Shown here in pieces: positions 1 to 64,000 of a DNA stretch of 64,000 nucleotides. Every line of letters starts with the position of its first letter. Within the stretch, counting starts at the first letter, position 1. Origin of the DNA: Actinoallomurus purpureus. GTDB lineage: Bacteria; Actinomycetota; Actinomycetes; Streptosporangiales; Streptosporangiaceae. The notes under the pieces were generated by a model. The model had not been told where the DNA came from. It saw nothing but the letters and a program-made list of their open reading frames with translations, and searched no databases. A program made the translations under genes and the position numbers. The DNA lies in assembly GCF_024055795.1 (NCBI RefSeq), contig NZ_JAMXMY010000003.1, positions 124,001-188,000 of the forward strand, read 5' to 3'.

Positions 1-980
1 ACCTTCGCGCGGCCGGCCTCGAGGATCGCGCCCTGCATCCCGGCGGGGCTGTGCAGTGGGCCGATCTTGCCGACGAACTTGCTGAGCTGCTTGGCCATGC
101 CCTCTGGCGTGATCAGCTCCAGCGGGATCATGCGGCCCTGGCCGGCCGAAGCGGGGCTCTCCGACAGCGCGAGGATGTCGTCCGGCTGCAGCATGCCCTG
201 CGTGGCCTCCTGGATGATCGGGAGGATGCCGGTGCGCAGGGTGATCATCTTCGTCTTGATCGGGATGCGGCGGGCGCCGACCGCGCGCTCGTCGACCGGC
301 GGGATGTTCGGCGCCTTGTCCGGCGCGACCTCGCCGAACTGCTGGTGCAGCATCTGCTTGATCTGGGTGTTGCGCGGGTAGATCGACGCGCCGCGCTGCA
401 GGATGTCGCGGGCGCCCGCCGGGTCACCCGCCTCCAGCCGGAGCGAGGCGAGGAGCGTGTAGTCCGAGGCGTAGACCAGGTAGTCGGGGGCCAGCGCGAT
501 CAGCTCGGTCTGGTACTTCAGAGCGCGCACCTTGTCACCGCGGTCCACCGCCCACTTCGAAAGTCGCTTGAGAGCGTGCCGACGCAGCTGGGAGTCGTTG
601 ACGACCGACTCGAGGATCGCCTCGGCGTCGTCCATGCGCCCGCCGTCCTTCAGAACGTCGGCCAGCGTCAGGGCGTACCAGGGGATGGTCGGGTACTTCT
701 CGCGCGCCTGCCGGACGATCTGGGCGGCCCGGTCGTAGTCGCCACGCCATTTGAACGCCTCGGCCAGCGCCGCGGTGGCGAATCGCGTGTCACCACCGGC
801 CGCGACGGCCTGGTGGGCGATCTGCTCGGCCTTCCTGTCGTCACGCTCGTTCGTGAGGACCAGCCAGGACAGCAGGGACAGACCGTCGCCGTCGAGATCC
901 GCCCGCTTCGACTCGAGGAGCTGCTGGGCCTCCTCCGGCTTGCGGAGCCAGATGTCATAGGCGCGGCTGTTCGTGCTCAT
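1..980 (-). CDS. TPR protein with F420-0:glutamate ligase-like C-terminal region (3' end outside window)
   Basis: The minus-strand frame opens with ATG at 980 (MSTNSRAYDIWLRKPEE) and stays open to the window edge, so the C-terminus is missing. The first about 200 residues are Ala/Leu-rich helical repeats of tetratricopeptide type (blocks such as ALKYQTELIALAPDYLVYAS and AGDPAGARDILQRGASIYP). The rest (IPIKTKMITLRTGI..., then QPDDILALSESPASAGQGR) resembles the N-terminal part of coenzyme F420-0:L-glutamate ligase (CofE/FbiB), which binds GTP and F420-0. A TPR region fused to such a domain suggests a regulatory or scaffold role rather than the housekeeping ligase. The gene is divergent from the DAHP synthase. 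The frame is certain; the domain call is moderate because the end is not visible. Confidence 0.7.
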   Translation of the reverse strand, partial: MSTNSRAYDIWLRKPEEAQQLLESKRADLDGDGLSLLSWLVLTNERDDRKAEQIAHQAVAAGGDTRFATAALAEAFKWRGDYDRAAQIVRQAREKYPTIPWYALTLADVLKDGGRMDDAEAILESVVNDSQLRRHALKRLSKWAVDRGDKVRALKYQTELIALAPDYLVYASDYTLLASLRLEAGDPAGARDILQRGASIYPRNTQIKQMLHQQFGEVAPDKAPNIPPVDERAVGARRIPIKTKMITLRTGILPIIQEATQGMLQPDDILALSESPASAGQGRMIPLELITPEGMAKQLSKFVGKIGPLHSPAGMQGAILEAGRAK

Positions 981-1164
981 TGTCAGAACCTCATGCGTCG
1001 TCGGCGATCTTCGGGATCGGGCCATCATCTCAGAGTTTCGCGGTGTCCGACGCGGCGGTCGTCCTTCACCGGCATCGCCAGAGTGGGAGAGAGATGGGCG
1101 AGCGGGGGGGAATACACAGGTTGCATGACCCGGGCTTGTGGCCCGCTCGATACCCTTGGGTCTC

Positions 1165-2496
1165 GTGGACCTCCTCGATTCCTGGCGCGACCTCCCGGCC
1201 GCACAACAGCCCGAATGGCCCGACCCCGCCCGGGTCCAAGATGTCGCGGTGCAACTGTCCAAGCTCCCGCCGCTCGTGTTCGCCGGCGAGTGCGACCGGC
1301 TCAAGGCGCACCTGGCCGCGGTGGCGCGCGGCGAGGCGTTCGTCCTGCAGGGCGGCGACTGCGCCGAGACGTTCTCCGGCGCGACCGCCGACGACGTGCG
1401 CAACAAGCTGAAGACCCTGCTGCAGATGGCCGTCGTGCTGACCTACGCCGGAAGCGTCCCGGTCGTCAAGATCGGCCGGATGGCGGGGCAGTTCGCCAAG
1501 CCGCGGTCCAAGCCGGTCGAGGTGCGCGACGGCGTGGAGCTGCCCGCGTACCGGGGTGACATGGTCAACGGGTTCGACTTCACGCCGCAGAGCCGCGTGC
1601 CGGACCCCGAGCGGCTGCTGCGCGCCTACCACGCCGCGGCCGTCACCCTGAACCTCACCCGTGCCTTCACCCAGGGCGGCTACGCCGACCTGCGCCAGGT
1701 GCACGCCTGGAACCACGACTTCGTCGCCGAGAGCCCCGCCGGCCGGCGCTACGAGCGGCTGGCCGGGGAGATCGACCGTGCGCTGGCCTTCATGCACGCC
1801 GCCGGCGCCGACCCGGAGGAGTTCCACCGGGTCGAGGTCTACTCCAGCCACGAGGCGCTGCTCCTGGACTACGAGCGTGCCCTGACCCGTGTCGACTCGC
1901 GGTCCGGTCTGCCGTACGACGTCTCCGCGCACTTCCTGTGGATCGGCGAGCGCACCCGGCAGCTCGACGGCGCGCACGTGGAGTTCATGCGCCACATCCG
2001 CAACCCCATCGGAGTGAAGCTCGGGCCGACCACGACCGCCGAGGACGCCCTCGAGCTGATCGAGCGGCTGGACCCCGACCGGGAGCCCGGTCGGCTCACC
2101 CTCGTCACCCGTATGGGCGCCGAGCGGATCCGCGACCATCTTCCCGCCCTGGTGGAGAAGGTCACCGCGAGCGGCGCCCAGGTCGCGTGGATCTGCGACC
2201 CCATGCACGGCAACACCTTCGAGGCGGACAGCGGGTACAAGACCCGCCGGTTCGACGACGTGCTGGAGGAGGTCGCCGGCTTCTTCGAAGTGCACCGGGC
2301 GCTCGGCACCCACCCGGGCGGCGTGCACATCGAGTTCACCGGCGACGACGTCACCGAGTGCGTCGGCGGCGGCCACGACATCGTCGAGGACGACCTGCAC
2401 CAGCGGTACGAGACCGCCTGCGATCCGCGGCTCAACCGCGGCCAGGCCCTCGACCTGGCGTTCATGGTCGCGGAGATGTACCGCATCGCGAAGTGA
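1165..2496 (+). CDS. aroG: class II 3-deoxy-7-phosphoheptulonate (DAHP) synthase
   Basis: This enzyme catalyses the first step of the shikimate pathway, condensing phosphoenolpyruvate and erythrose 4-phosphate in the cytosol. The protein of about 443 residues has the plant-like class II signatures: LQGGDCAETF (metal-ligand Cys near residue 66), KIGRMAGQFAKPRS (PEP-binding Arg), WICDPMHGNTF (metal His), HIEFTGDDVTEC (metal Glu) and CDPRLN (metal Asp). Length is normal for the actinobacterial form. The frame is also open from a GTG at 1138, but the usual N-terminus of the family (VDLLDSWRDLPAAQQPEWPD) begins at the GTG at 1165, so I prefer that start. The gene stands alone and ends just before a strong hairpin. 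No aromatic amino acid attenuator is visible upstream. Confidence 0.95.
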   Translation: MDLLDSWRDLPAAQQPEWPDPARVQDVAVQLSKLPPLVFAGECDRLKAHLAAVARGEAFVLQGGDCAETFSGATADDVRNKLKTLLQMAVVLTYAGSVPVVKIGRMAGQFAKPRSKPVEVRDGVELPAYRGDMVNGFDFTPQSRVPDPERLLRAYHAAAVTLNLTRAFTQGGYADLRQVHAWNHDFVAESPAGRRYERLAGEIDRALAFMHAAGADPEEFHRVEVYSSHEALLLDYERALTRVDSRSGLPYDVSAHFLWIGERTRQLDGAHVEFMRHIRNPIGVKLGPTTTAEDALELIERLDPDREPGRLTLVTRMGAERIRDHLPALVEKVTASGAQVAWICDPMHGNTFEADSGYKTRRFDDVLEEVAGFFEVHRALGTHPGGVHIEFTGDDVTECVGGGHDIVEDDLHQRYETACDPRLNRGQALDLAFMVAEMYRIAK

Positions 2497-2500
2497 GCAT

Positions 2501-2542
2501 CGGCGGGTCCGGGCCGCCGCCGTGAGCGGGCCGGACCCGCCG
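2501..2542 (+). terminator. intrinsic terminator-like hairpin after the DAHP synthase gene
   Basis: Perfect 12-bp stem CGGCGGGTCCGG / CCGGACCCGCCG with an 18-nt loop, five bases after the stop codon. There is no U-tract, which is usual in high-GC actinomycetes. Confidence 0.6.
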
Positions 2543-2716
2543 TTCGCGGAACGCGGCTCGGATGGTCTCCACGGCGCGGGTCCGTCGGCGCTGCCGCCGG
2601 TCCGGCCGGGAGGCCGGCCGACAGGCTGGTCGGCAGGTGCCGCGAGCGCGTAGGACCTTCCGCTCACGGGAGCGCCGCCCGGACGGTCGCCTCGGGCCGG
2701 CCCCGCTTCGGTCAGA

Positions 2717-3745
2717 TCACGCGACGCGGACGGCGCCGGCGAACGGACGGGTCGACAGGTCGGCGACCCGGACACGGTCGCCGGTGTGCGGTGCGTGCAC
2801 GAACTTCCCGTCGCCGATGTACATCCCCATGTGGTGGATGTCGGAGTAGAAGAAGATGAGGTCTCCGGGCTCCAGCTGGTCCCGGGAGACGTGGACGCCG
2901 GCGTTCCACTGGTCGCCGCCGTAGTGCGGCAGGTTCACGCCGACCTGCCGGTAGGCCCACATGGTCAGGCCCGAGCAGTCGAACCCCCGGCCGGGCACCG
3001 CGCCGCCCCACACGTACGGCACGCCGACCTGGGACAGCGCGGCCCGTACGGCGCCGACCGCCTTGCCGGGGCCGCCGGGGATGGGAGGCACCTTCTCGCC
3101 CCTGCCTGCGCGCTCGACGGCGTCCTGCAGCAGCGGCTTGCGGACCTTCTCCAGGGCCGCGCGGATGGTGGCGCGCTGCCGGACGAGCCGGCTTCTCAGG
3201 ACGGCCGCCTGCGCGGCGCGGTCGCGGGCGTCCTGGCACGTCCACTGGGCGTTCTGGATGGCCTGGGTGAGCTGCCGGATCTGGGTGTCGTCCTGCTGCG
3301 TGAAGTAGTGCAGGGTCGCGGCCCGGTCCAGCAGCGCGCGCGGGTCGGATGCGGCGAGGAGGGTGGGCGAGCCGTCGTTCGCGCCGTCGTTCGCGCCGTT
3401 CATGTAGCGCATCGCGGCGAACCGGCCGACCTTGCGCTGTATGACCTTGAGCGCCTTGGCGGCACGGACCGAGGTCTGACCGGCCACGACGGCCGCCCGC
3501 TGGGCCTGCTCCAGACGGACCTTGAGGCCGTTGTACTGCTCGGTGAGCTGCTCGAGCTGGTTGCCCAACTGGTCGGCGCGCTGCCGGAGCGCGTCGATGC
3601 GGGGACCAGGCCGGGCGGACTGCGCCAGTGCGGGCGGTGCGAGCCCGGCGATGACGAGGGCGAAGGTCACGACGGCCGTACGGCGGGCCGTGCCCTTCCC
3701 CGGATGATGAGGTTCGTGCGGATCCGCGGGGCGCGATGGCTCCAT
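2717..3745 (-). CDS. secreted NlpC/P60 (C40) peptidoglycan endopeptidase with N-terminal coiled coil
   Basis: Likely RipA/CwlT-like hydrolase cleaving the D-Glu-mDAP bond of wall stem peptides outside the membrane. The 342-aa protein has a basic N-terminus, a hydrophobic signal segment (about residues 23-42, ending PPALAQ), a long coiled coil (about 45-210, IDALRQRADQLGNQLEQL) and a C-terminal NlpC/P60 domain. In that domain the nucleophile lies in GFDCSGLTMWAYR and the His in HHMGMYIGDGKFVHAP. The ATG at 3745 is preceded by AGAGGAAC. A small 12-bp repeat gives NGANDGANDG near residue 115. A c-di-AMP riboswitch lies in the leader, so expression probably follows c-di-AMP, as for many actinobacterial resuscitation and wall-lytic genes. 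Confidence 0.92.
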   Translation of the reverse strand: MEPSRPADPHEPHHPGKGTARRTAVVTFALVIAGLAPPALAQSARPGPRIDALRQRADQLGNQLEQLTEQYNGLKVRLEQAQRAAVVAGQTSVRAAKALKVIQRKVGRFAAMRYMNGANDGANDGSPTLLAASDPRALLDRAATLHYFTQQDDTQIRQLTQAIQNAQWTCQDARDRAAQAAVLRSRLVRQRATIRAALEKVRKPLLQDAVERAGRGEKVPPIPGGPGKAVGAVRAALSQVGVPYVWGGAVPGRGFDCSGLTMWAYRQVGVNLPHYGGDQWNAGVHVSRDQLEPGDLIFFYSDIHHMGMYIGDGKFVHAPHTGDRVRVADLSTRPFAGAVRVA

Positions 3746-3763
3746 CCAGGTGTTCCTCTCCTC

Positions 3764-3925
3764 AGGCCGCCTACCGGGTTAGCTGACGGGTTCGGACAGA
3801 GAAGAAGCCCTACCGCGTGCCGTCGGCGACGGTCGCGGATTCACCCCGGATGCGAAGGCGGGGAGACGTCCCGTGGCTCCGCGTGTGGGTCCCCGGTTCC
3901 CCGGCGCGCGTGGCTGCGCGACGGG
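3764..3925 (-). ncRNA. cyclic di-AMP (ydaO-yuaA) riboswitch, copy 1
   Basis: The leader of the NlpC/P60 gene carries, on the minus strand, the blocks of the ydaO-yuaA aptamer in order: TGGGTCCCCGG (written on the plus strand), ATTCACCCCG, GCCCTACCG and the closing block at 3764-3795. The same blocks recur in the same order and spacing ahead of the CHAP hydrolase at 5130. This aptamer class is known in front of actinobacterial wall hydrolases and normally switches expression off at high c-di-AMP. The exact ends are approximate. Confidence 0.85.
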
Positions 3926-4084
3926 CGATTCGGCGGTCCGGCCGTCTCTCGGCCGGTGATGACTCGCTGGAGATTAACGGATAGTGACGGGGCGTCCAAC
4001 GAGAACATGCGGAGATGGCCCGGGGGATCGCAGGATGGTCACTCCGGGTGATGCGCGGCTGGTCCTTTGCGCCTAGAAACGACG

Positions 4085-4119
4085 ATCCCCGCCTCCTTCC
4101 GGATCGGAGGAGGCGGGGA
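4085..4119 (-). terminator. terminator hairpin behind the CHAP hydrolase gene
   Basis: Stem CCCCGCCTCCTT / AAGGAGGCGGGG-type pairing around a short loop, about 20 bases downstream of the minus-strand stop at 4141 and upstream of riboswitch copy 1. It separates the two hydrolase transcription units. Confidence 0.65.
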
Positions 4120-4140
4120 CCGCTCTGCTCAGGGGCAGTC

Positions 4141-5130
4141 TCAGGAGAAGACGGACTCCGAGGGGTTCTGCGACACCGCCGAGTGCAGGGTGTTCCAGAA
4201 GGCCAGCTCGACGTCCTCCTCCAGCTCCGCGATCTTGCCCCAGAACTCCTGGTCCTCGGCCTTGGCGGCGACCTCCGCGGACAGGACGGGCATGACCATG
4301 GTGCCGGCGTCGGCCGCGTCCAGATCGGCCACGCTGACCTCGGCGGGCAGCTCCACCGGCGTGCGGTGGTGCTTGCCGCGCTTGCGGACCCGTACGTTCG
4401 GCGCGGAGACGGGCACCTTGACCTTCGACTTGCCGATGGCCAGGGCCACGGTGCCGAACAGCACCACGGCGAGCAGCCCGGTGAGGGCGGCCTGCTGGTC
4501 CGGCAGGGGGGACGACGGGGCGGCGGGGTCGGGTGCGGCGGTCGTGTGCGAGTCGACCTGCGTCTGGACGTCCTGGCCGATCTCCTTGGCGGCGGGCGGG
4601 GGCGCGGAGTGCTTGGGAGCGTACTTCTGCTCCGTCTGGGCCGTCTGGGCCGTCTGCGCGGGCGCCGCCTTCACCTTCACCTTGGAGGGGTAACCGAAGC
4701 CCACGACCTGGCTGATGTCCCGGGTCGCGCGCAGCAGCGCGTTGTTGTGGTTCGCCTCGATCGTGTGCAGCGTGTGGCCGTCGACCCGCTCGACGATGCC
4801 GACGTGCTCGATGTCGCCGACGCCCTTGCCGCCCGACCAGGAGAAGAACACGATCGCGCCCGGCTCGGCCTTGTGACCCCAGGCGTCGTGCTTCTTGAAC
4901 CACTTGGCGTGATCGGGAGTGGAGGCGAACTGCCCGGTCCAGTCCTCGACCCCGGCCTTGTCGGCCGCCCACGCGAGGAACATGTCACACCAGGGGGCGT
5001 CCTTGTAGTAGGAGCCCTTGTCGATGTGCTTACCGTACCAATCGCCAAACTTCGTGTAGCCGCTGGCTTTCTCGTGGTAGCCGAGCTGGCTTTTGGCGAC
5101 ATCAAGCAGTTTCTGACCTATCGAATCCAT
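4141..5130 (-). CDS. CHAP-domain wall hydrolase with C-terminal membrane segment
   Basis: A 329-aa protein with an N-terminal CHAP amidase/endopeptidase domain: SQLGYHEK, catalytic Cys48 in APWCDMFLAWA, and the His motif DIEHVGIVERVDG followed by HTIEANHN. A Pro/Gln/Ala-rich linker (TAQTAQTEQ...) leads to a single membrane helix (about residues 215-235, ALTGLLAVVLFGTVALAIG) and a basic then acidic tail. There is no N-terminal signal peptide, so export may be non-classical or phage-like. The frame is open further upstream to 5349, but those codons are the riboswitch. The ATG at 5130 has AAGGGGAG just before it and starts the domain (MDSIGQKLLDVAKSQ). Expression is probably controlled by c-di-AMP through the leader. 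Confidence 0.88.
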   Translation of the reverse strand: MDSIGQKLLDVAKSQLGYHEKASGYTKFGDWYGKHIDKGSYYKDAPWCDMFLAWAADKAGVEDWTGQFASTPDHAKWFKKHDAWGHKAEPGAIVFFSWSGGKGVGDIEHVGIVERVDGHTLHTIEANHNNALLRATRDISQVVGFGYPSKVKVKAAPAQTAQTAQTEQKYAPKHSAPPPAAKEIGQDVQTQVDSHTTAAPDPAAPSSPLPDQQAALTGLLAVVLFGTVALAIGKSKVKVPVSAPNVRVRKRGKHHRTPVELPAEVSVADLDAADAGTMVMPVLSAEVAAKAEDQEFWGKIAELEEDVELAFWNTLHSAVSQNPSESVFS

Positions 5131-5140
5131 ATCTCCCCTT

Positions 5141-5255
5141 AGGCCGCCTACCGGGTTAGCTGACGGGTTCGGGCCAGAGAGGAGCCCTACCGTGCGTGAC
5201 GGATTCACCCCGAGGGACAGTTGGGTCCCCGGCTCCCGCGACGCTGGCTGCGCCG
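5141..5255 (-). ncRNA. cyclic di-AMP (ydaO-yuaA) riboswitch, copy 2
   Basis: Starts ten bases before the CHAP gene. It shares with copy 1 a 32-nt identical block (5141-5172), then GCCCTACCG, GGATTCACCCCG, TGGGTCCCCGG and TGGCTGCG in the same order. The peripheral stem between the blocks is shorter than in copy 1 and differs in sequence, as expected for an aptamer held by structure. Ends are approximate. Confidence 0.85.
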
Positions 5256-5482
5256 CCGGGATTAGGCGGTCGGCCTGCAACCCCCTGATTGGAGGTTGGT
5301 CACAGCCCGATCTCGGCGAAATGTAGCCGAACTCTCGCAACAACGGCAACGCGTTCGGAGGCGAAAGTCTGGCATCACCTGCTCACCGAGCGTAGCTGCG
5401 CGCGGCCGCGTCCAGCCGGGCAACGGCCGAAAAGGCGCTCTCACGTGCGGCGGAGCGGAATGCGGGCATCAGACGGAAAGCC

Positions 5483-5530
5483 CGAGTGCCGTGCCCGTCA
5501 CTACAGAAAAAGTGACGAACACGGCACTCG
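5483..5530 (-). terminator. terminator hairpin behind the LVIVD protein gene
   Basis: Long imperfect stem CGAGTGCCGTG...GTCACT / AGTGAC...CACGGCACTCG around an A-rich loop, 12 bases past the minus-strand stop at 5543. Confidence 0.65.
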
Positions 5531-5542
5531 GCCGACGCTTCC

Positions 5543-6922
5543 TCAGCGGAAGTCGGGCCGCAGGATGTCGATGCCGCGGGTGTTGTCCGCGACGTACACG
5601 TATCCGTCGTGCCAGTACGGTGCCCACGACATGGCGTCCGCGGGCCGGTAGTAGGCCACCTGCTTCGGGTGCGCCGGGTCGCGCACGTCGAGGAAACGGG
5701 TGCCCTGCGTGTAGAAGGACTGCGCCAGGATCCCGTGGTGCACGGCGAAGTAGTGGGCGGAGCAGTCGTCGGTGTCCGTCCGGCTGCCCTCCTGGCCCGC
5801 CACGCTCCACGTGCCGACCGTGCGCAGGCGGAACGGCTTGTCCGGCGTCGAACGCCAGCCCTCGCCCCCGTACGAGCCGCGCAGCGAGGCGATCACCAGC
5901 CGACCGTCATCGGCGCAGCCCGGGTTGAACGCCTCCTCGGTGATGTAGACGAGGTCGCCGCCGCCCGGTGCCTCGTGGGCGGTCGAGCCCACCGGCCGGA
6001 AGGAGTTGTGCATGAACTTCGACGGCGCCGCCGTCTCGCTGACGCCGCCACCCGCGTACGGCACGGGGTCCCAGGCGCGGGCCACGCGCATGGCGTGCCG
6101 GACGGGGTCCCAGTGCAGCCCCTCGGTCCAGTAGCCGCGGACACCGCCGCGTCCGGACGCCCACGTCACCCCGGCCGCGTCGACCTGGATGTCGTGCACG
6201 TAGTCGGTCGTACCGTCATTGCGGCCGAGCTCGATCGGCTGCGGGAAGGTGTGCGGGTGGCGGGGGTCTCGTACGTCGGTCACCCAGACCGGGCGGCCGC
6301 CCCAGTCGGCGGGCATCCAGTCGGCCCTGGCGGGGCCGCCCGTCCACAGGTAGCGGCAGTCGTCGACGCAGCTCGTCGTGTGCCCGGTGGGGATCTTCTC
6401 GTACGCGAGCTGCACCGGCTTGGCGGGATCGGCCAGGCTCACGACGTAGACGCCGGACTCGCCGGTGTGCGTGTTGCCCCCGAAAGCGCGGGGGTCACGG
6501 GCCATGAACACCAGCTTCCGGTGCGGGTCGGCCTCGGTGTCCTCCGTCTCCCACATGCCCGGCATGGACAGCGAGCCCAGGGCCTTGGGCGCGGCCGGGT
6601 CGGTGACGTCGTAGGTCTTCAGGCCGAACTCCCCGGAGACGTACATCACCTTGCGGTGCCCGTACGTGAGGAAGCCGAGGGAGATCGCGCCCTTGGCGTC
6701 GGGGAGGGTCGCCGCGAGGCGTACCCCCTTGATGGCGCCGGACGGGGGCTGCGGGGCGGCGTGGATCTGGTGCGCGTCGACGTCCTGCTGGACGGCGGGC
6801 TTGGTCGCGTGGCTCTCGTCGTCGTCGCCGGGTGGGCAGGCGAGGGCGGGGCCGGCCACCATCGTGACCAGGGCGGTGGCCGCGGCCAGGAGGGTCAGGG
6901 GCAGGGTGCGGAGGGTTGTCAC
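5543..6922 (-). CDS. secreted LVIVD-repeat beta-propeller protein
   Basis: The 459-aa protein has a cleavable signal peptide (LTLLAAATALVTMVAGPALA) followed by CPPGDDDESH. It then carries LVIVD-type blades, each with a conserved pattern: VMYVSGEFGLKTYDVTDPAAPKALG, GVYVVSLADPAKPVQLA, GTRFLDVRDPAHPKQVAYY and GYVYVADNTRGIDILR. Such proteins fold as extracellular propellers and are usually annotated only as LVIVD or choice-of-anchor proteins; the substrate is unknown. The GTG at 6922 is preceded by AAGGAG at good spacing, so I prefer it over the open frame to 6955. A weak promoter (TTGATC at 6991-6996 and TATAGC at 6970-6975 on the minus strand) lies upstream. The gene is monocistronic. Confidence 0.85.
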   Translation of the reverse strand: MTTLRTLPLTLLAAATALVTMVAGPALACPPGDDDESHATKPAVQQDVDAHQIHAAPQPPSGAIKGVRLAATLPDAKGAISLGFLTYGHRKVMYVSGEFGLKTYDVTDPAAPKALGSLSMPGMWETEDTEADPHRKLVFMARDPRAFGGNTHTGESGVYVVSLADPAKPVQLAYEKIPTGHTTSCVDDCRYLWTGGPARADWMPADWGGRPVWVTDVRDPRHPHTFPQPIELGRNDGTTDYVHDIQVDAAGVTWASGRGGVRGYWTEGLHWDPVRHAMRVARAWDPVPYAGGGVSETAAPSKFMHNSFRPVGSTAHEAPGGGDLVYITEEAFNPGCADDGRLVIASLRGSYGGEGWRSTPDKPFRLRTVGTWSVAGQEGSRTDTDDCSAHYFAVHHGILAQSFYTQGTRFLDVRDPAHPKQVAYYRPADAMSWAPYWHDGYVYVADNTRGIDILRPDFR

Positions 6923-7227
6923 ATCTCTCCTTGGGTCCGGGTGACAAAGGAGCATGATCCGATCGGGACGCTATACAGCGCCGTCAAAGGGATCAAGAGC
7001 TCGGCGTCCGGCACCCGGCGGAATGCGGCCGGGCTCCCGTGGCGACGTGCGCCGCCGCGAGGACGTCCCCGTCATCGTCGCCGGACCGGGAATTCGGGTC
7101 TTACGCGCAGCGCGGTCGTTTATCCCATCCCTAACCGATCCTGAAGCGCGCCTTAAACCCCGTTCGCCGCGGCTTCCCGTCCGCTTCGCTGAACACCTGA
7201 CGTGGTCGTAGGAAAGAGGGGCAACTC

Positions 7228-8427
7228 GTGAACAGCAGGATGATCGGCAGAAGGTCGTTCCTCGCGTCCGGTGCCGCCCTCGGCGCCCTCGCACTCGGCG
7301 GCGGGACGACGGCGTGCGCCCCGTCCGCCCGGGTCCGGCGCACGGCGGCGACCGCGGGCGGCCTGCCGCTCACCGCGGTGAACCGGACGGGGCGGTACAC
7401 CAGCGGGTCGATCTTCATGTACGTCGTCGGGGTCGACCCGGCGACCGGCGCCCAGGGACACGTCACGGCGGACGGCAGGTTCGTCCCGTGCGCTTCGTCG
7501 GACAACGGATCCGACGGGTACACCGACTACGCGATCCCGCTGAGCGCGTCCGGCGGGCCCACCGTCGCCCTGCCGAAAATGTCCGGCCGGGTGTACTTCT
7601 CCGTCGGCGACCGTCTGCGGTTCAAGGTCGTCACCGACGGCAACGGCAGGCCGGCCCTGCAGTATCCGGCAGGCTGGGTGAGCACGGACCCGAACTACCG
7701 GATCCTGCACGACTGGATCGAGTTCACCCTGAACGACGCCGGGATGTTCTGCAACACGACGATGGTCGACATGTTCAGCGTCCCGCTCGCCATCCGGCTC
7801 GCGGGCGCGCGCACGCAGACCACCGGCACCCTCGTCGCCGGGGGTCGCGACCGGATCTTCGCCGCGCTGGCGGGGCGCGCGGAGTTCTCCCGGCTGGTCG
7901 TCGGCGACCGGCTGCGGATCATCGCGCCCGGTCACGGCATCGAGGCCGGTCTCTTCCCCGCCGACTACTACGACGCGTACATCGACGCGGTGTGGAGCAG
8001 GTACCGGCAGGCGCCGCTGACGGTCCGGACGGACGCCGGCACGTACACCGGGACGGTCACCGGCGAGCGCCTGACCTTCACCGGCGGCACCCGGACGCCC
8101 GCGTCGATCGCCAGGCCCTCCACCCGCGACGTGCTGTTCTGCGACGGCGCGCTCGCGGCGCCGAACGACGGCGTCACCGGTCCGGTCGCCGCGATCCTCG
8201 GCGCGGCGTTCAACCGGTCGACCCTGCTCTCGGACGCGACCCAGCCGGTGACGGACGCGGCCCGCTACTACCGGGAGCCGGTGACCAACCACTACGCCCG
8301 GGCCACGCACGAGGCGGCCGCGGACGGCGCCGCATACGGCTTCGCCTTCGACGACGTGGCCGGCCACGCCTCCTACATCCAGGACACCGCGCCCACGTCC
8401 GTGACGGTGACCCTCACGCCGTTCTAG
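7228..8427 (+). CDS. GH64 beta-1,3-glucanase (laminaripentaose-producing type), Tat/lipoprotein signal
   Basis: Exported endo-beta-1,3-glucanase predicted to release laminaripentaose from fungal or plant 1,3-glucans. The N-terminus has a twin-arginine motif (RRSF), a hydrophobic stretch and a possible lipobox ending in Cys30 (TTAC). The catalytic pair of the family is visible as Glu165 in DWIEFTLND and Asp181 in MVDMFSVPLAI; their spacing of 16 residues equals that of the characterised Streptomyces enzyme. Length (399 aa) fits a single catalytic domain with no binding module. The GTG at 7228 has AGAGGGG upstream. It reads in the same direction as the sugar operon that follows but is separated by 130 bp. 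Confidence 0.88.
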   Translation: MNSRMIGRRSFLASGAALGALALGGGTTACAPSARVRRTAATAGGLPLTAVNRTGRYTSGSIFMYVVGVDPATGAQGHVTADGRFVPCASSDNGSDGYTDYAIPLSASGGPTVALPKMSGRVYFSVGDRLRFKVVTDGNGRPALQYPAGWVSTDPNYRILHDWIEFTLNDAGMFCNTTMVDMFSVPLAIRLAGARTQTTGTLVAGGRDRIFAALAGRAEFSRLVVGDRLRIIAPGHGIEAGLFPADYYDAYIDAVWSRYRQAPLTVRTDAGTYTGTVTGERLTFTGGTRTPASIARPSTRDVLFCDGALAAPNDGVTGPVAAILGAAFNRSTLLSDATQPVTDAARYYREPVTNHYARATHEAAADGAAYGFAFDDVAGHASYIQDTAPTSVTVTLTPF

Positions 8428-8559
8428 AGCTCGGCGCCGTCAGGGGCCGCGACGTCCCCGATGGCGTTCCCGCGTCACCCCCCGACCGTCGGCCGCCCCG
8501 TCCTTGGTGTTTGAATCATGGGGGAGACGAGCGTGCCGGTGACGGAGGGGCGACGGTCA

Positions 8560-9324
8560 ATGAGTGAGACGACGTCCGGGCGGTACGCCGGCCGGGTGGG
8601 CCTGGTGACCGGGGGAGCGTCCGGCATCGGCGCCGCGACCGCCGTCCGCCTGGCGGCGGAGGGCGCGGCCGTGCTGATCGTCGACGTGTCCGCCGAGGGT
8701 GAGGCCGTCGCGGCCCGCGTCCGGGAGGCAGGGGGCCGTGCGGCGTTCCTGGCCGGAGACGTCAGCCGCGACGAGACCTGGGAGCGCGCCGCGCGCACGG
8801 CGGAGGAGTCGTTCGGCGCCGTCGACGTCCTGGTCAGCAACGCGTACGTCGTCGAGGTGGCGCCCGCGCACGCCATGTCGCCCGACTCCTGGCGCAGGCA
8901 GATCGACGTGTGCCTGACGGCGGCGTTCCTGGGCGCGCGGCGGCTCCTGCCCGGCATCGCCGAGCGCGGCGGCGCGATGGTGATCACATCGTCGGTGCAC
9001 GCCCTCCTCGGGCTTCCCGGGCACCCGGCGTACGCCGCGGCCAAGGGCGGTCTGGTCGCGCTGACCCGGCAGCTCGCGGTGGAGTACGGCCCCGCCGCGC
9101 GGGTCAACTGCGTGATCCCCGGCCCGATCATGACCGCGGCCTGGGAACGGGTGGACGAGGCCGACCGCGCGAAGAGCGTCCAGGCCACCGTCCTGCGGAG
9201 ATTCGGCGAGCCGGAGGAGGTGGCCGCGGCGATCGCCTACCTCGCGTCGCCGGACGCCTCCTTCGTCACCGGCACCACCCTGACCGTGGACGGCGGCTGG
9301 AGCATCACGCGGGACTCTGCGTGA
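8560..9324 (+). CDS. SDR-family sugar dehydrogenase, first gene of the galactonate operon
   Basis: Classical short-chain dehydrogenase of 254 aa: TGGASGIG cofactor loop, Asp after beta2 (IVDVS, favouring NAD+), VSNAY in the NNAG position, catalytic Ser in ITSSVHA and YAAAK (YxxxK). The ATG at 8560 is preceded by GGAGGGG; an upstream in-frame ATG at 8518 has no ribosome site. It is followed after 64 bp by galactonate dehydratase, aldolase and kinase genes. From this context it probably oxidises D-galactose, or a related sugar, to the lactone. Substrate assignment rests on position alone; the SDR assignment itself is secure. Confidence 0.82.
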   Translation: MSETTSGRYAGRVGLVTGGASGIGAATAVRLAAEGAAVLIVDVSAEGEAVAARVREAGGRAAFLAGDVSRDETWERAARTAEESFGAVDVLVSNAYVVEVAPAHAMSPDSWRRQIDVCLTAAFLGARRLLPGIAERGGAMVITSSVHALLGLPGHPAYAAAKGGLVALTRQLAVEYGPAARVNCVIPGPIMTAAWERVDEADRAKSVQATVLRRFGEPEEVAAAIAYLASPDASFVTGTTLTVDGGWSITRDSA

Positions 9325-9388
9325 GCCCGTCCTATGGTGGCCGCGGGCCGCACGGCCAGACCGTCGAGGCCTTCGCCAGGATGATCTG

Positions 9389-10534
9389 ATGAAGATCACC
9401 AGGATCGAGACGTTCCTCGTCCCGCCCCGATGGATGTTCTGCCGCGTCGAGACCGACGACGGCCTCGTCGGCTGGGGAGAGCCCGTCGTCGAGGGCCGCG
9501 CCGAGGTGGTGCGCGCGGCCGTCGACGTCCTCGGCGAGTACCTCATCGGCCGGGACCCGCTGCGGATCGAGGACCACTGGCAGGTGCTGACCAAGGGCGG
9601 GTTCTATCGGGGCGGCCCGGTGCTGTCGAGCGCCGTCGCCGGGCTGGACCAGGCGCTGTGGGACATCGCGGGCCGCCACTACGGAGCGCCGGTGCATCGC
9701 CTGCTGGGCGGGCCGGTGCGCGACCGGGTCCGCGTGTACGCCTGGGTGGGCGGCGACGAGCCGGCCCGGCTTCGGGACGCGCTCGCCGAGCAGGTGGAGG
9801 CCGGCTTCACCGCCGTGAAGATGAACGTCTCGGGCCGGCTGTCCCGCGTGCCCACCGCGACGGAGATCGACCGGATCGTCGAACGCGCCCAGGTCGCACG
9901 GGACGTGCTCGGCCCCTCGCGCGACTTCGCGCTGGACGCGCACGGCCGGGCCACCGTGCCCGCGGCCCGTCAGATCATCGCCGCCGTCGCACCTCTGCGC
10001 CCCATGTTCGTGGAGGAGCCGGTCGCCCCGGAGTACCTGTCCCGGCTGGGCGACCTGGTGGCCGGCACGACGGTGCCGCTCGCGCTCGGCGAACGGCTCT
10101 ACTCCCGCACCGACTTCCTGCCCGCCCTCCAGGCGGGGCTGTCGATCGCCCAGCCCGACCTGTCCCACGCCGGCGGCATCTCCGAGACCCGGCGCATCGC
10201 CGCACTGGCCGAGACGTTCGACGTGCAGCTCGCGCCGCACTGCCCGCTCGGCCCGATCGCGCTCGCCGCCAGCCTGCAGGTCGCGTTCGCGACGCCGAAC
10301 TTCCTGATCCAGGAGCAGAGCGCCGGGATCCACTACAACACGGACGCCGAGCTGCTCGACTACGTTCTGGACCGGACACCGTTCACCTTCGTCGACGGAT
10401 ACGCCGCACGGAGCGACCGGCCCGGCCTCGGCGTCTCGGTCGACGAGGCGGCGGTGCGCGAGGCCGACCGTCGGCCCCATGCCTGGCGCAACCCGGTATG
10501 GCGGCACGAAGACGGTTCCCTGGCCGAGTGGTGA
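9389..10534 (+). CDS. dgoD: D-galactonate dehydratase (enolase superfamily)
   Basis: Dehydrates D-galactonate to 2-keto-3-deoxy-galactonate in the De Ley-Doudoroff route. The 381-aa protein matches the length and residue numbering of E. coli DgoD: Asp183 and His185 in ALDAHGR, Glu209 in VEEP, Glu235 in LGERLY, His284 in APHCPLGP and Glu in QEQSAGIHYN. It therefore has the Mg2+ ligands and both catalytic histidines of the mandelate racemase subgroup. The start MKITRIETFLV is the usual one for the family. It lies between the SDR and the aldolase on one strand, consistent with one transcript. Among enolase-superfamily sugar acid dehydratases this is the best-supported function. Confidence 0.92.
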   Translation: MKITRIETFLVPPRWMFCRVETDDGLVGWGEPVVEGRAEVVRAAVDVLGEYLIGRDPLRIEDHWQVLTKGGFYRGGPVLSSAVAGLDQALWDIAGRHYGAPVHRLLGGPVRDRVRVYAWVGGDEPARLRDALAEQVEAGFTAVKMNVSGRLSRVPTATEIDRIVERAQVARDVLGPSRDFALDAHGRATVPAARQIIAAVAPLRPMFVEEPVAPEYLSRLGDLVAGTTVPLALGERLYSRTDFLPALQAGLSIAQPDLSHAGGISETRRIAALAETFDVQLAPHCPLGPIALAASLQVAFATPNFLIQEQSAGIHYNTDAELLDYVLDRTPFTFVDGYAARSDRPGLGVSVDEAAVREADRRPHAWRNPVWRHEDGSLAEW

Positions 10535-10559
10535 CCGGAGATCAGAGGAGATGACCGGC

Positions 10560-11372
10560 ATGGCCGAGAGCAACGGGGCCGAGAGCGGCATGCGCCAGAG
10601 CAGCGTGACCGAGAGCGGCAGGGCCGAAGCGAGCATGACCGAGAGCGGCATGCGCCAGAGCAGCGTGACCGAGAGCGGCAGGGCCGACGGGAGCATGACC
10701 GGGAGCAGCGTGCAGGAGAACAGCACGGCCGGGGGTGACGGGGCGGATCTGCTCGCGGCGCTGCGCGCCCGCCGGATCCTGGGGATCATCCGGGGCCGGG
10801 ACCCGGACGCGTCCGTACGGGCGGCCGTCGCCCTGGCGGAGGAAGGCGTCGACCTGCTGGAGGTGTCGTTCACCGGGACCGACGCGGCCGCCGTGATCGC
10901 GCGGGTCCGCGCGGAGCTGGGGCCGGGGTTCCGGCTCGGGGCCGGCACCGTTCTGCGCGCCGCCGACGCCGACGCCGCGGCCGCCGCGGGAGCCTCCTTC
11001 GCGGTGACCCCGGCGTTGGGGGAGGGCGTGACCCGGGCGGTCGAGCTGGGGATGCCGGTCGTGGCCGGAGCGCTCACCCCGACGGAGCTGTGGCAGGCGC
11101 ACCTTCTGGGGGCCACGGCGGTGAAGATCTTCCCCGCCGCCCCGCACGGACCGGGCTATGTGCGGGCGCTGCTGGATCCGTTCCCGGACGTTCCCCTCGT
11201 GCCCGTCGGAGGTGTGGGAGCCGAACAGGCGGTGGAGTACCTCACGGCCGGCGCCGTGGCGGTCGGCATCGGCTCGCCTCTCGCCGGCGACGCCCCGCAC
11301 GGCGGTGACCTGACCGCCCTGCGCGAACGCGCCCGCCGTTTCCGCGAGGTCGTGGCACCGTGGACGGCGTGA
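10560..11372 (+). CDS. dgoA: 2-keto-3-deoxy-6-phosphogalactonate (KDPGal/KDPG) aldolase with repeated low-complexity leader
   Basis: Cleaves KDPGal to pyruvate and glyceraldehyde 3-phosphate. The core begins near ADLLAALRARRILGIIRGRD and has the family's GIIRG, EVSFTG, GAGTVL and ATAVKIFPA motifs (Schiff-base Lys in VKIFPA) and the phosphate-binding VPVGGV and AVGIGSPL segments. Normal aldolases begin a few residues before the core. Here about 60 extra residues, rich in Ser, Thr, Gly and Glu, precede it and are encoded by near-identical tandem repeats. Starts at 10551 and 10560 are both possible; AGAGGAG sits nine bases before 10560. The leader is unlikely to contribute to catalysis and may be a recent expansion. 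Confidence 0.88.
   Translation: MAESNGAESGMRQSSVTESGRAEASMTESGMRQSSVTESGRADGSMTGSSVQENSTAGGDGADLLAALRARRILGIIRGRDPDASVRAAVALAEEGVDLLEVSFTGTDAAAVIARVRAELGPGFRLGAGTVLRAADADAAAAAGASFAVTPALGEGVTRAVELGMPVVAGALTPTELWQAHLLGATAVKIFPAAPHGPGYVRALLDPFPDVPLVPVGGVGAEQAVEYLTAGAVAVGIGSPLAGDAPHGGDLTALRERARRFREVVAPWTA
10581..10700 (+). repeat. two 60-bp direct repeats inside the aldolase leader
   Basis: Copies 10581-10640 and 10641-10700 differ at two positions. Each is itself built of two degenerate 30-bp halves (ESGMRQSSVT and ESGRAEASMT). Degenerate halves also flank the block on both sides, so the leader reads as about six 10-residue units. The period is a multiple of three and keeps the frame. Confidence 0.9.
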
Positions 11373-11535
11373 CAGGACACGGCATGACGGAGGGAACCTC
11401 CGGCCCCGTCGAGCTCGTCGACGAGCGGCTGCGATCCTCACGGAGAGGCAGGGCACGGACGTGACGCGGCGACGGGCCGTGACCGGGGGCCGCCGCCGGT
11501 CGACCGGCCGCGAGGACGACACCGGAGGCACACGG

Positions 11536-12501
11536 ATGGGCGACGACCGGCGGATCGAGGTCGTCACGATCGGCGAGACCATGGCCGCCCTGCGCGGCGA
11601 CGGCCCGCTCCGGCTGGGCGGCCCGCTCACGCTCTCGATGGCCGGCGCCGAGACGAACGTCGCGATCGGCCTGGCGCGCCTGGGCCACCGGGTGCGCTGG
11701 GCCGGCGTCGTGGGCGCCGACGAGCTGGGCGAACTGGTCCTGCGCACCCTCCGGGCCGAGAGCGTCGATGTGGGAACGGTCCGGTCCGACCCCACCGCGC
11801 CCACCGGCCTGCTGCTGCAGGAGCACCGGGTGGCGCACGTCACCCGCGTGCACTACTACCGGTCCGGCTCGGCCGGATCGGCGCTGCGGGCCGACGACGC
11901 CGACGCCGCGCTCCCCACCGGCGAGCCGGCCGGCATCCTGCATGTCACCGGCATCACCCCCGCCCTCGGCCCCGACCCTCGCCTCGCGGTCGAACGCGCC
12001 GTGCGCCGCGCCCGCGAGGCCGGCACGCGGGTCTGCCTGGACGTGAACTACCGCTCCCGCCTGTGGGCGCCCGACCTGGCGGCCCGTGTGCTCGGCGAGC
12101 TGCTGCCGTACGTCGATGTCCTCATCGCCTCCGAGGACGAGCTGCCCCTCGTCGCGGGCGGGGAGACGGGCGAGGAGGCCGCGGCCGCACAGCTCCTCGC
12201 CACCGGGATCGGCGAGGTCGTCGTCAAGCACGGCGGCGCGGGTGCGCGCGCCTGGTCGGCCGCCGGGTCCGTACGGATGCCCGCACGCGCCGTCCCGGTG
12301 ACCGGCACCGTCGGCGCCGGAGACGCCTTCACGGCCGGCTACCTGTCCGGTGCCCTCGACGACCTGCCGATCCAGGACCGGCTCGAGCGCGCCGTCACCG
12401 TCGGGGCCTTCGCGGTCGCCGCCGCCGGCGACTGGGAGGGCCTGCCCACCCGCGACGAACTGGCGCTGCTGTCGGCGCCCGACGGCAGCACCATTCGCTG
12501 A
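11536..12501 (+). CDS. kdgK: PfkB-family sugar-acid kinase, 2-keto-3-deoxygalactonate/gluconate kinase
   Basis: Phosphorylates 2-keto-3-deoxy-galactonate (or -gluconate) at O6, supplying the aldolase. The 321-aa protein starts VVTIGETMAAL, contains the first ribokinase signature (GAETNVAIGLARLGH) and ends with the anion-hole and catalytic motif GTVGAGDAFTAGYLSG, where the Asp is the base. The frame is open from 11461, but the ATG at 11536 follows GGAGG at seven bases and begins at the conserved N-terminus. It is the last gene of the operon and converges with a minus-strand gene only four bases away. No transporter or regulator accompanies the pathway genes. Confidence 0.88.
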   Translation: MGDDRRIEVVTIGETMAALRGDGPLRLGGPLTLSMAGAETNVAIGLARLGHRVRWAGVVGADELGELVLRTLRAESVDVGTVRSDPTAPTGLLLQEHRVAHVTRVHYYRSGSAGSALRADDADAALPTGEPAGILHVTGITPALGPDPRLAVERAVRRAREAGTRVCLDVNYRSRLWAPDLAARVLGELLPYVDVLIASEDELPLVAGGETGEEAAAAQLLATGIGEVVVKHGGAGARAWSAAGSVRMPARAVPVTGTVGAGDAFTAGYLSGALDDLPIQDRLERAVTVGAFAVAAAGDWEGLPTRDELALLSAPDGSTIR

Positions 12502-12504
12502 TCC

Positions 12505-13173
12505 TCAGGGGCGGGCGTGGGCGCGGACGGCCTCCTCGATCGGCGCGTCGCCGCCGACGAGCTCGAGCGTCCGCCCGGCCGCCCCTGGGGTGTCGAGCAG
12601 CGCGGCGATCACCGCGGCCACGTCGGCCCGGGGCAGCGCGCCGCGGGGCACGGACTCCTCCAGCCGCACGCGGCCGGTGGGCGGGTCGTCGGTCAGCCGG
12701 CCGGGGCGCAGGATGGTCCAGTCGAGGTCGCGCCTGCGCAGGTCCTCCTCGGCGGCCGTCTTCGCGTCGATGTAGGCGGCCCAGACCTCGTCGCCGCCCG
12801 GCTCCGGGGGCCGGCCGGCGCCCATGGAGGAGACCTGCACGAACCGCCGGACCCCCGCCCGTTCCGCCGCGTCGGCCATCAGCACCGATGCGGCGCGGTC
12901 GACGGTGTCCTTGCGGGCGGTGCCACTGCCCGGACCCGCGCCCGCCGCGAACACCACCGCGTCGGCCTGGTCCAGGTGGACCGCGACGTCATCAAGACTC
13001 GCGGACTCCAGGTCGCAGACGACGGGGGCCGCGCCGGTGGCCCTGACGTCGTCGGCGTGGTCCGGGTTGCGGATCAGTCCGACGACGCCGTCGCCACGCG
13101 CCGCGAGCAGTTCTTCCAGAAGGAGGGCGATCTTCCCGTGCCCTCCCGCGATCACGATTCTCATGCTCCTCAC
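12505..13173 (-). CDS. NAD(P)-binding SDR-like protein (atypical, NmrA/epimerase type)
   Basis: A 222-aa single-domain Rossmann protein: MRIVIAGGHGKIALLL gives the GxxGxxG-like loop, followed by GLIRNPDHADDV, FAAGAGPGSGT, VQVSSMGA and DWTILRPGRLTDD. This is the atypical short-chain group often annotated as NAD(P)H-binding protein or sugar epimerase. It lacks a YxxxK pair in the usual place, although YIDAK is close, so catalysis is uncertain; several relatives are redox sensors. The GTG at 13173 is supported by GAGGG; an ATG at 13164 is possible. It follows the quinone oxidoreductase-like gene on the same strand, 39 bp downstream, and the two probably form an operon. Confidence 0.8.
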   Translation of the reverse strand: MRSMRIVIAGGHGKIALLLEELLAARGDGVVGLIRNPDHADDVRATGAAPVVCDLESASLDDVAVHLDQADAVVFAAGAGPGSGTARKDTVDRAASVLMADAAERAGVRRFVQVSSMGAGRPPEPGGDEVWAAYIDAKTAAEEDLRRRDLDWTILRPGRLTDDPPTGRVRLEESVPRGALPRADVAAVIAALLDTPGAAGRTLELVGGDAPIEEAVRAHARP

Positions 13174-13212
13174 AACACCCTCAGACGGTGACGATCTTCC
13201 CTGGACGACCGA

Positions 13213-14139
13213 TCACGCGATCTCCAGCACGATCTTGCCCCGAGTGTGACCCTCGGCGTTCAGGCGCTGAGCCTCGGCCGCATCGGCGAGCGGGACGATC
13301 TTCGCGAGGGCGACGGTGAGCCGTCCGTCGTCGACCAGGCCCGCGAGCGCGGCCAGATCCGTCGGGTCCGGCCGGACGAAGACGTACCGTCCTCCGCGGT
13401 CGATGACGGACGGGTCGACGATCGAGGCCCAGCGCCCCTTGGCGGTCAGCAGATCGGGGGTGACGTCGACCGCCTCCCCGCCGACCAGGTCGAGGGCGGC
13501 GCTCACCCCGCCCGGCGCGAGGCGGCGCACCGCGTCGGTGAGGCCCGGCCCGTACGCGACCGGCTCGGCGCCGAGCTCGCGCAGATGGTCATGGTTGTGC
13601 GGACTCGCCGTGCCGATGACGCGGGCGCCCTTGGCCCGGGCGATCTGCACGGCGAACGTGCCCACGCCGCCGGACGCGGCGTGGATGAGCACCGTGTCAT
13701 CCGGCGTGATGGTGAGGGCCTTCGTGAGCGCCTGGTAGGCGGTGAGCCCGGCGAGCGGCAGCCCGGCCGCCTCCGCCCACGACAGGTTCCTCGGCTTACG
13801 GCCCAGCGTGCGCACCGGCGCCGAGACCAGTTCGGCGTACGTCCCGCGCTCGACATGGTCCTCGCGGACGTAGCCGATGACCTCGTCGCCAGGGGAGAAC
13901 TCGCTGACGGCCGGGCCCACCCGTTCGACCACCCCCGCCAGGTCCCATCCGGGGATGACCGGGAAGTGGGTCGGGAACAGACTGTCGAGGTACCCTTCCC
14001 GGATCTTCCAGTCCACCGGGTTCACCCCGGCCGCCTTCGCCCGTACGAGCACGGAGTCCGGACCGACCCTGGGCTCGGGCACGTCGGTCAGTTCGAGCAC
14101 CTCGGGCCCGCCGTATCGCTGCATCGTTATCGCTTTCAC
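13213..14139 (-). CDS. zinc-independent NADP-dependent alcohol dehydrogenase/quinone oxidoreductase
   Basis: MDR-superfamily protein of 308 aa: GroES-like N-terminal half (GPEVLELTDVPEPRVGPDSVLVRAKAAGVNPVDWKIREGY), then a Rossmann domain with IHAASGGVGTFAVQIARAKGARVIGT. No structural or catalytic zinc cysteines are present, as in the QOR group. The usual C-terminal LxxAxxAQRLxxxGHTRGKIVLE is complete. It starts at GTG 14139, five bases after GGAGG. The left end of the tnpB element begins almost directly behind that ribosome site, so the native promoter has probably been separated from this gene. Confidence 0.88.
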   Translation of the reverse strand: MKAITMQRYGGPEVLELTDVPEPRVGPDSVLVRAKAAGVNPVDWKIREGYLDSLFPTHFPVIPGWDLAGVVERVGPAVSEFSPGDEVIGYVREDHVERGTYAELVSAPVRTLGRKPRNLSWAEAAGLPLAGLTAYQALTKALTITPDDTVLIHAASGGVGTFAVQIARAKGARVIGTASPHNHDHLRELGAEPVAYGPGLTDAVRRLAPGGVSAALDLVGGEAVDVTPDLLTAKGRWASIVDPSVIDRGGRYVFVRPDPTDLAALAGLVDDGRLTVALAKIVPLADAAEAQRLNAEGHTRGKIVLEIA

Positions 14140-14294
14140 CTAGTCCTCCAGAGGATGCCCCGGCCTTCAGGCCGGGGAGGAATCCGGACTCCGTCAGGAG
14201 CGGCCCGGCGTGGCCGGGACGGCCTGAGAACGGAGTCCGCCGACATTCGGCCATTCGGCTTACACATTCGCATGACAGTTGTAATGTGTCGGTC

Positions 14295-15506
14295 ATGCGG
14301 ACGGCGTACAAGTGCCGGGCCTACCCCGGCCCCGAACAAGCGGCGGTGTTCAGCCGCACGTTCGGGTGTGTGCGTCTGGTGTGGAACAAGACCCTGGCCG
14401 AACGCCACGCGGCGTACCACCAGCGGGGCGAAAAAACCTCTTACAGGCAGACCGACGCGGCGCTGACCGGGTGGAAGAAGACCGAGGACCTGGCGTTCTT
14501 GTCCGAGGTGTCGTCGGTTCCGTTGCAGCAGACGCTGCGGCATCAGCACGCGGCGTTCGCGAACTTCTTCGCCGGCCGCACCAAGTACCCCCGCTTCAAA
14601 ACCCGCAACTCCCGCCAGACCGCGCACTACACCCGCTCGGCGTTCCGCATGAAGAACGACGAGCTGCACATGGCCAAGACCACCACGCCGCTGAGGTTCG
14701 TGTGGTCCTTCGACGACGTCGAGGTGTCCACGCTCAACCCCACCATGGTCGTCATCTCTCGTGATCCGGACGGCCGCTGGTACGTCACGTTCGCCGTCGA
14801 CACCGACACCCCCGAACCCTTGGAGGCGGCCGGGCACGCCATCGGTATCGATCTGGGGATCAAGGACTTCGCGGTCACCAGCGACGGGGAGCGCGTCGCC
14901 AATCCCCGGCATCTGGAGGGCAAGGCCCGCAACCTGGCCCGGTATCAGCGGCGGATGGCCCGCCGCGAGCGCGGGAGCGCCAACCGGCGTAAGGCCAAGG
15001 CCAAGGTCGCCCGCGCCCACCGCAAGGTCCGTAACGCCCGCGCCGACTTCCTGCACCGCACCAGCACCAACCTCGTCCGTCGGGCGGACACGATCGTGAT
15101 CGAAGACCTCGCGGTCAAGAACATGGTGAAGAACCGGAAGCTGGCGCGGGTGATCTCCGATGCGGGGTGGGGTGAGTTCCGCCGGCAGTTGGAGTACAAG
15201 GCCGAACGCGCCGGGCGCACGCTCGTGGTGATCGATCGCTGGTATCCGTCTTCCAAGACCTGCTCGGCTTGCGGGCACCTGCTCGCGGAGCTGAGTCTTT
15301 CCACCCGGCACTGGACGTGTCCGGGCTGCCGTACCCGGCATGACCGGGACATCAACGCGGCCAAGAACATCCTTGCGGCTGGTCGAGCCGTAGCCGGGGA
15401 GAGATCCTCTGGTGATGCCTGTGGAGCTGGTGTCAGACGGCAAGGGTCCTCCCTTCCGCAGTCGGCGCTGAAACAGGAAACCCGCGCCGTGAGGCGCCCG
15501 GCCTAA
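14295..15506 (+). CDS. tnpB: RNA-guided nuclease TnpB (IS605 OrfB family)
   Basis: The 403-aa TnpB is the programmable DNA nuclease ancestral to Cas12; with an omega RNA made from the element's right end it cuts DNA beside a short target-adjacent motif. All RuvC catalytic acids are intact: Asp186 (GIDLGIKD), Glu270 (VIEDLAVKNM) and Asp352 (HDRDINAAKN). The zinc knuckle is Cys323/Cys326 and Cys342/Cys345. An N-terminal helix-turn-helix region (FGCVRLVWNKTLAER) and an Arg/Lys-rich bridge helix are present. ATG 14295 fits the family start. No frameshift is visible, so the protein should be functional. The long reading frame on the opposite strand is a shadow. Confidence 0.93.
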   Translation: MRTAYKCRAYPGPEQAAVFSRTFGCVRLVWNKTLAERHAAYHQRGEKTSYRQTDAALTGWKKTEDLAFLSEVSSVPLQQTLRHQHAAFANFFAGRTKYPRFKTRNSRQTAHYTRSAFRMKNDELHMAKTTTPLRFVWSFDDVEVSTLNPTMVVISRDPDGRWYVTFAVDTDTPEPLEAAGHAIGIDLGIKDFAVTSDGERVANPRHLEGKARNLARYQRRMARRERGSANRRKAKAKVARAHRKVRNARADFLHRTSTNLVRRADTIVIEDLAVKNMVKNRKLARVISDAGWGEFRRQLEYKAERAGRTLVVIDRWYPSSKTCSACGHLLAELSLSTRHWTCPGCRTRHDRDINAAKNILAAGRAVAGERSSGDACGAGVRRQGSSLPQSALKQETRAVRRPA

Positions 15507-15567
15507 AGGCCGGATCGGCCGCAAGGCCGATGGGAATCCCCCTTTCTTCAGAAGGGGGAGGAAGTCA
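15420..15567 (+). ncRNA. putative omega RNA (reRNA) scaffold at the right end
   Basis: In IS605-type elements the guide scaffold is the 3' end of tnpB plus the right end, and the guide is the flanking host DNA. Here three stem-loops (15498-15513, 15515-15528, 15537-15558) close the element. The guide would begin at about 15568, reading into the tail of the minus-strand operon. The 5' limit is a guess. Confidence 0.45.
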
Positions 15568-15606
15568 AACACCAAGCGTTACCCGAGCCCCAGCGCTCAC
15601 ACCTCC

Positions 15607-15912
15607 TCAGTGGCGTGTCGCACCCGGCAGCCGATGTTTCGGCGGCGTATCGGTCCGGCCCGCCGTCCGCCACAGCTGGAGATATTGCGTACCGCCCCGC
15701 GTCGCCTGGGGGTTCATCGGGCCGGGCCGGACCACCACCGTGCGCGTCGCCATGACGAAGTCGCTCGACGGGCGGATGAGGAGCTGCCAGTCCAAGGTGC
15801 CGTACGCGGAAGTGTGCTCGGTCATCGCCACCCCGAGCGCGGGTCTGCCCAGGGGATCGCGCACCTGGCCGAGACTACGGACCCCTGGCAGCCCCGCCGG
15901 GATCGAGGGAGC
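15607..15912 (-). pseudogene. C-terminal remnant of a CU044_5270-type protein
   Basis: The frame has strong third-position G/C bias and reads PSIPAGLPGVRSLGQVRDPLG, then RPALGVAMTEHTSAYG and LLIRPSSDFVMATRTVVVR. The pattern PGV, D-x-x-GRP, 'relieved' repeat end and a TRTVVV-like finish resembles the C-terminal domain of the actinobacterial CU044_5270 family, proteins often paired with sigma factors. Nothing of the N-terminal part is present: upstream sequence is already the C-terminus of the membrane GTPase gene, three bases away. A short independent gene from the GTG at 15864 or ATG at 15825 cannot be excluded. The family call is weak. Confidence 0.4.
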
Positions 15913-15914
15913 GC

Positions 15915-17822
15915 TCAGTGGAACCGGGCGTATCCGGCCAGCCCCAGCACGACCAGCGCCGCCGGGCCCAGGACCAGCAGCGCGGTGAGCAGGGCACCGC
16001 GGCCGAGCTGATATCCGAGGGGGATGAGCCGTTCGGGCCGTCCGACGGCACTCCAGGGGTCGCGCCGCACGGTCGCGGGGCCCTCCATCGCGGCGGGCCG
16101 GTTTCTGGCGGCCCGGCTCCCGGCCTCCTCCGGACCCGCCGGAGCCCCCGGAAGGGGATCATCATCCGCCGGCGCGATGTTCCGGGGGATCGAACCGGCG
16201 TGATCCGGGCTCATGGGATTCCGGTCCTGTGCGTCGGCGAGGTCCCGGCCCGCGAGGTCGGTGGCCGGGGACAGTGGAGCAGCGTGATCCGGGCCCGCGG
16301 GATCCCGGTCGGGCCCGCCGATCGGGAGCCCGGCCGCCCAGCCGAACAGGTCGGCCAGCGCGGCCGGCGGGGTGTCGAGCCCGGAGGCGAGGTACCGGAC
16401 CTCGCCCGCCGTGCGTTCGAGCGTGCGGATCGTGTTGCCGAGGCCGACGCCCTCCAGCCAGCCGCGCACGTCCTGGTCGACGCCCTGCCCGACCGACGTC
16501 CTGCGCAGGACGTCGGCCTTGGTGACGACCACGGCGATGCGGCGCTGCCGGCCCTGGTCGTCGCGGGAGCGCAGATCGGTCAGCAGCCGTTGCAGCGTGT
16601 CGGCCGGGTCCTCCTCGGAGGTCGCGGTCGCCGCCTGCACGAGCAGCCGTTCGTCCTGGGACAGCGCCGGGCGCAGTTCGGGCAGGGCGAACGGATCGAT
16701 GACGAACAGCAGCGCCTCACCGTGGTCGAGATAGCGCAGCCGTTCGACCCGCGTCGCGCCGGTGTGCAGCTCACCGGCCGGATCGAACAGGTAGAGGATC
16801 CGGTGCCCGGCGGGCAGGGTGAGATCCAGCATCGTCGCGGCGGGCAACTCGGGTCCGGTCTTGGCGAGCCGCCCGCCGCCGTCGAGCTCGGCCAGCGCGC
16901 CGGCGTACGCGCGGGCGTCCCGTGCCTCGGCGAACTCCGCGCGCCCGCCCGCTCCGGCGGCGCAGGCGCGCAGGGCGCGCACCGCGAGGAACATCAGCGT
17001 CGTCTTCCCCGCGGCGGGCCCGCCGACGAACGGGAGCGGCTCGACGCGGGCCCGCCCGATCCGGCCGGGCAGCCGGCGCTCACAGTGCGGACAGTACGCG
17101 CTGAGCCGGAACCGGCCGAGCAGGATCATCGTGGGCAGCCGGGAGCCGCAGCGGCACACGTGGCGCAGGGCGCCCAGGCGGTTCGGCATCAGCCGGAAGT
17201 GCCGCGCGTCACATCGCGGGCAGGCGTACGCGGGCAGGGCCAGCCGCTGGTAGCAGCCCGGATGGGGGCAGGCCACCAGAATCCGGCGGTAGGCCGCCCA
17301 GAGGCGTTCGACCGCGCCGAGCACCGCGACGCAGACCGACCAGCCCGCCAGGCCGACGCCCGCCACGAGGACGGTCACCGCCGCGAAGACGAGAGCGGCG
17401 GCGGCGAGCGGCACGGCCGCCGACAGGAGGCCCGCGCACAGCGCCAGCCAGAGGGGGAACAGCGCCAGCCCCTGGGGGAGGGCGAGCATCCGCGCGGTCA
17501 GCGCGGTGACGCCCCGGCGTGCCCGGTCGAGGCACCAGGGGACCGTACGGAGCGCCACCGTCCAGGCGTCCCGCCACACCTGGCCGAGAAGGTACTGCGG
17601 GTACACCGGGTCCCGGGAACCGACGGCGGGACGGGGGACCGACGAGGGCCCGTCGACGGCGGTGGCCGTCAGGACCCGCCACGCGACGAGGAAGAACCGG
17701 CCGAGCCCGGCGCACGTCGCCCCGACCGCCGCGAGAGGGATCGCGAACGGTACGACGAACACGAACTCGGCCCAGACCAGGCCCACCCACAGGAGGAACG
17801 CGATGACGTAGACGACGGGCAT
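15915..17822 (-). CDS. membrane-anchored zinc-ribbon TRAFAC-like GTPase (double-GTPase system component)
   Basis: A 635-aa protein. Hydrophobic segments lie at about residues 3-20, 22-45 and 115-170, and a final helix (ALLVLGPAALVVLGLAGYARFH) sits at the C-terminus. Between them are zinc-ribbon pairs (CPHPGC...CPRC, CRCG, CPHC) at about 185-248. A P-loop GTPase domain follows: Walker A VGGPAAGKTT (266-275), Walker B LYLFDPAGE, and a base-recognition-like VVTKAD. It resembles the DO-GTPase proteins described with GAP1 partners. A tail of about 110 residues rich in Asp and Pro precedes the last helix. It is four bases downstream of the GAP1-like gene, so cotranscribed. I infer a membrane-tethered switch GTPase; no function has been shown. 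Confidence 0.75.
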   Translation of the reverse strand: MPVVYVIAFLLWVGLVWAEFVFVVPFAIPLAAVGATCAGLGRFFLVAWRVLTATAVDGPSSVPRPAVGSRDPVYPQYLLGQVWRDAWTVALRTVPWCLDRARRGVTALTARMLALPQGLALFPLWLALCAGLLSAAVPLAAAALVFAAVTVLVAGVGLAGWSVCVAVLGAVERLWAAYRRILVACPHPGCYQRLALPAYACPRCDARHFRLMPNRLGALRHVCRCGSRLPTMILLGRFRLSAYCPHCERRLPGRIGRARVEPLPFVGGPAAGKTTLMFLAVRALRACAAGAGGRAEFAEARDARAYAGALAELDGGGRLAKTGPELPAATMLDLTLPAGHRILYLFDPAGELHTGATRVERLRYLDHGEALLFVIDPFALPELRPALSQDERLLVQAATATSEEDPADTLQRLLTDLRSRDDQGRQRRIAVVVTKADVLRRTSVGQGVDQDVRGWLEGVGLGNTIRTLERTAGEVRYLASGLDTPPAALADLFGWAAGLPIGGPDRDPAGPDHAAPLSPATDLAGRDLADAQDRNPMSPDHAGSIPRNIAPADDDPLPGAPAGPEEAGSRAARNRPAAMEGPATVRRDPWSAVGRPERLIPLGYQLGRGALLTALLVLGPAALVVLGLAGYARFH

Positions 17823-17826
17823 GACC

Positions 17827-20247
17827 TCACGCCCCCCGCCGCCGCGACCCCCGCCACGCCGCGGCCAGCCGGGGGTCGCGGTCGGCGAGTGCCGATTCGA
17901 TCCGCCGTCGGTCGAACCGCCCGAGCCCGTCCGCCCACTCCTCCAGGAGCGTGGCGGGAATGTTCGCGTCCGCGAGGCGTACGCCGATCTCCGCCAGGTC
18001 CGCCCGGCCGTGCCGGTCCGGGCCGGCGGCGAGCCAGTGCCGGATCAGGGCGTCGCGCACCGCGTCCGGCGTCGCGATCAGCACCCGGACCCGCGACAGC
18101 GGCGAGCGACCGGCGAGCATCCGCGCGACACCGGCCAGCACGCGCTCGTCCAGCGGCCCGCCGGGCCGCGACGCGGCGAGGAACCGGGCGATCTCCTCCT
18201 CCGACCCGGCTCGCAGCGCGTCACCGTAGGCCAGGACGGTCCGTGCGGCGTCGGCCAGGCCGGGCAGCCGGTCGTCGATCAGCCGCGCGAGCCGCAGAGT
18301 CTCCTCGGCGTCGAGCGGCACGGCGTCGAACACCCTGCGCGGCAGGGCGCGCAGGACGGCGAACCGCGGCAGCGGCGGGCCGAGCCGCTCGGCCAGCCAC
18401 CGGCATTCCGGCACCGTCGGCGCCTCGCTCCACAGCACACCGAGCAGGTCCTCGATGTCCGGCAGGCCGTGGGCTTCGAGCGCGATCAGCTCGGCGGTGG
18501 CGGTCAGACGGTCGGCACGTGCGGACAGGACGAGCCCTCCGGTGCGCGGAGCGCGGGTCCAGTCGCGGTCGCCCAGGGCGGCGCACGCCTCCGGCGTCAG
18601 CATCGCCCGCCGGACCTCCGGAGGAGCGGACTCCAGCCCGGTCACGATTCCGGCGATCACCGCCTCCCGCCAGGCGGCGGGGGCCGCCCGAACCGCGGCG
18701 GCCACCTCGCCGGCGCCCCGGCGCGCGCAGGCGGCCGCCGCCGCGATCACGCGATCGCCGTCGACCGCGCCGCCGACGCGATCCGCCAGGCCGACGACCT
18801 CGGCGAGCGCCCGCAGGTCGGGCGCCCCGGCGAGCGCCGCCCGGAAGTCCTCCGGCAGGCCGTCGCGCAGCCGGACCGCGGGCAGCCGCCGCCGCACGCC
18901 CGGGTCGGCCAGGGCCAGCCGCACGCAGTGCTCGGCGGCCTCGGGGACGATCTCCGCGAGGGCCGCCGCCAGGTCGTAGCCGAGCACGGGCAGCGCCGGC
19001 GGGAGCCGGCCGCCGGGATCCAGGCGGTCGCCCGGGCGCATCCCGGCCTGTTTCCGCTGCTGTTCCCACGGCCCGGCCGACCGGACCCAGCCCGGAACAC
19101 CCCGGTCGCGGACGAGCCGGGCGGCCACCACCTGCTCCTCGGCCGAGACGGACGTGTCCCCCCGGCACAACGCCAACAGCGCCGCCGCACCGTCCAGGCG
19201 GGAGACCCCGCCCGAGCCGCCGGAGCGCGCCCTCTCATCCTCACCGCCGGAGCGGTTTGCCCTGTGTGCGCCGCCAGGAACCCGTGTCGCCCCACTCTCC
19301 GGCGGGGAGACCGCGCCCGAGCCGTCCGCGCCACCGATGAGCTCGCCGACGGCGTCGATGCCGTCCAGGTCGCGGCTCCTCCAGCAGTCCGCGATCACCT
19401 GCGCGAACCGGCCCGGCGGCGCGCCGGTCCGTACGAAGGGGCCGTCGAGGCGGAAGCCGCCCTCCGGGCAGGCGGCCGGGACGGTGCCCACGACGAGGTA
19501 CGGCGCGGCCTCCGGGTCGGCGGTGTAGGTGGTGAAGGACAGGCCGGCCGCCAGCTCGGCGGGCAGTGAGTACGACACGACCGCGATCCACCGGGCGATC
19601 AGCTCGACGTCCTCGGCGGCCAGGACCACCCGCCCGTGCCCCGCGACCAGCACAGTGGCCACGGCGTCGAGGACGGCGGCGAGGCGGTCGTGGGAGCGGT
19701 CGCCGCCGAGCCGCCCGGCCAGCGACTCGGGATCGAACGCCGCCCCGGGCGGCAGCCCGGCCGAGGGATCCCAGGACGGCGCTCCGTCTCCTGGCACGTC
19801 ACCCGGCGAAGAACCGCCGAGCGGGGCGTCCCACAAGCCGGAGTCCTCCGGAGAAGAGCTGCGAAGGCGGGCATCCCACCAGTGGGCGTCCCACACCGGG
19901 GAGTCCCAGAATTCGATCGGCCGCAGGCCCGCCATCTCCTCCGGCGTCGCCACGATGGCCTGCCCGAGGAAGTTGCCGTACCGGCCGGAGTAGTCCCGGC
20001 CGGTGTAGCGGCAGCGGGCCAGCACGGCGTACGGGCCCTCCCGCCCGTAGGCGAGCGCGGTGGGAAAGTCCGCCAGCTCGTCGGGGCCGGGAGCGGGCGG
20101 TGCACCCGGCGGCGGGCGGTACGCCATGTACGCCGTGACGGCGCGGGTGACGTCCGGCGGCGTGCCCTGGCTCATCGCGACGAACTGGAACCCGGACCGG
20201 CCGGTCGGGCCCCGGGCGGCCGACGTGTAGGTCAGCCGCCAGATCAT
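17827..20247 (-). CDS. GAP1-like GTPase-associated protein
   Basis: 806-aa soluble protein. The start MIWRLTYTSAARGPTGRSGFQFVAMSQG fits the N-terminal domain (type 2) of GTPase-associated protein 1, a family known only from genome context with double GTPases. The next 200 residues (YGREGPYAVLARCRYTGRDYSGRYGNFLGQAIVA) continue that domain, and the C-terminal half is an Ala/Leu/Arg-rich helical array with repeated DR-x-L motifs. Low-complexity inserts occur near residues 135-165 (repeated W-D-x-P/S, for example FWDSPVWDAHWWDARL) and 330-355. The ATG at 20247 overlaps the stop of the upstream GTPase gene (ATGA), giving translational coupling; the longer open frame to 20289 runs into that gene. 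Probably an effector or regulator of the two GTPases. Confidence 0.72.
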   Translation of the reverse strand: MIWRLTYTSAARGPTGRSGFQFVAMSQGTPPDVTRAVTAYMAYRPPPGAPPAPGPDELADFPTALAYGREGPYAVLARCRYTGRDYSGRYGNFLGQAIVATPEEMAGLRPIEFWDSPVWDAHWWDARLRSSSPEDSGLWDAPLGGSSPGDVPGDGAPSWDPSAGLPPGAAFDPESLAGRLGGDRSHDRLAAVLDAVATVLVAGHGRVVLAAEDVELIARWIAVVSYSLPAELAAGLSFTTYTADPEAAPYLVVGTVPAACPEGGFRLDGPFVRTGAPPGRFAQVIADCWRSRDLDGIDAVGELIGGADGSGAVSPPESGATRVPGGAHRANRSGGEDERARSGGSGGVSRLDGAAALLALCRGDTSVSAEEQVVAARLVRDRGVPGWVRSAGPWEQQRKQAGMRPGDRLDPGGRLPPALPVLGYDLAAALAEIVPEAAEHCVRLALADPGVRRRLPAVRLRDGLPEDFRAALAGAPDLRALAEVVGLADRVGGAVDGDRVIAAAAACARRGAGEVAAAVRAAPAAWREAVIAGIVTGLESAPPEVRRAMLTPEACAALGDRDWTRAPRTGGLVLSARADRLTATAELIALEAHGLPDIEDLLGVLWSEAPTVPECRWLAERLGPPLPRFAVLRALPRRVFDAVPLDAEETLRLARLIDDRLPGLADAARTVLAYGDALRAGSEEEIARFLAASRPGGPLDERVLAGVARMLAGRSPLSRVRVLIATPDAVRDALIRHWLAAGPDRHGRADLAEIGVRLADANIPATLLEEWADGLGRFDRRRIESALADRDPRLAAAWRGSRRRGA

Positions 20248-21398
20248 CCGCGCGCCCCGTCGAGCATCCCGAACCGGTACAGCAGCCACAGCAGCGGGTC
20301 CTCGACGCGGTACGGGCGGATGCCGCCCGTACCGACGGCCCCGTCGCGTGGCACGCCGCCCAGCGCGGACACCCCGAACAGGCCGTACTCGGCGTACTCG
20401 TGAGCGAGGTAGCGATCCAGTTCGCCGGCCTGCCAGTCATGCAGCAGCGCCCGGACCTGCTCGTGCACGGCCTCCCGGTCGTCCAGGTCGAGTACGTCGG
20501 ACCGGTCGCGCTGCCGCTGCAGCGTCCCCTCCAGCGGAAGTGCGTCGATCTTGGTGAGGGCCACGGCGGCGGGAACCGGCAGCCGCCTGCCGTGCGGGAC
20601 GTCGCGACCCGCGCGCAGCAGCTCGGTGACCCGGGCGATGACGTTGACGGGGTCGCCGTCCGGATCACCGTCCCCCGTCTTCAGCTCGAGCGGGTCGATG
20701 AGGAAGATGATCGCGTCCGCCGCCGAGAGGTAGCGCAGATGCAGGTCGGTGACGTCCCGGCTGCGCAGGTCCTCACCCGCCGTGTCGAACAGCACGAGCG
20801 TCAGGGACATGTCGCGCTGCCGCAGGTGCCGGCGCCGGGTGCGGGTCAGGAGGTACACCAGCGGATCGCGCGGCGCCGTCACCGCGCTGGCGGTCGCGGG
20901 CAGGAGGCGCCGCTCCCCGAACAGCGGGCGGTGGAAGTCACGCTTGTAGCGCTCGATCGTCCGGTCGTCGCAGGCGACGAGCGAGGTGCCGAGGTCCGCG
21001 CCGATCCGGTGGGACAGCTCGTGCAGCAGCACCGCGATGTAGGTGCTCTTTCCGGAGTTCTTCGCGCCCACCAGCGCCACGATCTTGCCGGGCGTCTCGC
21101 AGTACGCCGCGGGCAGCGGGTTGTGGCACTCGGGGCACGCGCGCCGGGCCGTCGTCTGGCCGCATTCGGGACAGACGGCGCGGCGGGCCGGAGCCCGGCC
21201 GACCCGCAGGCGGGCCGGCTCCGGCGGGGCGAACACCGGGGGCAGCGACGCGGTCGCCGTGGACCCGGTGTAGGCGGCCAGCCTCTCGTCGAGCCGGGGT
21301 GCGCAGCCCGGACCCCGCCCGGGACTGCCCGCGCAGCGGAACGCGATGCGTTCCCGGGCCACCCGCGCGAAGCAGTAGGGACAGGTGATCGACGGCAT
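20244..21398 (-). CDS. zinc-ribbon TRAFAC-like GTPase (double-GTPase system component)
   Basis: 384 aa. It begins with zinc ribbons: CPYC (6-9) pairing with later cysteines, and CPEC...CPEC (76-91). A GTPase domain follows with Walker A VGAKNSGKST (110-119), a switch region, Walker B VLFDTAGEDLRSRD, then IIFLIDPLEL and ALTKIDAL as the base-recognition motif. There is no membrane segment. It ends with a short Gly/Arg tail overlapping the GAP1-like gene by four bases. Its ATG at 21398 is part of a TGATG shared with the stop of an upstream minicistron, and the first 42 bases are echoed in those minicistrons. The pairing with a second, membrane GTPase and GAP1 supports a signalling system; the trigger is unknown. 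Confidence 0.78.
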   Translation of the reverse strand: MPSITCPYCFARVARERIAFRCAGSPGRGPGCAPRLDERLAAYTGSTATASLPPVFAPPEPARLRVGRAPARRAVCPECGQTTARRACPECHNPLPAAYCETPGKIVALVGAKNSGKSTYIAVLLHELSHRIGADLGTSLVACDDRTIERYKRDFHRPLFGERRLLPATASAVTAPRDPLVYLLTRTRRRHLRQRDMSLTLVLFDTAGEDLRSRDVTDLHLRYLSAADAIIFLIDPLELKTGDGDPDGDPVNVIARVTELLRAGRDVPHGRRLPVPAAVALTKIDALPLEGTLQRQRDRSDVLDLDDREAVHEQVRALLHDWQAGELDRYLAHEYAEYGLFGVSALGGVPRDGAVGTGGIRPYRVEDPLLWLLYRFGMLDGARG

Positions 21399-21463
21399 CA
21401 GGTCTCGCGTTCCGGTGGGGTGGCCAGGCTCGCGAGGCGGCGGGGGCGGGTGACGGGCGGCAT
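21398..21463 (-). CDS. minicistron 3, directly coupled to the GTPase gene
   Basis: 21 codons (MPPVTRPRRLAS...PPERET) ending in TGA that shares its A with the GTPase ATG. The first 14 codons match the GTPase gene's own start at about 30 of 42 bases. This suggests a decayed copy of that start whose zinc-ribbon cysteines are lost. It could serve for translational coupling or simply be a by-product of duplication. Confidence 0.55.
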   Translation of the reverse strand: MPPVTRPRRLASLATPPERET

Positions 21464-21528
21464 CAGGTCTCGCGTTCCGGTCGGGTGGCCAGGCTCGCGA
21501 GGCGGCCGGGGCGGGTGACGGGCGGCAT
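21463..21528 (-). CDS. minicistron 2
   Basis: 21 codons (MPPVTRPGRLAS...RPERET), nearly identical to minicistron 3. Its ATG overlaps the stop of minicistron 1 and its stop overlaps the next ATG. No convincing Shine-Dalgarno sequence precedes it, so it could be translated only by re-initiation. Confidence 0.5.
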   Translation of the reverse strand: MPPVTRPGRLASLATRPERET

Positions 21529-21662
21529 CAGGTCTCGCGTTCCGGTCGGATGGCCAGGCTCACGAGGCGGCGGCGGGTGACGGTCCGCATCAGCCCTCGC
21601 GTTCCTGCATCAGCCCTCGTGTTCCGGTCTCGCGTCCCATGCGTGTCCCGTGCGTCTCTCAT
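21528..21662 (-). CDS. minicistron 1, coupled to the stop of the 841-aa gene
   Basis: 44 codons from an ATG overlapping the TGA of the upstream 841-aa gene. The second half (MRTVTRRRLVSLAIRPERET) is a diverged repeat unit; the first half is Arg/Asp/Thr-rich (MRDARDTHGTRDRNTRADAG). It completes a chain of four TGATG junctions from the 841-aa gene to the GTPase. Confidence 0.5.
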   Translation of the reverse strand: MRDARDTHGTRDRNTRADAGTRGLMRTVTRRRLVSLAIRPERET

Positions 21663-24187
21663 CAGCCCACCTTCAGGTGGCGGACCGGAGGGTCGCGCAG
21701 GTCGATTGTGTCGTCTTCGGCGAAGCAGCGCAGCCAGAACGGCCGGGGCAGCCGCGGCAGCGTCACCTCCAGGCGCGCGGGCACGTCCAGGTCCTCCCAG
21801 GACATCACGGTCCGTCCGTCGCCAGGCCGTTGCGGCATGGGGCCGGCCCGGGTGACGAGGACGAGCCGCCGCAGGCGTACGGGGGCCGCGGCGGACAGCG
21901 TGACGGTCAGGGGGCCGCGCAGGCGGGGGCGGCGCACCTCGTAGGCGACGGTGGTCCGGCCCGGCACCGTGGTCGTCACGGGCGTGCCGGTGACCCGCTG
22001 CCCGTGCGCCGTCGCCGCGGCGGCGACCTCGATGGTGACCGCCTCGTCCGTGGGAGCCGGGAGGCGAACGCCACCGTGGGCGTCGTAGCCGGCCCGGCCG
22101 ACGGGCAGCCGTCGCGTCTCCCCGGTCCCGGACCGCCAGGCCACCTCGACCTCGGTGACGTCGGGCGGCCAGTCGAACCCGAGCGTGATCACCTCACCGT
22201 GCCGCTGTGCGATCAGCTCGCGCGGGGGCGTCAGACTGACGTGCTCGCGGTGCGCGCCGATCGTGGCGAGGTCACCGGCGACCGACACGGCCAGCAGCAC
22301 ACCCGGGCCCGCCCGGACGGCCAGGCCGCCCGGAGCGGGAACCGCGCGCAGGATCCGGCCGACGCGGCGCACCTCCTCCATCGGCAGTGTCGTGCCGGGC
22401 GGCCACGGCGGCGGCCCGTCCATCGCGACGAGCTCCACCTCGCCGTCGGCCGGCGGGTCGAAGGTCACGACGAGACGCCCGGCGGGGTCGTGCTCGACAC
22501 CGAGATCCTCGACGGGATGGGGCCGGGCGGCGGGGGTCGCGGCGGCGTGCACGCCGGACGTAACCGCCTCCCGGCCGTCGGCGTCGAGATAGACGGCGGC
22601 GATGCGGTAGTGGTACGTCGTCCCGTTGCGCACGGTCTCGTCGCGGAAGCCGGTGCGCGCCGCCGGGACGGGCGCGCCGTCGCGGGTGACGACGACGCGG
22701 CCGGCCTCCGGCGGGCAGGACCAGCGGCCCGCGACGACGGCGTCCGCGGCGGTCACGGTGAGGTCGGCGGGCTCCGGGCGTCCGAGCACCGGCCCGGCGA
22801 CCGCGGGCGCCGACGCGGCCGCGCCTCGTACGGCGAACACCGCGTAGTAGACGGGGGCGTTCAGCGGAGGCGCGGGGTCACGGGCGTGCGCGGCCTCCGC
22901 CGCGAGCCGCTCGCCGTCACCGGGATGCCGGGGGACCCTCCCCAGGCAGCGGACCACGACGTGCCCGATCTCACCGACACGTGAGGGTGACGGCGACCAG
23001 GACAGCGCGACGGCGAGGCCGTCGACGGCCGCCTCGAGCCGCCCGGGCGCCCCGGGCGGCAGCCCGGTCTGCAGATCGGCGGCCCCCGGCAGGTCACCGA
23101 CCAGCCGGAGCGCGTCGGCGAGCCGCAGCCACGCCCCGTCGGGATCGGACAGCAGCAGGGAGGCCGCCTCCTGGCGCAGCGCCGTCGCCGCCGCGACCCG
23201 CCGCCGCGCCTCGTCCGCGAGGACCTGCGCGTCACCGACCGGCTCGCCGGCGATCGCGGCCAGCTCGGCGGCCGCCTGCACCTCTCCGGCGTCGATGAGG
23301 TCGCGCAGCCGTGCGGCCAGGCCGCCGGCCGGGGCGTTCTCCCGCCGCACCGCGAACACCAGACGGCCCGCGTCGTCGCGGTCCACACCGAGGTCGTCGA
23401 CCGCGAACCGCAGGAGCGCCCCCTCCGAGGCCCGCTGCTGGTGGCGCTCGCGCATCCGGTCCACCACGTCGTAGCGCACCAGCTCCGCGAGCCGTCCGCC
23501 CACTTGGCGCACCGCCACCAGGACGGTGTCGGCGTTGGTGCGGTTGCCGTCGTGCGGCCGCCGGCTCCACTGCTCGCCGACCTGCTGCGCCGCGGGTCGC
23601 AGGTCGTGGACCGCGTCGAGAACGCGGCCGGCGCCCGGCTCGCCCGTCAGGAACTCGTGCAGGTGCCGCACGCCGAGGGCGTCGAGCGCGTCACGGGCGC
23701 GGGCGTAGCCGGCGTACGGCGGCGCGGTCGGCAGCGGGTCGGGCTCCCGGATCTCGATGCCGGCGTCTCGGGCGACGTCCGCGGCCTCACCGCCGATCTC
23801 CCGCAGGTCGGCGGGGGAGAGCATCCGCAACTGTCCGGCGGCGTCCAGCAGCCGGTCCCGCAGCTCGGCCCGGCGGTGCCCGGCCCGGTCGCCCGCCGCG
23901 GCGATCTCGGCTCGCAGCGGCGCCAGGTCGCCCACCGCGGCCCGCTCGAACAGCGGTGCGAGCCGCAGGTGGTCACCCTCGAGCCGGTCGATGAGCCGCC
24001 GGAACCGCAGCTGGCCGCGGGCCTTGCGCCAGCAGGTGCGCACCCGCTTGACCCGGTCGGCCACCTCCCGGGCGACGAGCGGATCCGGCAGGGCGTAGCG
24101 CAGGCACAGGTCGTCGGGCGGCTGGTCCCCGGCCGCCCGCGCGGGCTCCAGCACCTCCCGGACGTAGCGCCGTTCGTCAAAGACCAC
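21662..24187 (-). CDS. 841-aa protein with helical N-terminus and fibronectin-like repeats, Hsp70-system component
   Basis: I do not recognise a named full-length family. The first about 330 residues are charged and helical (RRYVREVLEPARAAGDQPPDDLCLRYALPDPL). From about 390 to the end the protein is beta-rich with fibronectin type III-like units, marked by LEAAVDGLAVALSWSPS, GTTYHYRIAAVY, RLVVTFDPPADG and ITLGFDWPPDVTEVEVAW. No catalytic motif or membrane segment was found. Its GTG start shares one base with the Hsp70 stop (TAGTG), so it is coupled to the chaperone. Fibronectin-like multidomain proteins are known next to Hsp70 and GTPases in predicted conflict operons, where they may bind clients or the chaperone. 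The assignment is contextual. Confidence 0.7.
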   Translation of the reverse strand: MVFDERRYVREVLEPARAAGDQPPDDLCLRYALPDPLVAREVADRVKRVRTCWRKARGQLRFRRLIDRLEGDHLRLAPLFERAAVGDLAPLRAEIAAAGDRAGHRRAELRDRLLDAAGQLRMLSPADLREIGGEAADVARDAGIEIREPDPLPTAPPYAGYARARDALDALGVRHLHEFLTGEPGAGRVLDAVHDLRPAAQQVGEQWSRRPHDGNRTNADTVLVAVRQVGGRLAELVRYDVVDRMRERHQQRASEGALLRFAVDDLGVDRDDAGRLVFAVRRENAPAGGLAARLRDLIDAGEVQAAAELAAIAGEPVGDAQVLADEARRRVAAATALRQEAASLLLSDPDGAWLRLADALRLVGDLPGAADLQTGLPPGAPGRLEAAVDGLAVALSWSPSPSRVGEIGHVVVRCLGRVPRHPGDGERLAAEAAHARDPAPPLNAPVYYAVFAVRGAAASAPAVAGPVLGRPEPADLTVTAADAVVAGRWSCPPEAGRVVVTRDGAPVPAARTGFRDETVRNGTTYHYRIAAVYLDADGREAVTSGVHAAATPAARPHPVEDLGVEHDPAGRLVVTFDPPADGEVELVAMDGPPPWPPGTTLPMEEVRRVGRILRAVPAPGGLAVRAGPGVLLAVSVAGDLATIGAHREHVSLTPPRELIAQRHGEVITLGFDWPPDVTEVEVAWRSGTGETRRLPVGRAGYDAHGGVRLPAPTDEAVTIEVAAAATAHGQRVTGTPVTTTVPGRTTVAYEVRRPRLRGPLTVTLSAAAPVRLRRLVLVTRAGPMPQRPGDGRTVMSWEDLDVPARLEVTLPRLPRPFWLRCFAEDDTIDLRDPPVRHLKVG

Positions 24188-25776
24188 TAGTCGACGCGTA
24201 TGTGGGCCAGGTCGGTGCGCGACTTGTGCACCTCTTCCTCGGACATGCCGCCGACCCGGACCTCGAGCGTGAGCTCCTCGGCGGTCTCCTTCTCCACGGC
24301 CGTGACGTGCAGCAGGCCGGAGGTGTCGAGCGCGAAGGTCACCTCGATGGGCCAGCCGGCGGGCTTGCCCGGCGGGATCTTCAGCTCGCCGTCGGCGATG
24401 GGGGTGTTGTGGGCGACCTCGATCGACTCGGTGCTGCCGGCCTGCTCGACCACGATGATCTTGACGATCGTCTGGTCCTCGTCGACGGTGCCGAACTCGC
24501 GCGTCTTTCCGCGCGGGAGCGCGTCGTTGGCGTGGACGAGGTGCACGACGTGCTCCCGCGCGGTGTCCGGGTCCAGCGCGATGACGCCGAAGGCGCGTGA
24601 GGCCACGGTCGTGATCTGCCGGGCCGCCATCCGCTCCTGCTCGGTCTCGGACAGGCCGGCCCGGGACGCCAGGTCCAGGGCCTTGTCCGTCTCGCCCTTG
24701 GCCAGGAGCTGCCGGTAGGTCTCCTCGAAGGCGTACAGCGCGGCGCCCTTGGCGACCGCCAGGTCGGGGTCCTGGAGCCGGGGGCTCAGGGCCAGCTCGT
24801 CGGCGAGCCGCCGCCGCACGGCGGGCATCTTGGTGGAGCCGCCGACGAGCACGAGGTCGTCGTAGTCGGAGACGCCCTTCTCGGCGGCTGTCGCGAGGGT
24901 ACGGCCGGTGATCTCGATGCTGCGGTCGAGCAGGTCCTTGGTGATCTCCTCGAACTTCTCGCGGGTCAGCTCGACCGTCGCCACCCGGCCCTCGTGCATG
25001 ACGCGCACGACGTGGCGGGTGCGCAGCGACAGGGCCTTCTTGGCCTCCTCCGCGTCGTGCCGCAGTTGCTGCTCGGTGTGCTTGTCGTCGAGGGGATCGC
25101 CGACGTCGGGATGCTCCTCCGCGAACCGCCCGGCGAGGTACTCCACGACCCGCGCGTCCCAGTCGGCGCCGCCGAGCTCGTGGTCGCCGTCGGTGCAGAC
25201 CACGGAGATGTCGCCGCCGCGCAGGGTGATCACCGTGGTGTCGAACGTGCCGCCGCCGAGGTCGTACACCAGGATCGTGCGGTCCTCGGTCCCGCCCCCG
25301 TTGAGCACGCCGTACGTGATGGCGGCGGCGATCGGCTCGGAGATGATGTCGATGACGTTCAGCCCGGCGATGCGGCCCGCCTTGCGGGTGGCGTCGCGCT
25401 CGGCGGCCCCGAAGTAGGCCGGCACCGTGATGACGACGTCGTGGACCTCCTCGCCGGTCGTCGCCGTGGCGTCGGCCACCAGCTTGCGCAGGACGAAGGC
25501 GGAGATCTCCTCGGGGGAGTAATCGCGGGCGTGCAGCTCACGCGGGACGTCGTGGCCCATGTCCCGCTTGATCAGGCTCACCACCAGGTCGGGGAACAGG
25601 ACCGCGGTGTCCTTCGCCGGCGCGCCGACGACGACGTTGTCGGCGGACTCGAAGTAGACGACCGACGGCGTCGTGTCGGTGCCCTCCATGTTGCGCAGTA
25701 CGGCCGGGCGGCCGACGTCGTCGACGCGTGCGATGCACGAGTGGGTCGTGCCCAGGTCGATACCGTAGACAGCCAT
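24187..25776 (-). CDS. Hsp70 (DnaK-like) chaperone lacking the C-terminal lid
   Basis: 529 aa against about 610-640 for a housekeeping DnaK. The ATPase domain is complete: GIDLGTTHSCIA, VVITVPAYFGAAERDATRKAGRIAGL, VYDLGGGTFDTTVI and LVGGSTKMPAVRRRL. The substrate-binding beta domain is recognisable (FGVIALDPDTAREHVVHLVHANDALP, then GELKIPPGKPAGWPIEVTFALD). The helical lid is replaced by a stop after VGGMSEEEVHKSRTDLAHIRVD. An insertion at about 340-385 carries a helical segment (EETYRQLLAKGETDKALDLASRAG) not seen in DnaK. The GrpE-like gene ends one base before its ATG, and no DnaJ gene is present. This dedicated Hsp70 probably serves the GTPase system rather than general folding. Confidence 0.9.
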   Translation of the reverse strand: MAVYGIDLGTTHSCIARVDDVGRPAVLRNMEGTDTTPSVVYFESADNVVVGAPAKDTAVLFPDLVVSLIKRDMGHDVPRELHARDYSPEEISAFVLRKLVADATATTGEEVHDVVITVPAYFGAAERDATRKAGRIAGLNVIDIISEPIAAAITYGVLNGGGTEDRTILVYDLGGGTFDTTVITLRGGDISVVCTDGDHELGGADWDARVVEYLAGRFAEEHPDVGDPLDDKHTEQQLRHDAEEAKKALSLRTRHVVRVMHEGRVATVELTREKFEEITKDLLDRSIEITGRTLATAAEKGVSDYDDLVLVGGSTKMPAVRRRLADELALSPRLQDPDLAVAKGAALYAFEETYRQLLAKGETDKALDLASRAGLSETEQERMAARQITTVASRAFGVIALDPDTAREHVVHLVHANDALPRGKTREFGTVDEDQTIVKIIVVEQAGSTESIEVAHNTPIADGELKIPPGKPAGWPIEVTFALDTSGLLHVTAVEKETAEELTLEVRVGGMSEEEVHKSRTDLAHIRVD

Positions 25777-25777
25777 C

Positions 25778-26416
25778 TCAGTCTCCTCCGATGGGTTCGG
25801 CCGCCACCCGGGCGACGATCACCTCGGCACGTCGCGCGATCCGGTCACCACGGACGAAGCCGGTCCGCTGCACCCTCGCGACGGTGCCGTCGAGCTCCGC
25901 GTCGTCCACGTCCTCTGTGCCCGCCGGGCGGTGCCGTGCCGGGTCGAACACCTCACCGGCCTCGATGGCCATGCGGTCCACGCCCGTGCGGGCCAGCGCC
26001 TCGGCCAGCTCGTCGGCGATCGCCGCCAGCAGCCGCGGCGTATGGTCCGCGTCCACCGTCGCGCGCTCGGCCTCCCGCCGGACCAGGTCGTAGAGGCGGT
26101 ACAGCGCGGCGCGCACCGGCTCGAACGCCGCCTGAAGCTCACCGTGGCGCAGCCGCTCGTTGTCCGCGTGCAGCCGGTCGATGACGCGCTCCCGGTGCGC
26201 CGCGCGCTCGTGCTCCCTGCCGACCGTCTCGGTCAGGCCGGCCAGGAGTGAGTGGATGTCGTCGAGGGACGCCGCGATCGCCCGGCCGGGATCGCCGGCC
26301 GACGATGAGCCGGTGCCGTCGGTGGGCGGATCGAGGGGTGCCCCGATCGCCCGGCCGGGGTCGCCGGCCGGCGGGGAGCCGCTCCCGTCGTCGGGGGGCT
26401 CGGGGTCAACGGGCAT
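25778..26416 (-). CDS. GrpE-like nucleotide-exchange protein, first gene of the Hsp70/GTPase operon
   Basis: 212 aa with the shape of GrpE: a disordered acidic N-terminus, a long helix (SLDDIHSLLAGLTETVGREHERAAHRERVIDRLHADNERLR), then a compact beta end with HRPAGTEDVDD and GTVARVQRTGFVRGDRIARRAEVIVARV, as in the GrpE wing. It should exchange ADP for ATP on the partner Hsp70. ATG 26416 is favoured because the preceding 18 codons lack protein-like character; the ribosome site is weak and a leaderless transcript is possible. The disordered N-terminus contains a 69-bp duplication (AGDPGRAI twice). The promoter of the whole operon should lie between 26417 and 26744. Confidence 0.75.
   Translation of the reverse strand: MPVDPEPPDDGSGSPPAGDPGRAIGAPLDPPTDGTGSSSAGDPGRAIAASLDDIHSLLAGLTETVGREHERAAHRERVIDRLHADNERLRHGELQAAFEPVRAALYRLYDLVRREAERATVDADHTPRLLAAIADELAEALARTGVDRMAIEAGEVFDPARHRPAGTEDVDDAELDGTVARVQRTGFVRGDRIARRAEVIVARVAAEPIGGD
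26275..26412 (-). repeat. two 69-bp direct repeats in the GrpE-like leader
   Basis: Units begin with CGATCGCCCGGCCGGG at 26275 and 26344, are similar over about 60 bases and keep the reading frame. They give the repeated motif AGDPGRAI in a disordered Pro/Gly/Ser region. Confidence 0.8.
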
Positions 26417-26744
26417 GGTCGCGCACCATAACTCTGAGTGACAAGGACGCCAGCCCATTGTCTCCATCACCGGAAGCGGGCACCACCCTTCCGGGGAGTT
26501 CGATGTTTCCGCCTGTTGCTTTTCCCCGATCCCGGACCTGACATTTCCGGTCCGACCTCGCTTTCGTCACGCAGAGTGATATTCAGGCAGATGGGTGACG
26601 TATCGCGTGAAAGCAAGTCATGGCCGTTCCGGCCGTCGGCGTGGCTGAATGACGATGACATGCCGGTGTTCGAAGGGGTTTGGCTTTTACGTCCGTGCCG
26701 AAATACGAGAATGGGACGACGATGAGGGAGGCAGAGGCCGGCCG
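26417..26744. other. 328-bp intergenic region, probable promoter of the Hsp70/GTPase operon
   Basis: No coding frame with convincing bias. It is clearly less GC-rich than its surroundings, with AT-rich stretches around 26520-26680. It should hold the minus-strand promoter for the operon starting at 26416. I could not pick a convincing -35/-10 pair. Confidence 0.4.
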
Positions 26745-26919
26745 ATGCGCCGACTCAGTGCTCTGGACGCGCAGTTCCTCAACGTCGAGCCGTGGGGGAC
26801 GGTCGCGCACGTCGCCGGCCCGGCGGTCCTCGACCCCGCCGGGACGCCGGGCGGCCGCCTCACGGGTCGCGTTCGGCTCGCGGCCCCTCGACGAGGTGAA
26901 GAAGGTCCGGCACGCCTAA
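26745..26919 (+). pseudogene. wax ester synthase/diacylglycerol acyltransferase gene with internal deletion and frameshift
   Basis: The frame from ATG 26745 reads MRRLSALDAQFLNVEPWGTV and continues AHVAGPAVLDPAGTPGGRLT, the typical first 40 residues of bacterial WS/DGAT enzymes. Directly after, in the +1 frame, comes VAFGSRPLDEVKKVRHA then a stop. This fits the segment about 200 residues further on in the same family, after the HHxxxDG motif. So the catalytic centre and about half of the protein are deleted and the frame is lost. It sits just after the conservon's last gene, on the opposite strand. Confidence 0.75.
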
Positions 26920-26973
26920 GAAAAGAGCGAGCCTCCAGCCCTGAGCGCCCGGAAGGCCGCTGGACCCTGAGCG

Positions 26974-27591
26974 CTACCGGATGGCCGCGCCGGCCTGGCG
27001 CTGCCGCTCGGCCATCACGGCCAGCACGTGCTCCACCAGGGCGATCAGGACCTGCTTGCCGGACTCACGCCGGCGTACGTCGCAGAGGATCACCGGGACC
27101 CTGGGGTCCAGGTCGAGTGCCGCGCGGATCTCCTCGGTGTCGTATCCGATCGCGCCGTCGAAGCAGTTGACCCCGACGATGAACGGCAGCCGCCGCCGCT
27201 CGAAGTAGTCGATGGAGGGGAAGGAGTCGGCGAGCCGGCGGGTGTCGGTCAGCACGACCGCGCCGAGGGCACCGAGGGCCAGCTCATCCCACATGAACCA
27301 GAACCGGTCCTGGCCGGGCGTGCCGAACAGGTACAGGACGAGACCGTCGCGGATGGTGATGCGGCCGAAGTCCATCGCCACCGTGGTCGTGGTCTTGCGC
27401 TCCACACCGGAGGTGTCGTCGACGCCGACGCTGCGGTCCGTCAGCTGTTCCTCGGTCCGCAGCGGCTTGATCTCGCTGACGGCGCCCACCAGGGTCGTCT
27501 TTCCCACCCCGAATCCGCCCGCGACGAGGATCTTCACGGCGAGCGGCATGGCGGCAGCGCCCCGCGAGGGGTCAGAGCGCCTGGAGTCCAT
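26974..27591 (-). CDS. cvnD: conservon small Ras-like GTPase (CvnD type)
   Basis: 205 aa. P-loop VAGGFGVGKTTLVGAVSEI, switch II region with VLYLFGTPGQDRFWFMWDELALGALGAVV, base recognition VGVNCFDGA (the VNxFD variant normal in this family) and a C-terminal QVLIALVEHVLAVM helix. It acts with the kinase-like, roadblock and DUF742 partners in a membrane-associated GTPase signalling complex known in Streptomyces development and antibiotic regulation. The ATG at 27591 overlaps the DUF742 gene by 20 bases, the arrangement seen in most conservons. An inner ATG (27549) is less likely. Confidence 0.92.
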   Translation of the reverse strand: MDSRRSDPSRGAAAMPLAVKILVAGGFGVGKTTLVGAVSEIKPLRTEEQLTDRSVGVDDTSGVERKTTTTVAMDFGRITIRDGLVLYLFGTPGQDRFWFMWDELALGALGAVVLTDTRRLADSFPSIDYFERRRLPFIVGVNCFDGAIGYDTEEIRAALDLDPRVPVILCDVRRRESGKQVLIALVEHVLAVMAERQRQAGAAIR

Positions 27592-27934
27592 TGAGCACTT
27601 CCTTCAAAACCCGTTCGTTGGGAAGACGGTTCTCTGTTTCAGGCCGGCGTACGACGATCAACCCGTGGTCCAACAGGTCTCCGAGCAGGACCCGGACGAC
27701 GCCCAGGGGGAGCCTGAGCTTCGCCGCAACCTCCGCCACCGAGAGCGGGCGCACGCACAGGTCGAGAATGGCGACGTGCTCCGGGCCGGCGTTCGGCGGA
27801 GCGAACGTCGACGTCGCCGCCGTCGCGATGATCGCGATCAGGTCGAAACCCTCGCGTGAGGCCCGCGTACGGCCGCGCGTCAGAGCGTATGGCCGGACCA
27901 CCGGCCCGGCCTCGTCGTCGAGCCATTCGCTCAT
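27572..27934 (-). CDS. cvnC: DUF742 protein (CvnC type)
   Basis: 120 aa with the family's RPYALTRGRTR start, the winged-helix-like core (ILDLCVRPLSVAEVAAKLRLPLGVVRVLLGDLLDHGLI) and the C-terminal NERVLKEVLNGLQAL helix. Third gene of the conservon; thought to bridge the GTPase and roadblock protein. Overlaps the GTPase gene downstream. Confidence 0.93.
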   Translation of the reverse strand: MSEWLDDEAGPVVRPYALTRGRTRASREGFDLIAIIATAATSTFAPPNAGPEHVAILDLCVRPLSVAEVAAKLRLPLGVVRVLLGDLLDHGLIVVRRPETENRLPNERVLKEVLNGLQAL

Positions 27935-27985
27935 TCAGCCGTCCCGCCTCATGGCCCGTTGTCGTTCTCGCACGATGACGGGGCC

Positions 27986-28390
27986 TCACGATTCCACGGC
28001 CGAGCGAGGAAGGGTCGACATGTGCTGGCCCACGCGCTTGACCAGCATCGCCATCTCGTAGGCGATCATGCCGACGTCCGCGTCGGCTCCCGCCAGCACC
28101 GCGAGACAGGCACCGGAACCGGCCGCCGTGACGAACAGGAAGGCGTGGTCCATCTCGACGATCGTCTGGCGCACGCCACCCCCGCCGAACTGGCGTCCGG
28201 CACTGCGGGCGAGGCTCTGGAAGCTCGCGGCGACCGCCGAGAGGTGCTCGGCGTCCTCCCGTGTGAGGCCGGCGGACGAGCCGACCAGCAGGCCGTCGCT
28301 GGAGAGCACCACCGCCTGCCGCACCTGGGCGACGCGATTGACGAGGCTGTCGAGCAGCCAGTTGAGTTCCCCCGCAGAACCCGCTGACAT
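27986..28390 (-). CDS. cvnB: roadblock/LC7 domain protein (CvnB type)
   Basis: 134 aa: LNWLLDSLVNRVAQVRQAVVLSSDGLLVGSSAGLTREDAEHL and FLFVTAAGSGACLAVLAGADADVGMIAYEMAMLVKRVG define a single roadblock domain, likely a GTPase-activating or scaffold subunit. The ATG at 28390 overlaps the kinase stop (TGATG); the upstream in-frame extension to 28453 lies within the kinase gene. Confidence 0.93.
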   Translation of the reverse strand: MSAGSAGELNWLLDSLVNRVAQVRQAVVLSSDGLLVGSSAGLTREDAEHLSAVAASFQSLARSAGRQFGGGGVRQTIVEMDHAFLFVTAAGSGACLAVLAGADADVGMIAYEMAMLVKRVGQHMSTLPRSAVES

Positions 28391-31359
28391 CAGATGTCCT
28401 CCTCTTCGTGATGGGTGGCGGTCTGCTCGGCGTCTGAGCGGCCGCGCAGCCATCCCTTCTGAATGGAGCTCAGCATGGTACGTAGCTCCTCCGGCGAACG
28501 CTCGCTGCTCGTCGCATTGTTCACGGGCTCGACCTCCTCGCGAAGCTGGGGTGCCAGGTTCGCCTGCCGGACCCGGCGCGGGAGTGACGGCTTGGTCCCG
28601 GGAGCCGCGGGCTCGGCGGTGGTCTTGGGCGGCGCGGCGGCCTCGGGACGGAAGGTGTCCGCGGGCTCCTCGACCGGTTCGAACACCGAACGGCCCTGCG
28701 GCGCCGCCTCACCGCCCCGGGTCGGCAGCGGTGGCCGGTCGTCGGACGTCCCGCCGCGGCGGGACGGCAGCGGCGGGCGGGCGTCGTCGGCGCCGACGGA
28801 GGGCAGCGGCCACTGCCCGCTCCGCGTGCTCGCCTCCGTCCCGTCCAGGTCCGTGTCCCTTTCGTACGACGTCACGCCGGGGGAGTATCCACCCGTTCCA
28901 GGCGAGTAGTCGTTCGTTCCCGCCTCGTAGGCGTCCGTGCCCGCCGGCCCCGGATCGTACCTGGTCGGGGCGGCGTCGTGGCCGCTCAGGCTCGGCGCGT
29001 GCGCGCCCGGTCCCGTGCCGTACCCGTCGATCGAGAACGATCCGGTGTCGGGGTCCGCGGAGTCCTCGCCGGCCGATTCCGGCGACCGCGTGTCGGAGCC
29101 GTGGGAACCGGCGCCGCCGTACGGCTTCGCGTCGTACGGGCCCGCCGGGTAGGTGGCCTGCGGCCCGGTGTCGGCGCGGCGCTGGGGCAGTGGCGGCCGG
29201 TCCCCGCGCACCGCCTGTATCGGCCCGGTGATGGCGCCGGTGTCGGAGCCGTTCGGGTAGATCGGCGCGCCGATGGCGCCGATCGGGACGAGCGCGTCCT
29301 CACCGCGCCGGGTGGCCGGCATCGGCCCGGACTCCAGCTCGGGCCGCTCGTTACCACGGGCGACGATCGCGTCGGGCAGCAGGACGATCGCGGTCGTCCC
29401 GCCGTACGGCGAGGTGCGGAGCGTGACCTGCACGCGGTGCCGCTGGGCCAGCCGGCCGACGACGAACAGGCCGAGCTGGGCGCTGTTGGACAGGTCGAAG
29501 TCCGGCGGGTTCGCCAGCCGGTCGTTGGCGCGGTCCAGGCTGACCTGGTCCATGCTCAGGCCGCGGTCCTCCACCTCGAAGGCGAAGCCGTGCGCGACGA
29601 GCTGGCCCGTGACCTGCACGGTGGTGTCCGGCGGGGAGAACAGGGTCGCGTTCTCGATGAGCTCGGCGAGCAGGTGGATGAGGTCCGCGATGGCGGGGCC
29701 GGCGATCGCCACGCGGGGCATCGTGGCCACGGTGACCCGCGCGTAGTCCTCCACCTCCGCCGCGGCGGCGCGGGCGATGTCGACGGCCGGGACCGGGTTC
29801 CGCCAGCCACGGCCGGGTGCCTGCCCGGAGAGGATGATCAGGCCTTCCGCGTGACGGCGCATGCGGGTGGCCAGGTGGTCGAGGCGGAACAGGTCGTCCA
29901 GCTCGTCGGGCTCGGTCACCCGGCGTTCCATGGAGTCCAGCAGGCTGAGCTGACGGTGCAGCAGCGCCTGGTTGCGGCGCGCGAGGTTGAGGAAGACCTC
30001 GCTGATGCTGCGGCGCAGCGCGGCCTCCTCGACCGCGCCCTGGATCGCGGTCCGCCGGGCGGCGTTGAACGCCTGGCCGACCTGGTCGATCTCCTGGGTC
30101 CCGAACGACAGCGGCGGCGCCTCGGCGGCGACGTCGACCTCCTCGCCGCGGCGCAGCCGGCGGATGACGCTGGGCAGCCGCTCGTTGGCCAGGTCGAGCG
30201 CCGCGCGGCGCAGTCCGGTCAGCTCGTGGATGACCGAGCGGCCGACCCACAGCGACAGGATGAGCGAGGCGATGACGGCGACCAGACCAAGGGCCCCGGC
30301 CACCGCGACGCGCAGGATGATGCCGTCCGAGATGGGCTTGGCGCGCTTGGCGGCGGTCGCGGTCGACGCCAGCTCCAGGCCGCGCAGGCGCGTGACGATG
30401 GAGGAGACCGTGGTCTTCCACTTCACGTCCATGCCGGCCAGCGGGTCGGGGGCCGGCTGTTTGCCGCCCATGCCCCCCATGCCCATGCCCGTGGCCGCCT
30501 TGGGCTGCTGCGGCATGTGGTCGGTGAACTGGTTCTCCAGCGACTGCAGCCGGGAGTACTCGGGCGTCGAGACGATCCGCTGGTAGTAGGTGCGGTCGGC
30601 GGGGCGCAGGTCGGGGACGATCTCGCTGTAGAGGCTGCGCTGCGTGCCGACGAGCTTGGTGAACTGCACGTGCTCGGGGAACGTCAGGCGGCCGGCGGCG
30701 AGCGCGCCCGCCAGGAGCGCGTCCTCCTGCGACAGCACCTCGCGCGCGCGGGCCAGCGAGACCTGGGTCTTGGCGTCCTTGGTGATGTCCGGGTCGCTCA
30801 GGGTCGACAGCGAGGACTGGAGGGCGGTGATGTCGCTGATGGTGTCGCTGAAGTCGGCGAAGACCTGCGTGCGGCTCACGCCGCCGTTGTCGATCGCCCG
30901 CCGCTTGGCCTGCAGGGCGTCCAGGTGCTGGACCACCTCACGGGCCCACTGCTTGGCCTGGACGTTGGCGACCTTCTGCGCACCCGGGTCGGCGGTCAGT
31001 CGCCGGAACAGTTCGGCCTGGCGGTCGGTGACGAGCCGGCCGGACTCCATCGACGCCCGGTCGCCGGCCGACTTGCTGCCGAGGTAGACCATCGACAGGC
31101 GGCGCTCCTGCGCCAGGGCACTGCCGAGGGCCCCGGAGGGGTAGCCCAGGTGGTCCTGGATCGTGTTGACATGCCGAAGGTTCAGGCCGTCGCCCAGGGT
31201 GATGCTGGCCGCGAACGCCCACAGGGTGGTGAGGGACACCAGTGGAACGATGAGCAGCAGGATGATTTTGAAGCGGACTGACCGGAATGCACGGCCGACC
31301 CGGGACCGGGACGACCGCCGGCTGACATCTGATCCCACTCGTCGGTCCTTAGATTGCAC
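28390..31359 (-). CDS. cvnA: conservon sensor histidine-kinase-like protein (CvnA type) with NIT sensor
   Basis: 989 aa. First membrane helix at about 28-50 (IILLLIVPLVSLTTLWAFAA), a large extracytoplasmic helical nitrate/nitrite-sensing-like domain, second helix at about 345-372, HAMP region (GLRRAALDLANERLPSVIRRL), dimerisation helix and HATPase_c domain (LIHLLAELIENATLFSPPDT N-box, then VEDRGLSMDQVSLDRANDRL and SAQLGLFVVGRLAQRHRV). The phospho-accepting His region is weak, as in other CvnA proteins. About 320 residues at the C-terminus are disordered, rich in Pro, Gly, Tyr and Asp (SYERDTDLDG and similar). First gene of the conservon, with a promoter region upstream between 31360 and 31634. 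The signal it senses is unknown. Confidence 0.9.
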   Translation of the reverse strand: MQSKDRRVGSDVSRRSSRSRVGRAFRSVRFKIILLLIVPLVSLTTLWAFAASITLGDGLNLRHVNTIQDHLGYPSGALGSALAQERRLSMVYLGSKSAGDRASMESGRLVTDRQAELFRRLTADPGAQKVANVQAKQWAREVVQHLDALQAKRRAIDNGGVSRTQVFADFSDTISDITALQSSLSTLSDPDITKDAKTQVSLARAREVLSQEDALLAGALAAGRLTFPEHVQFTKLVGTQRSLYSEIVPDLRPADRTYYQRIVSTPEYSRLQSLENQFTDHMPQQPKAATGMGMGGMGGKQPAPDPLAGMDVKWKTTVSSIVTRLRGLELASTATAAKRAKPISDGIILRVAVAGALGLVAVIASLILSLWVGRSVIHELTGLRRAALDLANERLPSVIRRLRRGEEVDVAAEAPPLSFGTQEIDQVGQAFNAARRTAIQGAVEEAALRRSISEVFLNLARRNQALLHRQLSLLDSMERRVTEPDELDDLFRLDHLATRMRRHAEGLIILSGQAPGRGWRNPVPAVDIARAAAAEVEDYARVTVATMPRVAIAGPAIADLIHLLAELIENATLFSPPDTTVQVTGQLVAHGFAFEVEDRGLSMDQVSLDRANDRLANPPDFDLSNSAQLGLFVVGRLAQRHRVQVTLRTSPYGGTTAIVLLPDAIVARGNERPELESGPMPATRRGEDALVPIGAIGAPIYPNGSDTGAITGPIQAVRGDRPPLPQRRADTGPQATYPAGPYDAKPYGGAGSHGSDTRSPESAGEDSADPDTGSFSIDGYGTGPGAHAPSLSGHDAAPTRYDPGPAGTDAYEAGTNDYSPGTGGYSPGVTSYERDTDLDGTEASTRSGQWPLPSVGADDARPPLPSRRGGTSDDRPPLPTRGGEAAPQGRSVFEPVEEPADTFRPEAAAPPKTTAEPAAPGTKPSLPRRVRQANLAPQLREEVEPVNNATSSERSPEELRTMLSSIQKGWLRGRSDAEQTATHHEEEDI

Positions 31360-31634
31360 CGCGACAGGCTCGACTTTCAGTGAGGCGGGGGAAACACCGT
31401 GTGAACGCGCGAGACTCTACTAGACATCAGGGCGGAGACTGGCGGTGTCTGTAAATATCGGGCATCAAACACCCGGCTACTTCCGGGTGAACCAGGCGCG
31501 TTTTGGGGCGAATAACCGCAGGTAGGAGTGCATTTATCGCCACTAGTCGCTCCGGTCGGGCCGAGAAGGGGATTTCGGACTATCGGTGACAAGGGCTCCG
31601 CATCCTCCCCTGACAACCCATAGAATCCGCGATC

Positions 31635-32447
31635 GTGATCCATGACGACCAGCCCCCGGAGACGCTCCCCGTACGTGGACGCTCGCCGCTGCCCGGCGGA
31701 CGACACCGCCGGCCGGGCAGCGGTGAACTTCCCCCCGACGCACCGGTCCTCGTCCTGGCGGTCCCCGGGACGGTCCCGGACACCGGCAACGAGATCGCGG
31801 GGCTCATCCGCACGTCCCGTACCGACATCGACATCCGGGTCGTGCCCATCGCCGGTCCCGCGTTCGCGGACGCCCTGAGGGAACTGCCCGACGGCCGTTC
31901 GGCCGTCGTGGTGCCGTTGGTCACCGGCCCGCACCCGCAGGCGTACCACGACATCAACGCGACGGTCGCGGAGACCGGCGCGCGGGCGATTGTCACCGAC
32001 CCGCTCGGCCCCCACCCGCTGCTGGCCGAGGCGTTGCACGTGCGTCTCGCGGGCAGTGGCCTGGCGCGTGCCGACCGGATCCGGCAGTTCAGCATCGGCG
32101 CGTCCGTCGACGGCGTCGTCGTCGCCACGGTCGGCGGTGACCCGGCCGTCCGGGAGGCCGACATGACCGCCGTCCTCCTCGCGGCACGGCTCGCCGTGCC
32201 GGTCGTCGCCGCGTCGATCGACGGCCGCCCGACGGTGGCCGACGCCGTGCGACGGCTGCAGGAGTCCGGCGGGCAGCGCATCGCGATCGCCCCGTTCGTC
32301 ATCGGGCCGGAGATCGACTTCGAGCGCCTCGCCAAGCTCGCCGGCGAGGCCGGCCTCGGCTGCGCCGAACCGCTGGGCGCGCACTCCTCGGTGGTGCGGC
32401 TGGTCACCCTGCGCTACGAAGTCGCCCTGGACGAGGAGCCGAAATGA
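31635..32447 (+). CDS. CbiX/SirB-like sirohydrochlorin chelatase family protein
   Basis: 270 aa. The N-terminal 35 residues are Pro/Arg-rich; two CbiX-like halves follow (VLVLAVPGTVPDTGNEIAGLIR...VVVPLVTGPHPQAYHDI, then VVVATVGGDPAVREADMTAVLLAARL...IAIAPFVIGPEIDFERLAKLA). Members insert Co2+ or Fe2+ into tetrapyrroles or act with nitrite/sulfite reductase. The classical first metal His is not obvious: GTVPDT replaces the usual HGSR-like motif, so catalysis is doubtful. GTG 31635 is the only reasonable start. The stop overlaps a minicistron (ATGA) leading to a polyamine-type transporter operon, an unusual neighbourhood for this family. Confidence 0.72.
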   Translation: MIHDDQPPETLPVRGRSPLPGGRHRRPGSGELPPDAPVLVLAVPGTVPDTGNEIAGLIRTSRTDIDIRVVPIAGPAFADALRELPDGRSAVVVPLVTGPHPQAYHDINATVAETGARAIVTDPLGPHPLLAEALHVRLAGSGLARADRIRQFSIGASVDGVVVATVGGDPAVREADMTAVLLAARLAVPVVAASIDGRPTVADAVRRLQESGGQRIAIAPFVIGPEIDFERLAKLAGEAGLGCAEPLGAHSSVVRLVTLRYEVALDEEPK

Positions 32448-32533
32448 GGCTCACGGGACTGGCCTGCGCCGAGCGCTTCGGTCATGTGGCCGCCCTGGAC
32501 GAGGAGATTGCATGAGGTTCGCGGGACTGGCCC
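32423..32533 (+). repeat. 68-bp imperfect tandem duplication at a gene junction
   Basis: CGCCCTGGACGAGGAG at 32423 recurs at 32491, and GGGACTGGCC recurs 68 bases on. Each unit holds a GAGGAG ribosome site, an ATG and the start of the next product (MRLTGLA / MRFAGLA). Confidence 0.85.
32444..32515 (+). CDS. minicistron between the CbiX-like and binding-protein genes
   Basis: 23 codons (MRLTGLACAERF...AALDEEIA). ATG overlaps the CbiX stop (ATGA) and its own TGA overlaps the ATG of the binding protein. Its beginning copies the binding protein start and its end copies the CbiX end (VALDEE), exactly as expected from tandem duplication of the junction. It has its own GAGGAG site five bases before the ATG. 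Confidence 0.55.
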   Translation: MRLTGLACAERFGHVAALDEEIA

Positions 32534-33729
32534 GTACTACCAAGGCTCGCGCGCCCATGGGACTCACCAGGCTCGCGTGTGCGGCCGCGGTCGTCCTCAC
32601 GGCGGCGGGCTGCGGTGGCGGCTCCACCGGGGGCCGGGCCGCGGAGGTGCCCCACCTCGCCGCCCAGCAGGAGATCGGCGCCTCCGAGGGCAGGCTGAAC
32701 CTGGTGATCTGGGCCGGGTACGCCGAGGACGGGTCCAGCGACAAGACCGTCGACTGGGTGAACGCCTTCGAGAAGAAGACCGGCTGCAAGGTCAACGCGA
32801 AGGTCGCGGACACGTCCGACTCGATGGTCGCGCTGATGAAGACCGGGCAGTACGACGGTGTGTCGGCGTCCGGCGACGCGTCGCTGCGGCTCGTCTACGG
32901 CGGCACCGTCGCGCCGGTCAACACGAACCTGCTCAAGAACTACCGGGACATCCCGTCGTTCCTGAAGAACCAGCCGTACAACTCGGTCAAGGGCCAGATG
33001 TACGGCACTCCGCACGGCTACGGCGCCAACTACCTGATGTACCGGACGGACAAGATCCCGGGCACGCCCCCGTCCTGGAGCATCGTGTGGGACAAGAACA
33101 CCGACGCGGCCGACCACGTCGTCGCGTACGACTCGCCGATCTACCTCGCCGACGCCGCGCTCTACCTCAGGGCGCACCGCCCGGACCTGAAGATCACTGA
33201 TGTGTACGAGCTGTCGCAGAAGCAGTTCGACGCCGCCGCCGACCTGCTCAAGCGGCAGCGCTCGAACGTCAACCAGTACTGGTCGAACTACCTGGACGAG
33301 GTCCAGGCGTTCAAGGCGGGCGACAACTACGCGGGGACGGCGTGGCAGGTGACCGCCAACGTCGCCAAGTCCGAGAAGGCGCCCGTCGCGACCACCATCC
33401 CGACGGAGGGCGCCACCGGATGGTCGGACACCTGGATGATCGCCTCCCGCGCCGAGCACCCCAACTGCATGTACAAGTGGATGAACTGGATCACATCTCC
33501 CAAGGTGCAGGCGGCGGTGGCGCAGTGGTTCGGTGAGGCTCCGGCCAACCCGAAGGCCTGCAGATACGCGGCGAAGGGCTTCTGCACGCAGTTCCGCGTC
33601 GGCGACATCGGCTTCTACAAGCGCCTTGCGTTCTGGAAGACTCCCGTCGCAGACTGTGGCGATTCTCGCGGAGCGAGTTGCGTCGACTACTCCAAGTGGA
33701 CGCAGCTCTGGACGCAGATCAAGGGATAG
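32512..33729 (+). CDS. extracellular polyamine-type solute-binding lipoprotein (PotD/PotF-like), copy 1
   Basis: 405 aa. Signal peptide with lipobox LTAAGC, then a family 1/spermidine-putrescine binding fold: LNLVIWAGYAEDGSSDKTVDWVNAFEKKTGCKV, YDGVSASGDASLRLVYGGTVAPVN, YGANYLMYRTDKI and the C-terminal CVDYSKWTQLWTQIKG. It delivers substrate to the permeases encoded downstream. Two starts fit (32512 and 32557); GAGGAG precedes the first. It is a paralogue of the protein at 34884, and both end in the same WTQIKG tail. The downstream aldehyde dehydrogenase suggests a polyamine, but the ligand is not shown. Confidence 0.88.
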   Translation: MRFAGLARTTKARAPMGLTRLACAAAVVLTAAGCGGGSTGGRAAEVPHLAAQQEIGASEGRLNLVIWAGYAEDGSSDKTVDWVNAFEKKTGCKVNAKVADTSDSMVALMKTGQYDGVSASGDASLRLVYGGTVAPVNTNLLKNYRDIPSFLKNQPYNSVKGQMYGTPHGYGANYLMYRTDKIPGTPPSWSIVWDKNTDAADHVVAYDSPIYLADAALYLRAHRPDLKITDVYELSQKQFDAAADLLKRQRSNVNQYWSNYLDEVQAFKAGDNYAGTAWQVTANVAKSEKAPVATTIPTEGATGWSDTWMIASRAEHPNCMYKWMNWITSPKVQAAVAQWFGEAPANPKACRYAAKGFCTQFRVGDIGFYKRLAFWKTPVADCGDSRGASCVDYSKWTQLWTQIKG

Positions 33730-34794
33730 ATGAATCAGATGAACACCGAAGAGCCCGGCGTCTCCGCCGCGGTGACCCTGCGTGGGCTTCGCAAGACCTT
33801 CGGTGAGGTCACCGCCGTCGACGACGTCGACCTGGAGATCCGCGACGGCGAGTTCTTCGCGATGCTCGGGCCGTCCGGCTCGGGCAAGACGACGGTGCTG
33901 CGGATGATCGCCGGCTTCGAGACCCCCACCTCCGGCGAGGTCCGCCTCGGCGACCGCGTCGTCACGAAGCTGCCCCCCTTCGAACGCGACGTCAACACCG
34001 TCTTCCAGGACTACGCGCTCTTTCCCCACATGAACGTCCTGGCCAACGTCGAGTACGGCCTCAAGGTCAAGAAGGTCGGCAAGAAGGAGCGCCGCGAGCG
34101 CGCCCTGCAGGCGCTGCGGTCCGTCCGCCTCGAGGGGTTCGACGGGCGCAGGCCGGGCCAGCTGTCCGGCGGCCAGCGGCAGCGCGTGGCGCTGGCCCGC
34201 GCGCTGGTCAACCGCCCGAAGGTGCTGCTGCTCGACGAGCCGCTCGGCGCCCTGGACCTCAAGCTCCGCGAGGAGATGCAGGTCGAGCTGAAGGCCATCC
34301 AGCGTGAGGTCGGCATCACCTTCCTGTTCGTCACGCACGACCAGGAGGAGGCGCTGACCATGAGCGACCGGGTCGCGGTGTTCAACGCGGGCCGGATCGA
34401 GCAGGTCGGGACTCCCGCGGAGGTGTACGAGAAGCCGGCGTCGGCGTTCGTGGCCGGGTTCGTCGGCACCTCCAACCTCATCGAGGGCGAGGCGGCCCAG
34501 TCCATACTCGGCCGGCCGGGCGTCTACAGCGTCCGGCCGGAGAAGCTTCGCGTTGAAACGGACCTCGACGCGAAGCTGCCCGAAGGCGAGCACTCCGCGA
34601 CCGGCACGGTGGCGGAGGTCGTCTACGCGGGGGCGGCCACCCGGTTCGTCGTGGACCTCGACGCCGGAGGCCGGCTGGTGGCACTGCAGCAGAACCTGCA
34701 GTCCTCCTCGATGGACGTGCTGAAGCTGCGCGAAGCCCGGGTCAGGCTCGTGTGGCGTCGTGAGCACGAGTTCGCCATCCCCGGTCCGACGTGA
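33730..34794 (+). CDS. potA: polyamine-type ABC transporter ATP-binding protein
   Basis: 354 aa. Walker [11 protein letters not shown]-loop [21 protein letters not shown], signature [15 protein letters not shown], Walker [21 protein letters not shown] and H-loop [14 protein letters not shown] are all intact. A C-terminal TOBE-like domain begins at about 260. It starts directly after the first binding-protein gene with no gap (TAGATGAATCAG). Drives uptake through PotB/PotC-type permeases encoded downstream. Confidence 0.94.
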
Positions 34795-34883
34795 TCACGG
34801 CCGGTCACCGCCCGACCGGCCGTCTCGCCGTGGCGCGCGCGCCACGGTCTTCCCCGAGAAACCCCCATTTGATCGGAGTCTCC

Positions 34884-36089
34884 ATGCGCCCCACGCGCCT
34901 CGCGCTCGTCGCGGTGGCCGCCGTGTCCCTCCTCGCCGCGGGCTGCGGCGGCAAGAGCGGCGGCTCGCACCACGGCGGGACCGATGCCGCAGGGTTCACG
35001 CCCCCGAAGATCGCCGCACTGTCTTCGCTGGGCCAGGGCGAGGGCCAGGTCAACCTGGTCTCCTGGGCCGGCTACGTGGAGGACGGCTCGAACAACAAGG
35101 CCCTCGACTGGGTCCACCCGTTCGAGCAGCAGACCGGCTGCAAGGTCAACAACAAGGTGGCCGGCACGTCGGACGAGATGCTCAGCCTGATGAAGACCGG
35201 GCAGTACGACGCGGTGTCCGCCTCGGGCGACGCCTCGCTGCGGCTCATCGCCTCCGGCACGGTCGCCCCGGTCAACACGAGCCTGGTGCCGAACTACGCC
35301 GACATCTTCCCGGATCTGAAGAACAAGCCGTGGAACTCGGTCGACGGCAAGATGTACGGCATCCCGCACGGCCGGGGCGCCAACACGCTGATGTACCGGA
35401 CGGACAAGGTCAATCCCGCCCCTGACTCCTGGAGCGTGGTCTTCGACCCGAACTCCCCGTACAAGGGGCACATCACCGCGTACGACTCGCCGATCTACAT
35501 CGCGGACGCGGCGCTGTACCTGAGCGCGACGCAGCCGGCCCTCGGGATCAAGGATCCGTACGCGCTGGACCAGAAGCAGTTCGACGCCGCCGTGAACCTG
35601 CTCAAGGAGCAGAAGAAGATCGTCGGTGAGTACTGGTCGGACGCCACGAAGACCCAGCAGTCGTTCAAGAGCGGAGACACGCTCCTCGGCACCACCTGGC
35701 AGGTGATCGCCAACGGGCTGATGGGCGAGAAGGCCCCCGTCCAGACAGTGCTGCCCAAGGAGGGTGCCACCGGCTGGTCCGACACCTGGATGGTGGCGGC
35801 CAAGGCGCAGCACCCGAACTGCGCCTACAAGTGGTTCGACTGGGTGGTCTCCCCGAAGGTGAACGCCCAGATCGCCGAGAGCTGGGGTGAGGCGCCGGCC
35901 AACAGCAAGGCGTGCGCCCTGACCGCCGACAAGAAGTTCTGCGACACCTACCACGCCGCGGACGCGCCGTACTGGACCAAGGTCCACTACTGGAACACGC
36001 CGATCGCCCAGTGCCTCGACGGGCGCAAGGACGTCACCTGCGTGGACTACTCCAAGTGGACGCAGGCCTGGACACAGATCAAGGGCTGA
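34884..36089 (+). CDS. extracellular polyamine-type solute-binding lipoprotein, copy 2
   Basis: 401 aa. Signal peptide MRPTRLALVAVAAVSLLAAGC with a clean lipobox, then the same fold as copy 1: GQVNLVSWAGYVEDGSNNKALDWVHPFEQQTGCKV, YDAVSASGDASLRLI, GRGANTLMYRTDKV and a CVDYSKWTQAWTQIKG tail. The ATG at 34884 follows GGAG and starts the signal peptide; the frame is open further upstream without protein character. Two binding proteins flanking one ATPase and sharing one permease pair suggest duplicated and partly divergent ligand range. The stop overlaps the permease start (TGATG). Confidence 0.9.
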   Translation: MRPTRLALVAVAAVSLLAAGCGGKSGGSHHGGTDAAGFTPPKIAALSSLGQGEGQVNLVSWAGYVEDGSNNKALDWVHPFEQQTGCKVNNKVAGTSDEMLSLMKTGQYDAVSASGDASLRLIASGTVAPVNTSLVPNYADIFPDLKNKPWNSVDGKMYGIPHGRGANTLMYRTDKVNPAPDSWSVVFDPNSPYKGHITAYDSPIYIADAALYLSATQPALGIKDPYALDQKQFDAAVNLLKEQKKIVGEYWSDATKTQQSFKSGDTLLGTTWQVIANGLMGEKAPVQTVLPKEGATGWSDTWMVAAKAQHPNCAYKWFDWVVSPKVNAQIAESWGEAPANSKACALTADKKFCDTYHAADAPYWTKVHYWNTPIAQCLDGRKDVTCVDYSKWTQAWTQIKG

Positions 36090-36970
36090 TGAGCACCATC
36101 GCGACGCCCGGCGGGCCGGTTCGCCGGCTCGCCGGGCTGCTGTACCGACGGCCGTACCTCCGGCTGGCCGGGCTCCTGTCCGCGCCGCTGCTGTGGCTCG
36201 TCGTGGCCTACCTGGGCGCCCTGGCGGCGTTGTTCGCCGCCGCGTTCTGGACCACCGACGTGTTCACCGGTGAGGTCGTCCGGCAGTTCAACCTGGGCAA
36301 CTTCCAGGAGCTGTGGAGTCAGGGCGTCTACCGGACGATCACGCTGCGCAGCGTGGGCGTGGCCGTGGCGGTCACCGTCGTCGACGGCGTGATCGCCTTC
36401 CCGATGGCCTTCTACATGGCCAAGATCGCCTCGCCGCGCGCCCAGCGCTGGCTGGTGATCGCGGTGCTGACGCCGCTGTGGGCGAGCTACCTGGTGAAGG
36501 CGTACGCCTGGCGGGTCATGTTCTCCGGCACCGGGGTGCTGAACTGGGTCCTCGACCCGTTCGGGATCCACGGCCCCGGGTACGGCCTGCCGGCCACCGT
36601 CGTGACCCTGGCGTACCTCTGGCTGCCGTACATGATCCTGCCGCTCTACGCGGGCCTCGAACGGCTGCCGAACTCCCTGCTGGACGCCTCCGGCGACCTC
36701 GGCGCCCGGACGTTCCGCACGGTCATCTGGCCGGTGGCGTTCCCCGCGGTGATCGCCGGATCGATCTTCACCTTCTCGCTGTCGCTCGGCGACTACATCA
36801 CGGTGAAGATCGTGGGCGGCAAGAGCCAGCTCATCGGCAATGTGGTCTACGACAACGTCGGCGCGGCGAACAACCTGCCGTTCGCCGCCGCCGTCGCGAC
36901 GATCCCGGTGGCCGTCATGGTGATCTACCTGGTCGCCGTGCGCCGCACCGGGGCCCTGGACAACCTCTGA
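36089..36970 (+). CDS. potB: polyamine-type ABC transporter permease 1
   Basis: 293 aa with six predicted membrane helices and the permease EAA loop (LPNSLLDASGDLGARTFRTVIWPVAFPAVIAG). The start ATG overlaps the previous stop. Helix-rich stretches include LSAPLLWLVVAYLGALAALFAAAFW and VVTLAYLWLPYMILPLYAGL. Works as heterodimer with the next gene. Confidence 0.93.
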   Translation: MSTIATPGGPVRRLAGLLYRRPYLRLAGLLSAPLLWLVVAYLGALAALFAAAFWTTDVFTGEVVRQFNLGNFQELWSQGVYRTITLRSVGVAVAVTVVDGVIAFPMAFYMAKIASPRAQRWLVIAVLTPLWASYLVKAYAWRVMFSGTGVLNWVLDPFGIHGPGYGLPATVVTLAYLWLPYMILPLYAGLERLPNSLLDASGDLGARTFRTVIWPVAFPAVIAGSIFTFSLSLGDYITVKIVGGKSQLIGNVVYDNVGAANNLPFAAAVATIPVAVMVIYLVAVRRTGALDNL

Positions 36971-36999
36971 CGCTCCGCAGCACCAGATTGGGGGAAGCG

Positions 37000-37050
37000 A
37001 TGTTCCGTTCCGGGCCCGACGCCGGAGACGCGGCATCGCGAGCCGGATGA
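37000..37050 (+). CDS. short leader cistron coupled to the second permease gene
   Basis: 16 codons (MFRSGPDAGDAASRAG) from ATG 37000. A strong GGGGGAAG ribosome site precedes it at good distance, while the permease ATG at 37047 has only a weak site. The minicistron's TGA overlaps that ATG (ATGA), so translation of the permease probably depends on re-initiation from this leader. No duplication is visible here. Confidence 0.55.
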   Translation: MFRSGPDAGDAASRAG

Positions 37051-37853
37051 CGCTTTCGCGGGGAGCCCGCATCGGCCTGCGCGTGGCGATGGTACTCGGG
37101 CTCGGTGTGATCTACGTGCCGCTGCTCGTCGTACTGATCAACTCGTTCAACGCCGACCGGGCGTTCGCCTGGCCGCCCGCGCACCTGACCGGGCGGTGGT
37201 GGTCGGCGGCGTGGGACAACGGCGGGGTGCGGTCGGCGCTGTGGACGTCGGTGAAGGCCGGCCTGGGCGCCACCGTGGTGGCCCTGGTGCTGGGCACGAT
37301 GGCGGCCTTCGCCGTGCAGCGCTACCGGTTCTTCGGCCGCGGCACGGTGTCGTTGCTGGTCATCCTGCCGATCGCGCTGCCCGGCATCGTCACGGGCATC
37401 GCGCTGAACAACGCGTTCCGTACGGTCCTGACGCCGCTGGGGATCCAGCTCGGCCTGTTCACCGTGATCGTGGGCCACGCGACGTTCTGCGTGGTCACCG
37501 TCTACAACAACGTCCTGGCCCGGCTGCGCCGGCTCGGCACCCGTGTCGAGGAGGCCTCGGCCGACCTGGGCGCCGACACGTTCCAGACATTCCGGTACGT
37601 CACGTTCCCGCTGCTGCGCTCGGCCCTCCTGGCGGGTGGGCTGCTGTCGTTCGCGCTGTCCTTCGACGAGATCATCGTCACGACGTTCACGGCCGGGGCG
37701 GGCGTGCAGACGCTGCCGATCTGGATCTTCAACAACCTCTTCCGGCCGAACCAGGCGCCGATCGTCAACGTCGTGGCCGCGGCCCTGATCGTGCTGTCCG
37801 TCGTGCCGGTCTACCTCGCCCAGCGCGTCTCCGGGGATACCCGCGGCCTGTAG
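37047..37853 (+). CDS. potC: polyamine-type ABC transporter permease 2
   Basis: 268 aa with six helices; membrane segments include VAMVLGLGVIYVPLLVVLINSF and VSLLVILPIALPGIVTGIALNN. The EAA loop reads RVEEASADLGADTFQTFRYVTFPLLRSALLAG. It partners with the upstream permease. Translation appears to be coupled to a 16-codon leader. Confidence 0.93.
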   Translation: MTLSRGARIGLRVAMVLGLGVIYVPLLVVLINSFNADRAFAWPPAHLTGRWWSAAWDNGGVRSALWTSVKAGLGATVVALVLGTMAAFAVQRYRFFGRGTVSLLVILPIALPGIVTGIALNNAFRTVLTPLGIQLGLFTVIVGHATFCVVTVYNNVLARLRRLGTRVEEASADLGADTFQTFRYVTFPLLRSALLAGGLLSFALSFDEIIVTTFTAGAGVQTLPIWIFNNLFRPNQAPIVNVVAAALIVLSVVPVYLAQRVSGDTRGL

Positions 37854-37907
37854 CCGGGACACCCGTGACGGCAGACAACGCAGACAACCCAGGAAGGACC
37901 GACCGCT

Positions 37908-39338
37908 TTGAAGCGCACCGTCCGTAACTTCGTGAACGGCTCGCCGGTCGACGCGGCCGACGGCCGTACCGCGGACCTGATCAGCCCCGTCACCGGCGAG
38001 GCGTTCGGCACGGCCCCGATCTCCGGGCAGGCCGAGGTCGACGCGGCGTTCGACGCCGCGTCGCGCGCGTTCGAGACCTGGCGCGACACGACGCCGTCCG
38101 AACGCCAGCTCGCGCTGCTGCGCATCGCCGACGCCATCGAGTCGCGTGCCGACGAGTTGGTCGCGCTCGAGTCGGAGAACACCGGCAAGCCGATCGGCCT
38201 GACGGCGTCGGAGGAGATCCCGCCGATGGTCGACCAGATCCGGTTCTTCGCCGGCGCGGCGCGGATCCTGGAGGGTCGCTCGGCAGGGGAGTACATGGCC
38301 GGCCACACCTCCTGGATCCGGCGCGAGCCGATCGGCGTGTGCGCCCAGGTCACGCCGTGGAACTACCCGATGATGATGGCGGTCTGGAAGTTCGCTCCGG
38401 CCATCGCCGCGGGCAACACGGTGGTGCTGAAGCCGTCCGACACGACTCCGGTGACGACGGCGCTGCTGGCCGAGATCGCCGCCGAGTTCCTCCCGCCGGG
38501 CGTCCTCAACGTCGTCTGCGGCGACCGCGACACCGGACGGCTCCTCGTCGAGCACCCCGTCCCGCAGATGGTGTCGATCACCGGTTCGGTGCGCGCCGGT
38601 ACCGAGGTCGCCCGGTCGGCCGCCGCCGACCTGAAGAAGGTGCACCTCGAGCTGGGCGGCAAAGCGCCGGTCATCGTGTTCGACGACGCGGACGTCGAGG
38701 CCGCGGCCCAGGCGATCGCCGAGGCCGGGTACTTCAACGCCGGCCAGGACTGCACGGCCGCGACGAGGGTGCTGGCCGCGCCGGGTCTCCACGACGACTT
38801 CGTCGCCGCCCTGACCGAACAGGCCGCTCGGACCCGCACCGGCCTGCCCGACGACGAGGACGTTCTGTACGGCCCGCTCAACAACGCCGTCCAGCTCGAC
38901 CGGGTCGCCGGCTTCATCGACCGGCTGCCCGATCACGCGTCCGTGACCACCGGCGGCTCACGCCTTCGTGAGCAGGGCTTCTTCTACGAGCCGACCGTCG
39001 TGTCCGGGCTGCGCCAAGGCGACGAGGCCGTACAGAGCGAGATCTTCGGCCCGGTCATCACCGTGCAGCGCTTCGCCGAAGAGGACGAGGCCGTCCGCTG
39101 GGCCAACGGCGTGAAGTACGGCCTGGCGTCCTCGGTCTGGACCCGCGACCACGGCCGGGCGATGCGCGTGTCGCGGCGGCTCGACTTCGGCTGCGTCTGG
39201 ATCAACACGCACATCCCGCTCGTCGCCGAGATGCCGCACGGCGGGTTCAAGCACTCCGGGTACGGCAAGGACCTGTCGATGTACGGCTTCGAGGACTACA
39301 CCCGCGTCAAGCACGTGATGTCCAACATCGAGTCCTGA
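37908..39338 (+). CDS. gamma-aminobutyraldehyde dehydrogenase-type ALDH
   Basis: 476 aa NAD(P)+-dependent aldehyde dehydrogenase: EVTPWNYP-type motif (AQVTPWNYPMMMAVWKFAPAIAAGN), ITGSVRAGTEVARSAA cofactor region, Glu in HLELGGKAPVIVFDDAD and catalytic Cys in FNAGQDCTAATRVL. It matches the PatD/YdcW group that oxidises 4-aminobutanal from putrescine to GABA, which fits the transporter genes before it. Translation starts at TTG 37908, preceded by AGGAAGG. Likely the last gene of the operon. Confidence 0.88.
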   Translation: MKRTVRNFVNGSPVDAADGRTADLISPVTGEAFGTAPISGQAEVDAAFDAASRAFETWRDTTPSERQLALLRIADAIESRADELVALESENTGKPIGLTASEEIPPMVDQIRFFAGAARILEGRSAGEYMAGHTSWIRREPIGVCAQVTPWNYPMMMAVWKFAPAIAAGNTVVLKPSDTTPVTTALLAEIAAEFLPPGVLNVVCGDRDTGRLLVEHPVPQMVSITGSVRAGTEVARSAAADLKKVHLELGGKAPVIVFDDADVEAAAQAIAEAGYFNAGQDCTAATRVLAAPGLHDDFVAALTEQAARTRTGLPDDEDVLYGPLNNAVQLDRVAGFIDRLPDHASVTTGGSRLREQGFFYEPTVVSGLRQGDEAVQSEIFGPVITVQRFAEEDEAVRWANGVKYGLASSVWTRDHGRAMRVSRRLDFGCVWINTHIPLVAEMPHGGFKHSGYGKDLSMYGFEDYTRVKHVMSNIES

Positions 39339-39361
39339 GTTCCTGATCTACATTGTAAAGG

Positions 39362-39390
39362 TGCGGGCCGCGTCGCGGCGAGCGCGGCCC
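39362..39390. terminator. hairpin between convergent ALDH and aldo/keto reductase genes
   Basis: GGGCCGCG / CGCGGCCC stem with a 10-nt loop just past the ALDH stop and before the minus-strand stop at 39392. It could serve both directions. Confidence 0.5.
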
Positions 39391-39391
39391 G

Positions 39392-40396
39392 TCAGCGGCC
39401 CGGGGCGACCGGTCCATCCCCGGCGCCCGTGCTCCCGATCGCCGCCGCGATCTCGTCGAGATCCTCGGGGGTCAGTTCCAGGGACGCGGCCGGCAGCCAG
39501 CCGTCGATCTGGTCCGGGCGCCGGGCGCCGACGATCGCGCCGGTCACCCCGCGCCAGGCGAGGGTCCAGGCCACCGCGACCGAGGCGGCCGGTACGCCGC
39601 GCCGCTCCGCGACCGCCGCCAGAGCGTCGGCGAGTGCGAGGTTGGCGTCGAGGTTCGTCGTGAAGTCCGGGTGGCGCTTGCGCCAGTCGTCCTCGGGGAG
39701 GTTCGCGACGCGCTCACGGGAGAACGCCCCGGTGAGCAGCCCCGACTGCATCGGCGAGTAGACGATCACACCGGTGCCGTGCTCGGCGCACCAGCCGATC
39801 TCGGCGGCGGCGGAGCGGCGGATCGCCGAGAACGGCGGCTGGAGCGAGTCCACGTGTCCCAGCTTCTCGGCGGTCTCCAGCCGGCCGACGTCGTGGTTGG
39901 ACAGGCCCACCGCCCGTACCTTGCCCATCGCCTTCAGGTCGAGCAGCGTCTGCCAGTACTCCTCCAGCGGCGTCCCGTCCTGCGCCGGCCAGTGGACCTG
40001 GTACAGATCGATGCGCTCGACACCCAGGCGCCGCAATGAGTCGTCCACCTCGCGGCGAATGCTGTCCGCGGCCCCGATCCGCCGGGGCTGCGCCTCCGGG
40101 TTCGCCGGGTCCCAGACATTGCCGCACTTGGTGAAGACGTACGGCCGGTCGGCCTCCGGGATCTCCCTCAGGGCGCGCCCGACGACCTCTTCCGAATGCC
40201 CCAAGCCGTAGATCGCGGCCGTGTCGATCCAGTTGACGCCCTGCTCGACGGCGTACCGGATCGCCGCGACCGACTCCGCGTCGTCCTGCGGTCCCCACGC
40301 GAACTTCCAGCCGGAGCCGCCGATCGCCCAGGCCCCGAAACCGACCCTGCTGATCTCCATGCCGGTCGTGCCGAGCGGTTGAGCGGGAAGTGCCAC
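39392..40396 (-). CDS. aldo/keto reductase
   Basis: 334 aa TIM-barrel reductase of the general stress/Tas type. The catalytic tetrad is visible: Asp in NWIDTAAIYGLGHSEEVVGRAL with Tyr close by, Lys in YVFTKCGNV and His in YQVHWPAQDGT. NADPH-binding residues lie near GAIVGARRPDQI. GTG 40396 is preceded by AGAGGAG at six bases; the frame upstream to 40414 lacks a site. It lies 73 bp after a second, different reductase gene on the same strand. Substrate unknown. Confidence 0.88.
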   Translation of the reverse strand: MALPAQPLGTTGMEISRVGFGAWAIGGSGWKFAWGPQDDAESVAAIRYAVEQGVNWIDTAAIYGLGHSEEVVGRALREIPEADRPYVFTKCGNVWDPANPEAQPRRIGAADSIRREVDDSLRRLGVERIDLYQVHWPAQDGTPLEEYWQTLLDLKAMGKVRAVGLSNHDVGRLETAEKLGHVDSLQPPFSAIRRSAAAEIGWCAEHGTGVIVYSPMQSGLLTGAFSRERVANLPEDDWRKRHPDFTTNLDANLALADALAAVAERRGVPAASVAVAWTLAWRGVTGAIVGARRPDQIDGWLPAASLELTPEDLDEIAAAIGSTGAGDGPVAPGR

Positions 40397-40469
40397 GTCG
40401 TCTCCTCTTCGCATCGTCGTCTACGTCGCCGTACCTCGTACGGCCTCGATCCCGGGGCCGACCGGCCGG

Positions 40470-41330
40470 TCAGGCCGCGTCCAGCTCCGCGATCTGCTCC
40501 GGTGTGAGCTCCAGGTCGGCCGCCGCCGCCGAGTCGCGGATCGTCTCCGGCCGGCTCGATCCCGGAATCGGGATGACGACCGGGGACTTCGCCAGCATCC
40601 AGGCCAGGCAGACCTGCTGCGGACTCACCCCGTGCGCCCGCGCGACCCGCGCGAACGCCGCGTGGGCGGAGCCCATGTCGCCGGCCTTGGAGATGCCGCC
40701 GAGCGGGCTCCACGGCAGGAAGGCGATGCCCAGCTCGTCGCACAGCCGCAGCTCCGGCTCACTGCTGCGGAACCTCGGTGAGAACTCGTTCTGCACCGAG
40801 ACCAGACGACCGCCGAGGATCTCCTGGGCCTGGCGGATCTGGCCCGGATTCGCGTTGGAGATGCCGGCCATGCGGATCTTTCCCTCGTCCAGGAGGTCGC
40901 GCAGCGCGCCGACGGACTCGGCGTACGGGACGGCCGGATCGGGCCGGTGGAACTGGTACAGCCCGATCGCCTCGACACCGAGCCGCTTGAGCGACGCCTC
41001 GCACGCCCGCCGCAGATGCTCGGGCGACCCGTCGAGCGTCCAGCTCCCGTCGCTGGGGCGCACGTGACCGCCCTTGGTCGCGACCAGCACCTCCGAGGTG
41101 TCGCCGCCGTACGAGGCCAGGGCCTTGGCGATGAGGGACTCGTTGTGCCCGGCATCGTCCGCGCCGATGTGGTACGCGTCGGCCGTGTCGATCAGGGTCA
41201 CGCCCGCGTCGAGGGCCGCGTGGACGGCGGCGATGGAACGGCTCTCCTCGGGCCGTCCCTCGATCGACATGGGCATCGCCCCCAGCCCGATCGCGCCGAC
41301 CTGGACATCGCCGATCCGGCGAGTACGCAT
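40470..41330 (-). CDS. aldo/keto reductase
   Basis: 286 aa. Begins RTRRIGDVQVGAIGLGAMPMS; tetrad Asp and Tyr in TLIDTADAYHIGADDAGHNE, Lys in VLVATKGGHVRP, His in LYQFHRPDP. The C-terminus ends PGSSRPETIRDSAAAADLELTPEQIAELDAA, with the usual cofactor loop. ATG 41330 has GGAGG six bases before it. Divergent from a LysR regulator at 41543, which probably controls it. Confidence 0.9.
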   Translation of the reverse strand: MRTRRIGDVQVGAIGLGAMPMSIEGRPEESRSIAAVHAALDAGVTLIDTADAYHIGADDAGHNESLIAKALASYGGDTSEVLVATKGGHVRPSDGSWTLDGSPEHLRRACEASLKRLGVEAIGLYQFHRPDPAVPYAESVGALRDLLDEGKIRMAGISNANPGQIRQAQEILGGRLVSVQNEFSPRFRSSEPELRLCDELGIAFLPWSPLGGISKAGDMGSAHAAFARVARAHGVSPQQVCLAWMLAKSPVVIPIPGSSRPETIRDSAAAADLELTPEQIAELDAA

Positions 41331-41542
41331 CAAAAGCCTCCGAGGCATCCGTCAGAAGGAATGGAACGATCGTCGCGTCGCGCGGCGCCGCGGGGGACCG
41401 CCGCACGACGGCGACCCGGGCCCCAGACCCGGAAACCGGCGGGCATGCCCCCCGGCCGCTCGACCTCTCTCAGCCTGCTGGCCGGGGGAGCGGGTGTCCA
41501 ACAGAAGAAACCGATGAGATCAAGCAGTTAGAGTGCTGAATC

Positions 41543-42469
41543 GTGGAACTACGGCATCTCGAGTACTTCGTGGCGGTGGCCGAGGAAGCACACTTCACCC
41601 GCGCCGCGGAACGCCTGCACCTGGCACAGTCCGGCCTGTCCGCGTCGATCCGCGCGCTGGAACGCGAGCTCGGCGCGCCGCTCTTCGTCCGCAGTACCCG
41701 GCGGGTCGAGCTGACCGAGGCGGGCCGGGCCCTGCTGGCCGAGGCGCGGCGCACCCTCGCGAGCGTCGCGGCGGCTCGCAACGCCGTTGCCGCCGTGCAG
41801 GGCCTCCTGCGCGGCACCCTGTGCATCGGCACTGAACAGTGTCTGGGGGTCGTCGACATCCCGGCGGTGCTCTCTCGCTTCCGGGCCGTCCACCCCGGCG
41901 TGGAGATCCGGCTGCGCCAGGCCGGCTCCTCGCACCTCGTCGAAGAGGTCCGCGCCGCGCGCCTGGACCTGGCCTTCGTGGCGATCTCGGGAGACCCGCC
42001 GGCCGGTGTCACCCTGACGTCGCTGACGACGGAGCCCATGATGCTCGTCTGCCATCCGGACCACCGGCTCACGGCGAACGAGGCGGTCGACTGGTCGCAG
42101 CTGGAGGACGAGGTCTTCGTCGACTTCCACGCCGACTGGGGAGCGCGCCAGATCACCGACCGGGCGTTCGCGGCGGCCGGGCTGCGCCGGCGCGTCGCCC
42201 TGGAGGTCAACGACGTGCACAGTCTCCTCGACTTCGTGCAGCACGATCTCGGCGTGGCCCTGGTGCCCCGGCCGATCGCGTACAAGAGGAAGAAGAACGT
42301 CCGCGTCCTGCCCCTGCGCGCGACACCCCCGTCCTGGCGGGTGTCGGTGGCGGTCCCCACGGACGGCCCGACGAACAACCCGGCCTCCCAGGCGCTCCTC
42401 GGCATCGTCGGCGACTCCCTGCCCCTCCCCGTCATGACGGCCCCGGCCCCCGTACCGGCCGCCACGTGA
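41543..42469 (+). CDS. LysR-family transcriptional regulator
   Basis: 308 aa. N-terminal winged helix-turn-helix MELRHLEYFVAVAEEAHFTRAAERLHLAQSGLSASIRALERELG and a periplasmic-binding-type effector domain (GTLCIGTEQCLGVVDIPAVLSRFRAVHPGVEIRL). Starts at GTG. Divergent from the two aldo/keto reductases, the usual target arrangement. The last residues are Pro/Ala-rich. Confidence 0.92.
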   Translation: MELRHLEYFVAVAEEAHFTRAAERLHLAQSGLSASIRALERELGAPLFVRSTRRVELTEAGRALLAEARRTLASVAAARNAVAAVQGLLRGTLCIGTEQCLGVVDIPAVLSRFRAVHPGVEIRLRQAGSSHLVEEVRAARLDLAFVAISGDPPAGVTLTSLTTEPMMLVCHPDHRLTANEAVDWSQLEDEVFVDFHADWGARQITDRAFAAAGLRRRVALEVNDVHSLLDFVQHDLGVALVPRPIAYKRKKNVRVLPLRATPPSWRVSVAVPTDGPTNNPASQALLGIVGDSLPLPVMTAPAPVPAAT

Positions 42470-42533
42470 TCCGGACCGTACGGTTCCGCGGTCGTCGGCC
42501 GGGGTGGTCCGGCAGGTACGCAAGAATTCGGTC

Positions 42534-43040
42534 ATGACCATTGAACGGATCGGCCCGCCCCTTATCGGGGGAGAACGCGAGATGCTGCGCGCCTTCCTCG
42601 ACTACCACCGCGCGACGCTCGCGATGAAGTGTGAGGGCCTGTCCGACGAGGAGCTGCGCCGCGCGTCGATGCCGCCGTCGACGCTTTCCCTGCTCGGCCT
42701 CGTCCGGCACATGGCCGAGGTCGAGCGGACCTGGTTCCGTATCGTGATCAACGGGGAGGACATCCCGCTCGTCTGGTCGGACGAGCGCGACTACCAGGTG
42801 GCGTACGACGCGAGCGCGGCGACGCGGTCGGAGGCCTTCGACGCCTGGCAGACGGAGGTCGAGCACTCCCGCCGGATCGAGGAGTCGGCGGAGTCGCTGG
42901 ACGTCACGGGCCATCAGCCGAAATGGGAAGAGGACGTGTCGCTCCGCCTGGTGATGCTCCACATGATCCATGAGTACGCCCGGCACAACGGCCACGCCGA
43001 CTTCCTCCGCGAGGCCATCGACGGCACCGTCGGCGCCTGA
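42534..43040 (+). CDS. DinB-family (DUF664) putative thiol-dependent metalloenzyme
   Basis: 168 aa four-helix-bundle protein. Candidate metal histidines: RHMAEVERTWF and the pair in HMIHEYARHNGHADFLREAIDG. The actinobacterial DUF664 subgroup includes mycothiol-dependent enzymes. ATG 42534 starts MTIERIGPP; the frame upstream is not protein-like. Ends 110 bp before the convergent helicase gene. Confidence 0.85.
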   Translation: MTIERIGPPLIGGEREMLRAFLDYHRATLAMKCEGLSDEELRRASMPPSTLSLLGLVRHMAEVERTWFRIVINGEDIPLVWSDERDYQVAYDASAATRSEAFDAWQTEVEHSRRIEESAESLDVTGHQPKWEEDVSLRLVMLHMIHEYARHNGHADFLREAIDGTVGA

Positions 43041-43149
43041 GCAGACCGGTCGAACCCCAGATGGGGACGTCGAATTCCACGCCCCGTCTCCTGTTCTCGC
43101 TGCCGGATGCGCTTTTCTGACGATGACCTCAACTACGGCGCGGTGACGT

Positions 43150-46100
43150 TCACCCAGCGGTGCCACTGCTCGACGGCCAAGAGTGGCGCGGAAGTTCGGT
43201 CGCCAGCGTGTCGAAGTAGCGTTTCTGGCTCCACACTTCATGGTTGCCGATAACGAACAGCCGGCGCTTCGCACGGCTGACCGCAACGTTCAGCAGGTTA
43301 GACGTTTCGGAGGCCCAGTCCCGCGCACCTTTATGGTGCTGAGGATGCGTGCCGAGGACGAGGATGACGACGTCGGCTTCCTTGCCCTGCATGGTATGGA
43401 CAGTCCCGATGTTGGCGTTGATGAACTCCGAGACCTGCTTCTCGTATCCCTTCACGCCCGGAAGTGGTGAGGCTGCCCAGTCGAGAGCTTGGACGGCGGC
43501 CTTGCATCCCTTCACCACGTCCCGGAAGGGGCTCAGCACCCGGATCCGATCGAGACCGACACCGCACCGGCGGTGCAGTTTTTCCAGCATCTGCGTGAGC
43601 GCGGTTCCCTCGGCGGGCACCCACTTGCCCTCCGTATCAGCGCTCACCACATCGACCCAGCTGCTCCGCGAGTACGTCCGCTTCTCGTCCGGGAACTGTT
43701 TTTCCGCGGTCCCGTACACCATCAGATGGTCGTAGGCGATGGCATTGCTGATCTCGAACATCGGGCGTTCGCACCGGCGGTGCACCCGCAGCGGGGCGCC
43801 CACCCACACCGTCTCCAGCTCCCCGTCCTTTCGACGCCGCGCCACGGACGTTCCCATGCGGTTGACCCGGTCGGCGACGCTCTGGGCGGATACACGGGAC
43901 GGTAGCCATTCCGGCCCGACGCCGTAGCACTGCCGCAGCAGCTCCTGCACGGCCTCCGGCAAGGGGACGACGGGTTCGAGCTGGAGTGGGTCACCGACGA
44001 GCACGGCCCGCCGGGCACGCCACAGCGCCCCGACCGCCGCCTGCGGGGCGGCCTGTCCCGCCTCGTCCACGAGTACCCATCCCAGGGATTCCCGCCCCAG
44101 TGCGCTGAACAGCCGTCCGCACGAGGCGAACGTCGTCGAGACGACGGGCACCAGGAGGAACAGGGTCTGCCAGGCGGCGAGCTCGGCGTCGGGCGGGGGA
44201 GCGCCCCTTTCGCCGCTGAGCTTCTTGGCGAGCTGTAGCAGATTGATGCGGATGGTCCTGGCCGCGTCCGTGACGAATGCCCGGTGCAGGTCGAGGGCGG
44301 CAAGGAACAGACGGGTTCGAGCCCGTAGCCACTCGTCGTCCGACCAGGGAGCCGACAGCTCCCGCTGCTCGTCATCACGTTCGTCCCAGTCGCCGGGGAA
44401 GGAGTCGCCCCATGCTGCGCGGGCGCGTTCGATCCGGCGCTCGTCCGCGGCCCGCCGGGCCGCGATGGCTTTGGCCGCCTCGGCCACCTGATCGGCGGCT
44501 CGCCGGGCTGCTCTCTCGTGTTGGATCGCGGCGTCCGCGCGCGCCCGGGCGTCGGCCAGAATCGTAAGCTGCGCGGAGAGCCGCGCCTGTAGCCTTCCGT
44601 CGCGCTCTCGCCATGCCTGAATCGTTCTGCCGGCGCCCAGCAGCGATCCGAGACCACGTGGCCGAGTGGCGGCGTGCTGGTCGAGTTCGATGTAGATCGC
44701 CTGTACTGCGTGCTCCGCGGACCGGGCCTCTTGGTCGGCGTATTCTCGGCGCCGGCAGATCTCCGCCCAGTCCCGTTCGGTGTCGGCCGCCCGGAGCTTC
44801 GCCTCCCGCTCGTCGGCCACGGACGTACGGTGACGCAGCGCGTCTTCGGCCGCGCCACGTTCGTTGCGCATCCGCGTCACATCGTCCAACGCCTTCCGGA
44901 AACGGGCGACCGCGTCCGGCCAGCCCGTCGGCGTCGGCGGTGTGTCGTCCGGCAGCGAGGCGGGACGGGTCGTCCCTTCCGGAAAGCGCTCCTTCGCCGG
45001 CGGATCATAGAGCACCGGGTCGGCTTCCAACTGTTGCAGCAACTCCTGCATTCCGACGGCCCTGTTGCCGCCCCACCAGAATCGGTCCAGGAACAATCGC
45101 CGTTTCTCGCGGTTGCCAAGCGGTACTGCCACCGTTCCCCACGCGGGGGCTCCGAGCAGCGAGGTGGCCTGCTCCAGGAAGTACGAGGTCTCGCCCTGCC
45201 ATTCGTCGCCGATCGCGCCGAGCGCGGGAAGCTCAGCGGTGATGTTCTCGACCGCGCCATTGTTGGACGCGGCGACGACGACCTCGAAACCGGTCAGGCT
45301 CGGATCCAGTGCCCGTACGCTGCGGCTCATGCCATCGTCCGTCGTCCATGAGAAGCGACTCTTGAACGCCTGGTCGGGCGTGGCGAATTTGGACAGGCGT
45401 ACGGCCCGTTCCACCACGATCGCGGCGATCAGGTCGCGCAGCAGAGTGGACTTGCCGGTGCCCGGCGGGCCGTTCACGGAGAACAGCCCGGCACCGTGCA
45501 TGAGTTCGGCGACGATGCCGTTCACCGCGAACTGCTGGCTCAGGGCAAGGGGCTTGTCGGTGTCCGCAGGCCAGCGGCCGAGCGTGAACGCTGCGGGGCT
45601 CACGCCGTCGATCACCACGTCCCGTCTCTCGCGCACGTCGATGCGGTCACCGGCGGGTACGGCGGAGGGCGCGGTGAGGTAACGCGTCAGGGCGGCGCCG
45701 TACCCGCCGGAGGCCGCAGCCGCGACGCGTTCCAGGTCTTCGGGGAGCAGGCTGTTCAGGAACGGAGGCTCGGGATCCGGCAGCGAACCGTCCTTCTTCC
45801 TCGAGACCGGTCGGCTGTGGATCAGGAACCGCCGGTGGTCGACGAGATGCGATACGCCGCAGACGTCGGCTACGTGTGCTGCAAAGGCCACGACGTCCGG
45901 GAGGAGTAGCGGCCGTCCCGGGCCGCCGCCATGCTCCTTCTCATCTTCCTGAGGCTTGGTCTCCCGCGTCTCGCCGTTTTCGTCGGGCGCCTCGTCCTTC
46001 CCGGCGAGACGTTTGCCGAGCCGGTCCATCACAGGTTTGGCCACCCCGGAGAGCAGGCCGACCCCTACGGCGCCGATCATCCCGCTCAGCGAGGCGATCA

Positions 46101-46716
46101 GCGCGCTCACCGCGTTCTCGGCGGCCGACCCGAGGATTTCGCCGATCGGCTTGCGCCAGCCTTCCGGCGACGCCGAATCCGTGCCCGGATCATAGGAGAA
46201 GTAGTGATGCGTGAGGCGGAGGACGGCCATCGCGCACTCGGCCGAGATGGTGTCGAATCCATCGAGCCAGCCGCTGTCTCCAGGCCCAGGATCGAGGATC
46301 CGGCCGGTGGCCCACGCACAGGAGGAGAACACCGCGGTGTCCTCGAGAAGGATGCCCCGCTCATCCACGGTGAACGCGAAGACGGCTGTCTCTCCGGCCT
46401 TCCGCCTCCCGGCGTAGTCCTCTTCCTGCTGGAAGCCGAACCGGTCTGCCAGTGACGTGCGGACTGTGTCAAGCGAGAACACGCCGCCGTAGACGGTGTG
46501 CCGCCACGACGCGCCGTACCGGCCGCCCCTGGGACGTTCCTCGGACAGCAGGTGACCGGGCTGCCAGGGCAGCGCGGGTAAAGGTCCTCCATCCCGTATG
46601 GCCACTGGCTGGACCCATTCGGTGCCGGCCTTGCGCTCGCTTATCTTTGTCGGCTTGGCGAGCGTCGGTGGTGCGAAAAGCTCGATGGCCCGCCAGTACT
46701 CCAGTAGGTCCGCCAT
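43150..46716 (-). CDS. large SF1 (Upf1/DNA2-like) helicase, possibly of a defence system
   Basis: About 1188 aa. A 400-residue N-terminal region (MADLLEYWRAIELFAPPTLAKP...) contains a hydrophobic glycine-rich segment (SALIASLSGMIGAVGVGLLSG). Then come Walker A SVNGPPGTGKSTLLRDLI, an Arg/Ala/Glu-rich coiled insertion of about 250 residues, Walker B-like WVLVDEAGQAAPQAAVGALWRARRAVLVGDPLQLEP, and SF1 motifs IV-VI (TVHTMQGKEADVVILVLG and SNLLNVAVSRAKRRLFVIG). The start is unsure: ATG 46716, TTG 46737 after AGGGGG, or GTG 46779. No partner gene is intact next to it. Upf1-like helicases with long insertions occur in several anti-phage systems, and a PLD fragment lies 2 kb away; membership is inference. 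Confidence 0.82.
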   Translation of the reverse strand: MADLLEYWRAIELFAPPTLAKPTKISERKAGTEWVQPVAIRDGGPLPALPWQPGHLLSEERPRGGRYGASWRHTVYGGVFSLDTVRTSLADRFGFQQEEDYAGRRKAGETAVFAFTVDERGILLEDTAVFSSCAWATGRILDPGPGDSGWLDGFDTISAECAMAVLRLTHHYFSYDPGTDSASPEGWRKPIGEILGSAAENAVSALIASLSGMIGAVGVGLLSGVAKPVMDRLGKRLAGKDEAPDENGETRETKPQEDEKEHGGGPGRPLLLPDVVAFAAHVADVCGVSHLVDHRRFLIHSRPVSRKKDGSLPDPEPPFLNSLLPEDLERVAAAASGGYGAALTRYLTAPSAVPAGDRIDVRERRDVVIDGVSPAAFTLGRWPADTDKPLALSQQFAVNGIVAELMHGAGLFSVNGPPGTGKSTLLRDLIAAIVVERAVRLSKFATPDQAFKSRFSWTTDDGMSRSVRALDPSLTGFEVVVAASNNGAVENITAELPALGAIGDEWQGETSYFLEQATSLLGAPAWGTVAVPLGNREKRRLFLDRFWWGGNRAVGMQELLQQLEADPVLYDPPAKERFPEGTTRPASLPDDTPPTPTGWPDAVARFRKALDDVTRMRNERGAAEDALRHRTSVADEREAKLRAADTERDWAEICRRREYADQEARSAEHAVQAIYIELDQHAATRPRGLGSLLGAGRTIQAWRERDGRLQARLSAQLTILADARARADAAIQHERAARRAADQVAEAAKAIAARRAADERRIERARAAWGDSFPGDWDERDDEQRELSAPWSDDEWLRARTRLFLAALDLHRAFVTDAARTIRINLLQLAKKLSGERGAPPPDAELAAWQTLFLLVPVVSTTFASCGRLFSALGRESLGWVLVDEAGQAAPQAAVGALWRARRAVLVGDPLQLEPVVPLPEAVQELLRQCYGVGPEWLPSRVSAQSVADRVNRMGTSVARRRKDGELETVWVGAPLRVHRRCERPMFEISNAIAYDHLMVYGTAEKQFPDEKRTYSRSSWVDVVSADTEGKWVPAEGTALTQMLEKLHRRCGVGLDRIRVLSPFRDVVKGCKAAVQALDWAASPLPGVKGYEKQVSEFINANIGTVHTMQGKEADVVILVLGTHPQHHKGARDWASETSNLLNVAVSRAKRRLFVIGNHEVWSQKRYFDTLATELPRHSWPSSSGTAG

Positions 46717-47049
46717 GCGCCGCTGCTCGCGCCCCAACCCGTCCCCCTCGCGTCGGCCGGCGATCGGCAGGGCCTTCACGATACGGGGGACAGCTCCCGG
46801 TTGGTGCCTGATTTTCGCCCCGCTGCGCGGCGCGGGCGCTGCCGTACGCAGCCGCCGATGGCGGAGCCGCTTGTTATGCCTGGTTCTGCATCGGACGGTT
46901 CGTCATCGGCGGCACGCATGCGGATCACGGCCACCTGCCGTGCGTTCCTCTCTCACGGCGCGTCGCGCGAGAATCTCGGCGGAGCCGGCGACAGGGGGAC
47001 GCTCCGGCATCGCGATCGTCGCCGGGGTCTCGCCGTCGGGCATGGATGG

Positions 47050-47169
47050 TCAGACGACGGTACTCGCGGCGTCGGCGCGCCGTGCGTCCGTCGCGACCGC
47101 CACCTCGACGCAGGCTCCGTTGGGCTCGCTGCGACTCGACTTGCGCCAGTCGGTGTTTTCAGTGGTCAT
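47050..47169 (-). CDS. short DUF397 protein, probably truncated
   Basis: 39 codons (MTTENTDWRKSSRSEPNGAC then VEVAVATDARRADAASTVV). The W-RKSS-S---G-CVEVA pattern is the start of DUF397. Most members run about 20 residues further with an RDSK-PDG---F---W motif, and a decayed PDGE appears in frame after the stop, so this looks shortened. The ATG overlaps the DUF5753 gene by 11 bases, the usual arrangement of the pair. Confidence 0.65.
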   Translation of the reverse strand: MTTENTDWRKSSRSEPNGACVEVAVATDARRADAASTVV

Positions 47170-47865
47170 GGAGGAGATCCTGTCCTGAGAGGGGAGCGTC
47201 GGCCAGCTCGGTCAGCAGCGCGACGCTGTCCTCGGGCGACAGACACGCCTGCCGGAGATGGTCATACCGTCGTGTATACCGCAGCACCTCGCTCGGCTCG
47301 GTGTGAACGAGATCGGTGGTGACGGTGTCGACGACCGCCATCGGCAGGTCCTCGGCGTCCGCGAACGTGTAGAGGAAGAACGGCGACTTCGGAAGCAGAC
47401 CGCCGCTGATGCGCGCGTCGATCGGCAGGAGCCGGATGGTGATGTTCGGCTCCGCCCGTGCGGTGTCGGCCAGGTGCCGGAGCTGGGCGATCAGCACGTC
47501 CGGCGGCACGCCGATCCGGCGGATGACGATCTCATCGAGGATGATCTCGTACGCTGGTCCGCCCGGTCGCAGTATCTGGCGCCGGCGCTGGAGGCGGGCC
47601 TCGGCCATGCGTTCGGGGACGTAGTCGATCGTCCCTTCGGCGCGGGTGAGCTGCACCAGCGACCACGTGAACTCGGGTGTCTGCAAGATGCCGGGCATCG
47701 CCGTCTGGTGGTATTCGCGGATCGTCTTGGCGCCGGACTCGATGTCGGCGTAGAGGCGCTGGCGGGCGCCCATGGCGTCGCCGAAGGAGTCCCACCAGCC
47801 CTTCTCGGCGGCGTCGCGGGCGATGCGGATGACCTCCTGCCACTTGTCCGGTGACACCCCGGATG
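47159..47865 (-). pseudogene. XRE-DUF5753 regulator lacking its HTH domain
   Basis: The C-terminal DUF5753 domain is intact from about DKWQEVIRIARDAAEKGWWDSFGD through IREYHQTAMPGILQTPEFTWSLV, ILDEIVIRRIGVPPDVLIAQL and LLPKSPFFLYTFADAEDLPMAVVDT to LLHDH at 47159. The N-terminal XRE helix-turn-helix is missing: upstream codons on this strand are the antisense of the HNH fragment. The frame happens to stay open to 48127, but that part is not protein-like. Confidence 0.8.
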
Positions 47866-47904
47866 GCCGACCCGGCGAAACCTCGATCGCCGATGACGGC
47901 GAAC

Positions 47905-48650
47905 GCATCGATCCTCGGACGCGGATGCCGCGTGTGGTGGCCGCTGACGCGATGGCCCGCGCCGTCGGAGGTCGGATCGGCACCGTGCACCTGACCGTTC
48001 CGCTGCTCACGCTGCTCGGGCTGTCCGCCGAGCCGGGCGATGTGGCCGGGTACGGTCCGCTCACCGCGGAGATCGCCCGCCAGATGGCCGGTGCCGCGTC
48101 CGATCCCAAGACGCGCTGGTGCGTCACTGTTACCGGCTCTGACGGCGAACCTCTCCACCACGGGCATCTCGGCTATCGGCCTCCTGCGGAGATGGCCCAT
48201 GTCATCCGGATTCTGCAGCCGACCTGTGTGCTCCCGGGCTGCGGTCGTCCGGCCTCCGCATGCGATCTCGATCACCGCGTCCCGTACGACCGGGGCGGCG
48301 CGACCTGCCCGTGCAACATGAGCCCGCTGTGCCGCCGGCATCACCGGACGAAGCAGGCCGATGGCTGGCGGTTCACCGAGCATGACGGCTGGCTCCGCTG
48401 GACCACGCCCGCGGGTAAGGCATACGACATGTCGCCGAATCTCTTGACCACCGATGCGCGCTTTCTGGTCGTCGCGGAGCATCGACCGAACGGTCCACCG
48501 GCCACGCGTGTCGGCGTTGCGCGTTCGCTCGTCGAGGACCGCTGGCGGAAACGCATCCCGGGCCCGCCACCTCTTCACCGGCCGAGAGCGGGCGGCGGCG
48601 GTTGCGCCGTGTCGGCCGAGAGTTCACCGTCCGCCGCGGCCGATTCATAG
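47905..48650 (+). pseudogene. 13E12/DUF222-type HNH endonuclease, N-terminal half missing
   Basis: Only the C-terminal part remains: GGRIGTVHLTVPLLTLLGLS, GYGPLTAEIARQMAG, the zinc/HNH core CVLPGCGRPASACDLDHRVPYDRGG and NMSPLCRRHHRTKQADGW. The helical DUF222 N-terminal domain (about 200 residues) is absent; the left neighbour is the truncated XRE gene pointing away. The HNH residues (DH, N, H) are intact, but a stable product is doubtful. Confidence 0.8.
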
Positions 48651-48682
48651 CGAGCAGTGCTGGATCGGTGCCACGCAAGGGC

Positions 48683-49060
48683 GCCGTTGCCGTGGTCATC
48701 GAAGAGTTGGTCGCCGCGGTGCTCCGTGGTGTCTCGATCGACATGATCCTGGAGACGACGGTGAGGGAAGGCGGAGCACTTGCCGGGAATATCGGCGGAG
48801 TTGCCGTTTTCCGGAGGCTGGAGGACCTGGCGCGATTCTGGCGCTGGCCGTCGCGGAACCGCCCGGTCGTAGGCCGTTCACGCGCAGCCTCCACGCCAAG
48901 CTCATCGCGGCAGATGAGCCTGTGGCGCTACTGGGCAGCGCCAACCTGACCGACCGGGCGCTCGCGCACAACATTGAGGTAGGGGTAGTGCTCCGGGAAA
49001 GCGACGCTGTACGGAACATCGTCCGCCACTTCCGTGGACTCATGGCACCACCCGACGGGC
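48683..49060 (+). pseudogene. drmC: DrmC-like (DISARM) phospholipase D nuclease remnant, frameshifted
   Basis: Frame A (from about 48683) reads AVVIEELVAAVLRGVSIDMILETT then FRRLEDLARFWRWPSRNRPVVG. At about 48870 the reading shifts to frame B: RRPFTRSLHAKLIAADEPVA, then LLGSANLTDRALAHNIEVGVVLRES and VRNIVRHFRGLMAP. The PLD signature HAKLIAAD (HxK-x4-D) and GSANLT are intact in B. This order and wording fits the C-terminal half of DrmC. The N-terminal half is gone. A one-base change breaks the frame, so the gene is dead. Confidence 0.7.
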
Positions 49061-49187
49061 AACTGGAGCCGATCCTAATCAACGGATCGGCGGCCGGCTC
49101 GACCTCCGGACTTGCCGTATCACTCGGGCACGTCCTGCCATCGGCCACCACGGATTGGACCGGCCGGGAGGGCGGTGGGCCGGGCCT

Positions 49188-50105
49188 TCAGGCGCTGGCC
49201 GCCGTGGCCGGTTCGGGGAAGGTGACGCCGGTGAGTTCCTCGGAGACGGTCCACAGGCGCCGGGCGGTGGCAGGGTCGCTGGCCGCCGCCGAGCGGCCGA
49301 CCAGGGTCGGGGCGCCGCGCATCTCGGCCAAGCCGTCGGGACCGACGTAGCTCGCGCCGGGCAGGTCCTGGACTGCGGCGTACAGGGTGGGGAGCGCACC
49401 GGCCCGGTTGTCCTGGGCTATGAACCTGTTGCCCATCCGCGCGAGGGTACGCCGGATGACGTTGGTGTCGTGTCCCTGGAGGTTGGTGGCGGCCCAGCCT
49501 GGATGCGCGGCCATGGCGCGTACGGGTGAGCCCGCTTCGGTGAGCCGCCGCTGGAGTTCCAGCGTGAACAGCAGGTTGGCCAGCTTGGACTGGCTGTAGG
49601 CCTTCATGGGAGCGTACTCGCCGGTCAGGTCGAGGTCGTCGAAGTGGATGTAGGGGCTGCCCGGCATCTTGTGCGCGCCGGACGACACGGTCACCACACG
49701 GTCGGTGATGTGCGGCAGCAGCAGGTTGGTCAGGGCGAAGTGGCCCAGGTGATTGGTGCCGAACTGCATCTCGAAGCCGTCCTTCGTCGCGGCCTGCGGG
49801 ATGTTCATGACGCCGGCGTTGTTGACGAGCAGGTGCAGATCGCCGTGCCAGCCGGCGGCGAACTCGCGGACGGAGGCGAGGTCGGCCAGGTCGAGCCGGC
49901 GTACCTCCACGCTCCCCCGCACGGTCGCGGCGGCGGCCTCGCCGCGCTTGGGATCCCGTACGGCGAGCACCACATGGGCGCCCGCTCCGGCCAGCGCCTC
50001 GACGGTGGCGATGCCGAGCCCGCTGTTGGCGCCGGTCACGACGGCGGTGCGGCCTGTCTGGTCGGGTATGTCGGTGACGTTCCACTTGCTGGATGCAGTA
50101 GCCAT
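49188..50105 (-). CDS. SDR-family oxidoreductase (retinol dehydrogenase-like)
   Basis: 305 aa: VVTGANSGLGIATVEALAGAGAHVVLAVRD cofactor loop with Arg favouring NADP, LLVNNAGVM, catalytic Ser in TVSSGAH and YSQSKLAN (YxxxK). C-terminus PGASYVGPDGLAEMRGAPTLVGRSAAASDPATARRLWTVSEELTG is typical of this group. ATG 50105 follows the promoter found in the divergent region; the much longer open frame to 50759 is a shadow across the TetR gene. Divergent from and probably repressed by the TetR protein. Confidence 0.9.
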   Translation of the reverse strand: MATASSKWNVTDIPDQTGRTAVVTGANSGLGIATVEALAGAGAHVVLAVRDPKRGEAAAATVRGSVEVRRLDLADLASVREFAAGWHGDLHLLVNNAGVMNIPQAATKDGFEMQFGTNHLGHFALTNLLLPHITDRVVTVSSGAHKMPGSPYIHFDDLDLTGEYAPMKAYSQSKLANLLFTLELQRRLTEAGSPVRAMAAHPGWAATNLQGHDTNVIRRTLARMGNRFIAQDNRAGALPTLYAAVQDLPGASYVGPDGLAEMRGAPTLVGRSAAASDPATARRLWTVSEELTGVTFPEPATAASA

Positions 50106-50186
50106 GAGCGCAATGTAGGCGATGTCAACAATGCTGTCAACGACAACAATGTAGGCAGTGATCACTTCTCCGATACACTGACGGCC
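50106..50186. promoter_or_regulatory. divergent promoter/operator between SDR and TetR genes
   Basis: For the SDR gene a near-consensus promoter reads TTGACA (50135-50140) and TACATT (50112-50117) on the minus strand with a 17-bp spacer. The same region has nested direct repeats: CAATGTAGGC at 50111 and 50147, and GTCAAC at 50124 and 50136. Their overlap with the -35 and -10 elements suggests a TetR operator. Confidence 0.65.
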
Positions 50187-50786
50187 ATGCAGACCCGCCC
50201 TCGTCGTTACCACCACGGAGACCTCCGTGCCGCGCTGCTGACTCGCGCCGAGGAGACGCTCAGGGAGAAGGGGCCGGCCGCCCTGTCGCTGCGCGAGCTC
50301 GCCCGTGACCTGGGCGTCAGCCACGCCGCGCCGAGCCGCCACTTCAAGGACAAGCAGGACCTGCTGGACGCGCTGGCGCTGAACGGCTTCGAGCGGCTGG
50401 GCGAGATCATCGCGGCGTCCCAGGAAGGGGCCGGCGAGTCGTTCGCCGAACGGCTGGACGCCATGGTCCGCGCCTATGTGGGATTCGCCACGGCCAACGC
50501 CGCGCTGCTCGACCTGATGTACTCGATCAAGCACGACCCGGAGGCGTCGGAGGCACTGAGCGTGGCCGCCCAGCGCTGGGCCGAGGAGATCGTCGAACTG
50601 ATCGGCGATGGCCAGAGCCGGGGCGAGGTCCGGGAGGGACCGGTGGAGCGCGTCGGTGTGCCGGTCTTCGCGACCCTGCACGGTTACGCCGGCCTGGCGG
50701 TGAGCGGCATGCTGCCACCGGAGACGACCGAGCACGGACTGGACGACGTGATCGCACACACCTTGCGGGGATGCGCGCCGGACTAG
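50187..50786 (+). CDS. TetR-family regulator
   Basis: 199 aa. HTH region HHGDLRAALLTRAEETLREKGPAALSLRELARDLGVSHAAPSRHFKDKQDLLDALAL, then a helical effector domain with LDLMYSIKHDPEASEALSVAA and a WHG-like LHGYAGLAVSGML. ATG at 50187. It probably autoregulates and represses the divergent SDR gene through the repeats between them. Confidence 0.92.
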   Translation: MQTRPRRYHHGDLRAALLTRAEETLREKGPAALSLRELARDLGVSHAAPSRHFKDKQDLLDALALNGFERLGEIIAASQEGAGESFAERLDAMVRAYVGFATANAALLDLMYSIKHDPEASEALSVAAQRWAEEIVELIGDGQSRGEVREGPVERVGVPVFATLHGYAGLAVSGMLPPETTEHGLDDVIAHTLRGCAPD

Positions 50787-50880
50787 GGCCGGCGAACTCC
50801 GGGAGTCGGGGCGCGGCCCCGACCCGTGTACGCAGGCGAAGCGGCATGAGCGTCGGGGCCTTCGCCCTCGGCGCGATGTC

Positions 50881-51759
50881 TCACATTACGGTGCCTGGAC
50901 GCGCAGACCTCCACACGTGGGCGGTACGGTCCGCCTCCCGGCGGCCCTGCTCACGACCCGCGTGCGCCGTCGCCTCCCGGATGGACGGGTCGAGCGGGTT
51001 GGGGCCCATCGCGGCGACGGACGCCTCGTCCGGGTGGACGACCACGACCGTGGAGCCCCGGCGTCTGAGCTCTTCGACCTCTTCCTTGAGGCCGCCCCAC
51101 GGGGGGCTCGGGGCGTCGGCCGGTGTCGGAGAGAGGATCAGAATGCGGTCGTAGCCCAAGGTCAGGTCGGCGTTCTCGCTGGATCGGACGCCGCCGTCGA
51201 CGTAGCGGCGGCCGTCGATGGAGACCGGCGGCCAGATCCCGGGGACGGCGCAGCTGGCCGCCACCGCGTCGACCAGATTCACGGCGGACTCAGGATCGAA
51301 GATCCGCCGCTCACCGGTCTCCGCGTCGACGGCGGTGATGGCGACCGGGCGGTCCGGCCATTCGGATGACGGCAGGCGCGAGGCGACGGCCTCTCGTCGT
51401 GCCTTCTCCGGGACCGTGGGAACGTCCAGTGCCCAGGCGCCGATACGGCGACGGATCTCGAGAACGTCCTCTGTGCCCGCGATGATCTTCCCGAGGGTGG
51501 CGGCGTAGGTCGTGAGGTCGAGGTTCGCGGGGATCTCCCTGGCCTGGAGGGCGGGCTCGACCTGTCGCCGGAACAGATCCTCCATCGGCAGGCCGCTGCT
51601 CACCTGGGCCGCGACGGCGGATCCGGCCGACGTTCCCACGATCAGGTCGGCGCCCCGCACGTCGACACCGGCGTCGGTCAGGCCGGTGAGCACGCCTGTC
51701 TCCCAGGCGATCCCCGCCAGACCGCCACCACCGAGAACCAGGGCCCGTCGTATCGTCAT
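50881..51759 (-). CDS. patatin-like phospholipase
   Basis: 292 aa with the oxyanion loop LVLGGGGLAGIAW, nucleophile Ser in IVGTSAGSAVAAQ and catalytic Asp in YVDGGVRSSENADL, so the Ser-Asp dyad is complete. It probably acts on acyl lipids in the cytosol. No signal peptide. The start could be 51759 (MTIRRALVLGGGG) or 51792; neither ribosome site is strong. Confidence 0.88.
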   Translation of the reverse strand: MTIRRALVLGGGGLAGIAWETGVLTGLTDAGVDVRGADLIVGTSAGSAVAAQVSSGLPMEDLFRRQVEPALQAREIPANLDLTTYAATLGKIIAGTEDVLEIRRRIGAWALDVPTVPEKARREAVASRLPSSEWPDRPVAITAVDAETGERRIFDPESAVNLVDAVAASCAVPGIWPPVSIDGRRYVDGGVRSSENADLTLGYDRILILSPTPADAPSPPWGGLKEEVEELRRRGSTVVVVHPDEASVAAMGPNPLDPSIREATAHAGREQGRREADRTAHVWRSARPGTVM

Positions 51760-51898
51760 GGCCCTGAGGCTAACTTCTTTGGTGGTCTCCATGATCAGGC
51801 GGAGCTTGGCGACCTGCTCGTCGTAGGTGTCAGGAGGCGCGCCGGAACATCGCCGGACGGTGAACGAATCTCACGTTCGCGTACCGCCCGGCGAAGGG

Positions 51899-52216
51899 TC
51901 AAGTAAAGAAGATCCGCTCCTGGGTGATGGGATAACCGGCCTTCGCGAACGCGGCGACCATGGGCGTGTTCGTCACATCGGTGTCGGCCAGGATGCGTTC
52001 GGCTCCCTGGCAGGCCAGGAGATGGGTGCATTCGGCGAGGAGGTCGAAGGCGTAGCCGTGGCCCCGCTGTTCGGGCACGACGCCGATGAGGCCGACGACC
52101 GGTGCGGTGTGGTTACGGGTCGGGACGACGAGCCCCACGAGGTCACCGCCGGGCGTGTACGCCAGCCGCCACCATTCGCGGGGGCTCTCACCGGGTGCCC
52201 TGTCTCGGGCGTCCAT
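51899..52216 (-). pseudogene. GNAT acetyltransferase, C-terminal half only
   Basis: Contains WWRLAYTPGGDLVGLVVPTRNHTAPVVGLIGVVPEQRGHGYAFDLLAECTHLLACQGAERILADTDVTNTPMVAAFAKAGY, that is, the acetyl-CoA loop (VVPEQRGHGYA) and downstream helix of a GNAT domain. Relatives carry about 150 more residues before this. The missing N-terminus lies where the MoxR gene begins at 52278. It may still be expressed as a short protein, hence moderate confidence. Confidence 0.6.
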
Positions 52217-52277
52217 CCGTTTTCCGGGGCGGATGGGATAGGTTCGAACGCGATTCGGTCCGTTTCCTGGAGCGCAG

Positions 52278-53147
52278 ATGACCTTCACCTCGCCCGCCGA
52301 CGTCCGTGAGCGTCTCGCGGCCGTGGACTACCTGGCCGACGACGCGATCGCGACGACCGTCTACCTCGCCGCCGCGCTCGGCAAGCCGCTGCTGGTCGAG
52401 GGCCCGGCCGGGGTGGGCAAGACGGAGCTGGCCAAGGCCGTCGCCGCGATCACGGACGCCCGCCTCGTACGGCTCCAGTGCTACGAGGGCCTCGACGAGC
52501 CGCGCGCCCTGTACGAGTGGAACTACAAGAAACAGCTGCTGCGCATCCAGGCGGCCGGCGACCAGTCGTGGAACGCCACCCACGACGACATCTTCACCGA
52601 GGAGTTCCTGCTGGAACGCCCGCTGCTGACCGCGATCCGGCGTACCGATCCGACGGTGCTGCTGATCGACGAGATGGACAAGGCGGACGTCGAGGTGGAG
52701 GGGCTGCTCCTGGAGGTGCTGTCGGACTTCCAGGTGACCATCCCCGAGCTGGGCACGATCACGGCGGCGCGTCGGCCGTTCGTCGTCCTCACCTCCAACG
52801 CGACCCGCGAGCTGTCCGAGGCGCTCAAGCGGCGCTGCCTCTACCTGCACCTCGACTACCCGTCCACCGAACGCGAGCGCGACATCGTACGGGCCCGCGT
52901 GCCCGGCATCGACGAGGCGCTCGCGGCCCGGCTCGCGCAGGTCGTGGCGATGCTGCGGGAGCTGGAACTGAAGAAGGCGCCCTCCATCGCCGAGACCCTC
53001 GACTGGGCCCGTACTCTCCTGGCACTCGGCCTCGACCGGCTCGACGGGGAAGCGATCGCCGCGACGCTCGGCGTCGTCCTCAAACACCACTCCGACCACG
53101 AACGCGCGCTCAAGGAGGTCGTCCACGGCGATGCCCGTGCTCGGTGA
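52278..53147 (+). CDS. MoxR-family AAA+ ATPase
   Basis: 289 aa: Walker A VEGPAGVGKTELAKA, Walker B VLLIDEMDKAD, sensor-1 FVVLTSNATRELSEALKRRCLYLHLDYP with Arg finger. The CoxD-like subgroup works with a CoxE-type VWA protein as a chaperone that inserts or matures cofactors. The VWA gene follows on the same strand after 73 bp. Confidence 0.92.
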   Translation: MTFTSPADVRERLAAVDYLADDAIATTVYLAAALGKPLLVEGPAGVGKTELAKAVAAITDARLVRLQCYEGLDEPRALYEWNYKKQLLRIQAAGDQSWNATHDDIFTEEFLLERPLLTAIRRTDPTVLLIDEMDKADVEVEGLLLEVLSDFQVTIPELGTITAARRPFVVLTSNATRELSEALKRRCLYLHLDYPSTERERDIVRARVPGIDEALAARLAQVVAMLRELELKKAPSIAETLDWARTLLALGLDRLDGEAIAATLGVVLKHHSDHERALKEVVHGDARAR

Positions 53148-53220
53148 GACCCAGGAGCGTGAGGGTGTCCGATGGGATCCGTGGCGTGATGACGCCGTCG
53201 GCTGAGATCCGGGAGTCCTG

Positions 53221-54582
53221 ATGGCGCTGCTGGACCGGCACCTGGGTTTCCTCACGGCGCTGCGGGAGGCGGGCCTGCCCGTGTCGCTCGCCGAAGGGCT
53301 GGACGCCGTCGACGCCCTGGCCGCCATCGATCTGACCGAGCGTGAGTCGCTTCGCGCGGCGTACGCGGCCACCCTCGTCAAGCGGCACGCGCACCGTGAG
53401 GCATTCGACACGCTCTTCGACCTGTGGTTCCCGCGGGTGACCGGCAGCCCCGAGACGGCACGGGAGCGCCCCGCGTACGACGACCCGGAGGTGCGGCGGC
53501 TCCGTGACGAGCTGAGCCGGCTCCTGCTGGAGGGAGACGAGAACGCCCTGCGCGACTTCGCCCGCGAGGCCGTCGGCGCGTACGGCCGAGGCCCGGGCGG
53601 AAGCGGGGCCGGCGGGAACGGCCAGTGGTTCTCCTTCCAGGTGCTGCGAACGCTGTCCCCGGAGACGCTCATGGCCGGGCTGCTGGCCGCCGTGCTGACC
53701 TCACGTGGAGGCCTCGACGAGAAGGTCGCCCGCCGGACGTTCGTGCGCCGCGTCGAACGCTTCGAGAGGTTCGTCGCCGAGGACATACGGCGGCGGATCG
53801 CCGAGGACAGCGGCGCGGAGAAGATCGCGCGCAGCACCGTACGGCCGCCGCTGGAGCAGGTCGACTTCCTGCGGGCGACGCGCGCGGACCTGACCGCGAT
53901 CCGGCGGGAGATCCAACCGCTCGCCCGGAGACTGGCCGCGCGTCTCGCCCATCGCCGGCGGCACGGCGGGCGCGGACGGCTGGACTTTCGCAGGACCGTG
54001 CGCGCGTCACTGTCGACGGGCGGCGTCCCGCTGACCACGCACCACCGGCCGCCGCGCCCGCACAAGCCCGAGCTCGTCGTGCTGTGCGACGCCAGCGACT
54101 CGGTCTCCTCCTTCGCGCACTTCACGCTGTTGCTGACGTACGCGCTCCGCGAGCAGTTCGCCCGGGTGCGGGCGTTCGCGTTCATCGACGATCTGGACGA
54201 GATCACCAGCTTCTTCGCACCCGGCGCCGACGTGGTGGAGGCGATGACGAGGATGACCCGCGAGGCGCGGCTGGTCTGGGTCAGCGGGCACAGTGACTAT
54301 GGGCGCGCGTTCGGGGTGTTCGAGGACCGGTACGCGGACGCGATCACGCCCAAGACGGCTCTGTTGATCCTCGGGGACGCCCGCAGTAACTACGGGGCGC
54401 TGAACCTCGACGCCGTACGACGGCTGGCCGGGCGGGCGCGGCATGCGTACTGGCTCAACCCCGAGCCCGTCGCGGACTGGGACTCCGGCGACTCGGCCGC
54501 CTCGGCGTACGGCGCGGTGGTGCCGATGCGCGAATGCCGCAACCTCACCCAGCTGACGGACTTCATCGAGTCGCTCGCCTGA
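53221..54582 (+). CDS. CoxE-like VWA-domain protein
   Basis: 453 aa. N-terminal helical region (LLDRHLGFLTALREAGLPVSLAEGLDAVDAL), then VWA domain with MIDAS residues in VVLCDASDSVSSFAHFTLLLTYAL (DxSxS) and LLILGDARSNYG. Typical partner of a MoxR ATPase. The protein is cytosolic. The target enzyme is not encoded in view. Confidence 0.9.
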   Translation: MALLDRHLGFLTALREAGLPVSLAEGLDAVDALAAIDLTERESLRAAYAATLVKRHAHREAFDTLFDLWFPRVTGSPETARERPAYDDPEVRRLRDELSRLLLEGDENALRDFAREAVGAYGRGPGGSGAGGNGQWFSFQVLRTLSPETLMAGLLAAVLTSRGGLDEKVARRTFVRRVERFERFVAEDIRRRIAEDSGAEKIARSTVRPPLEQVDFLRATRADLTAIRREIQPLARRLAARLAHRRRHGGRGRLDFRRTVRASLSTGGVPLTTHHRPPRPHKPELVVLCDASDSVSSFAHFTLLLTYALREQFARVRAFAFIDDLDEITSFFAPGADVVEAMTRMTREARLVWVSGHSDYGRAFGVFEDRYADAITPKTALLILGDARSNYGALNLDAVRRLAGRARHAYWLNPEPVADWDSGDSAASAYGAVVPMRECRNLTQLTDFIESLA

Positions 54583-54640
54583 CGGCCAGGCCCTTGATCC
54601 CCTGACCTCCGGGAACGCCGGTAGCCGACTGGCTCCAGCT

Positions 54641-54853
54641 CGTGTACGCGCGGCTCCAGCGGGCTGCGGAGGGCTGACGTGACGCGTCCGGCGCGGGCCG
54701 TGTCCGGGGGCGGGCGCGGGCCGGCCGTGGCGGGGCCGGGAAGAGATGCTGTGGCCGGCTGGGCCGCAAAGAGATGCAGTGACCGTCCGGGGGCGGGCGC
54801 GGGTCCGCTGCGGCTGGCGTACCCGCGGTTCCAGCGGGCCGAAAAGGGCTGAC
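54641..54853 (+). repeat. diverged direct repeats in a 328-bp non-coding gap
   Basis: The gap 54583-54910 has no gene. Two copies of a block ending GGGCTGAC(G/C)TG lie at about 54644 and 54819, TCCGGGGGCGGGCGCGGG occurs at 54702 and 54785, and AAGAGATGC occurs twice (54741, 54769). Function unknown. Confidence 0.65.
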
Positions 54854-54910
54854 CTGCTTCGGCGGGCCGGATCCGGGGTTTGGGATCCCCTCGGCGGGTA
54901 GGCGGCCAGC

Positions 54911-55999
54911 ATGGACGTTACTTTCCTCAAGTCGTTGTACGACAGCCCGGGACCGTTCGCCTCCGTATACCTCGACATGAGACGGGCCAGGGAAGACGCC
55001 CCGAAGGTCATCGAGCTGCGCCGCCGGGCGCGGCAGCGGGAGCTGGCCGAGCAGGGAGCCCCGCCCGCGACGATCGAGGCGATCGCGCGGATCGTCGACG
55101 AGGAGAACACCCGGCGCGAGTCCGGCACCCTCGCGGTGTTCGCGGCGGGCGGTGAGGCCGTCCACTACGAGGTCCTGCCCGGCGCGCCGCTGGCCGAACT
55201 GGCCCGGTACGCCCCGCTTCCGCACGTCAAGCCGCTGCTGGCGCAGCGCGGGCAGCCGATCGCCTACCTGGCGGCCACCGTCGACCGGCTCGGCGGGGAG
55301 ATCACCTGCGTGTCGCGGGACGGCGCACGCCGGACGATCGGCGTCAAGCCCGACGAGGACTTCCCGGTGCGCAAGACGAAGGCCGGTGACATGTTCCGGC
55401 AGGACAAGCAGCAGCGGGCCGCCGAGGAGGTCTGGCGGACCAACGCCAAGAAGGTCGCCCACGCGATCGTCGCGGCCGCCGACGACTGCGGCGCCGACGT
55501 CGCTGTGCTGGCCGGAGACGTCCGTGCCCGCACCGCCGTCCAGGAGGAGCTGCCGGAACACCTCCAGGCACGTCTGATCGACGTGGGAGGGGCCGGGCCC
55601 GCGCTGGACGACGAGATCGCCCGCGCCGTCGAGCTCAAGCGCCATGAGCAGCTCACGTCACTGCTGAGCCGGTTCGAGGAGCAGCTCACCAAGAAGGGCC
55701 GCGCGGTCGAAGGCCTGGACGGCGTGACGGACGCGCTGCGTAAGGGCCAGGTCGCCTGCCTGTTCCTGGAGGACCGGCCCGAGTCGTCGACCACCGTGTG
55801 GACCGGGCCTCAGCCGACCGAGCTGGCGACCTCGGCCGATCACCTGCGGGAGCTCGGCGTCGCCGACCCCGTCGAGGACCTGGCCGACGCCGCTCTCATC
55901 CGGGCGCTGGCCGGCACCGACGGGGACCTGGTGCTCCTGCCGCCGGAGTCGCTGCGAGCCGAGTCCGGGGTGGGAGCCCTGCTGCGGTACGTGGAGTGA
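54911..55999 (+). CDS. Rv2629-like archaeo-eukaryotic release-factor-related protein (BaeRF family 2)
   Basis: 362 aa. MDVTFLKSLYDSPGPFASVYLDMRRAREDAPKVIELRRRA start, then IDVGGAGPALDD and the C-terminal eRF1-like fold (DGVTDALRKGQVACLFLEDRPESSTTVWTGPQPTELATS). Length and order match mycobacterial Rv2629. These proteins resemble eRF1/Vms1 and are suspected in ribosome rescue or dormancy stress; function is unproven. Confidence 0.87.
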   Translation: MDVTFLKSLYDSPGPFASVYLDMRRAREDAPKVIELRRRARQRELAEQGAPPATIEAIARIVDEENTRRESGTLAVFAAGGEAVHYEVLPGAPLAELARYAPLPHVKPLLAQRGQPIAYLAATVDRLGGEITCVSRDGARRTIGVKPDEDFPVRKTKAGDMFRQDKQQRAAEEVWRTNAKKVAHAIVAAADDCGADVAVLAGDVRARTAVQEELPEHLQARLIDVGGAGPALDDEIARAVELKRHEQLTSLLSRFEEQLTKKGRAVEGLDGVTDALRKGQVACLFLEDRPESSTTVWTGPQPTELATSADHLRELGVADPVEDLADAALIRALAGTDGDLVLLPPESLRAESGVGALLRYVE

Positions 56000-56103
56000 G
56001 CGGGACACCGGTGCCGTCGCCGTCTTTGAGGGAACGGCGCACCTGCTGGAGGAGCTCGACGACAGCCCGCTCGCGAAGTGATCCGGAAACCCCCGGGTAG
56101 GCG

Positions 56104-56144
56104 GGGCGTCGCCCGGCCGGCGGACGGTCGAGCCGGGCGACGCC
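56104..56144. terminator. bidirectional terminator hairpin
   Basis: Perfect 12-bp stem GGCGTCGCCCGG / CCGGGCGACGCC with a 17-nt loop, centred between the convergent stops at 55999 and 56150. Confidence 0.7.
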
Positions 56145-56149
56145 GTGCG

Positions 56150-57841
56150 TCACGGCAGGAGCGTGTCCAGGAACGTGTTACTGAACACGCGGTTCGGGTC
56201 GTAGCCGTTGAGCGTGGTCCGCGCGGCGTCGAAGCCGTCGCCGGCCGCCTGGCCCGCGTTCACGGCGTTGCGGATGGTGGTCGTGAGCATGGTCGTGTCG
56301 GCCCACGCGGCACTGCTCGTGACCGCCCACGCCTTGGACCACTCGGGCCGCACGGTCGCGTACGAGCCGGTGTAGTTGGAGAAGATCCACTGCTCCATCT
56401 CGCGGTAGAACGCGTTGCACTGGGGCGTGCCGGGGATGGTCCCCATGTCGAGCCAGACGCACACGTCCCATTCGGGGTGGTCCGGGCGGGGCCGCACGGA
56501 GGACAGCTGCGGCGTGACGGCGCCACTGACCTCTGACTCGGACGGCTGGTCCAGGCCGGTCACGCGGATCTCGATCGGGCCGTTCATCGGATACTGGCCC
56601 TGCGCCTTGTACGCGTTGATCCGCGAGACGTACTGGTTGTAGAACTCGCTGACCACCCGCTGGATGTTCGCCCGCGCGGTGAGGACGGCGTACCCGGCCT
56701 CGACGATCCGCAGCGTGGTCGGCTGGACGTACAGCAGGGTGTTCTTGGACCAGCCCCAGATGTCCCACGTGCCGGTCGTGATCAGTCCCGAGCCGACGAT
56801 CGACATCTCGAGGTTCTCGAACGATGGGGTGACCGACACGTCCCCGCCCACGATCTGCGCGATGAAGTCGGACTGCTGCTGGTTGATGAAGTTCGCGAAC
56901 GTGTAGTTGTACGGACTGTCCACCTGCTTGGACAGGGCCGGCTTGGTCGGGCTGAGCGTCCACAGCTTGATCCACGGGACGGTCGTGAACGGGAACCAGA
57001 TCACCTCGATCCGCCCGCACCCGTTGAGGAGGCTCGCGAACGAGTTCGACCCCGCGGTGGCCGGCGCGGCGAAGACGTCGGTCACCTGGAGGTCGAACCG
57101 GCTCTGGCAGCGCAGGCGCTGGTCGGCGCCCACCTCCAGGGTGACCTCGGTGACGAACGCCCGGCCGAGGTGGGCCAGGAACGCCTTCATGGCGGGATCG
57201 GTCCGGGTGAACGTCTTCAGGGTGAACGCGCCGCCGCTCCAGACGACGGCGGTCAGGGACCGGATGAGGTTGCTCAGCGAGCCGTAGCTCGTCCCGGCGA
57301 GCCGGCTCTCGCCCTGGGCGGGGATGGCCGAGCCGTGCGCGTTGATCGCGAGGACGCCGCCGAGCGTGATGTCCCCGGGCGCCGGGATGGCGGCGAACCC
57401 CAGGCCGGCCGTCTCCAGCGTGGCGAGCAGGGTGTCCATCGTGACGCCGGTCTGCGCGGTGACCGTCGATGAGCCGACGCTGACGGACGTCAGGTGCTGT
57501 GTCGTGTCGACGAGGATGACCTTGCTGACGTCCGCGCCGTTCGGTACGAGGATCGGCGACCAGTTGTGTCCCATGCCCTTGGGCCGGACGCGGTAGCCGT
57601 TCTGCTGCGCCCAGTTCGCGACGGCCACCACGTCGGCGGGGGTGTTCGGCGCGCAGGTCAGGGCGGCTTCGACCGTGATCTCTTCGGACCAGTTCTGGTA
57701 GGCCTGCCGGTAGAGCGGCAGGGGGAAGCCGGGCAGGGTGTCGGCGCGGGCGGGGATCCGGAACGCCGGAACCCAGGTGAGGACGGCCGCACCGGCGGCC
57801 GCGAACAGGCCGCGGCGGGAGAGGTGGGACGGGGAATCCAT
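56150..57841 (-). CDS. secreted FAD-linked cholesterol oxidase (class II, VAO family)
   Basis: 563 aa. Tat signal (SRRGLFAAAGAAVLTWVPAFRIPARA), PCMH FAD-binding domain (VAVANWAQQNGYRVRPKGMGHNWSPI, where the His is the candidate covalent FAD link) and a cholesterol-oxidase substrate-binding domain (NGCGRIEVIWFPFTTVPWIKLWTLSPTKP). Oxidises and isomerises cholesterol to cholest-4-en-3-one. ATG 57841. Divergent from the phospholipase C-like gene; a sterol-active set may extend to the flavin monooxygenase. The exact sterol is not proven. Confidence 0.88.
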   Translation of the reverse strand: MDSPSHLSRRGLFAAAGAAVLTWVPAFRIPARADTLPGFPLPLYRQAYQNWSEEITVEAALTCAPNTPADVVAVANWAQQNGYRVRPKGMGHNWSPILVPNGADVSKVILVDTTQHLTSVSVGSSTVTAQTGVTMDTLLATLETAGLGFAAIPAPGDITLGGVLAINAHGSAIPAQGESRLAGTSYGSLSNLIRSLTAVVWSGGAFTLKTFTRTDPAMKAFLAHLGRAFVTEVTLEVGADQRLRCQSRFDLQVTDVFAAPATAGSNSFASLLNGCGRIEVIWFPFTTVPWIKLWTLSPTKPALSKQVDSPYNYTFANFINQQQSDFIAQIVGGDVSVTPSFENLEMSIVGSGLITTGTWDIWGWSKNTLLYVQPTTLRIVEAGYAVLTARANIQRVVSEFYNQYVSRINAYKAQGQYPMNGPIEIRVTGLDQPSESEVSGAVTPQLSSVRPRPDHPEWDVCVWLDMGTIPGTPQCNAFYREMEQWIFSNYTGSYATVRPEWSKAWAVTSSAAWADTTMLTTTIRNAVNAGQAAGDGFDAARTTLNGYDPNRVFSNTFLDTLLP

Positions 57842-58021
57842 GGGGCGCTCCCGGGGGGAGCGGCGGCCCGGGTCGCCGGACCGCCGGAAAGCAGGGAGGA
57901 GTCGGCGGGGGCCGCCGAGAGCACCCCGCCGGAGTGACTTGGCCGCAGGTGCGGCCGGAGCCGTCAGTGAGCACGAGCGTCAACGCTTGCGCTGGTTATA
58001 CGGCGCTCAGCATCATTTGGT

Positions 58022-58035
58022 CAAGCATTTGCTTG
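58022..58035. promoter_or_regulatory. inverted repeat in the divergent cholesterol oxidase/phosphoesterase region
   Basis: CAAGCA-TT-TGCTTG sits in the relatively AT-rich 298-bp gap between the two gene starts (57842-58139). It could be an operator. I could not assign promoters with confidence. Confidence 0.45.
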
Positions 58036-58139
58036 GTAGAAGTGCGACTGTCCGGAACCGGCCTCCCGATCGGCCGTTCGCGGCCGGATCAAGCCGTCAT
58101 ACTCGCCTCGGCACCGGGTCATGACGCTGGGAGGCGACG

Positions 58140-59426
58140 GTGGGCGAGGTCAGCCGACGCGGGTTCATCGCCGGGACGGCGGGGGCGGTGGCGGCGGGCG
58201 TCGTCGCGGCCGAGCCCCTCACCGAGGGCCGGGCCGAGGCGGCCACGGGACTGCCCGCGCCGGAGCGGTCGGGCATCGACCACATCGTCGTGGTCATGAT
58301 GGAGAACCGCTCCTTCGACCACTACCTCGGCTGGCTGCCGGGCGCGGACGGCCGGCAGGCCGGGCTGACGTACGCCGACCGCGACGGCGTGACGCACGAG
58401 ACGCACCACCTGACCGCGCCGCACGGCTGCGGTTTCCACGACCCGGACCATTCGTACGAGGGCGGCCGGGTCGAGCTGAACGGCGGGGCGTGCGACGGCT
58501 GGCTGCGCGCCGGCGGGAACGACCTGCTGTCCATCGGCTACTACGAGGCCGCCGACCTGGGGTTCTACGGCCGTGCCGCACGCGACTGGACCGTCTGCGA
58601 CCGCTACTTCGCCGCCATGATGGGCCCGACGTTCCCCAACCGGTTCTTCCTGCACGCCGCCCAGACCGATCGGCGTACGACGTCGGTGGAGAAGCTCGCC
58701 ACCATGCCGACGATCTGGGACAGGCTCGCCGCCAAGGGCGTCAAGGGCCGCTATTACTACAGCGACGTGCCGTACACCGCGCTGTGGGGGACGCGGTATC
58801 TCGGCATCAGCCGTCCGATCGCGGAGTTCTACGCGGCGGCCGCGACCGGCACGCTTCCGGCGGTCTCGTTCGTGGAGCCCGGCTTCCTCGGCGAGGCGGT
58901 GCCCGGCCTGTCCGAGGACGAGCACCCGCTCGCCGACATCCGGCTCGGCCAGCACTTCCTGGGAAAGGTGCACGACGCGGTCGTGAGCGGTCCCGACTGG
59001 TCCCGTACGGTGCTGGTCATCACGTACGACGAGTGGGGCGGGTTCTTCGACCACGTCGCTCCGCCCGCCGGCCCCGACCCGGACCCGGACCTCGGCGCCG
59101 GCCTGCGCGGCTTCCGGGTGCCCTGCGTGGTCGTCTCGCCGCGGGCCCGGCGCGGCCACGTGGCGCATCGTGTCTACGACCACACGTCGATCCTGAAGAT
59201 GATCGAGTGGCGGTTCGGCCTCGCCCCGCTGACCGTACGGGACGCGGCGGCGCGCAACCTGGCCGAGGTCCTCGACTTCACGAGGCGGCCACGGCTGAAG
59301 GTCCCGCGGTACGACGTCCCGCGCCCGCTGACGTTCGGCTGCATCCTGCCCGACCACGCCCATGCCGGAGAGGACTGGGCGGACCTCGCCGCGCTCGCCC
59401 GGCACCGCGGCTACGCCACGCCCTGA
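58140..59426 (+). CDS. Tat-exported phosphoesterase (phospholipase C/acid phosphatase superfamily)
   Basis: 428 aa. Twin-arginine signal (VSRRGFIAGTAGAVAAGVVAA), then HIVVVMMENRSFDHYLGWL with the metal-binding Glu/Asn of this family, MMGPTFPNRFFLHAAQT, LVITYDEWGGFFDHVAPP and TSILKMIEWRFGL. These are the hallmarks of nonspecific phospholipase C enzymes of mycobacteria and Streptomyces. GTG 58140 follows GGGAGG. It may release phosphate or diacylglycerol outside the cell. Confidence 0.88.
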   Translation: MGEVSRRGFIAGTAGAVAAGVVAAEPLTEGRAEAATGLPAPERSGIDHIVVVMMENRSFDHYLGWLPGADGRQAGLTYADRDGVTHETHHLTAPHGCGFHDPDHSYEGGRVELNGGACDGWLRAGGNDLLSIGYYEAADLGFYGRAARDWTVCDRYFAAMMGPTFPNRFFLHAAQTDRRTTSVEKLATMPTIWDRLAAKGVKGRYYYSDVPYTALWGTRYLGISRPIAEFYAAAATGTLPAVSFVEPGFLGEAVPGLSEDEHPLADIRLGQHFLGKVHDAVVSGPDWSRTVLVITYDEWGGFFDHVAPPAGPDPDPDLGAGLRGFRVPCVVVSPRARRGHVAHRVYDHTSILKMIEWRFGLAPLTVRDAAARNLAEVLDFTRRPRLKVPRYDVPRPLTFGCILPDHAHAGEDWADLAALARHRGYATP

Positions 59427-59440
59427 GGGACCGCCCTTCG

Positions 59441-59545
59441 GGTGGCTCGGGTAGGTGCGGCGTGGGTCAGGCGGAGGACAGGACGCGTTCAGATGGGAGA
59501 TCGGGCGGCTCGGGTAGGTGCGGCGTGGCTCAGGCGGAGGACAGG
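59441..59545 (-). repeat. 42-bp direct repeat at the 3' end of the monooxygenase gene
   Basis: Copies at 59441-59482 and 59504-59545 differ at two positions and repeat with a 63-bp period. The right copy includes the last five codons and stop of the monooxygenase (LSSA), so a second LSSA-stop exists downstream. Confidence 0.85.
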
Positions 59546-60981
59546 TCGTAGTCCTGCCGGCGGGCGCGACGGGTGCGCGCCCAGTACTCGAAGGTGAAGC
59601 CGGGCCACAGGGTGCGGTTCACGCCGTGCTCGTCGAGGTACCAGCTCGTGCAGCCGCCCTCGTTCCACACCGCCCGGCGCAGCCTTCGCTGGAGATGGTC
59701 GTTGAACCGCCGCTGGGCGTCGGCGCGCACCTCGATCGCCTCGGCCTTCTTCTCCGAGAGCAGGCGCAGGCAGCTCAGCACGTGCCGCACCTGCGACTCG
59801 ATCATGAACACGACGGAGTTGTGGCCCAGACCGGTGTTGGGCCCGAGGAGCATGAAGAGGTTCGGAAAGCCCGCGACCGTCACGCCGTGGTGGGCCTCGA
59901 TGCCGTCGGCCCAGGCGTCCTGGATCTTCAGTCCGTCCCGGCCGACGATCCGCTGCTCGGCGAGCGCCTCGGTGACCTTGAAGCCGGTGCCGTAGACGAT
60001 GACGTCCACGTCGTACGTGGTGCCGTCCGCGGTCACCAGGCCCGTCTCGGTGATCTCCGTGATCCGCTCCGTGACCAGGTCGACATGGGGACGGGTCAGC
60101 GCCGGGTAGTAGTCCGAGGACAGCAGGATGCGCTTGCATCCGATCGTGTAGTCGGGGGTGACCTTCGCACGGAGCTCCGGATCGTCGATCTGCCGCTCGA
60201 TGTGGCGACGGGCCATCCGCTCCATCGGTGCCATCAGCCTCGGGTCCAGGGTGAACCCGACCGCACGGGTCTCCAGCATCCAGTAGAGGCCGTTACGGAG
60301 GGCGCGCTGCGTCCCGGGCACGTGACGGAAGACGCGCCGTGCGCCGTCGGACAGGAGGAAGTCGGGCTTGGGCTGGATCCACGGCGGGGTGCGCTGGAAC
60401 ACGTGCAGGCGGCTCGCCTCGTCGGCGAGCCGGGGAACGAACTGGATCGCCGACGCGCCGGTGCCGATCACGGCGACCCTCTTCCCGGACAGGTCGGCCG
60501 CCGGATCCCACTGCGCGGAGTGGAACGCCGTGCCCTGGAACCGCTCGGCGCCGGGGATCTCGGGGTAGGACGGCACGTGCAGCGCGCCGATCGCCGAGAT
60601 CACGGCCTTCGGGGTGAGGACCTCGCCGGACGCCAGGGTGACCCGCCAGTGGCGGCCCGTCTCCTCCCACTCCATCGCCTCGACGGCACTGCCGAAGCGC
60701 AGGTGCGGGGCGAGGCCGTACTTGTCCACGCAGCGGCGCAGGTAGTCCCAGATCTCCGGCTGCGGGGCGAACATCCGCGACCAGTCGGGGTTGAGCTCGA
60801 AGGAGAAGGAGTACATGTGCGACGGCACGTCGCACGCGCACCCCGGGTACTGGTTGTCGCGCCAGGTGCCCCCGAGGTCGCCCGCCTTCTCCAGGATGAC
60901 GAAGTCGTCGAAGCCCGCCCGCTTCAGCTGGATGGCCATGCCGAGGCCGCCGAATCCGGAGCCGATGATCGCGATCTTCAC
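59530..60981 (-). CDS. flavin-containing monooxygenase, Baeyer-Villiger type
   Basis: 483 aa. FAD site IAIIGSGFGGLGMAIQLKRAG, the BVMO fingerprint FQGTAFHSAQWDP, NADPH site VAVIGTGASAIQFVPRLAD and the C-terminal GPNTGLGHNSVVFMIE. Inserts oxygen next to a ketone; the neighbouring cholesterol oxidase makes steroid ketones, which may be its substrates. GTG 60981 is preceded by GGGAGG; the frame is open to 61008. The divergent TetR presumably controls it. Confidence 0.9.
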   Translation of the reverse strand: MKIAIIGSGFGGLGMAIQLKRAGFDDFVILEKAGDLGGTWRDNQYPGCACDVPSHMYSFSFELNPDWSRMFAPQPEIWDYLRRCVDKYGLAPHLRFGSAVEAMEWEETGRHWRVTLASGEVLTPKAVISAIGALHVPSYPEIPGAERFQGTAFHSAQWDPAADLSGKRVAVIGTGASAIQFVPRLADEASRLHVFQRTPPWIQPKPDFLLSDGARRVFRHVPGTQRALRNGLYWMLETRAVGFTLDPRLMAPMERMARRHIERQIDDPELRAKVTPDYTIGCKRILLSSDYYPALTRPHVDLVTERITEITETGLVTADGTTYDVDVIVYGTGFKVTEALAEQRIVGRDGLKIQDAWADGIEAHHGVTVAGFPNLFMLLGPNTGLGHNSVVFMIESQVRHVLSCLRLLSEKKAEAIEVRADAQRRFNDHLQRRLRRAVWNEGGCTSWYLDEHGVNRTLWPGFTFEYWARTRRARRQDYDLSSA

Positions 60982-61015
60982 TGAGCCTCCCGGGTCATCA
61001 TCGCTCACCCTCAGG

Positions 61016-61057
61016 TTACCAGTAGTAAGTTACCAAGAGTAGGTTACCGACGGTAGG
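61016..61057. promoter_or_regulatory. three tandem operator-like sites with 14-bp period
   Basis: TTACCAGTAGTAAG, TTACCAAGAGTAGG and TTACCGACGGTAGG begin at 61016, 61030 and 61044, each an imperfect palindrome TTACC-n-GTA. They fill the gap between the monooxygenase and TetR starts and are the likely TetR binding array. Confidence 0.75.
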
Positions 61058-61076
61058 GGTGAGATAGAGTTCACAT

Positions 61077-61703
61077 GTGATCCCGAACGACGCCGTGAGA
61101 GCCCGCCGCCCGCGGATGTCCCGCGCCGAGCGTGAGCAGCAGATGCTCGACGTCGCCGAGGAGGTGTTCGCCGAACGGGGGTACGGCGCCGTCTCCATGG
61201 AGGAGATCGCCGAACGCGTCGGGCTGTCCAAGCCGATGCTGTACGAGTACTTCGGTTCCAAGGAGGGGCTGCTGCTCGGCGTCGTCCGAAGGGCACGTGG
61301 CGAGCTTCGCGAGGTCACCGAGCGCGCCGTCGGCGCGGGGGGCACTCCCGAAGAGATGCTGCGGCGCGGCTACGTCGCCTACTTCCGGTTCAACGAGGCG
61401 CACCGCAGGGCCTGGCTGGTGCTCCTGCAGGAGCCGGTGCTGCTCCGGAGCGCGGCCGAGGAGATCGAGGCCATCCGCCGCCAGCAGAGCGAGATGATGG
61501 TGGAGCTGCTGGCCGCCCACCTCCCGGACCGCCCGCGCCGCGCCCTGGAGGCCTACGCCGAGAGCATCATCGGCGCCTGCGAGCGCATGGCCCTGTGGCG
61601 GGCCCGCACCCCCGAGGTCACCCCCGAAGAGGCCGCCACCCACCTCATGAACCTCACCTGGACCGGCCTCGCGACCCTGAACCGTCCGGCTGTCGCGGAC
61701 TGA
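61077..61703 (+). CDS. TetR-family regulator
   Basis: 208 aa. HTH region REQQMLDVAEEVFAERGYGAVSMEEIAERVGLSKPMLYEYFGSKEGLLL, then an all-helical effector domain (YFRFNEAHRRAWLVLLQEPVLL). GTG 61077 is the likely start; the ATG two bases earlier is out of frame and closed at once. Probable repressor of the divergent monooxygenase. Confidence 0.92.
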   Translation: MIPNDAVRARRPRMSRAEREQQMLDVAEEVFAERGYGAVSMEEIAERVGLSKPMLYEYFGSKEGLLLGVVRRARGELREVTERAVGAGGTPEEMLRRGYVAYFRFNEAHRRAWLVLLQEPVLLRSAAEEIEAIRRQQSEMMVELLAAHLPDRPRRALEAYAESIIGACERMALWRARTPEVTPEEAATHLMNLTWTGLATLNRPAVAD

Positions 61704-61767
61704 CCGCGAGTCCGGTTCACGCCGCCGGTCGAGCTGCGGTCCTCGATCGAATCGCCCGACGGGAGAA

Positions 61768-61819
61768 TCGTAATCAACTGATTACGATGAGTTGACTCGA
61801 CAGGATTTTCGACTACGGT
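61768..61819 (+). promoter_or_regulatory. palindrome and promoter of the Uma2 gene
   Basis: TCGTAATCA-AC-TGATTACGA is a perfect 9-bp inverted repeat at 61768-61787. TTGACT (61792-61797) and TACGGT (61814-61819) follow with a 16-bp spacer, so a regulator bound at the palindrome would touch the -35 element. Confidence 0.6.
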
Positions 61820-61873
61820 AAGTCCCGTCTCTGTCACCTTGTGTCCTCGCCTCCCGGAGGGAAGGATGCATCT

Positions 61874-62449
61874 ATGGCCGTCGATACTGTTGAGGCACCG
61901 GTGGATCCCCGCGTCGAGTTGGAGAAGCACTACCGGGAGTTCTGTGAGCAACTCCCCGACCATCGCGTCGAGATCATCAATGGCCGGATCGTGGTGAACC
62001 CTGTGCCGACCTACGATCACGCGTGCATCGTCTTTCAGCTGCTCCTGCAACTCGTCGGACTGGCCAAGGAGCGCGGGTGGGAGATCCTCACCGAGATGTC
62101 GGTATTTCTGGGACCGCAACAGGACCGCTATCGGCCGGATCTGATCGTCGTTCGGCCTAAGCCGCGCATGTGGGGAGCCGGCCACATATATGGCGACCAG
62201 ACACTCCTCGTGGCGGAGGTCGTGTCTCCCAGCAGCGTGGTCGATGATCACGAGGTGAAGCCACGGCACTATGCCGCCGCAGGGGTGTCGCTATGTCTGG
62301 TGATCGACACGCTCACCGGAAAGGTCCGTCTGCTGTCCGATCCGGGGCAAGCGGGATATCGGCACGAGACCGATATCGTCCTCGGCGGTCTGCTCGATCT
62401 GCCCGAGCCGTGGAAATTGACGCTCGACACCGCGGCCTTCACCGACTGA
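61874..62449 (+). CDS. Uma2/DUF820 family putative endonuclease
   Basis: 191 aa. VEIINGRIVVNPVPTYDHACIVFQLLLQL, YRPDLIVVRPK and LLVAEVVSPSSVVDDHEVKPRHYAAAGVSLCLVID provide the Glu/Asp-Glu-x-Lys-like centre of the restriction-endonuclease fold (PD, then EV-S-S, K). Uma2 proteins are abundant in cyanobacteria and actinobacteria; the biological role is unknown. ATG 61874 follows GGAAGGA. Confidence 0.88.
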   Translation: MAVDTVEAPVDPRVELEKHYREFCEQLPDHRVEIINGRIVVNPVPTYDHACIVFQLLLQLVGLAKERGWEILTEMSVFLGPQQDRYRPDLIVVRPKPRMWGAGHIYGDQTLLVAEVVSPSSVVDDHEVKPRHYAAAGVSLCLVIDTLTGKVRLLSDPGQAGYRHETDIVLGGLLDLPEPWKLTLDTAAFTD

Positions 62450-62458
62450 CCGAGACGT

Positions 62459-62890
62459 TCAGGCGATCGTGCGCCAGGACTGCTCCTGGACGAGTTCGCG
62501 GCTGCGCCAGCCGTCGGGTGTGCGGATCAGCCGGTGGTGGTACCAGCCACCGCCGCGGATGATCCCGGGCTCGGTCGCGGCGATCGTCGACCGTGAGGGG
62601 GCGAGCGTGTCGGCGAACGACGCGCTGACCCGTGCCTCGTCGCCGTCGACCGCCATCGTCACCGCTCCGATCAGATGCTGCCGTCCGGGCCAGGCCGCCA
62701 GCACCTCACCCAGCCAGCGCTTGATCGCTTCGCGGTCGCCGCTCACGCCGCCGGACGCGGAGAAGTCGATGGTCGCGTCCTCGGTGAAGACCGAGTCGAG
62801 CAGCGCCCAGTCCCCGCCGTCCACCGCGCGGACATAGCGGGCGAGCAGCTCGCCGACCTCCAGCCGGTCGGCGATCTCCTGAACGTCCAT
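62459..62890 (-). CDS. SnoaL-like/NTF2-fold protein
   Basis: 143 aa: IADRLEVGELLARYVRAVDGGDWALLDSVFTEDATIDFSASGG, GREQ-like HLIGAVTMAVDGDEARVSASF and GGGWYHHRLIRTPDGWRSRELVQEQSW. Typical cone-shaped barrel of nuclear-transport-factor-2-like proteins, which include polyketide cyclases and small hydratases. No catalytic assignment. Confidence 0.88.
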   Translation of the reverse strand: MDVQEIADRLEVGELLARYVRAVDGGDWALLDSVFTEDATIDFSASGGVSGDREAIKRWLGEVLAAWPGRQHLIGAVTMAVDGDEARVSASFADTLAPSRSTIAATEPGIIRGGGWYHHRLIRTPDGWRSRELVQEQSWRTIA

Positions 62891-63002
62891 TCCCGGATCA
62901 TCCGTCTCACCGACCGGACGATCAATACCGGAACGGCCCTACGACCGGTGATCTCCTTTCCACGGAGGGACACTGCCCTCGGTGGCCACTGGGGGAGGCG
63001 TG

Positions 63003-64000
63003 ATGCGACGTCGTTCGGCCGAGCGGGCGGGGAACGAGCCCGCACGGAAGGCCCCGGAAGGGACAGAGGAGGCGACCGCGGGGGAGGGCGCCGTCGTCGG
63101 GGCGATGGCCGCGGTGCCCTGGCAGGCGCACTTGGCGGAGCTGGCCTCGACGAGCCTGGCGGGCATGAGCCGCCGCCTGCCCACTCTGATCGGCGCGGCC
63201 ATCCGCCTCGCGTGGCGGGCAAGCCGGTTCGACACGGTGGTGACCATCCTGCTGAACCTCGCCGCCGGGGTGTTCACCGCGTACGGGCTCCTGGCGACGG
63301 CCGGCGTGCTGACCGCCCTGTTCGCCGGTGGGGCGACACCCGACCGGGTACGGGCGGCCCTGCCCTCGCTCGCGCTGGTCGCCGGTGCGGCGGCGCTGCG
63401 CTCCGGGCTGCAGGCGGGCGCGGGATGGGCGCAGGCCCGGCTGCGGCCGAAGGTCAACCGCATCGTCGAGACCCGTCTGTTCGACCTCACCACGCGGGTG
63501 GACCTGACGGCCTTCGACGACACCGACTTCCACGACGCCATGCACCGCGCCCGCCAGCAGGGCCTGTACGAGGCGTCGTCGGTCGTCCAGGAGGCGATCG
63601 ACATCCTGACCGGCCTCGTCGGGCTGACGGCGGCGGCCGGAGCGCTCGGCGTGCTCCATCCCGTGCTGCTGCCGCTGCTGCTGCTCACCGCCGTTCCCGA
63701 CGGCTGGGCCGCGGCGCGAGCGGCCCGCATGCGCTACCTGACCATTTTCACCCTGTCGCCGGTCCGCCGCCGCAAGTGGGTGCTCGCGGACCTGATGGCC
63801 GACCGGGACTCCGCGGCGGAGATCCGCGCCTTCACGATGCGCGGCTTCCTCGGCCGTGAACACGACCGCCTCGCCACGGAGGAGTGCGAGGTCCACGTGG
63901 CCCTGGCCCGTCGCCAGGCGGTGGCGCGGGTGATCGGTGAGATCGTCGGTGGCGTCGCGACCGGGGCGGTGTACGTCGCGCTCGGCGCGCTGCTCGCGAC
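63003..64000 (+). CDS. ABC transporter membrane domain, N-terminal part (gene runs off the window)
   Basis: The frame from ATG 63003 (or GTG 63000, after GGGGGAGG) stays open to the end. About 65 residues of polar N-terminus are followed by helices VVTILLNLAAGVFTAYGLLATAGVLTALF, the type I exporter coupling segment (NRIVETRLFDLTTRVDLTAFDDTDFHDAMHRARQQG) and ILTGLVGLTAAAGALGVLHPVLLPLLLLTAVP. This is the transmembrane half of an ABCB-type exporter; the ATPase domain lies outside the window. Confidence 0.85.
   Translation, partial: MRRRSAERAGNEPARKAPEGTEEATAGEGAVVGAMAAVPWQAHLAELASTSLAGMSRRLPTLIGAAIRLAWRASRFDTVVTILLNLAAGVFTAYGLLATAGVLTALFAGGATPDRVRAALPSLALVAGAAALRSGLQAGAGWAQARLRPKVNRIVETRLFDLTTRVDLTAFDDTDFHDAMHRARQQGLYEASSVVQEAIDILTGLVGLTAAAGALGVLHPVLLPLLLLTAVPDGWAAARAARMRYLTIFTLSPVRRRKWVLADLMADRDSAAEIRAFTMRGFLGREHDRLATEECEVHVALARRQAVARVIGEIVGGVATGAVYVALGALLA

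Follow-up and report, generated by a model that had tools for sequence, protein, structure and literature searches.

A GAP1-N2 GTPase operon of Actinoallomurus purpureus encoding a lidless Hsp70 that lacks the J-responsive arginine

Gene content and layout

We analysed a 64-kb stretch of DNA from Actinoallomurus purpureus (GCF_024055795.1, contig NZ_JAMXMY010000003.1, positions 124,001-188,000), here called the window, whose own coordinates are used below. An operon on the minus strand throughout occupies 15915-26416 and encodes GrpE, a 529-aa Hsp70, an 841-aa fibronectin type III (FNIII) protein, a soluble zinc-ribbon GTPase, GAP1 and a membrane GTPase. The tight packing on one strand claimed in a preliminary description of this DNA is borne out: neighbouring genes are separated by gaps or overlaps of 1-4 bases, the minicistron block excepted. 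The features are:

25778-26416, minus: GrpE-like nucleotide exchange factor, 212 aa, from ATG 26416 in an ORF that opens at GTG 26470 (Pfam GrpE)
24187-25776, minus: Hsp70, 529 aa, with ATPase domain, pre-linker insertion and SBD-beta, without lid (Pfam HSP70)
21662-24187, minus: 841-aa putative scaffold, N-terminal half (1-375) helical, then FNIII-type domains (AlphaFold2, Foldseek)
23822-24187, minus: Hsp70-linked helical domain at the N-terminus of the 841-aa protein, modelled as residues 1-122 (co-occurrence, model)
21528-21662, minus: minicistron 1, 44 aa (ORF, TGATG junctions)
21463-21528, minus: minicistron 2, 21 aa (ORF)
21398-21463, minus: minicistron 3, 21 aa (ORF)
21393-21605, minus: tandem array of a 65-bp unit in 3.3 copies, which makes up most of the minicistron block (TRF score 345)
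20244-21398, minus: soluble DO-GTPase2-type GTPase with N-terminal zinc ribbons, 384 aa (PF19993)
17827-20247, minus: GAP1 (GAP1-N2 and GAP1-M), 806 aa from Met15 of a longer GTG ORF (PF20013, PF20014)
15915-17822, minus: membrane DO-GTPase2-type GTPase with zinc ribbon and N- and C-terminal transmembrane segments, 635 aa (PF19993)

Pfam assigned GrpE (5.2e-11, C-terminal part of the protein), HSP70 (7.5e-103), GAP1-N2 (2e-36) and GAP1-M (7e-22), and placed both the membrane GTPase (4.8e-19) and the soluble GTPase (5.3e-10) in DO-GTPase2 above cut-off. The GAP1 and DO-GTPase domains anticipated from the sequence were therefore named correctly, and the GTPases do not belong to unrelated housekeeping families. 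One of the two also weakly passes the MMR_HSR1 cut-off. Starting GAP1 at Met15 gives a 4-base ATGA overlap with the soluble GTPase gene, and GAP1 relatives outside the genus begin at the equivalent methionine. A crude hydropathy scan found one marginal transmembrane segment in GAP1 and hydrophobic segments at residues 1-42, 112-134, 135-173 and 606-635 of the membrane GTPase, i.e. three N-terminal segments and one C-terminal, the first of which, at 42 residues, has room for two helices. A promoter scan returned no promoter-like site; a terminator scan returned two terminator-like sites versus 0.9 expected.

The AlphaFold2 model of the 841-aa protein (mean pLDDT 87.2, pTM 0.36, from a 10-sequence alignment) is helical over residues 1-375 and continues into beta-rich domains. 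Its top PDB matches in Foldseek are fibronectin type III arrays (1.2e-12), and Pfam reports no FNIII, J or TPR match.

Has such an operon been seen before? By genome comparison, Kaur, Burroughs, Iyer and Aravind (2020, PMC7159879) described GAP1-N2 DO-GTPase systems with an HSP70/GrpE theme. Their paper already lists this combination of genes in actinobacteria (zinc-ribbon DO-GTPase, membrane DO-GTPase, GAP1-N2/M, FNIII-repeat protein, HSP70 and GrpE), so the window holds no new type of operon. Both window GTPases are zinc-ribbon proteins of the DO-GTPase kind that accompanies GAP1-N2 (PF19993), the GAP1 gene, with N2 and M domains, lies downstream of a DO-GTPase gene, model and Foldseek recognise an FNIII-repeat protein, and HSP70 and GrpE are encoded nearby. 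Unlike the typical, though not obligatory, FNIII protein of the theme, which is fused to DnaJ or TPR, the window protein has neither by Pfam. We regard it as practically certain that this is a chromosomal GAP1-N2 DO-GTPase operon of the HSP70/GrpE theme. The literature searched yielded no biochemistry of this operon type and no interaction, GTPase or ATPase data on the system's proteins.

At the junctions of the three minicistrons (21662-21398), stop and start codons overlap by one base in TGATG. At the same junction, five of eight Actinoallomurus loci (L034, L035, L036, L052, L053) have a direct TGATG, and the window, L049 and L051 carry differing inserts of 263, 67 and 112 bp with TGATG kept at both ends. 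The 65-bp repeat unit is unique to the window locus at high similarity (next-best genome match 38.3 bits), and the array is not found at the equivalent junction of the seven other Actinoallomurus loci. We therefore reject the minicistrons as conserved small proteins and see in them a local tandem array. We also reject the conservon (cvnABCD) as a general part of the system: CvnD lies in the stretches of 7/7 other Actinoallomurus loci, and the cvn proteins of the window have no match in L037-L042 at 1e-5.

Conservation of the operon

All six genes were found in 70 of the 110 loci having any match, and strand and order agree in 70/70; many of the remaining loci are cut by contig ends or have no Hsp70 module. 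The gene order is thus conserved well beyond close relatives, as the preliminary description had required. GAP1-N2 occurs in 22 of 68 genera and 98 of 250 genomes of a family sample, and in 8 of 396 genomes of a phylum sample, own genome counted. Each of the eight Actinoallomurus genomes examined has the operon, which is under purifying selection within the genus. The dN/dS of the FNIII protein against seven loci of the genus is 0.24-0.34, which is not hypervariable; Hsp70, at 0.10-0.21, and one other protein evolve more slowly than the rest of the operon.

Relatives of the soluble GTPase in loci with Hsp70 keep the P-loop pattern in 80/80, DxAGE in 79/80 and the G4 motif TKxD in 44/80; for the membrane GTPase the counts are 73/74, 44/74 and 59/74. 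At least two CxxC motifs are present in 78/80 soluble and 72/74 membrane GTPases of these loci.

An Hsp70 without lid, Arg167 or canonical linker

We compared the window Hsp70 with 84 relatives, which come from actinobacteria of 22 genera and, at five loci, from other phyla; the set is interrelated and includes near-duplicates. Seventy-nine lie with a GAP1 ORF, one (L118) with a GAP1-N2 match and four without GAP1. The window protein has its ATPase and beta domains, carries an insertion before the linker and ends before the lid, all as originally described. The lid is missing from the whole set: 84/84 stop at DnaK position 525-527. All 84 keep the ATPase residues K70, E171, T199 and D201, and 81 have a GrpE match in their locus.

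In DnaK, Arg167 pairs with the HPD motif of J domains. None of the 84 relatives has it; the position holds Asp in 68, as in the window, Asn in six, Gly in five, Ala in three and Gln in two, and an ungapped motif agrees. In the alignment D393 is likewise present in 0/84, and so is a VLLLD-like linker. E. coli DnaK and two canonical DnaKs from the host genome retain both Arg167 and the linker. Loss of D481, which completes the arginine network as its third residue, is uninformative because both canonical DnaKs of the host have Asn there. With the lid and the J-response residue gone, the comparison suggests that this Hsp70 is wired unlike its textbook counterparts. Genome G056 has a lidless Hsp70 with Asp167 that stands alone, without GAP1.

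Substitutions of this kind have been made in the laboratory. Arg-to-Asp variants of DnaK (R167D) and Ssq1 (R207D) are reported to have raised basal ATPase and to respond poorly to J proteins, R167D resisting DnaJ (PMC7289447); the simulated interdomain distance is J-bound-like. The change loosens interdomain contact as J-binding would, and J stimulation is largely removed. The 68 Hsp70s share Asp at this position with those variants; unlike them, they carry it naturally and have also lost linker and lid. With the DnaK-DnaJ-GrpE machine the window operon has in common the ATPase domain, SBD-beta and GrpE; it differs in having no lid, Arg167, VLLLD linker or detected J protein.

The claim that the operon has no DnaJ also holds: a J-domain HMM detected none in ORFs of at least 80 aa at window positions 9001-36000. 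Across the actinobacterial stretches it found only one flank ORF, in L064, where a second Hsp70 keeps R167 and D393 beside this HPD-less J ORF; a strict pairing of R167 loss with HPD loss was therefore rejected. The lidless Hsp70s of the planctomycete loci L045-L047 have Ala at the Arg167 position and no GAP1 in their stretch.

For the FNIII protein, which the preliminary description cast as a putative client-binding adaptor, the comparison shows that its N-terminal approximately 110 residues travel with Hsp70. This helical domain is found in 77/80 loci with Hsp70 (not recognisable in L044, L132 and L143) versus 2/14 without (L112, L117); among the 12 loci with neither, L095 runs into a contig end, and the FNIII matches of L166 and L170 are doubtful. 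In L125, L131 and L146, which have no intact Hsp70, the FNIII N-terminus looks eroded by eye. Among 60 genomes the domain occurs in the same 13 as GAP1. Modelled in isolation (residues 1-122, pLDDT 89.9), it has no PDB match in Foldseek (best E 7.3), with no J domain listed, and in hhalign its profile does not match J domains significantly; since neither search identifies it, it is co-occurrence that points to a putative role as Hsp70 partner. The domain as a J domain is unsupported by Pfam, hhalign and Foldseek.

In the main text of Kaur et al. (PMC7159879), a whole-word search found no HPD, lid or R167. Relative to that main text, the loss of Arg167, linker and lid and the Hsp70-linked N-domain are additions, and we found no report of either in the literature searched.

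A possible J-independent gate on a GTPase switch

What might such an operon do? The best overall explanation, to which we give a probability of about 0.45, is an HSP70/GrpE-theme operon in which a J-independent Hsp70 on an FNIII scaffold gates assembly of a membrane GTPase complex. The mechanism itself, read from sequence, is slightly more tentative. The membrane and soluble DO-GTPases would form a nucleotide-switched pair read by GAP1, and the FNIII protein would be a scaffold whose N-domain docks the specialised Hsp70 as a gate or timer. Because Arg167 is replaced (by Asp here) and the VLLLD linker is gone, we propose that this Hsp70 no longer needs a J protein. GrpE would reset its nucleotide, and the lidless Hsp70 may bind its segment loosely and reversibly; such binding would make it a slow, ATP-driven gate on membrane GTPase-complex assembly rather than a refolding chaperone. 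Docking, gating, membrane assembly, coupling and clients are what we infer here; a membrane GTPase switch with Hsp70 attached is plausible. Other theme members carry FNIII-DnaJ fusions (PMC7159879), so J-independence may not extend to the whole theme. Against the proposed mechanism also stand the incomplete conservation of TKxD in both GTPases and the loci in which the N-domain and Hsp70, or the lidless Hsp70 and GAP1, occur apart.

Could the operon instead serve conflict with phages? Kaur et al. argued from context for such a role (PMC7159879), with the FNIII protein as sensor of the invader, the GTPases setting a threshold and Hsp70 forming a containing assembly. The patchy distribution across genera fits, but PADLOC matches are only weak (best 0.0048), Pfam recognises no effector domain in the operon, and the FNIII protein is under purifying selection. 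CvnD in the same stretch of all seven other Actinoallomurus loci also speaks against it, as do the mobile-element records: protein P0004 has no match among 72,556 plasmid records, and P0003 has two (27% identity) there and none in 50,697 phage records. A defence role thus finds no support in PADLOC, effector search or selection data, and we consider it rather unlikely. Fixed order in every complete locus, purifying selection and presence throughout the genus sampled would equally suit a housekeeping complex of the cell envelope or hyphal development, with the Hsp70/GrpE module maintaining a membrane GTPase assembly. Such a complex is, however, missing from most genera of the family sample and nearly all of the phylum sample, and is therefore not essential to actinomycetes in general; this explanation too is doubtful.

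Two further explanations concern the chaperone. The N-domain might have descended from a J domain, having lost HPD yet kept its binding to the altered Hsp70. The planctomycete Hsp70s of L045-L047 adjoin proteins with two HPD-less J-like domains, and a subset of the N-domains matches these weakly (hhalign E 0.0058 in a single comparison, probability 6.4), but canonical J domains are unmatched (hhalign probability at most 1.1), and neither Foldseek of the isolated model nor Pfam finds a J domain. With just this one weak match, we rejected the planctomycete proteins as a bridge to the N-domain, and a derived J domain is improbable. Equally, loss of lid, Arg167 and linker could mark a degenerating or purely structural pseudo-chaperone, but the four catalytic residues are invariant, GrpE is nearly always alongside and Hsp70 evolves slowly, which makes decay very improbable.

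Returning to the J-independent gate, its boldest form is speculative: the GAP1-N2 systems of actinomycetes might run a constitutively J-bypassed, lidless Hsp70 in which Arg167-to-Asp and the new linker fix the J-induced state, and the N-domain replaces the J protein as dedicated partner, which would make this Hsp70 an ATP-driven timer for the membrane GTPase switch. The residue pattern, ATPase residues kept and the J-acted arginine lost in 84/84 relatives, makes for a sharp, cheap prediction. If true, this would be a natural example of an Hsp70 functioning without J-domain control, and the FNIII N-domain would be named as the segment likeliest to replace the J protein.

A known operon type and its surroundings

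The preliminary description had placed a series of tightly spaced genes on one strand, and this observation was correct: six protein genes run on the minus strand from 26416 to 15915 with gaps or overlaps of 1–4 bases, a 263-bp block between the FNIII-protein and first GTPase genes excepted. Its family assignments are likewise borne out by Pfam (GrpE, HSP70, DO-GTPase2 twice, GAP1-N2 and GAP1-M). Pfam returns no family for the 841-aa protein. Its AlphaFold2 model, based on ten sequences (mean pLDDT 87.2), has helices over residues 1–375 followed by beta-rich domains, the arrangement of which is uncertain (pTM 0.36); the best PDB matches found by Foldseek are fibronectin type III (FNIII) arrays (E 1.2e-12). 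In the window's assembly, the single GAP1-N2 match and the two DO-GTPase2 matches all lie within the operon. Kaur et al. 2020 (PMC7159879) describe GAP1-N2 DO-GTPase systems that include an FNIII protein, and place HSP70 and GrpE in ~14% of the neighbourhoods. The operon is of this known type, a GAP1-N2 DO-GTPase system with HSP70 and GrpE. As an operon discovery it is ordinary; the part worth following is the wiring of its Hsp70.

The FNIII stop, three short ORFs (44, 21 and 21 aa) and the GTPase start are linked in a chain by TGATG junctions, and a 65-bp tandem array, present nowhere else in the genome at high similarity, makes up most of this block. The possibility that these minicistrons encode conserved peptides was rejected, since five of the eight Actinoallomurus loci have a bare TGATG junction and two others carry different inserts. 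We read them as local expansions that retain stop-start coupling.

Neighbouring features in the window
26974–31359, minus: complete conservon, its genes encoding sensor kinase-like, roadblock, DUF742 and GTPase proteins; immediately upstream of the operon and co-oriented with it
14286–15506, plus: IS605-type TnpB gene near the operon 3' end
14482–15076, minus: Rfam match to Sernc389, an antisense RNA family, over the TnpB gene
3751–3937, minus: c-di-AMP riboswitch (RF00379), just upstream of the minus-strand ORF 2717–3745
5129–5278, minus: c-di-AMP riboswitch (RF00379), overlapping the start of an ORF called at 4141–5349
43150–46779, minus: helicase-like protein, 1209 aa (AAA_11/AAA_12)

The four proteins of the conservon have no match in the relatives' stretches L037–L042.

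Conservation of gene order and selection

The Hsp70 search yielded 14 loci. Five are from other phyla; the nine actinobacterial ones share the gene order of the window, L036 and L039 being cut by contig ends. Further stretches from other genomes, mostly picked by a GAP1-N2 match, form a non-exhaustive sample; with nine duplicate records and eight short stretches from a repeat search left out, 110 loci have at least one match to the six families. The complete set is found in 70 of the 110, on a common strand and in common order in every case. The remaining loci are cut, are without the Hsp70 module or have one family missing, and GAP1 alone is seen in four (L147, L148, L150 and L167). In a family sample, 98 of 250 genomes have GAP1-N2, as do 22 of 68 genera; in a phylum sample it is present in 8 of 396 genomes, own genome counted.

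All eight Actinoallomurus genomes examined contain the system. CvnD lies within the same stretch in 7/7 other Actinoallomurus loci, and an alcohol-dehydrogenase-like gene is shared by 6/7, L036 stopping short of it. One Actinoallomurus genome holds a second, diverged six-gene system (L064, G006:C88). When the window is compared with the seven other Actinoallomurus loci, dN/dS is below 1 for every operon gene: 0.08–0.15 for the soluble GTPase, 0.10–0.21 for Hsp70, 0.24–0.34 for the FNIII protein, 0.27–0.39 for the membrane GTPase (six loci), 0.29–0.49 for GrpE and 0.40–0.51 for GAP1, with the neighbouring dehydrogenase (0.15–0.24) and CvnA (0.37–0.50) as comparison genes. The fastest component is GAP1 and not the FNIII protein, which in Actinoallomurus is at odds with a hypervariable FNIII sensor. 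GAP1 of L035, in an A. spadix assembly, comprises two open frames (about 15300–17787), which may reflect a sequencing error or a real frameshift.

Hsp70 residues and J domains

The best Hsp70 per locus was aligned with E. coli DnaK, whose numbering is used here, and two canonical DnaKs of the host genome. After removal of nine duplicate records and the doubtful match L166, 84 Hsp70s were kept, which come from 22 actinobacterial genera and five loci of other phyla and are not independent. A GAP1 ORF match is present in the loci of 79; L118 has none by locus scan, yet a GAP1-N2 match lies in that part of its genome, and the stretches of four (L043, L045–L047) contain no GAP1. K70, E171, T199 and D201 are kept in all 84. 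Every one ends at position 525–527, and the lid is therefore absent throughout. Arg at position 167 occurs in none (D 68, N 6, G 5, A 3, Q 2), as confirmed by an ungapped motif whose count is independent of the alignment around the insertion, on which the residue facing D393 depends. A VLLLD-like linker is found in 0/84, whereas R167 and this linker are both present in the three canonical DnaKs.

According to PMC7289447 and PMC13012618, the partners of R167 in DnaK are D393 and D481, with which the aspartate of the J-domain HPD motif competes for this arginine. When the Arg is changed to Asp, DnaK and Ssq1 show raised basal ATPase, respond weakly to their J protein and resemble the J-bound state in simulations. 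The window Hsp70 carries the same change naturally, which in those proteins bypasses J control. Its linker and lid differ too, so that a bypass of J control here is an inference by analogy. Literature searches on HPD-less J-like domains, lidless actinobacterial Hsp70 and GAP1 terms gave nothing that apparently describes such wiring.

Are J domains encoded near these operons? The HMM used, derived from E. coli DnaJ plus the four J ORFs of the host (E 1, locus ORFs of at least 80 aa), is so small that it could miss a weak or diverged J domain. Among the loci it matches only L045–L047, which are planctomycete and without GAP1 in the stretch, and one L064 ORF, ~5 kb upstream of the L064 operon beside a second Hsp70. 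HPD is missing from these J-like domains. The four J ORFs of the host genome all lie elsewhere than the operon. The second L064 Hsp70 is a counter-example: adjoining an HPD-less J ORF, it retains R167 and D393. The planctomycete proteins (L045 9440–11062; L046 and L047 11617–13263), described from L045 and L046, combine two HPD-less J-like domains with PDZ domains and adjoin GrpE and a lidless Hsp70 whose residue 167 is Ala.

The Hsp70-linked N-domain and a proposed mechanism

The N-terminal ~110 residues of the FNIII protein (N-domain) are conserved. An ORF of 500 aa or more was assigned as FNIII in 94 loci, and the N-domain is present in 77 of the 80 that bear Hsp70 versus 2 of the 14 that do not. 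Of the 12 loci with neither, L095 carries no information, as a contig end truncates it, and the FNIII matches of L166 and L170 are doubtful. Hsp70 remnants persist in L146 (76 residues) and, weakly, in L131 (E 0.003); judged by eye, the FNIII proteins of L125, L131 and L146 begin with an apparently eroded N-domain. In a genome search the N-domain matched 13 of 60 relatives, exactly those matched by GAP1. The C-terminal half of Hsp70 (E 1e-30) matched the same 13, the match in G020 being a second copy and not the operon gene, and additionally G056, on a contig without GrpE, GAP1 or GTPase match:

L172 (G056:C155) 7763–9460, minus: stand-alone lidless Hsp70 with Asp at 167, from another actinobacterial family

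The isolated N-domain is modelled confidently (pLDDT 89.9, pTM 0.77), but nothing in the PDB matches it (best E 7.3). It was also considered as a J domain and is not recognisable as one.

In the mechanism we propose, the membrane and soluble DO-GTPases would form a switch with GAP1 as its reader, following a published inference, and the FNIII protein would serve as scaffold, its N-domain docking Hsp70. Without a lid and insensitive to J proteins, this Hsp70 with its GrpE would have its slow binding and release paced by its own ATPase, which would make it better suited to gating or timing the assembly of the complex than to refolding.
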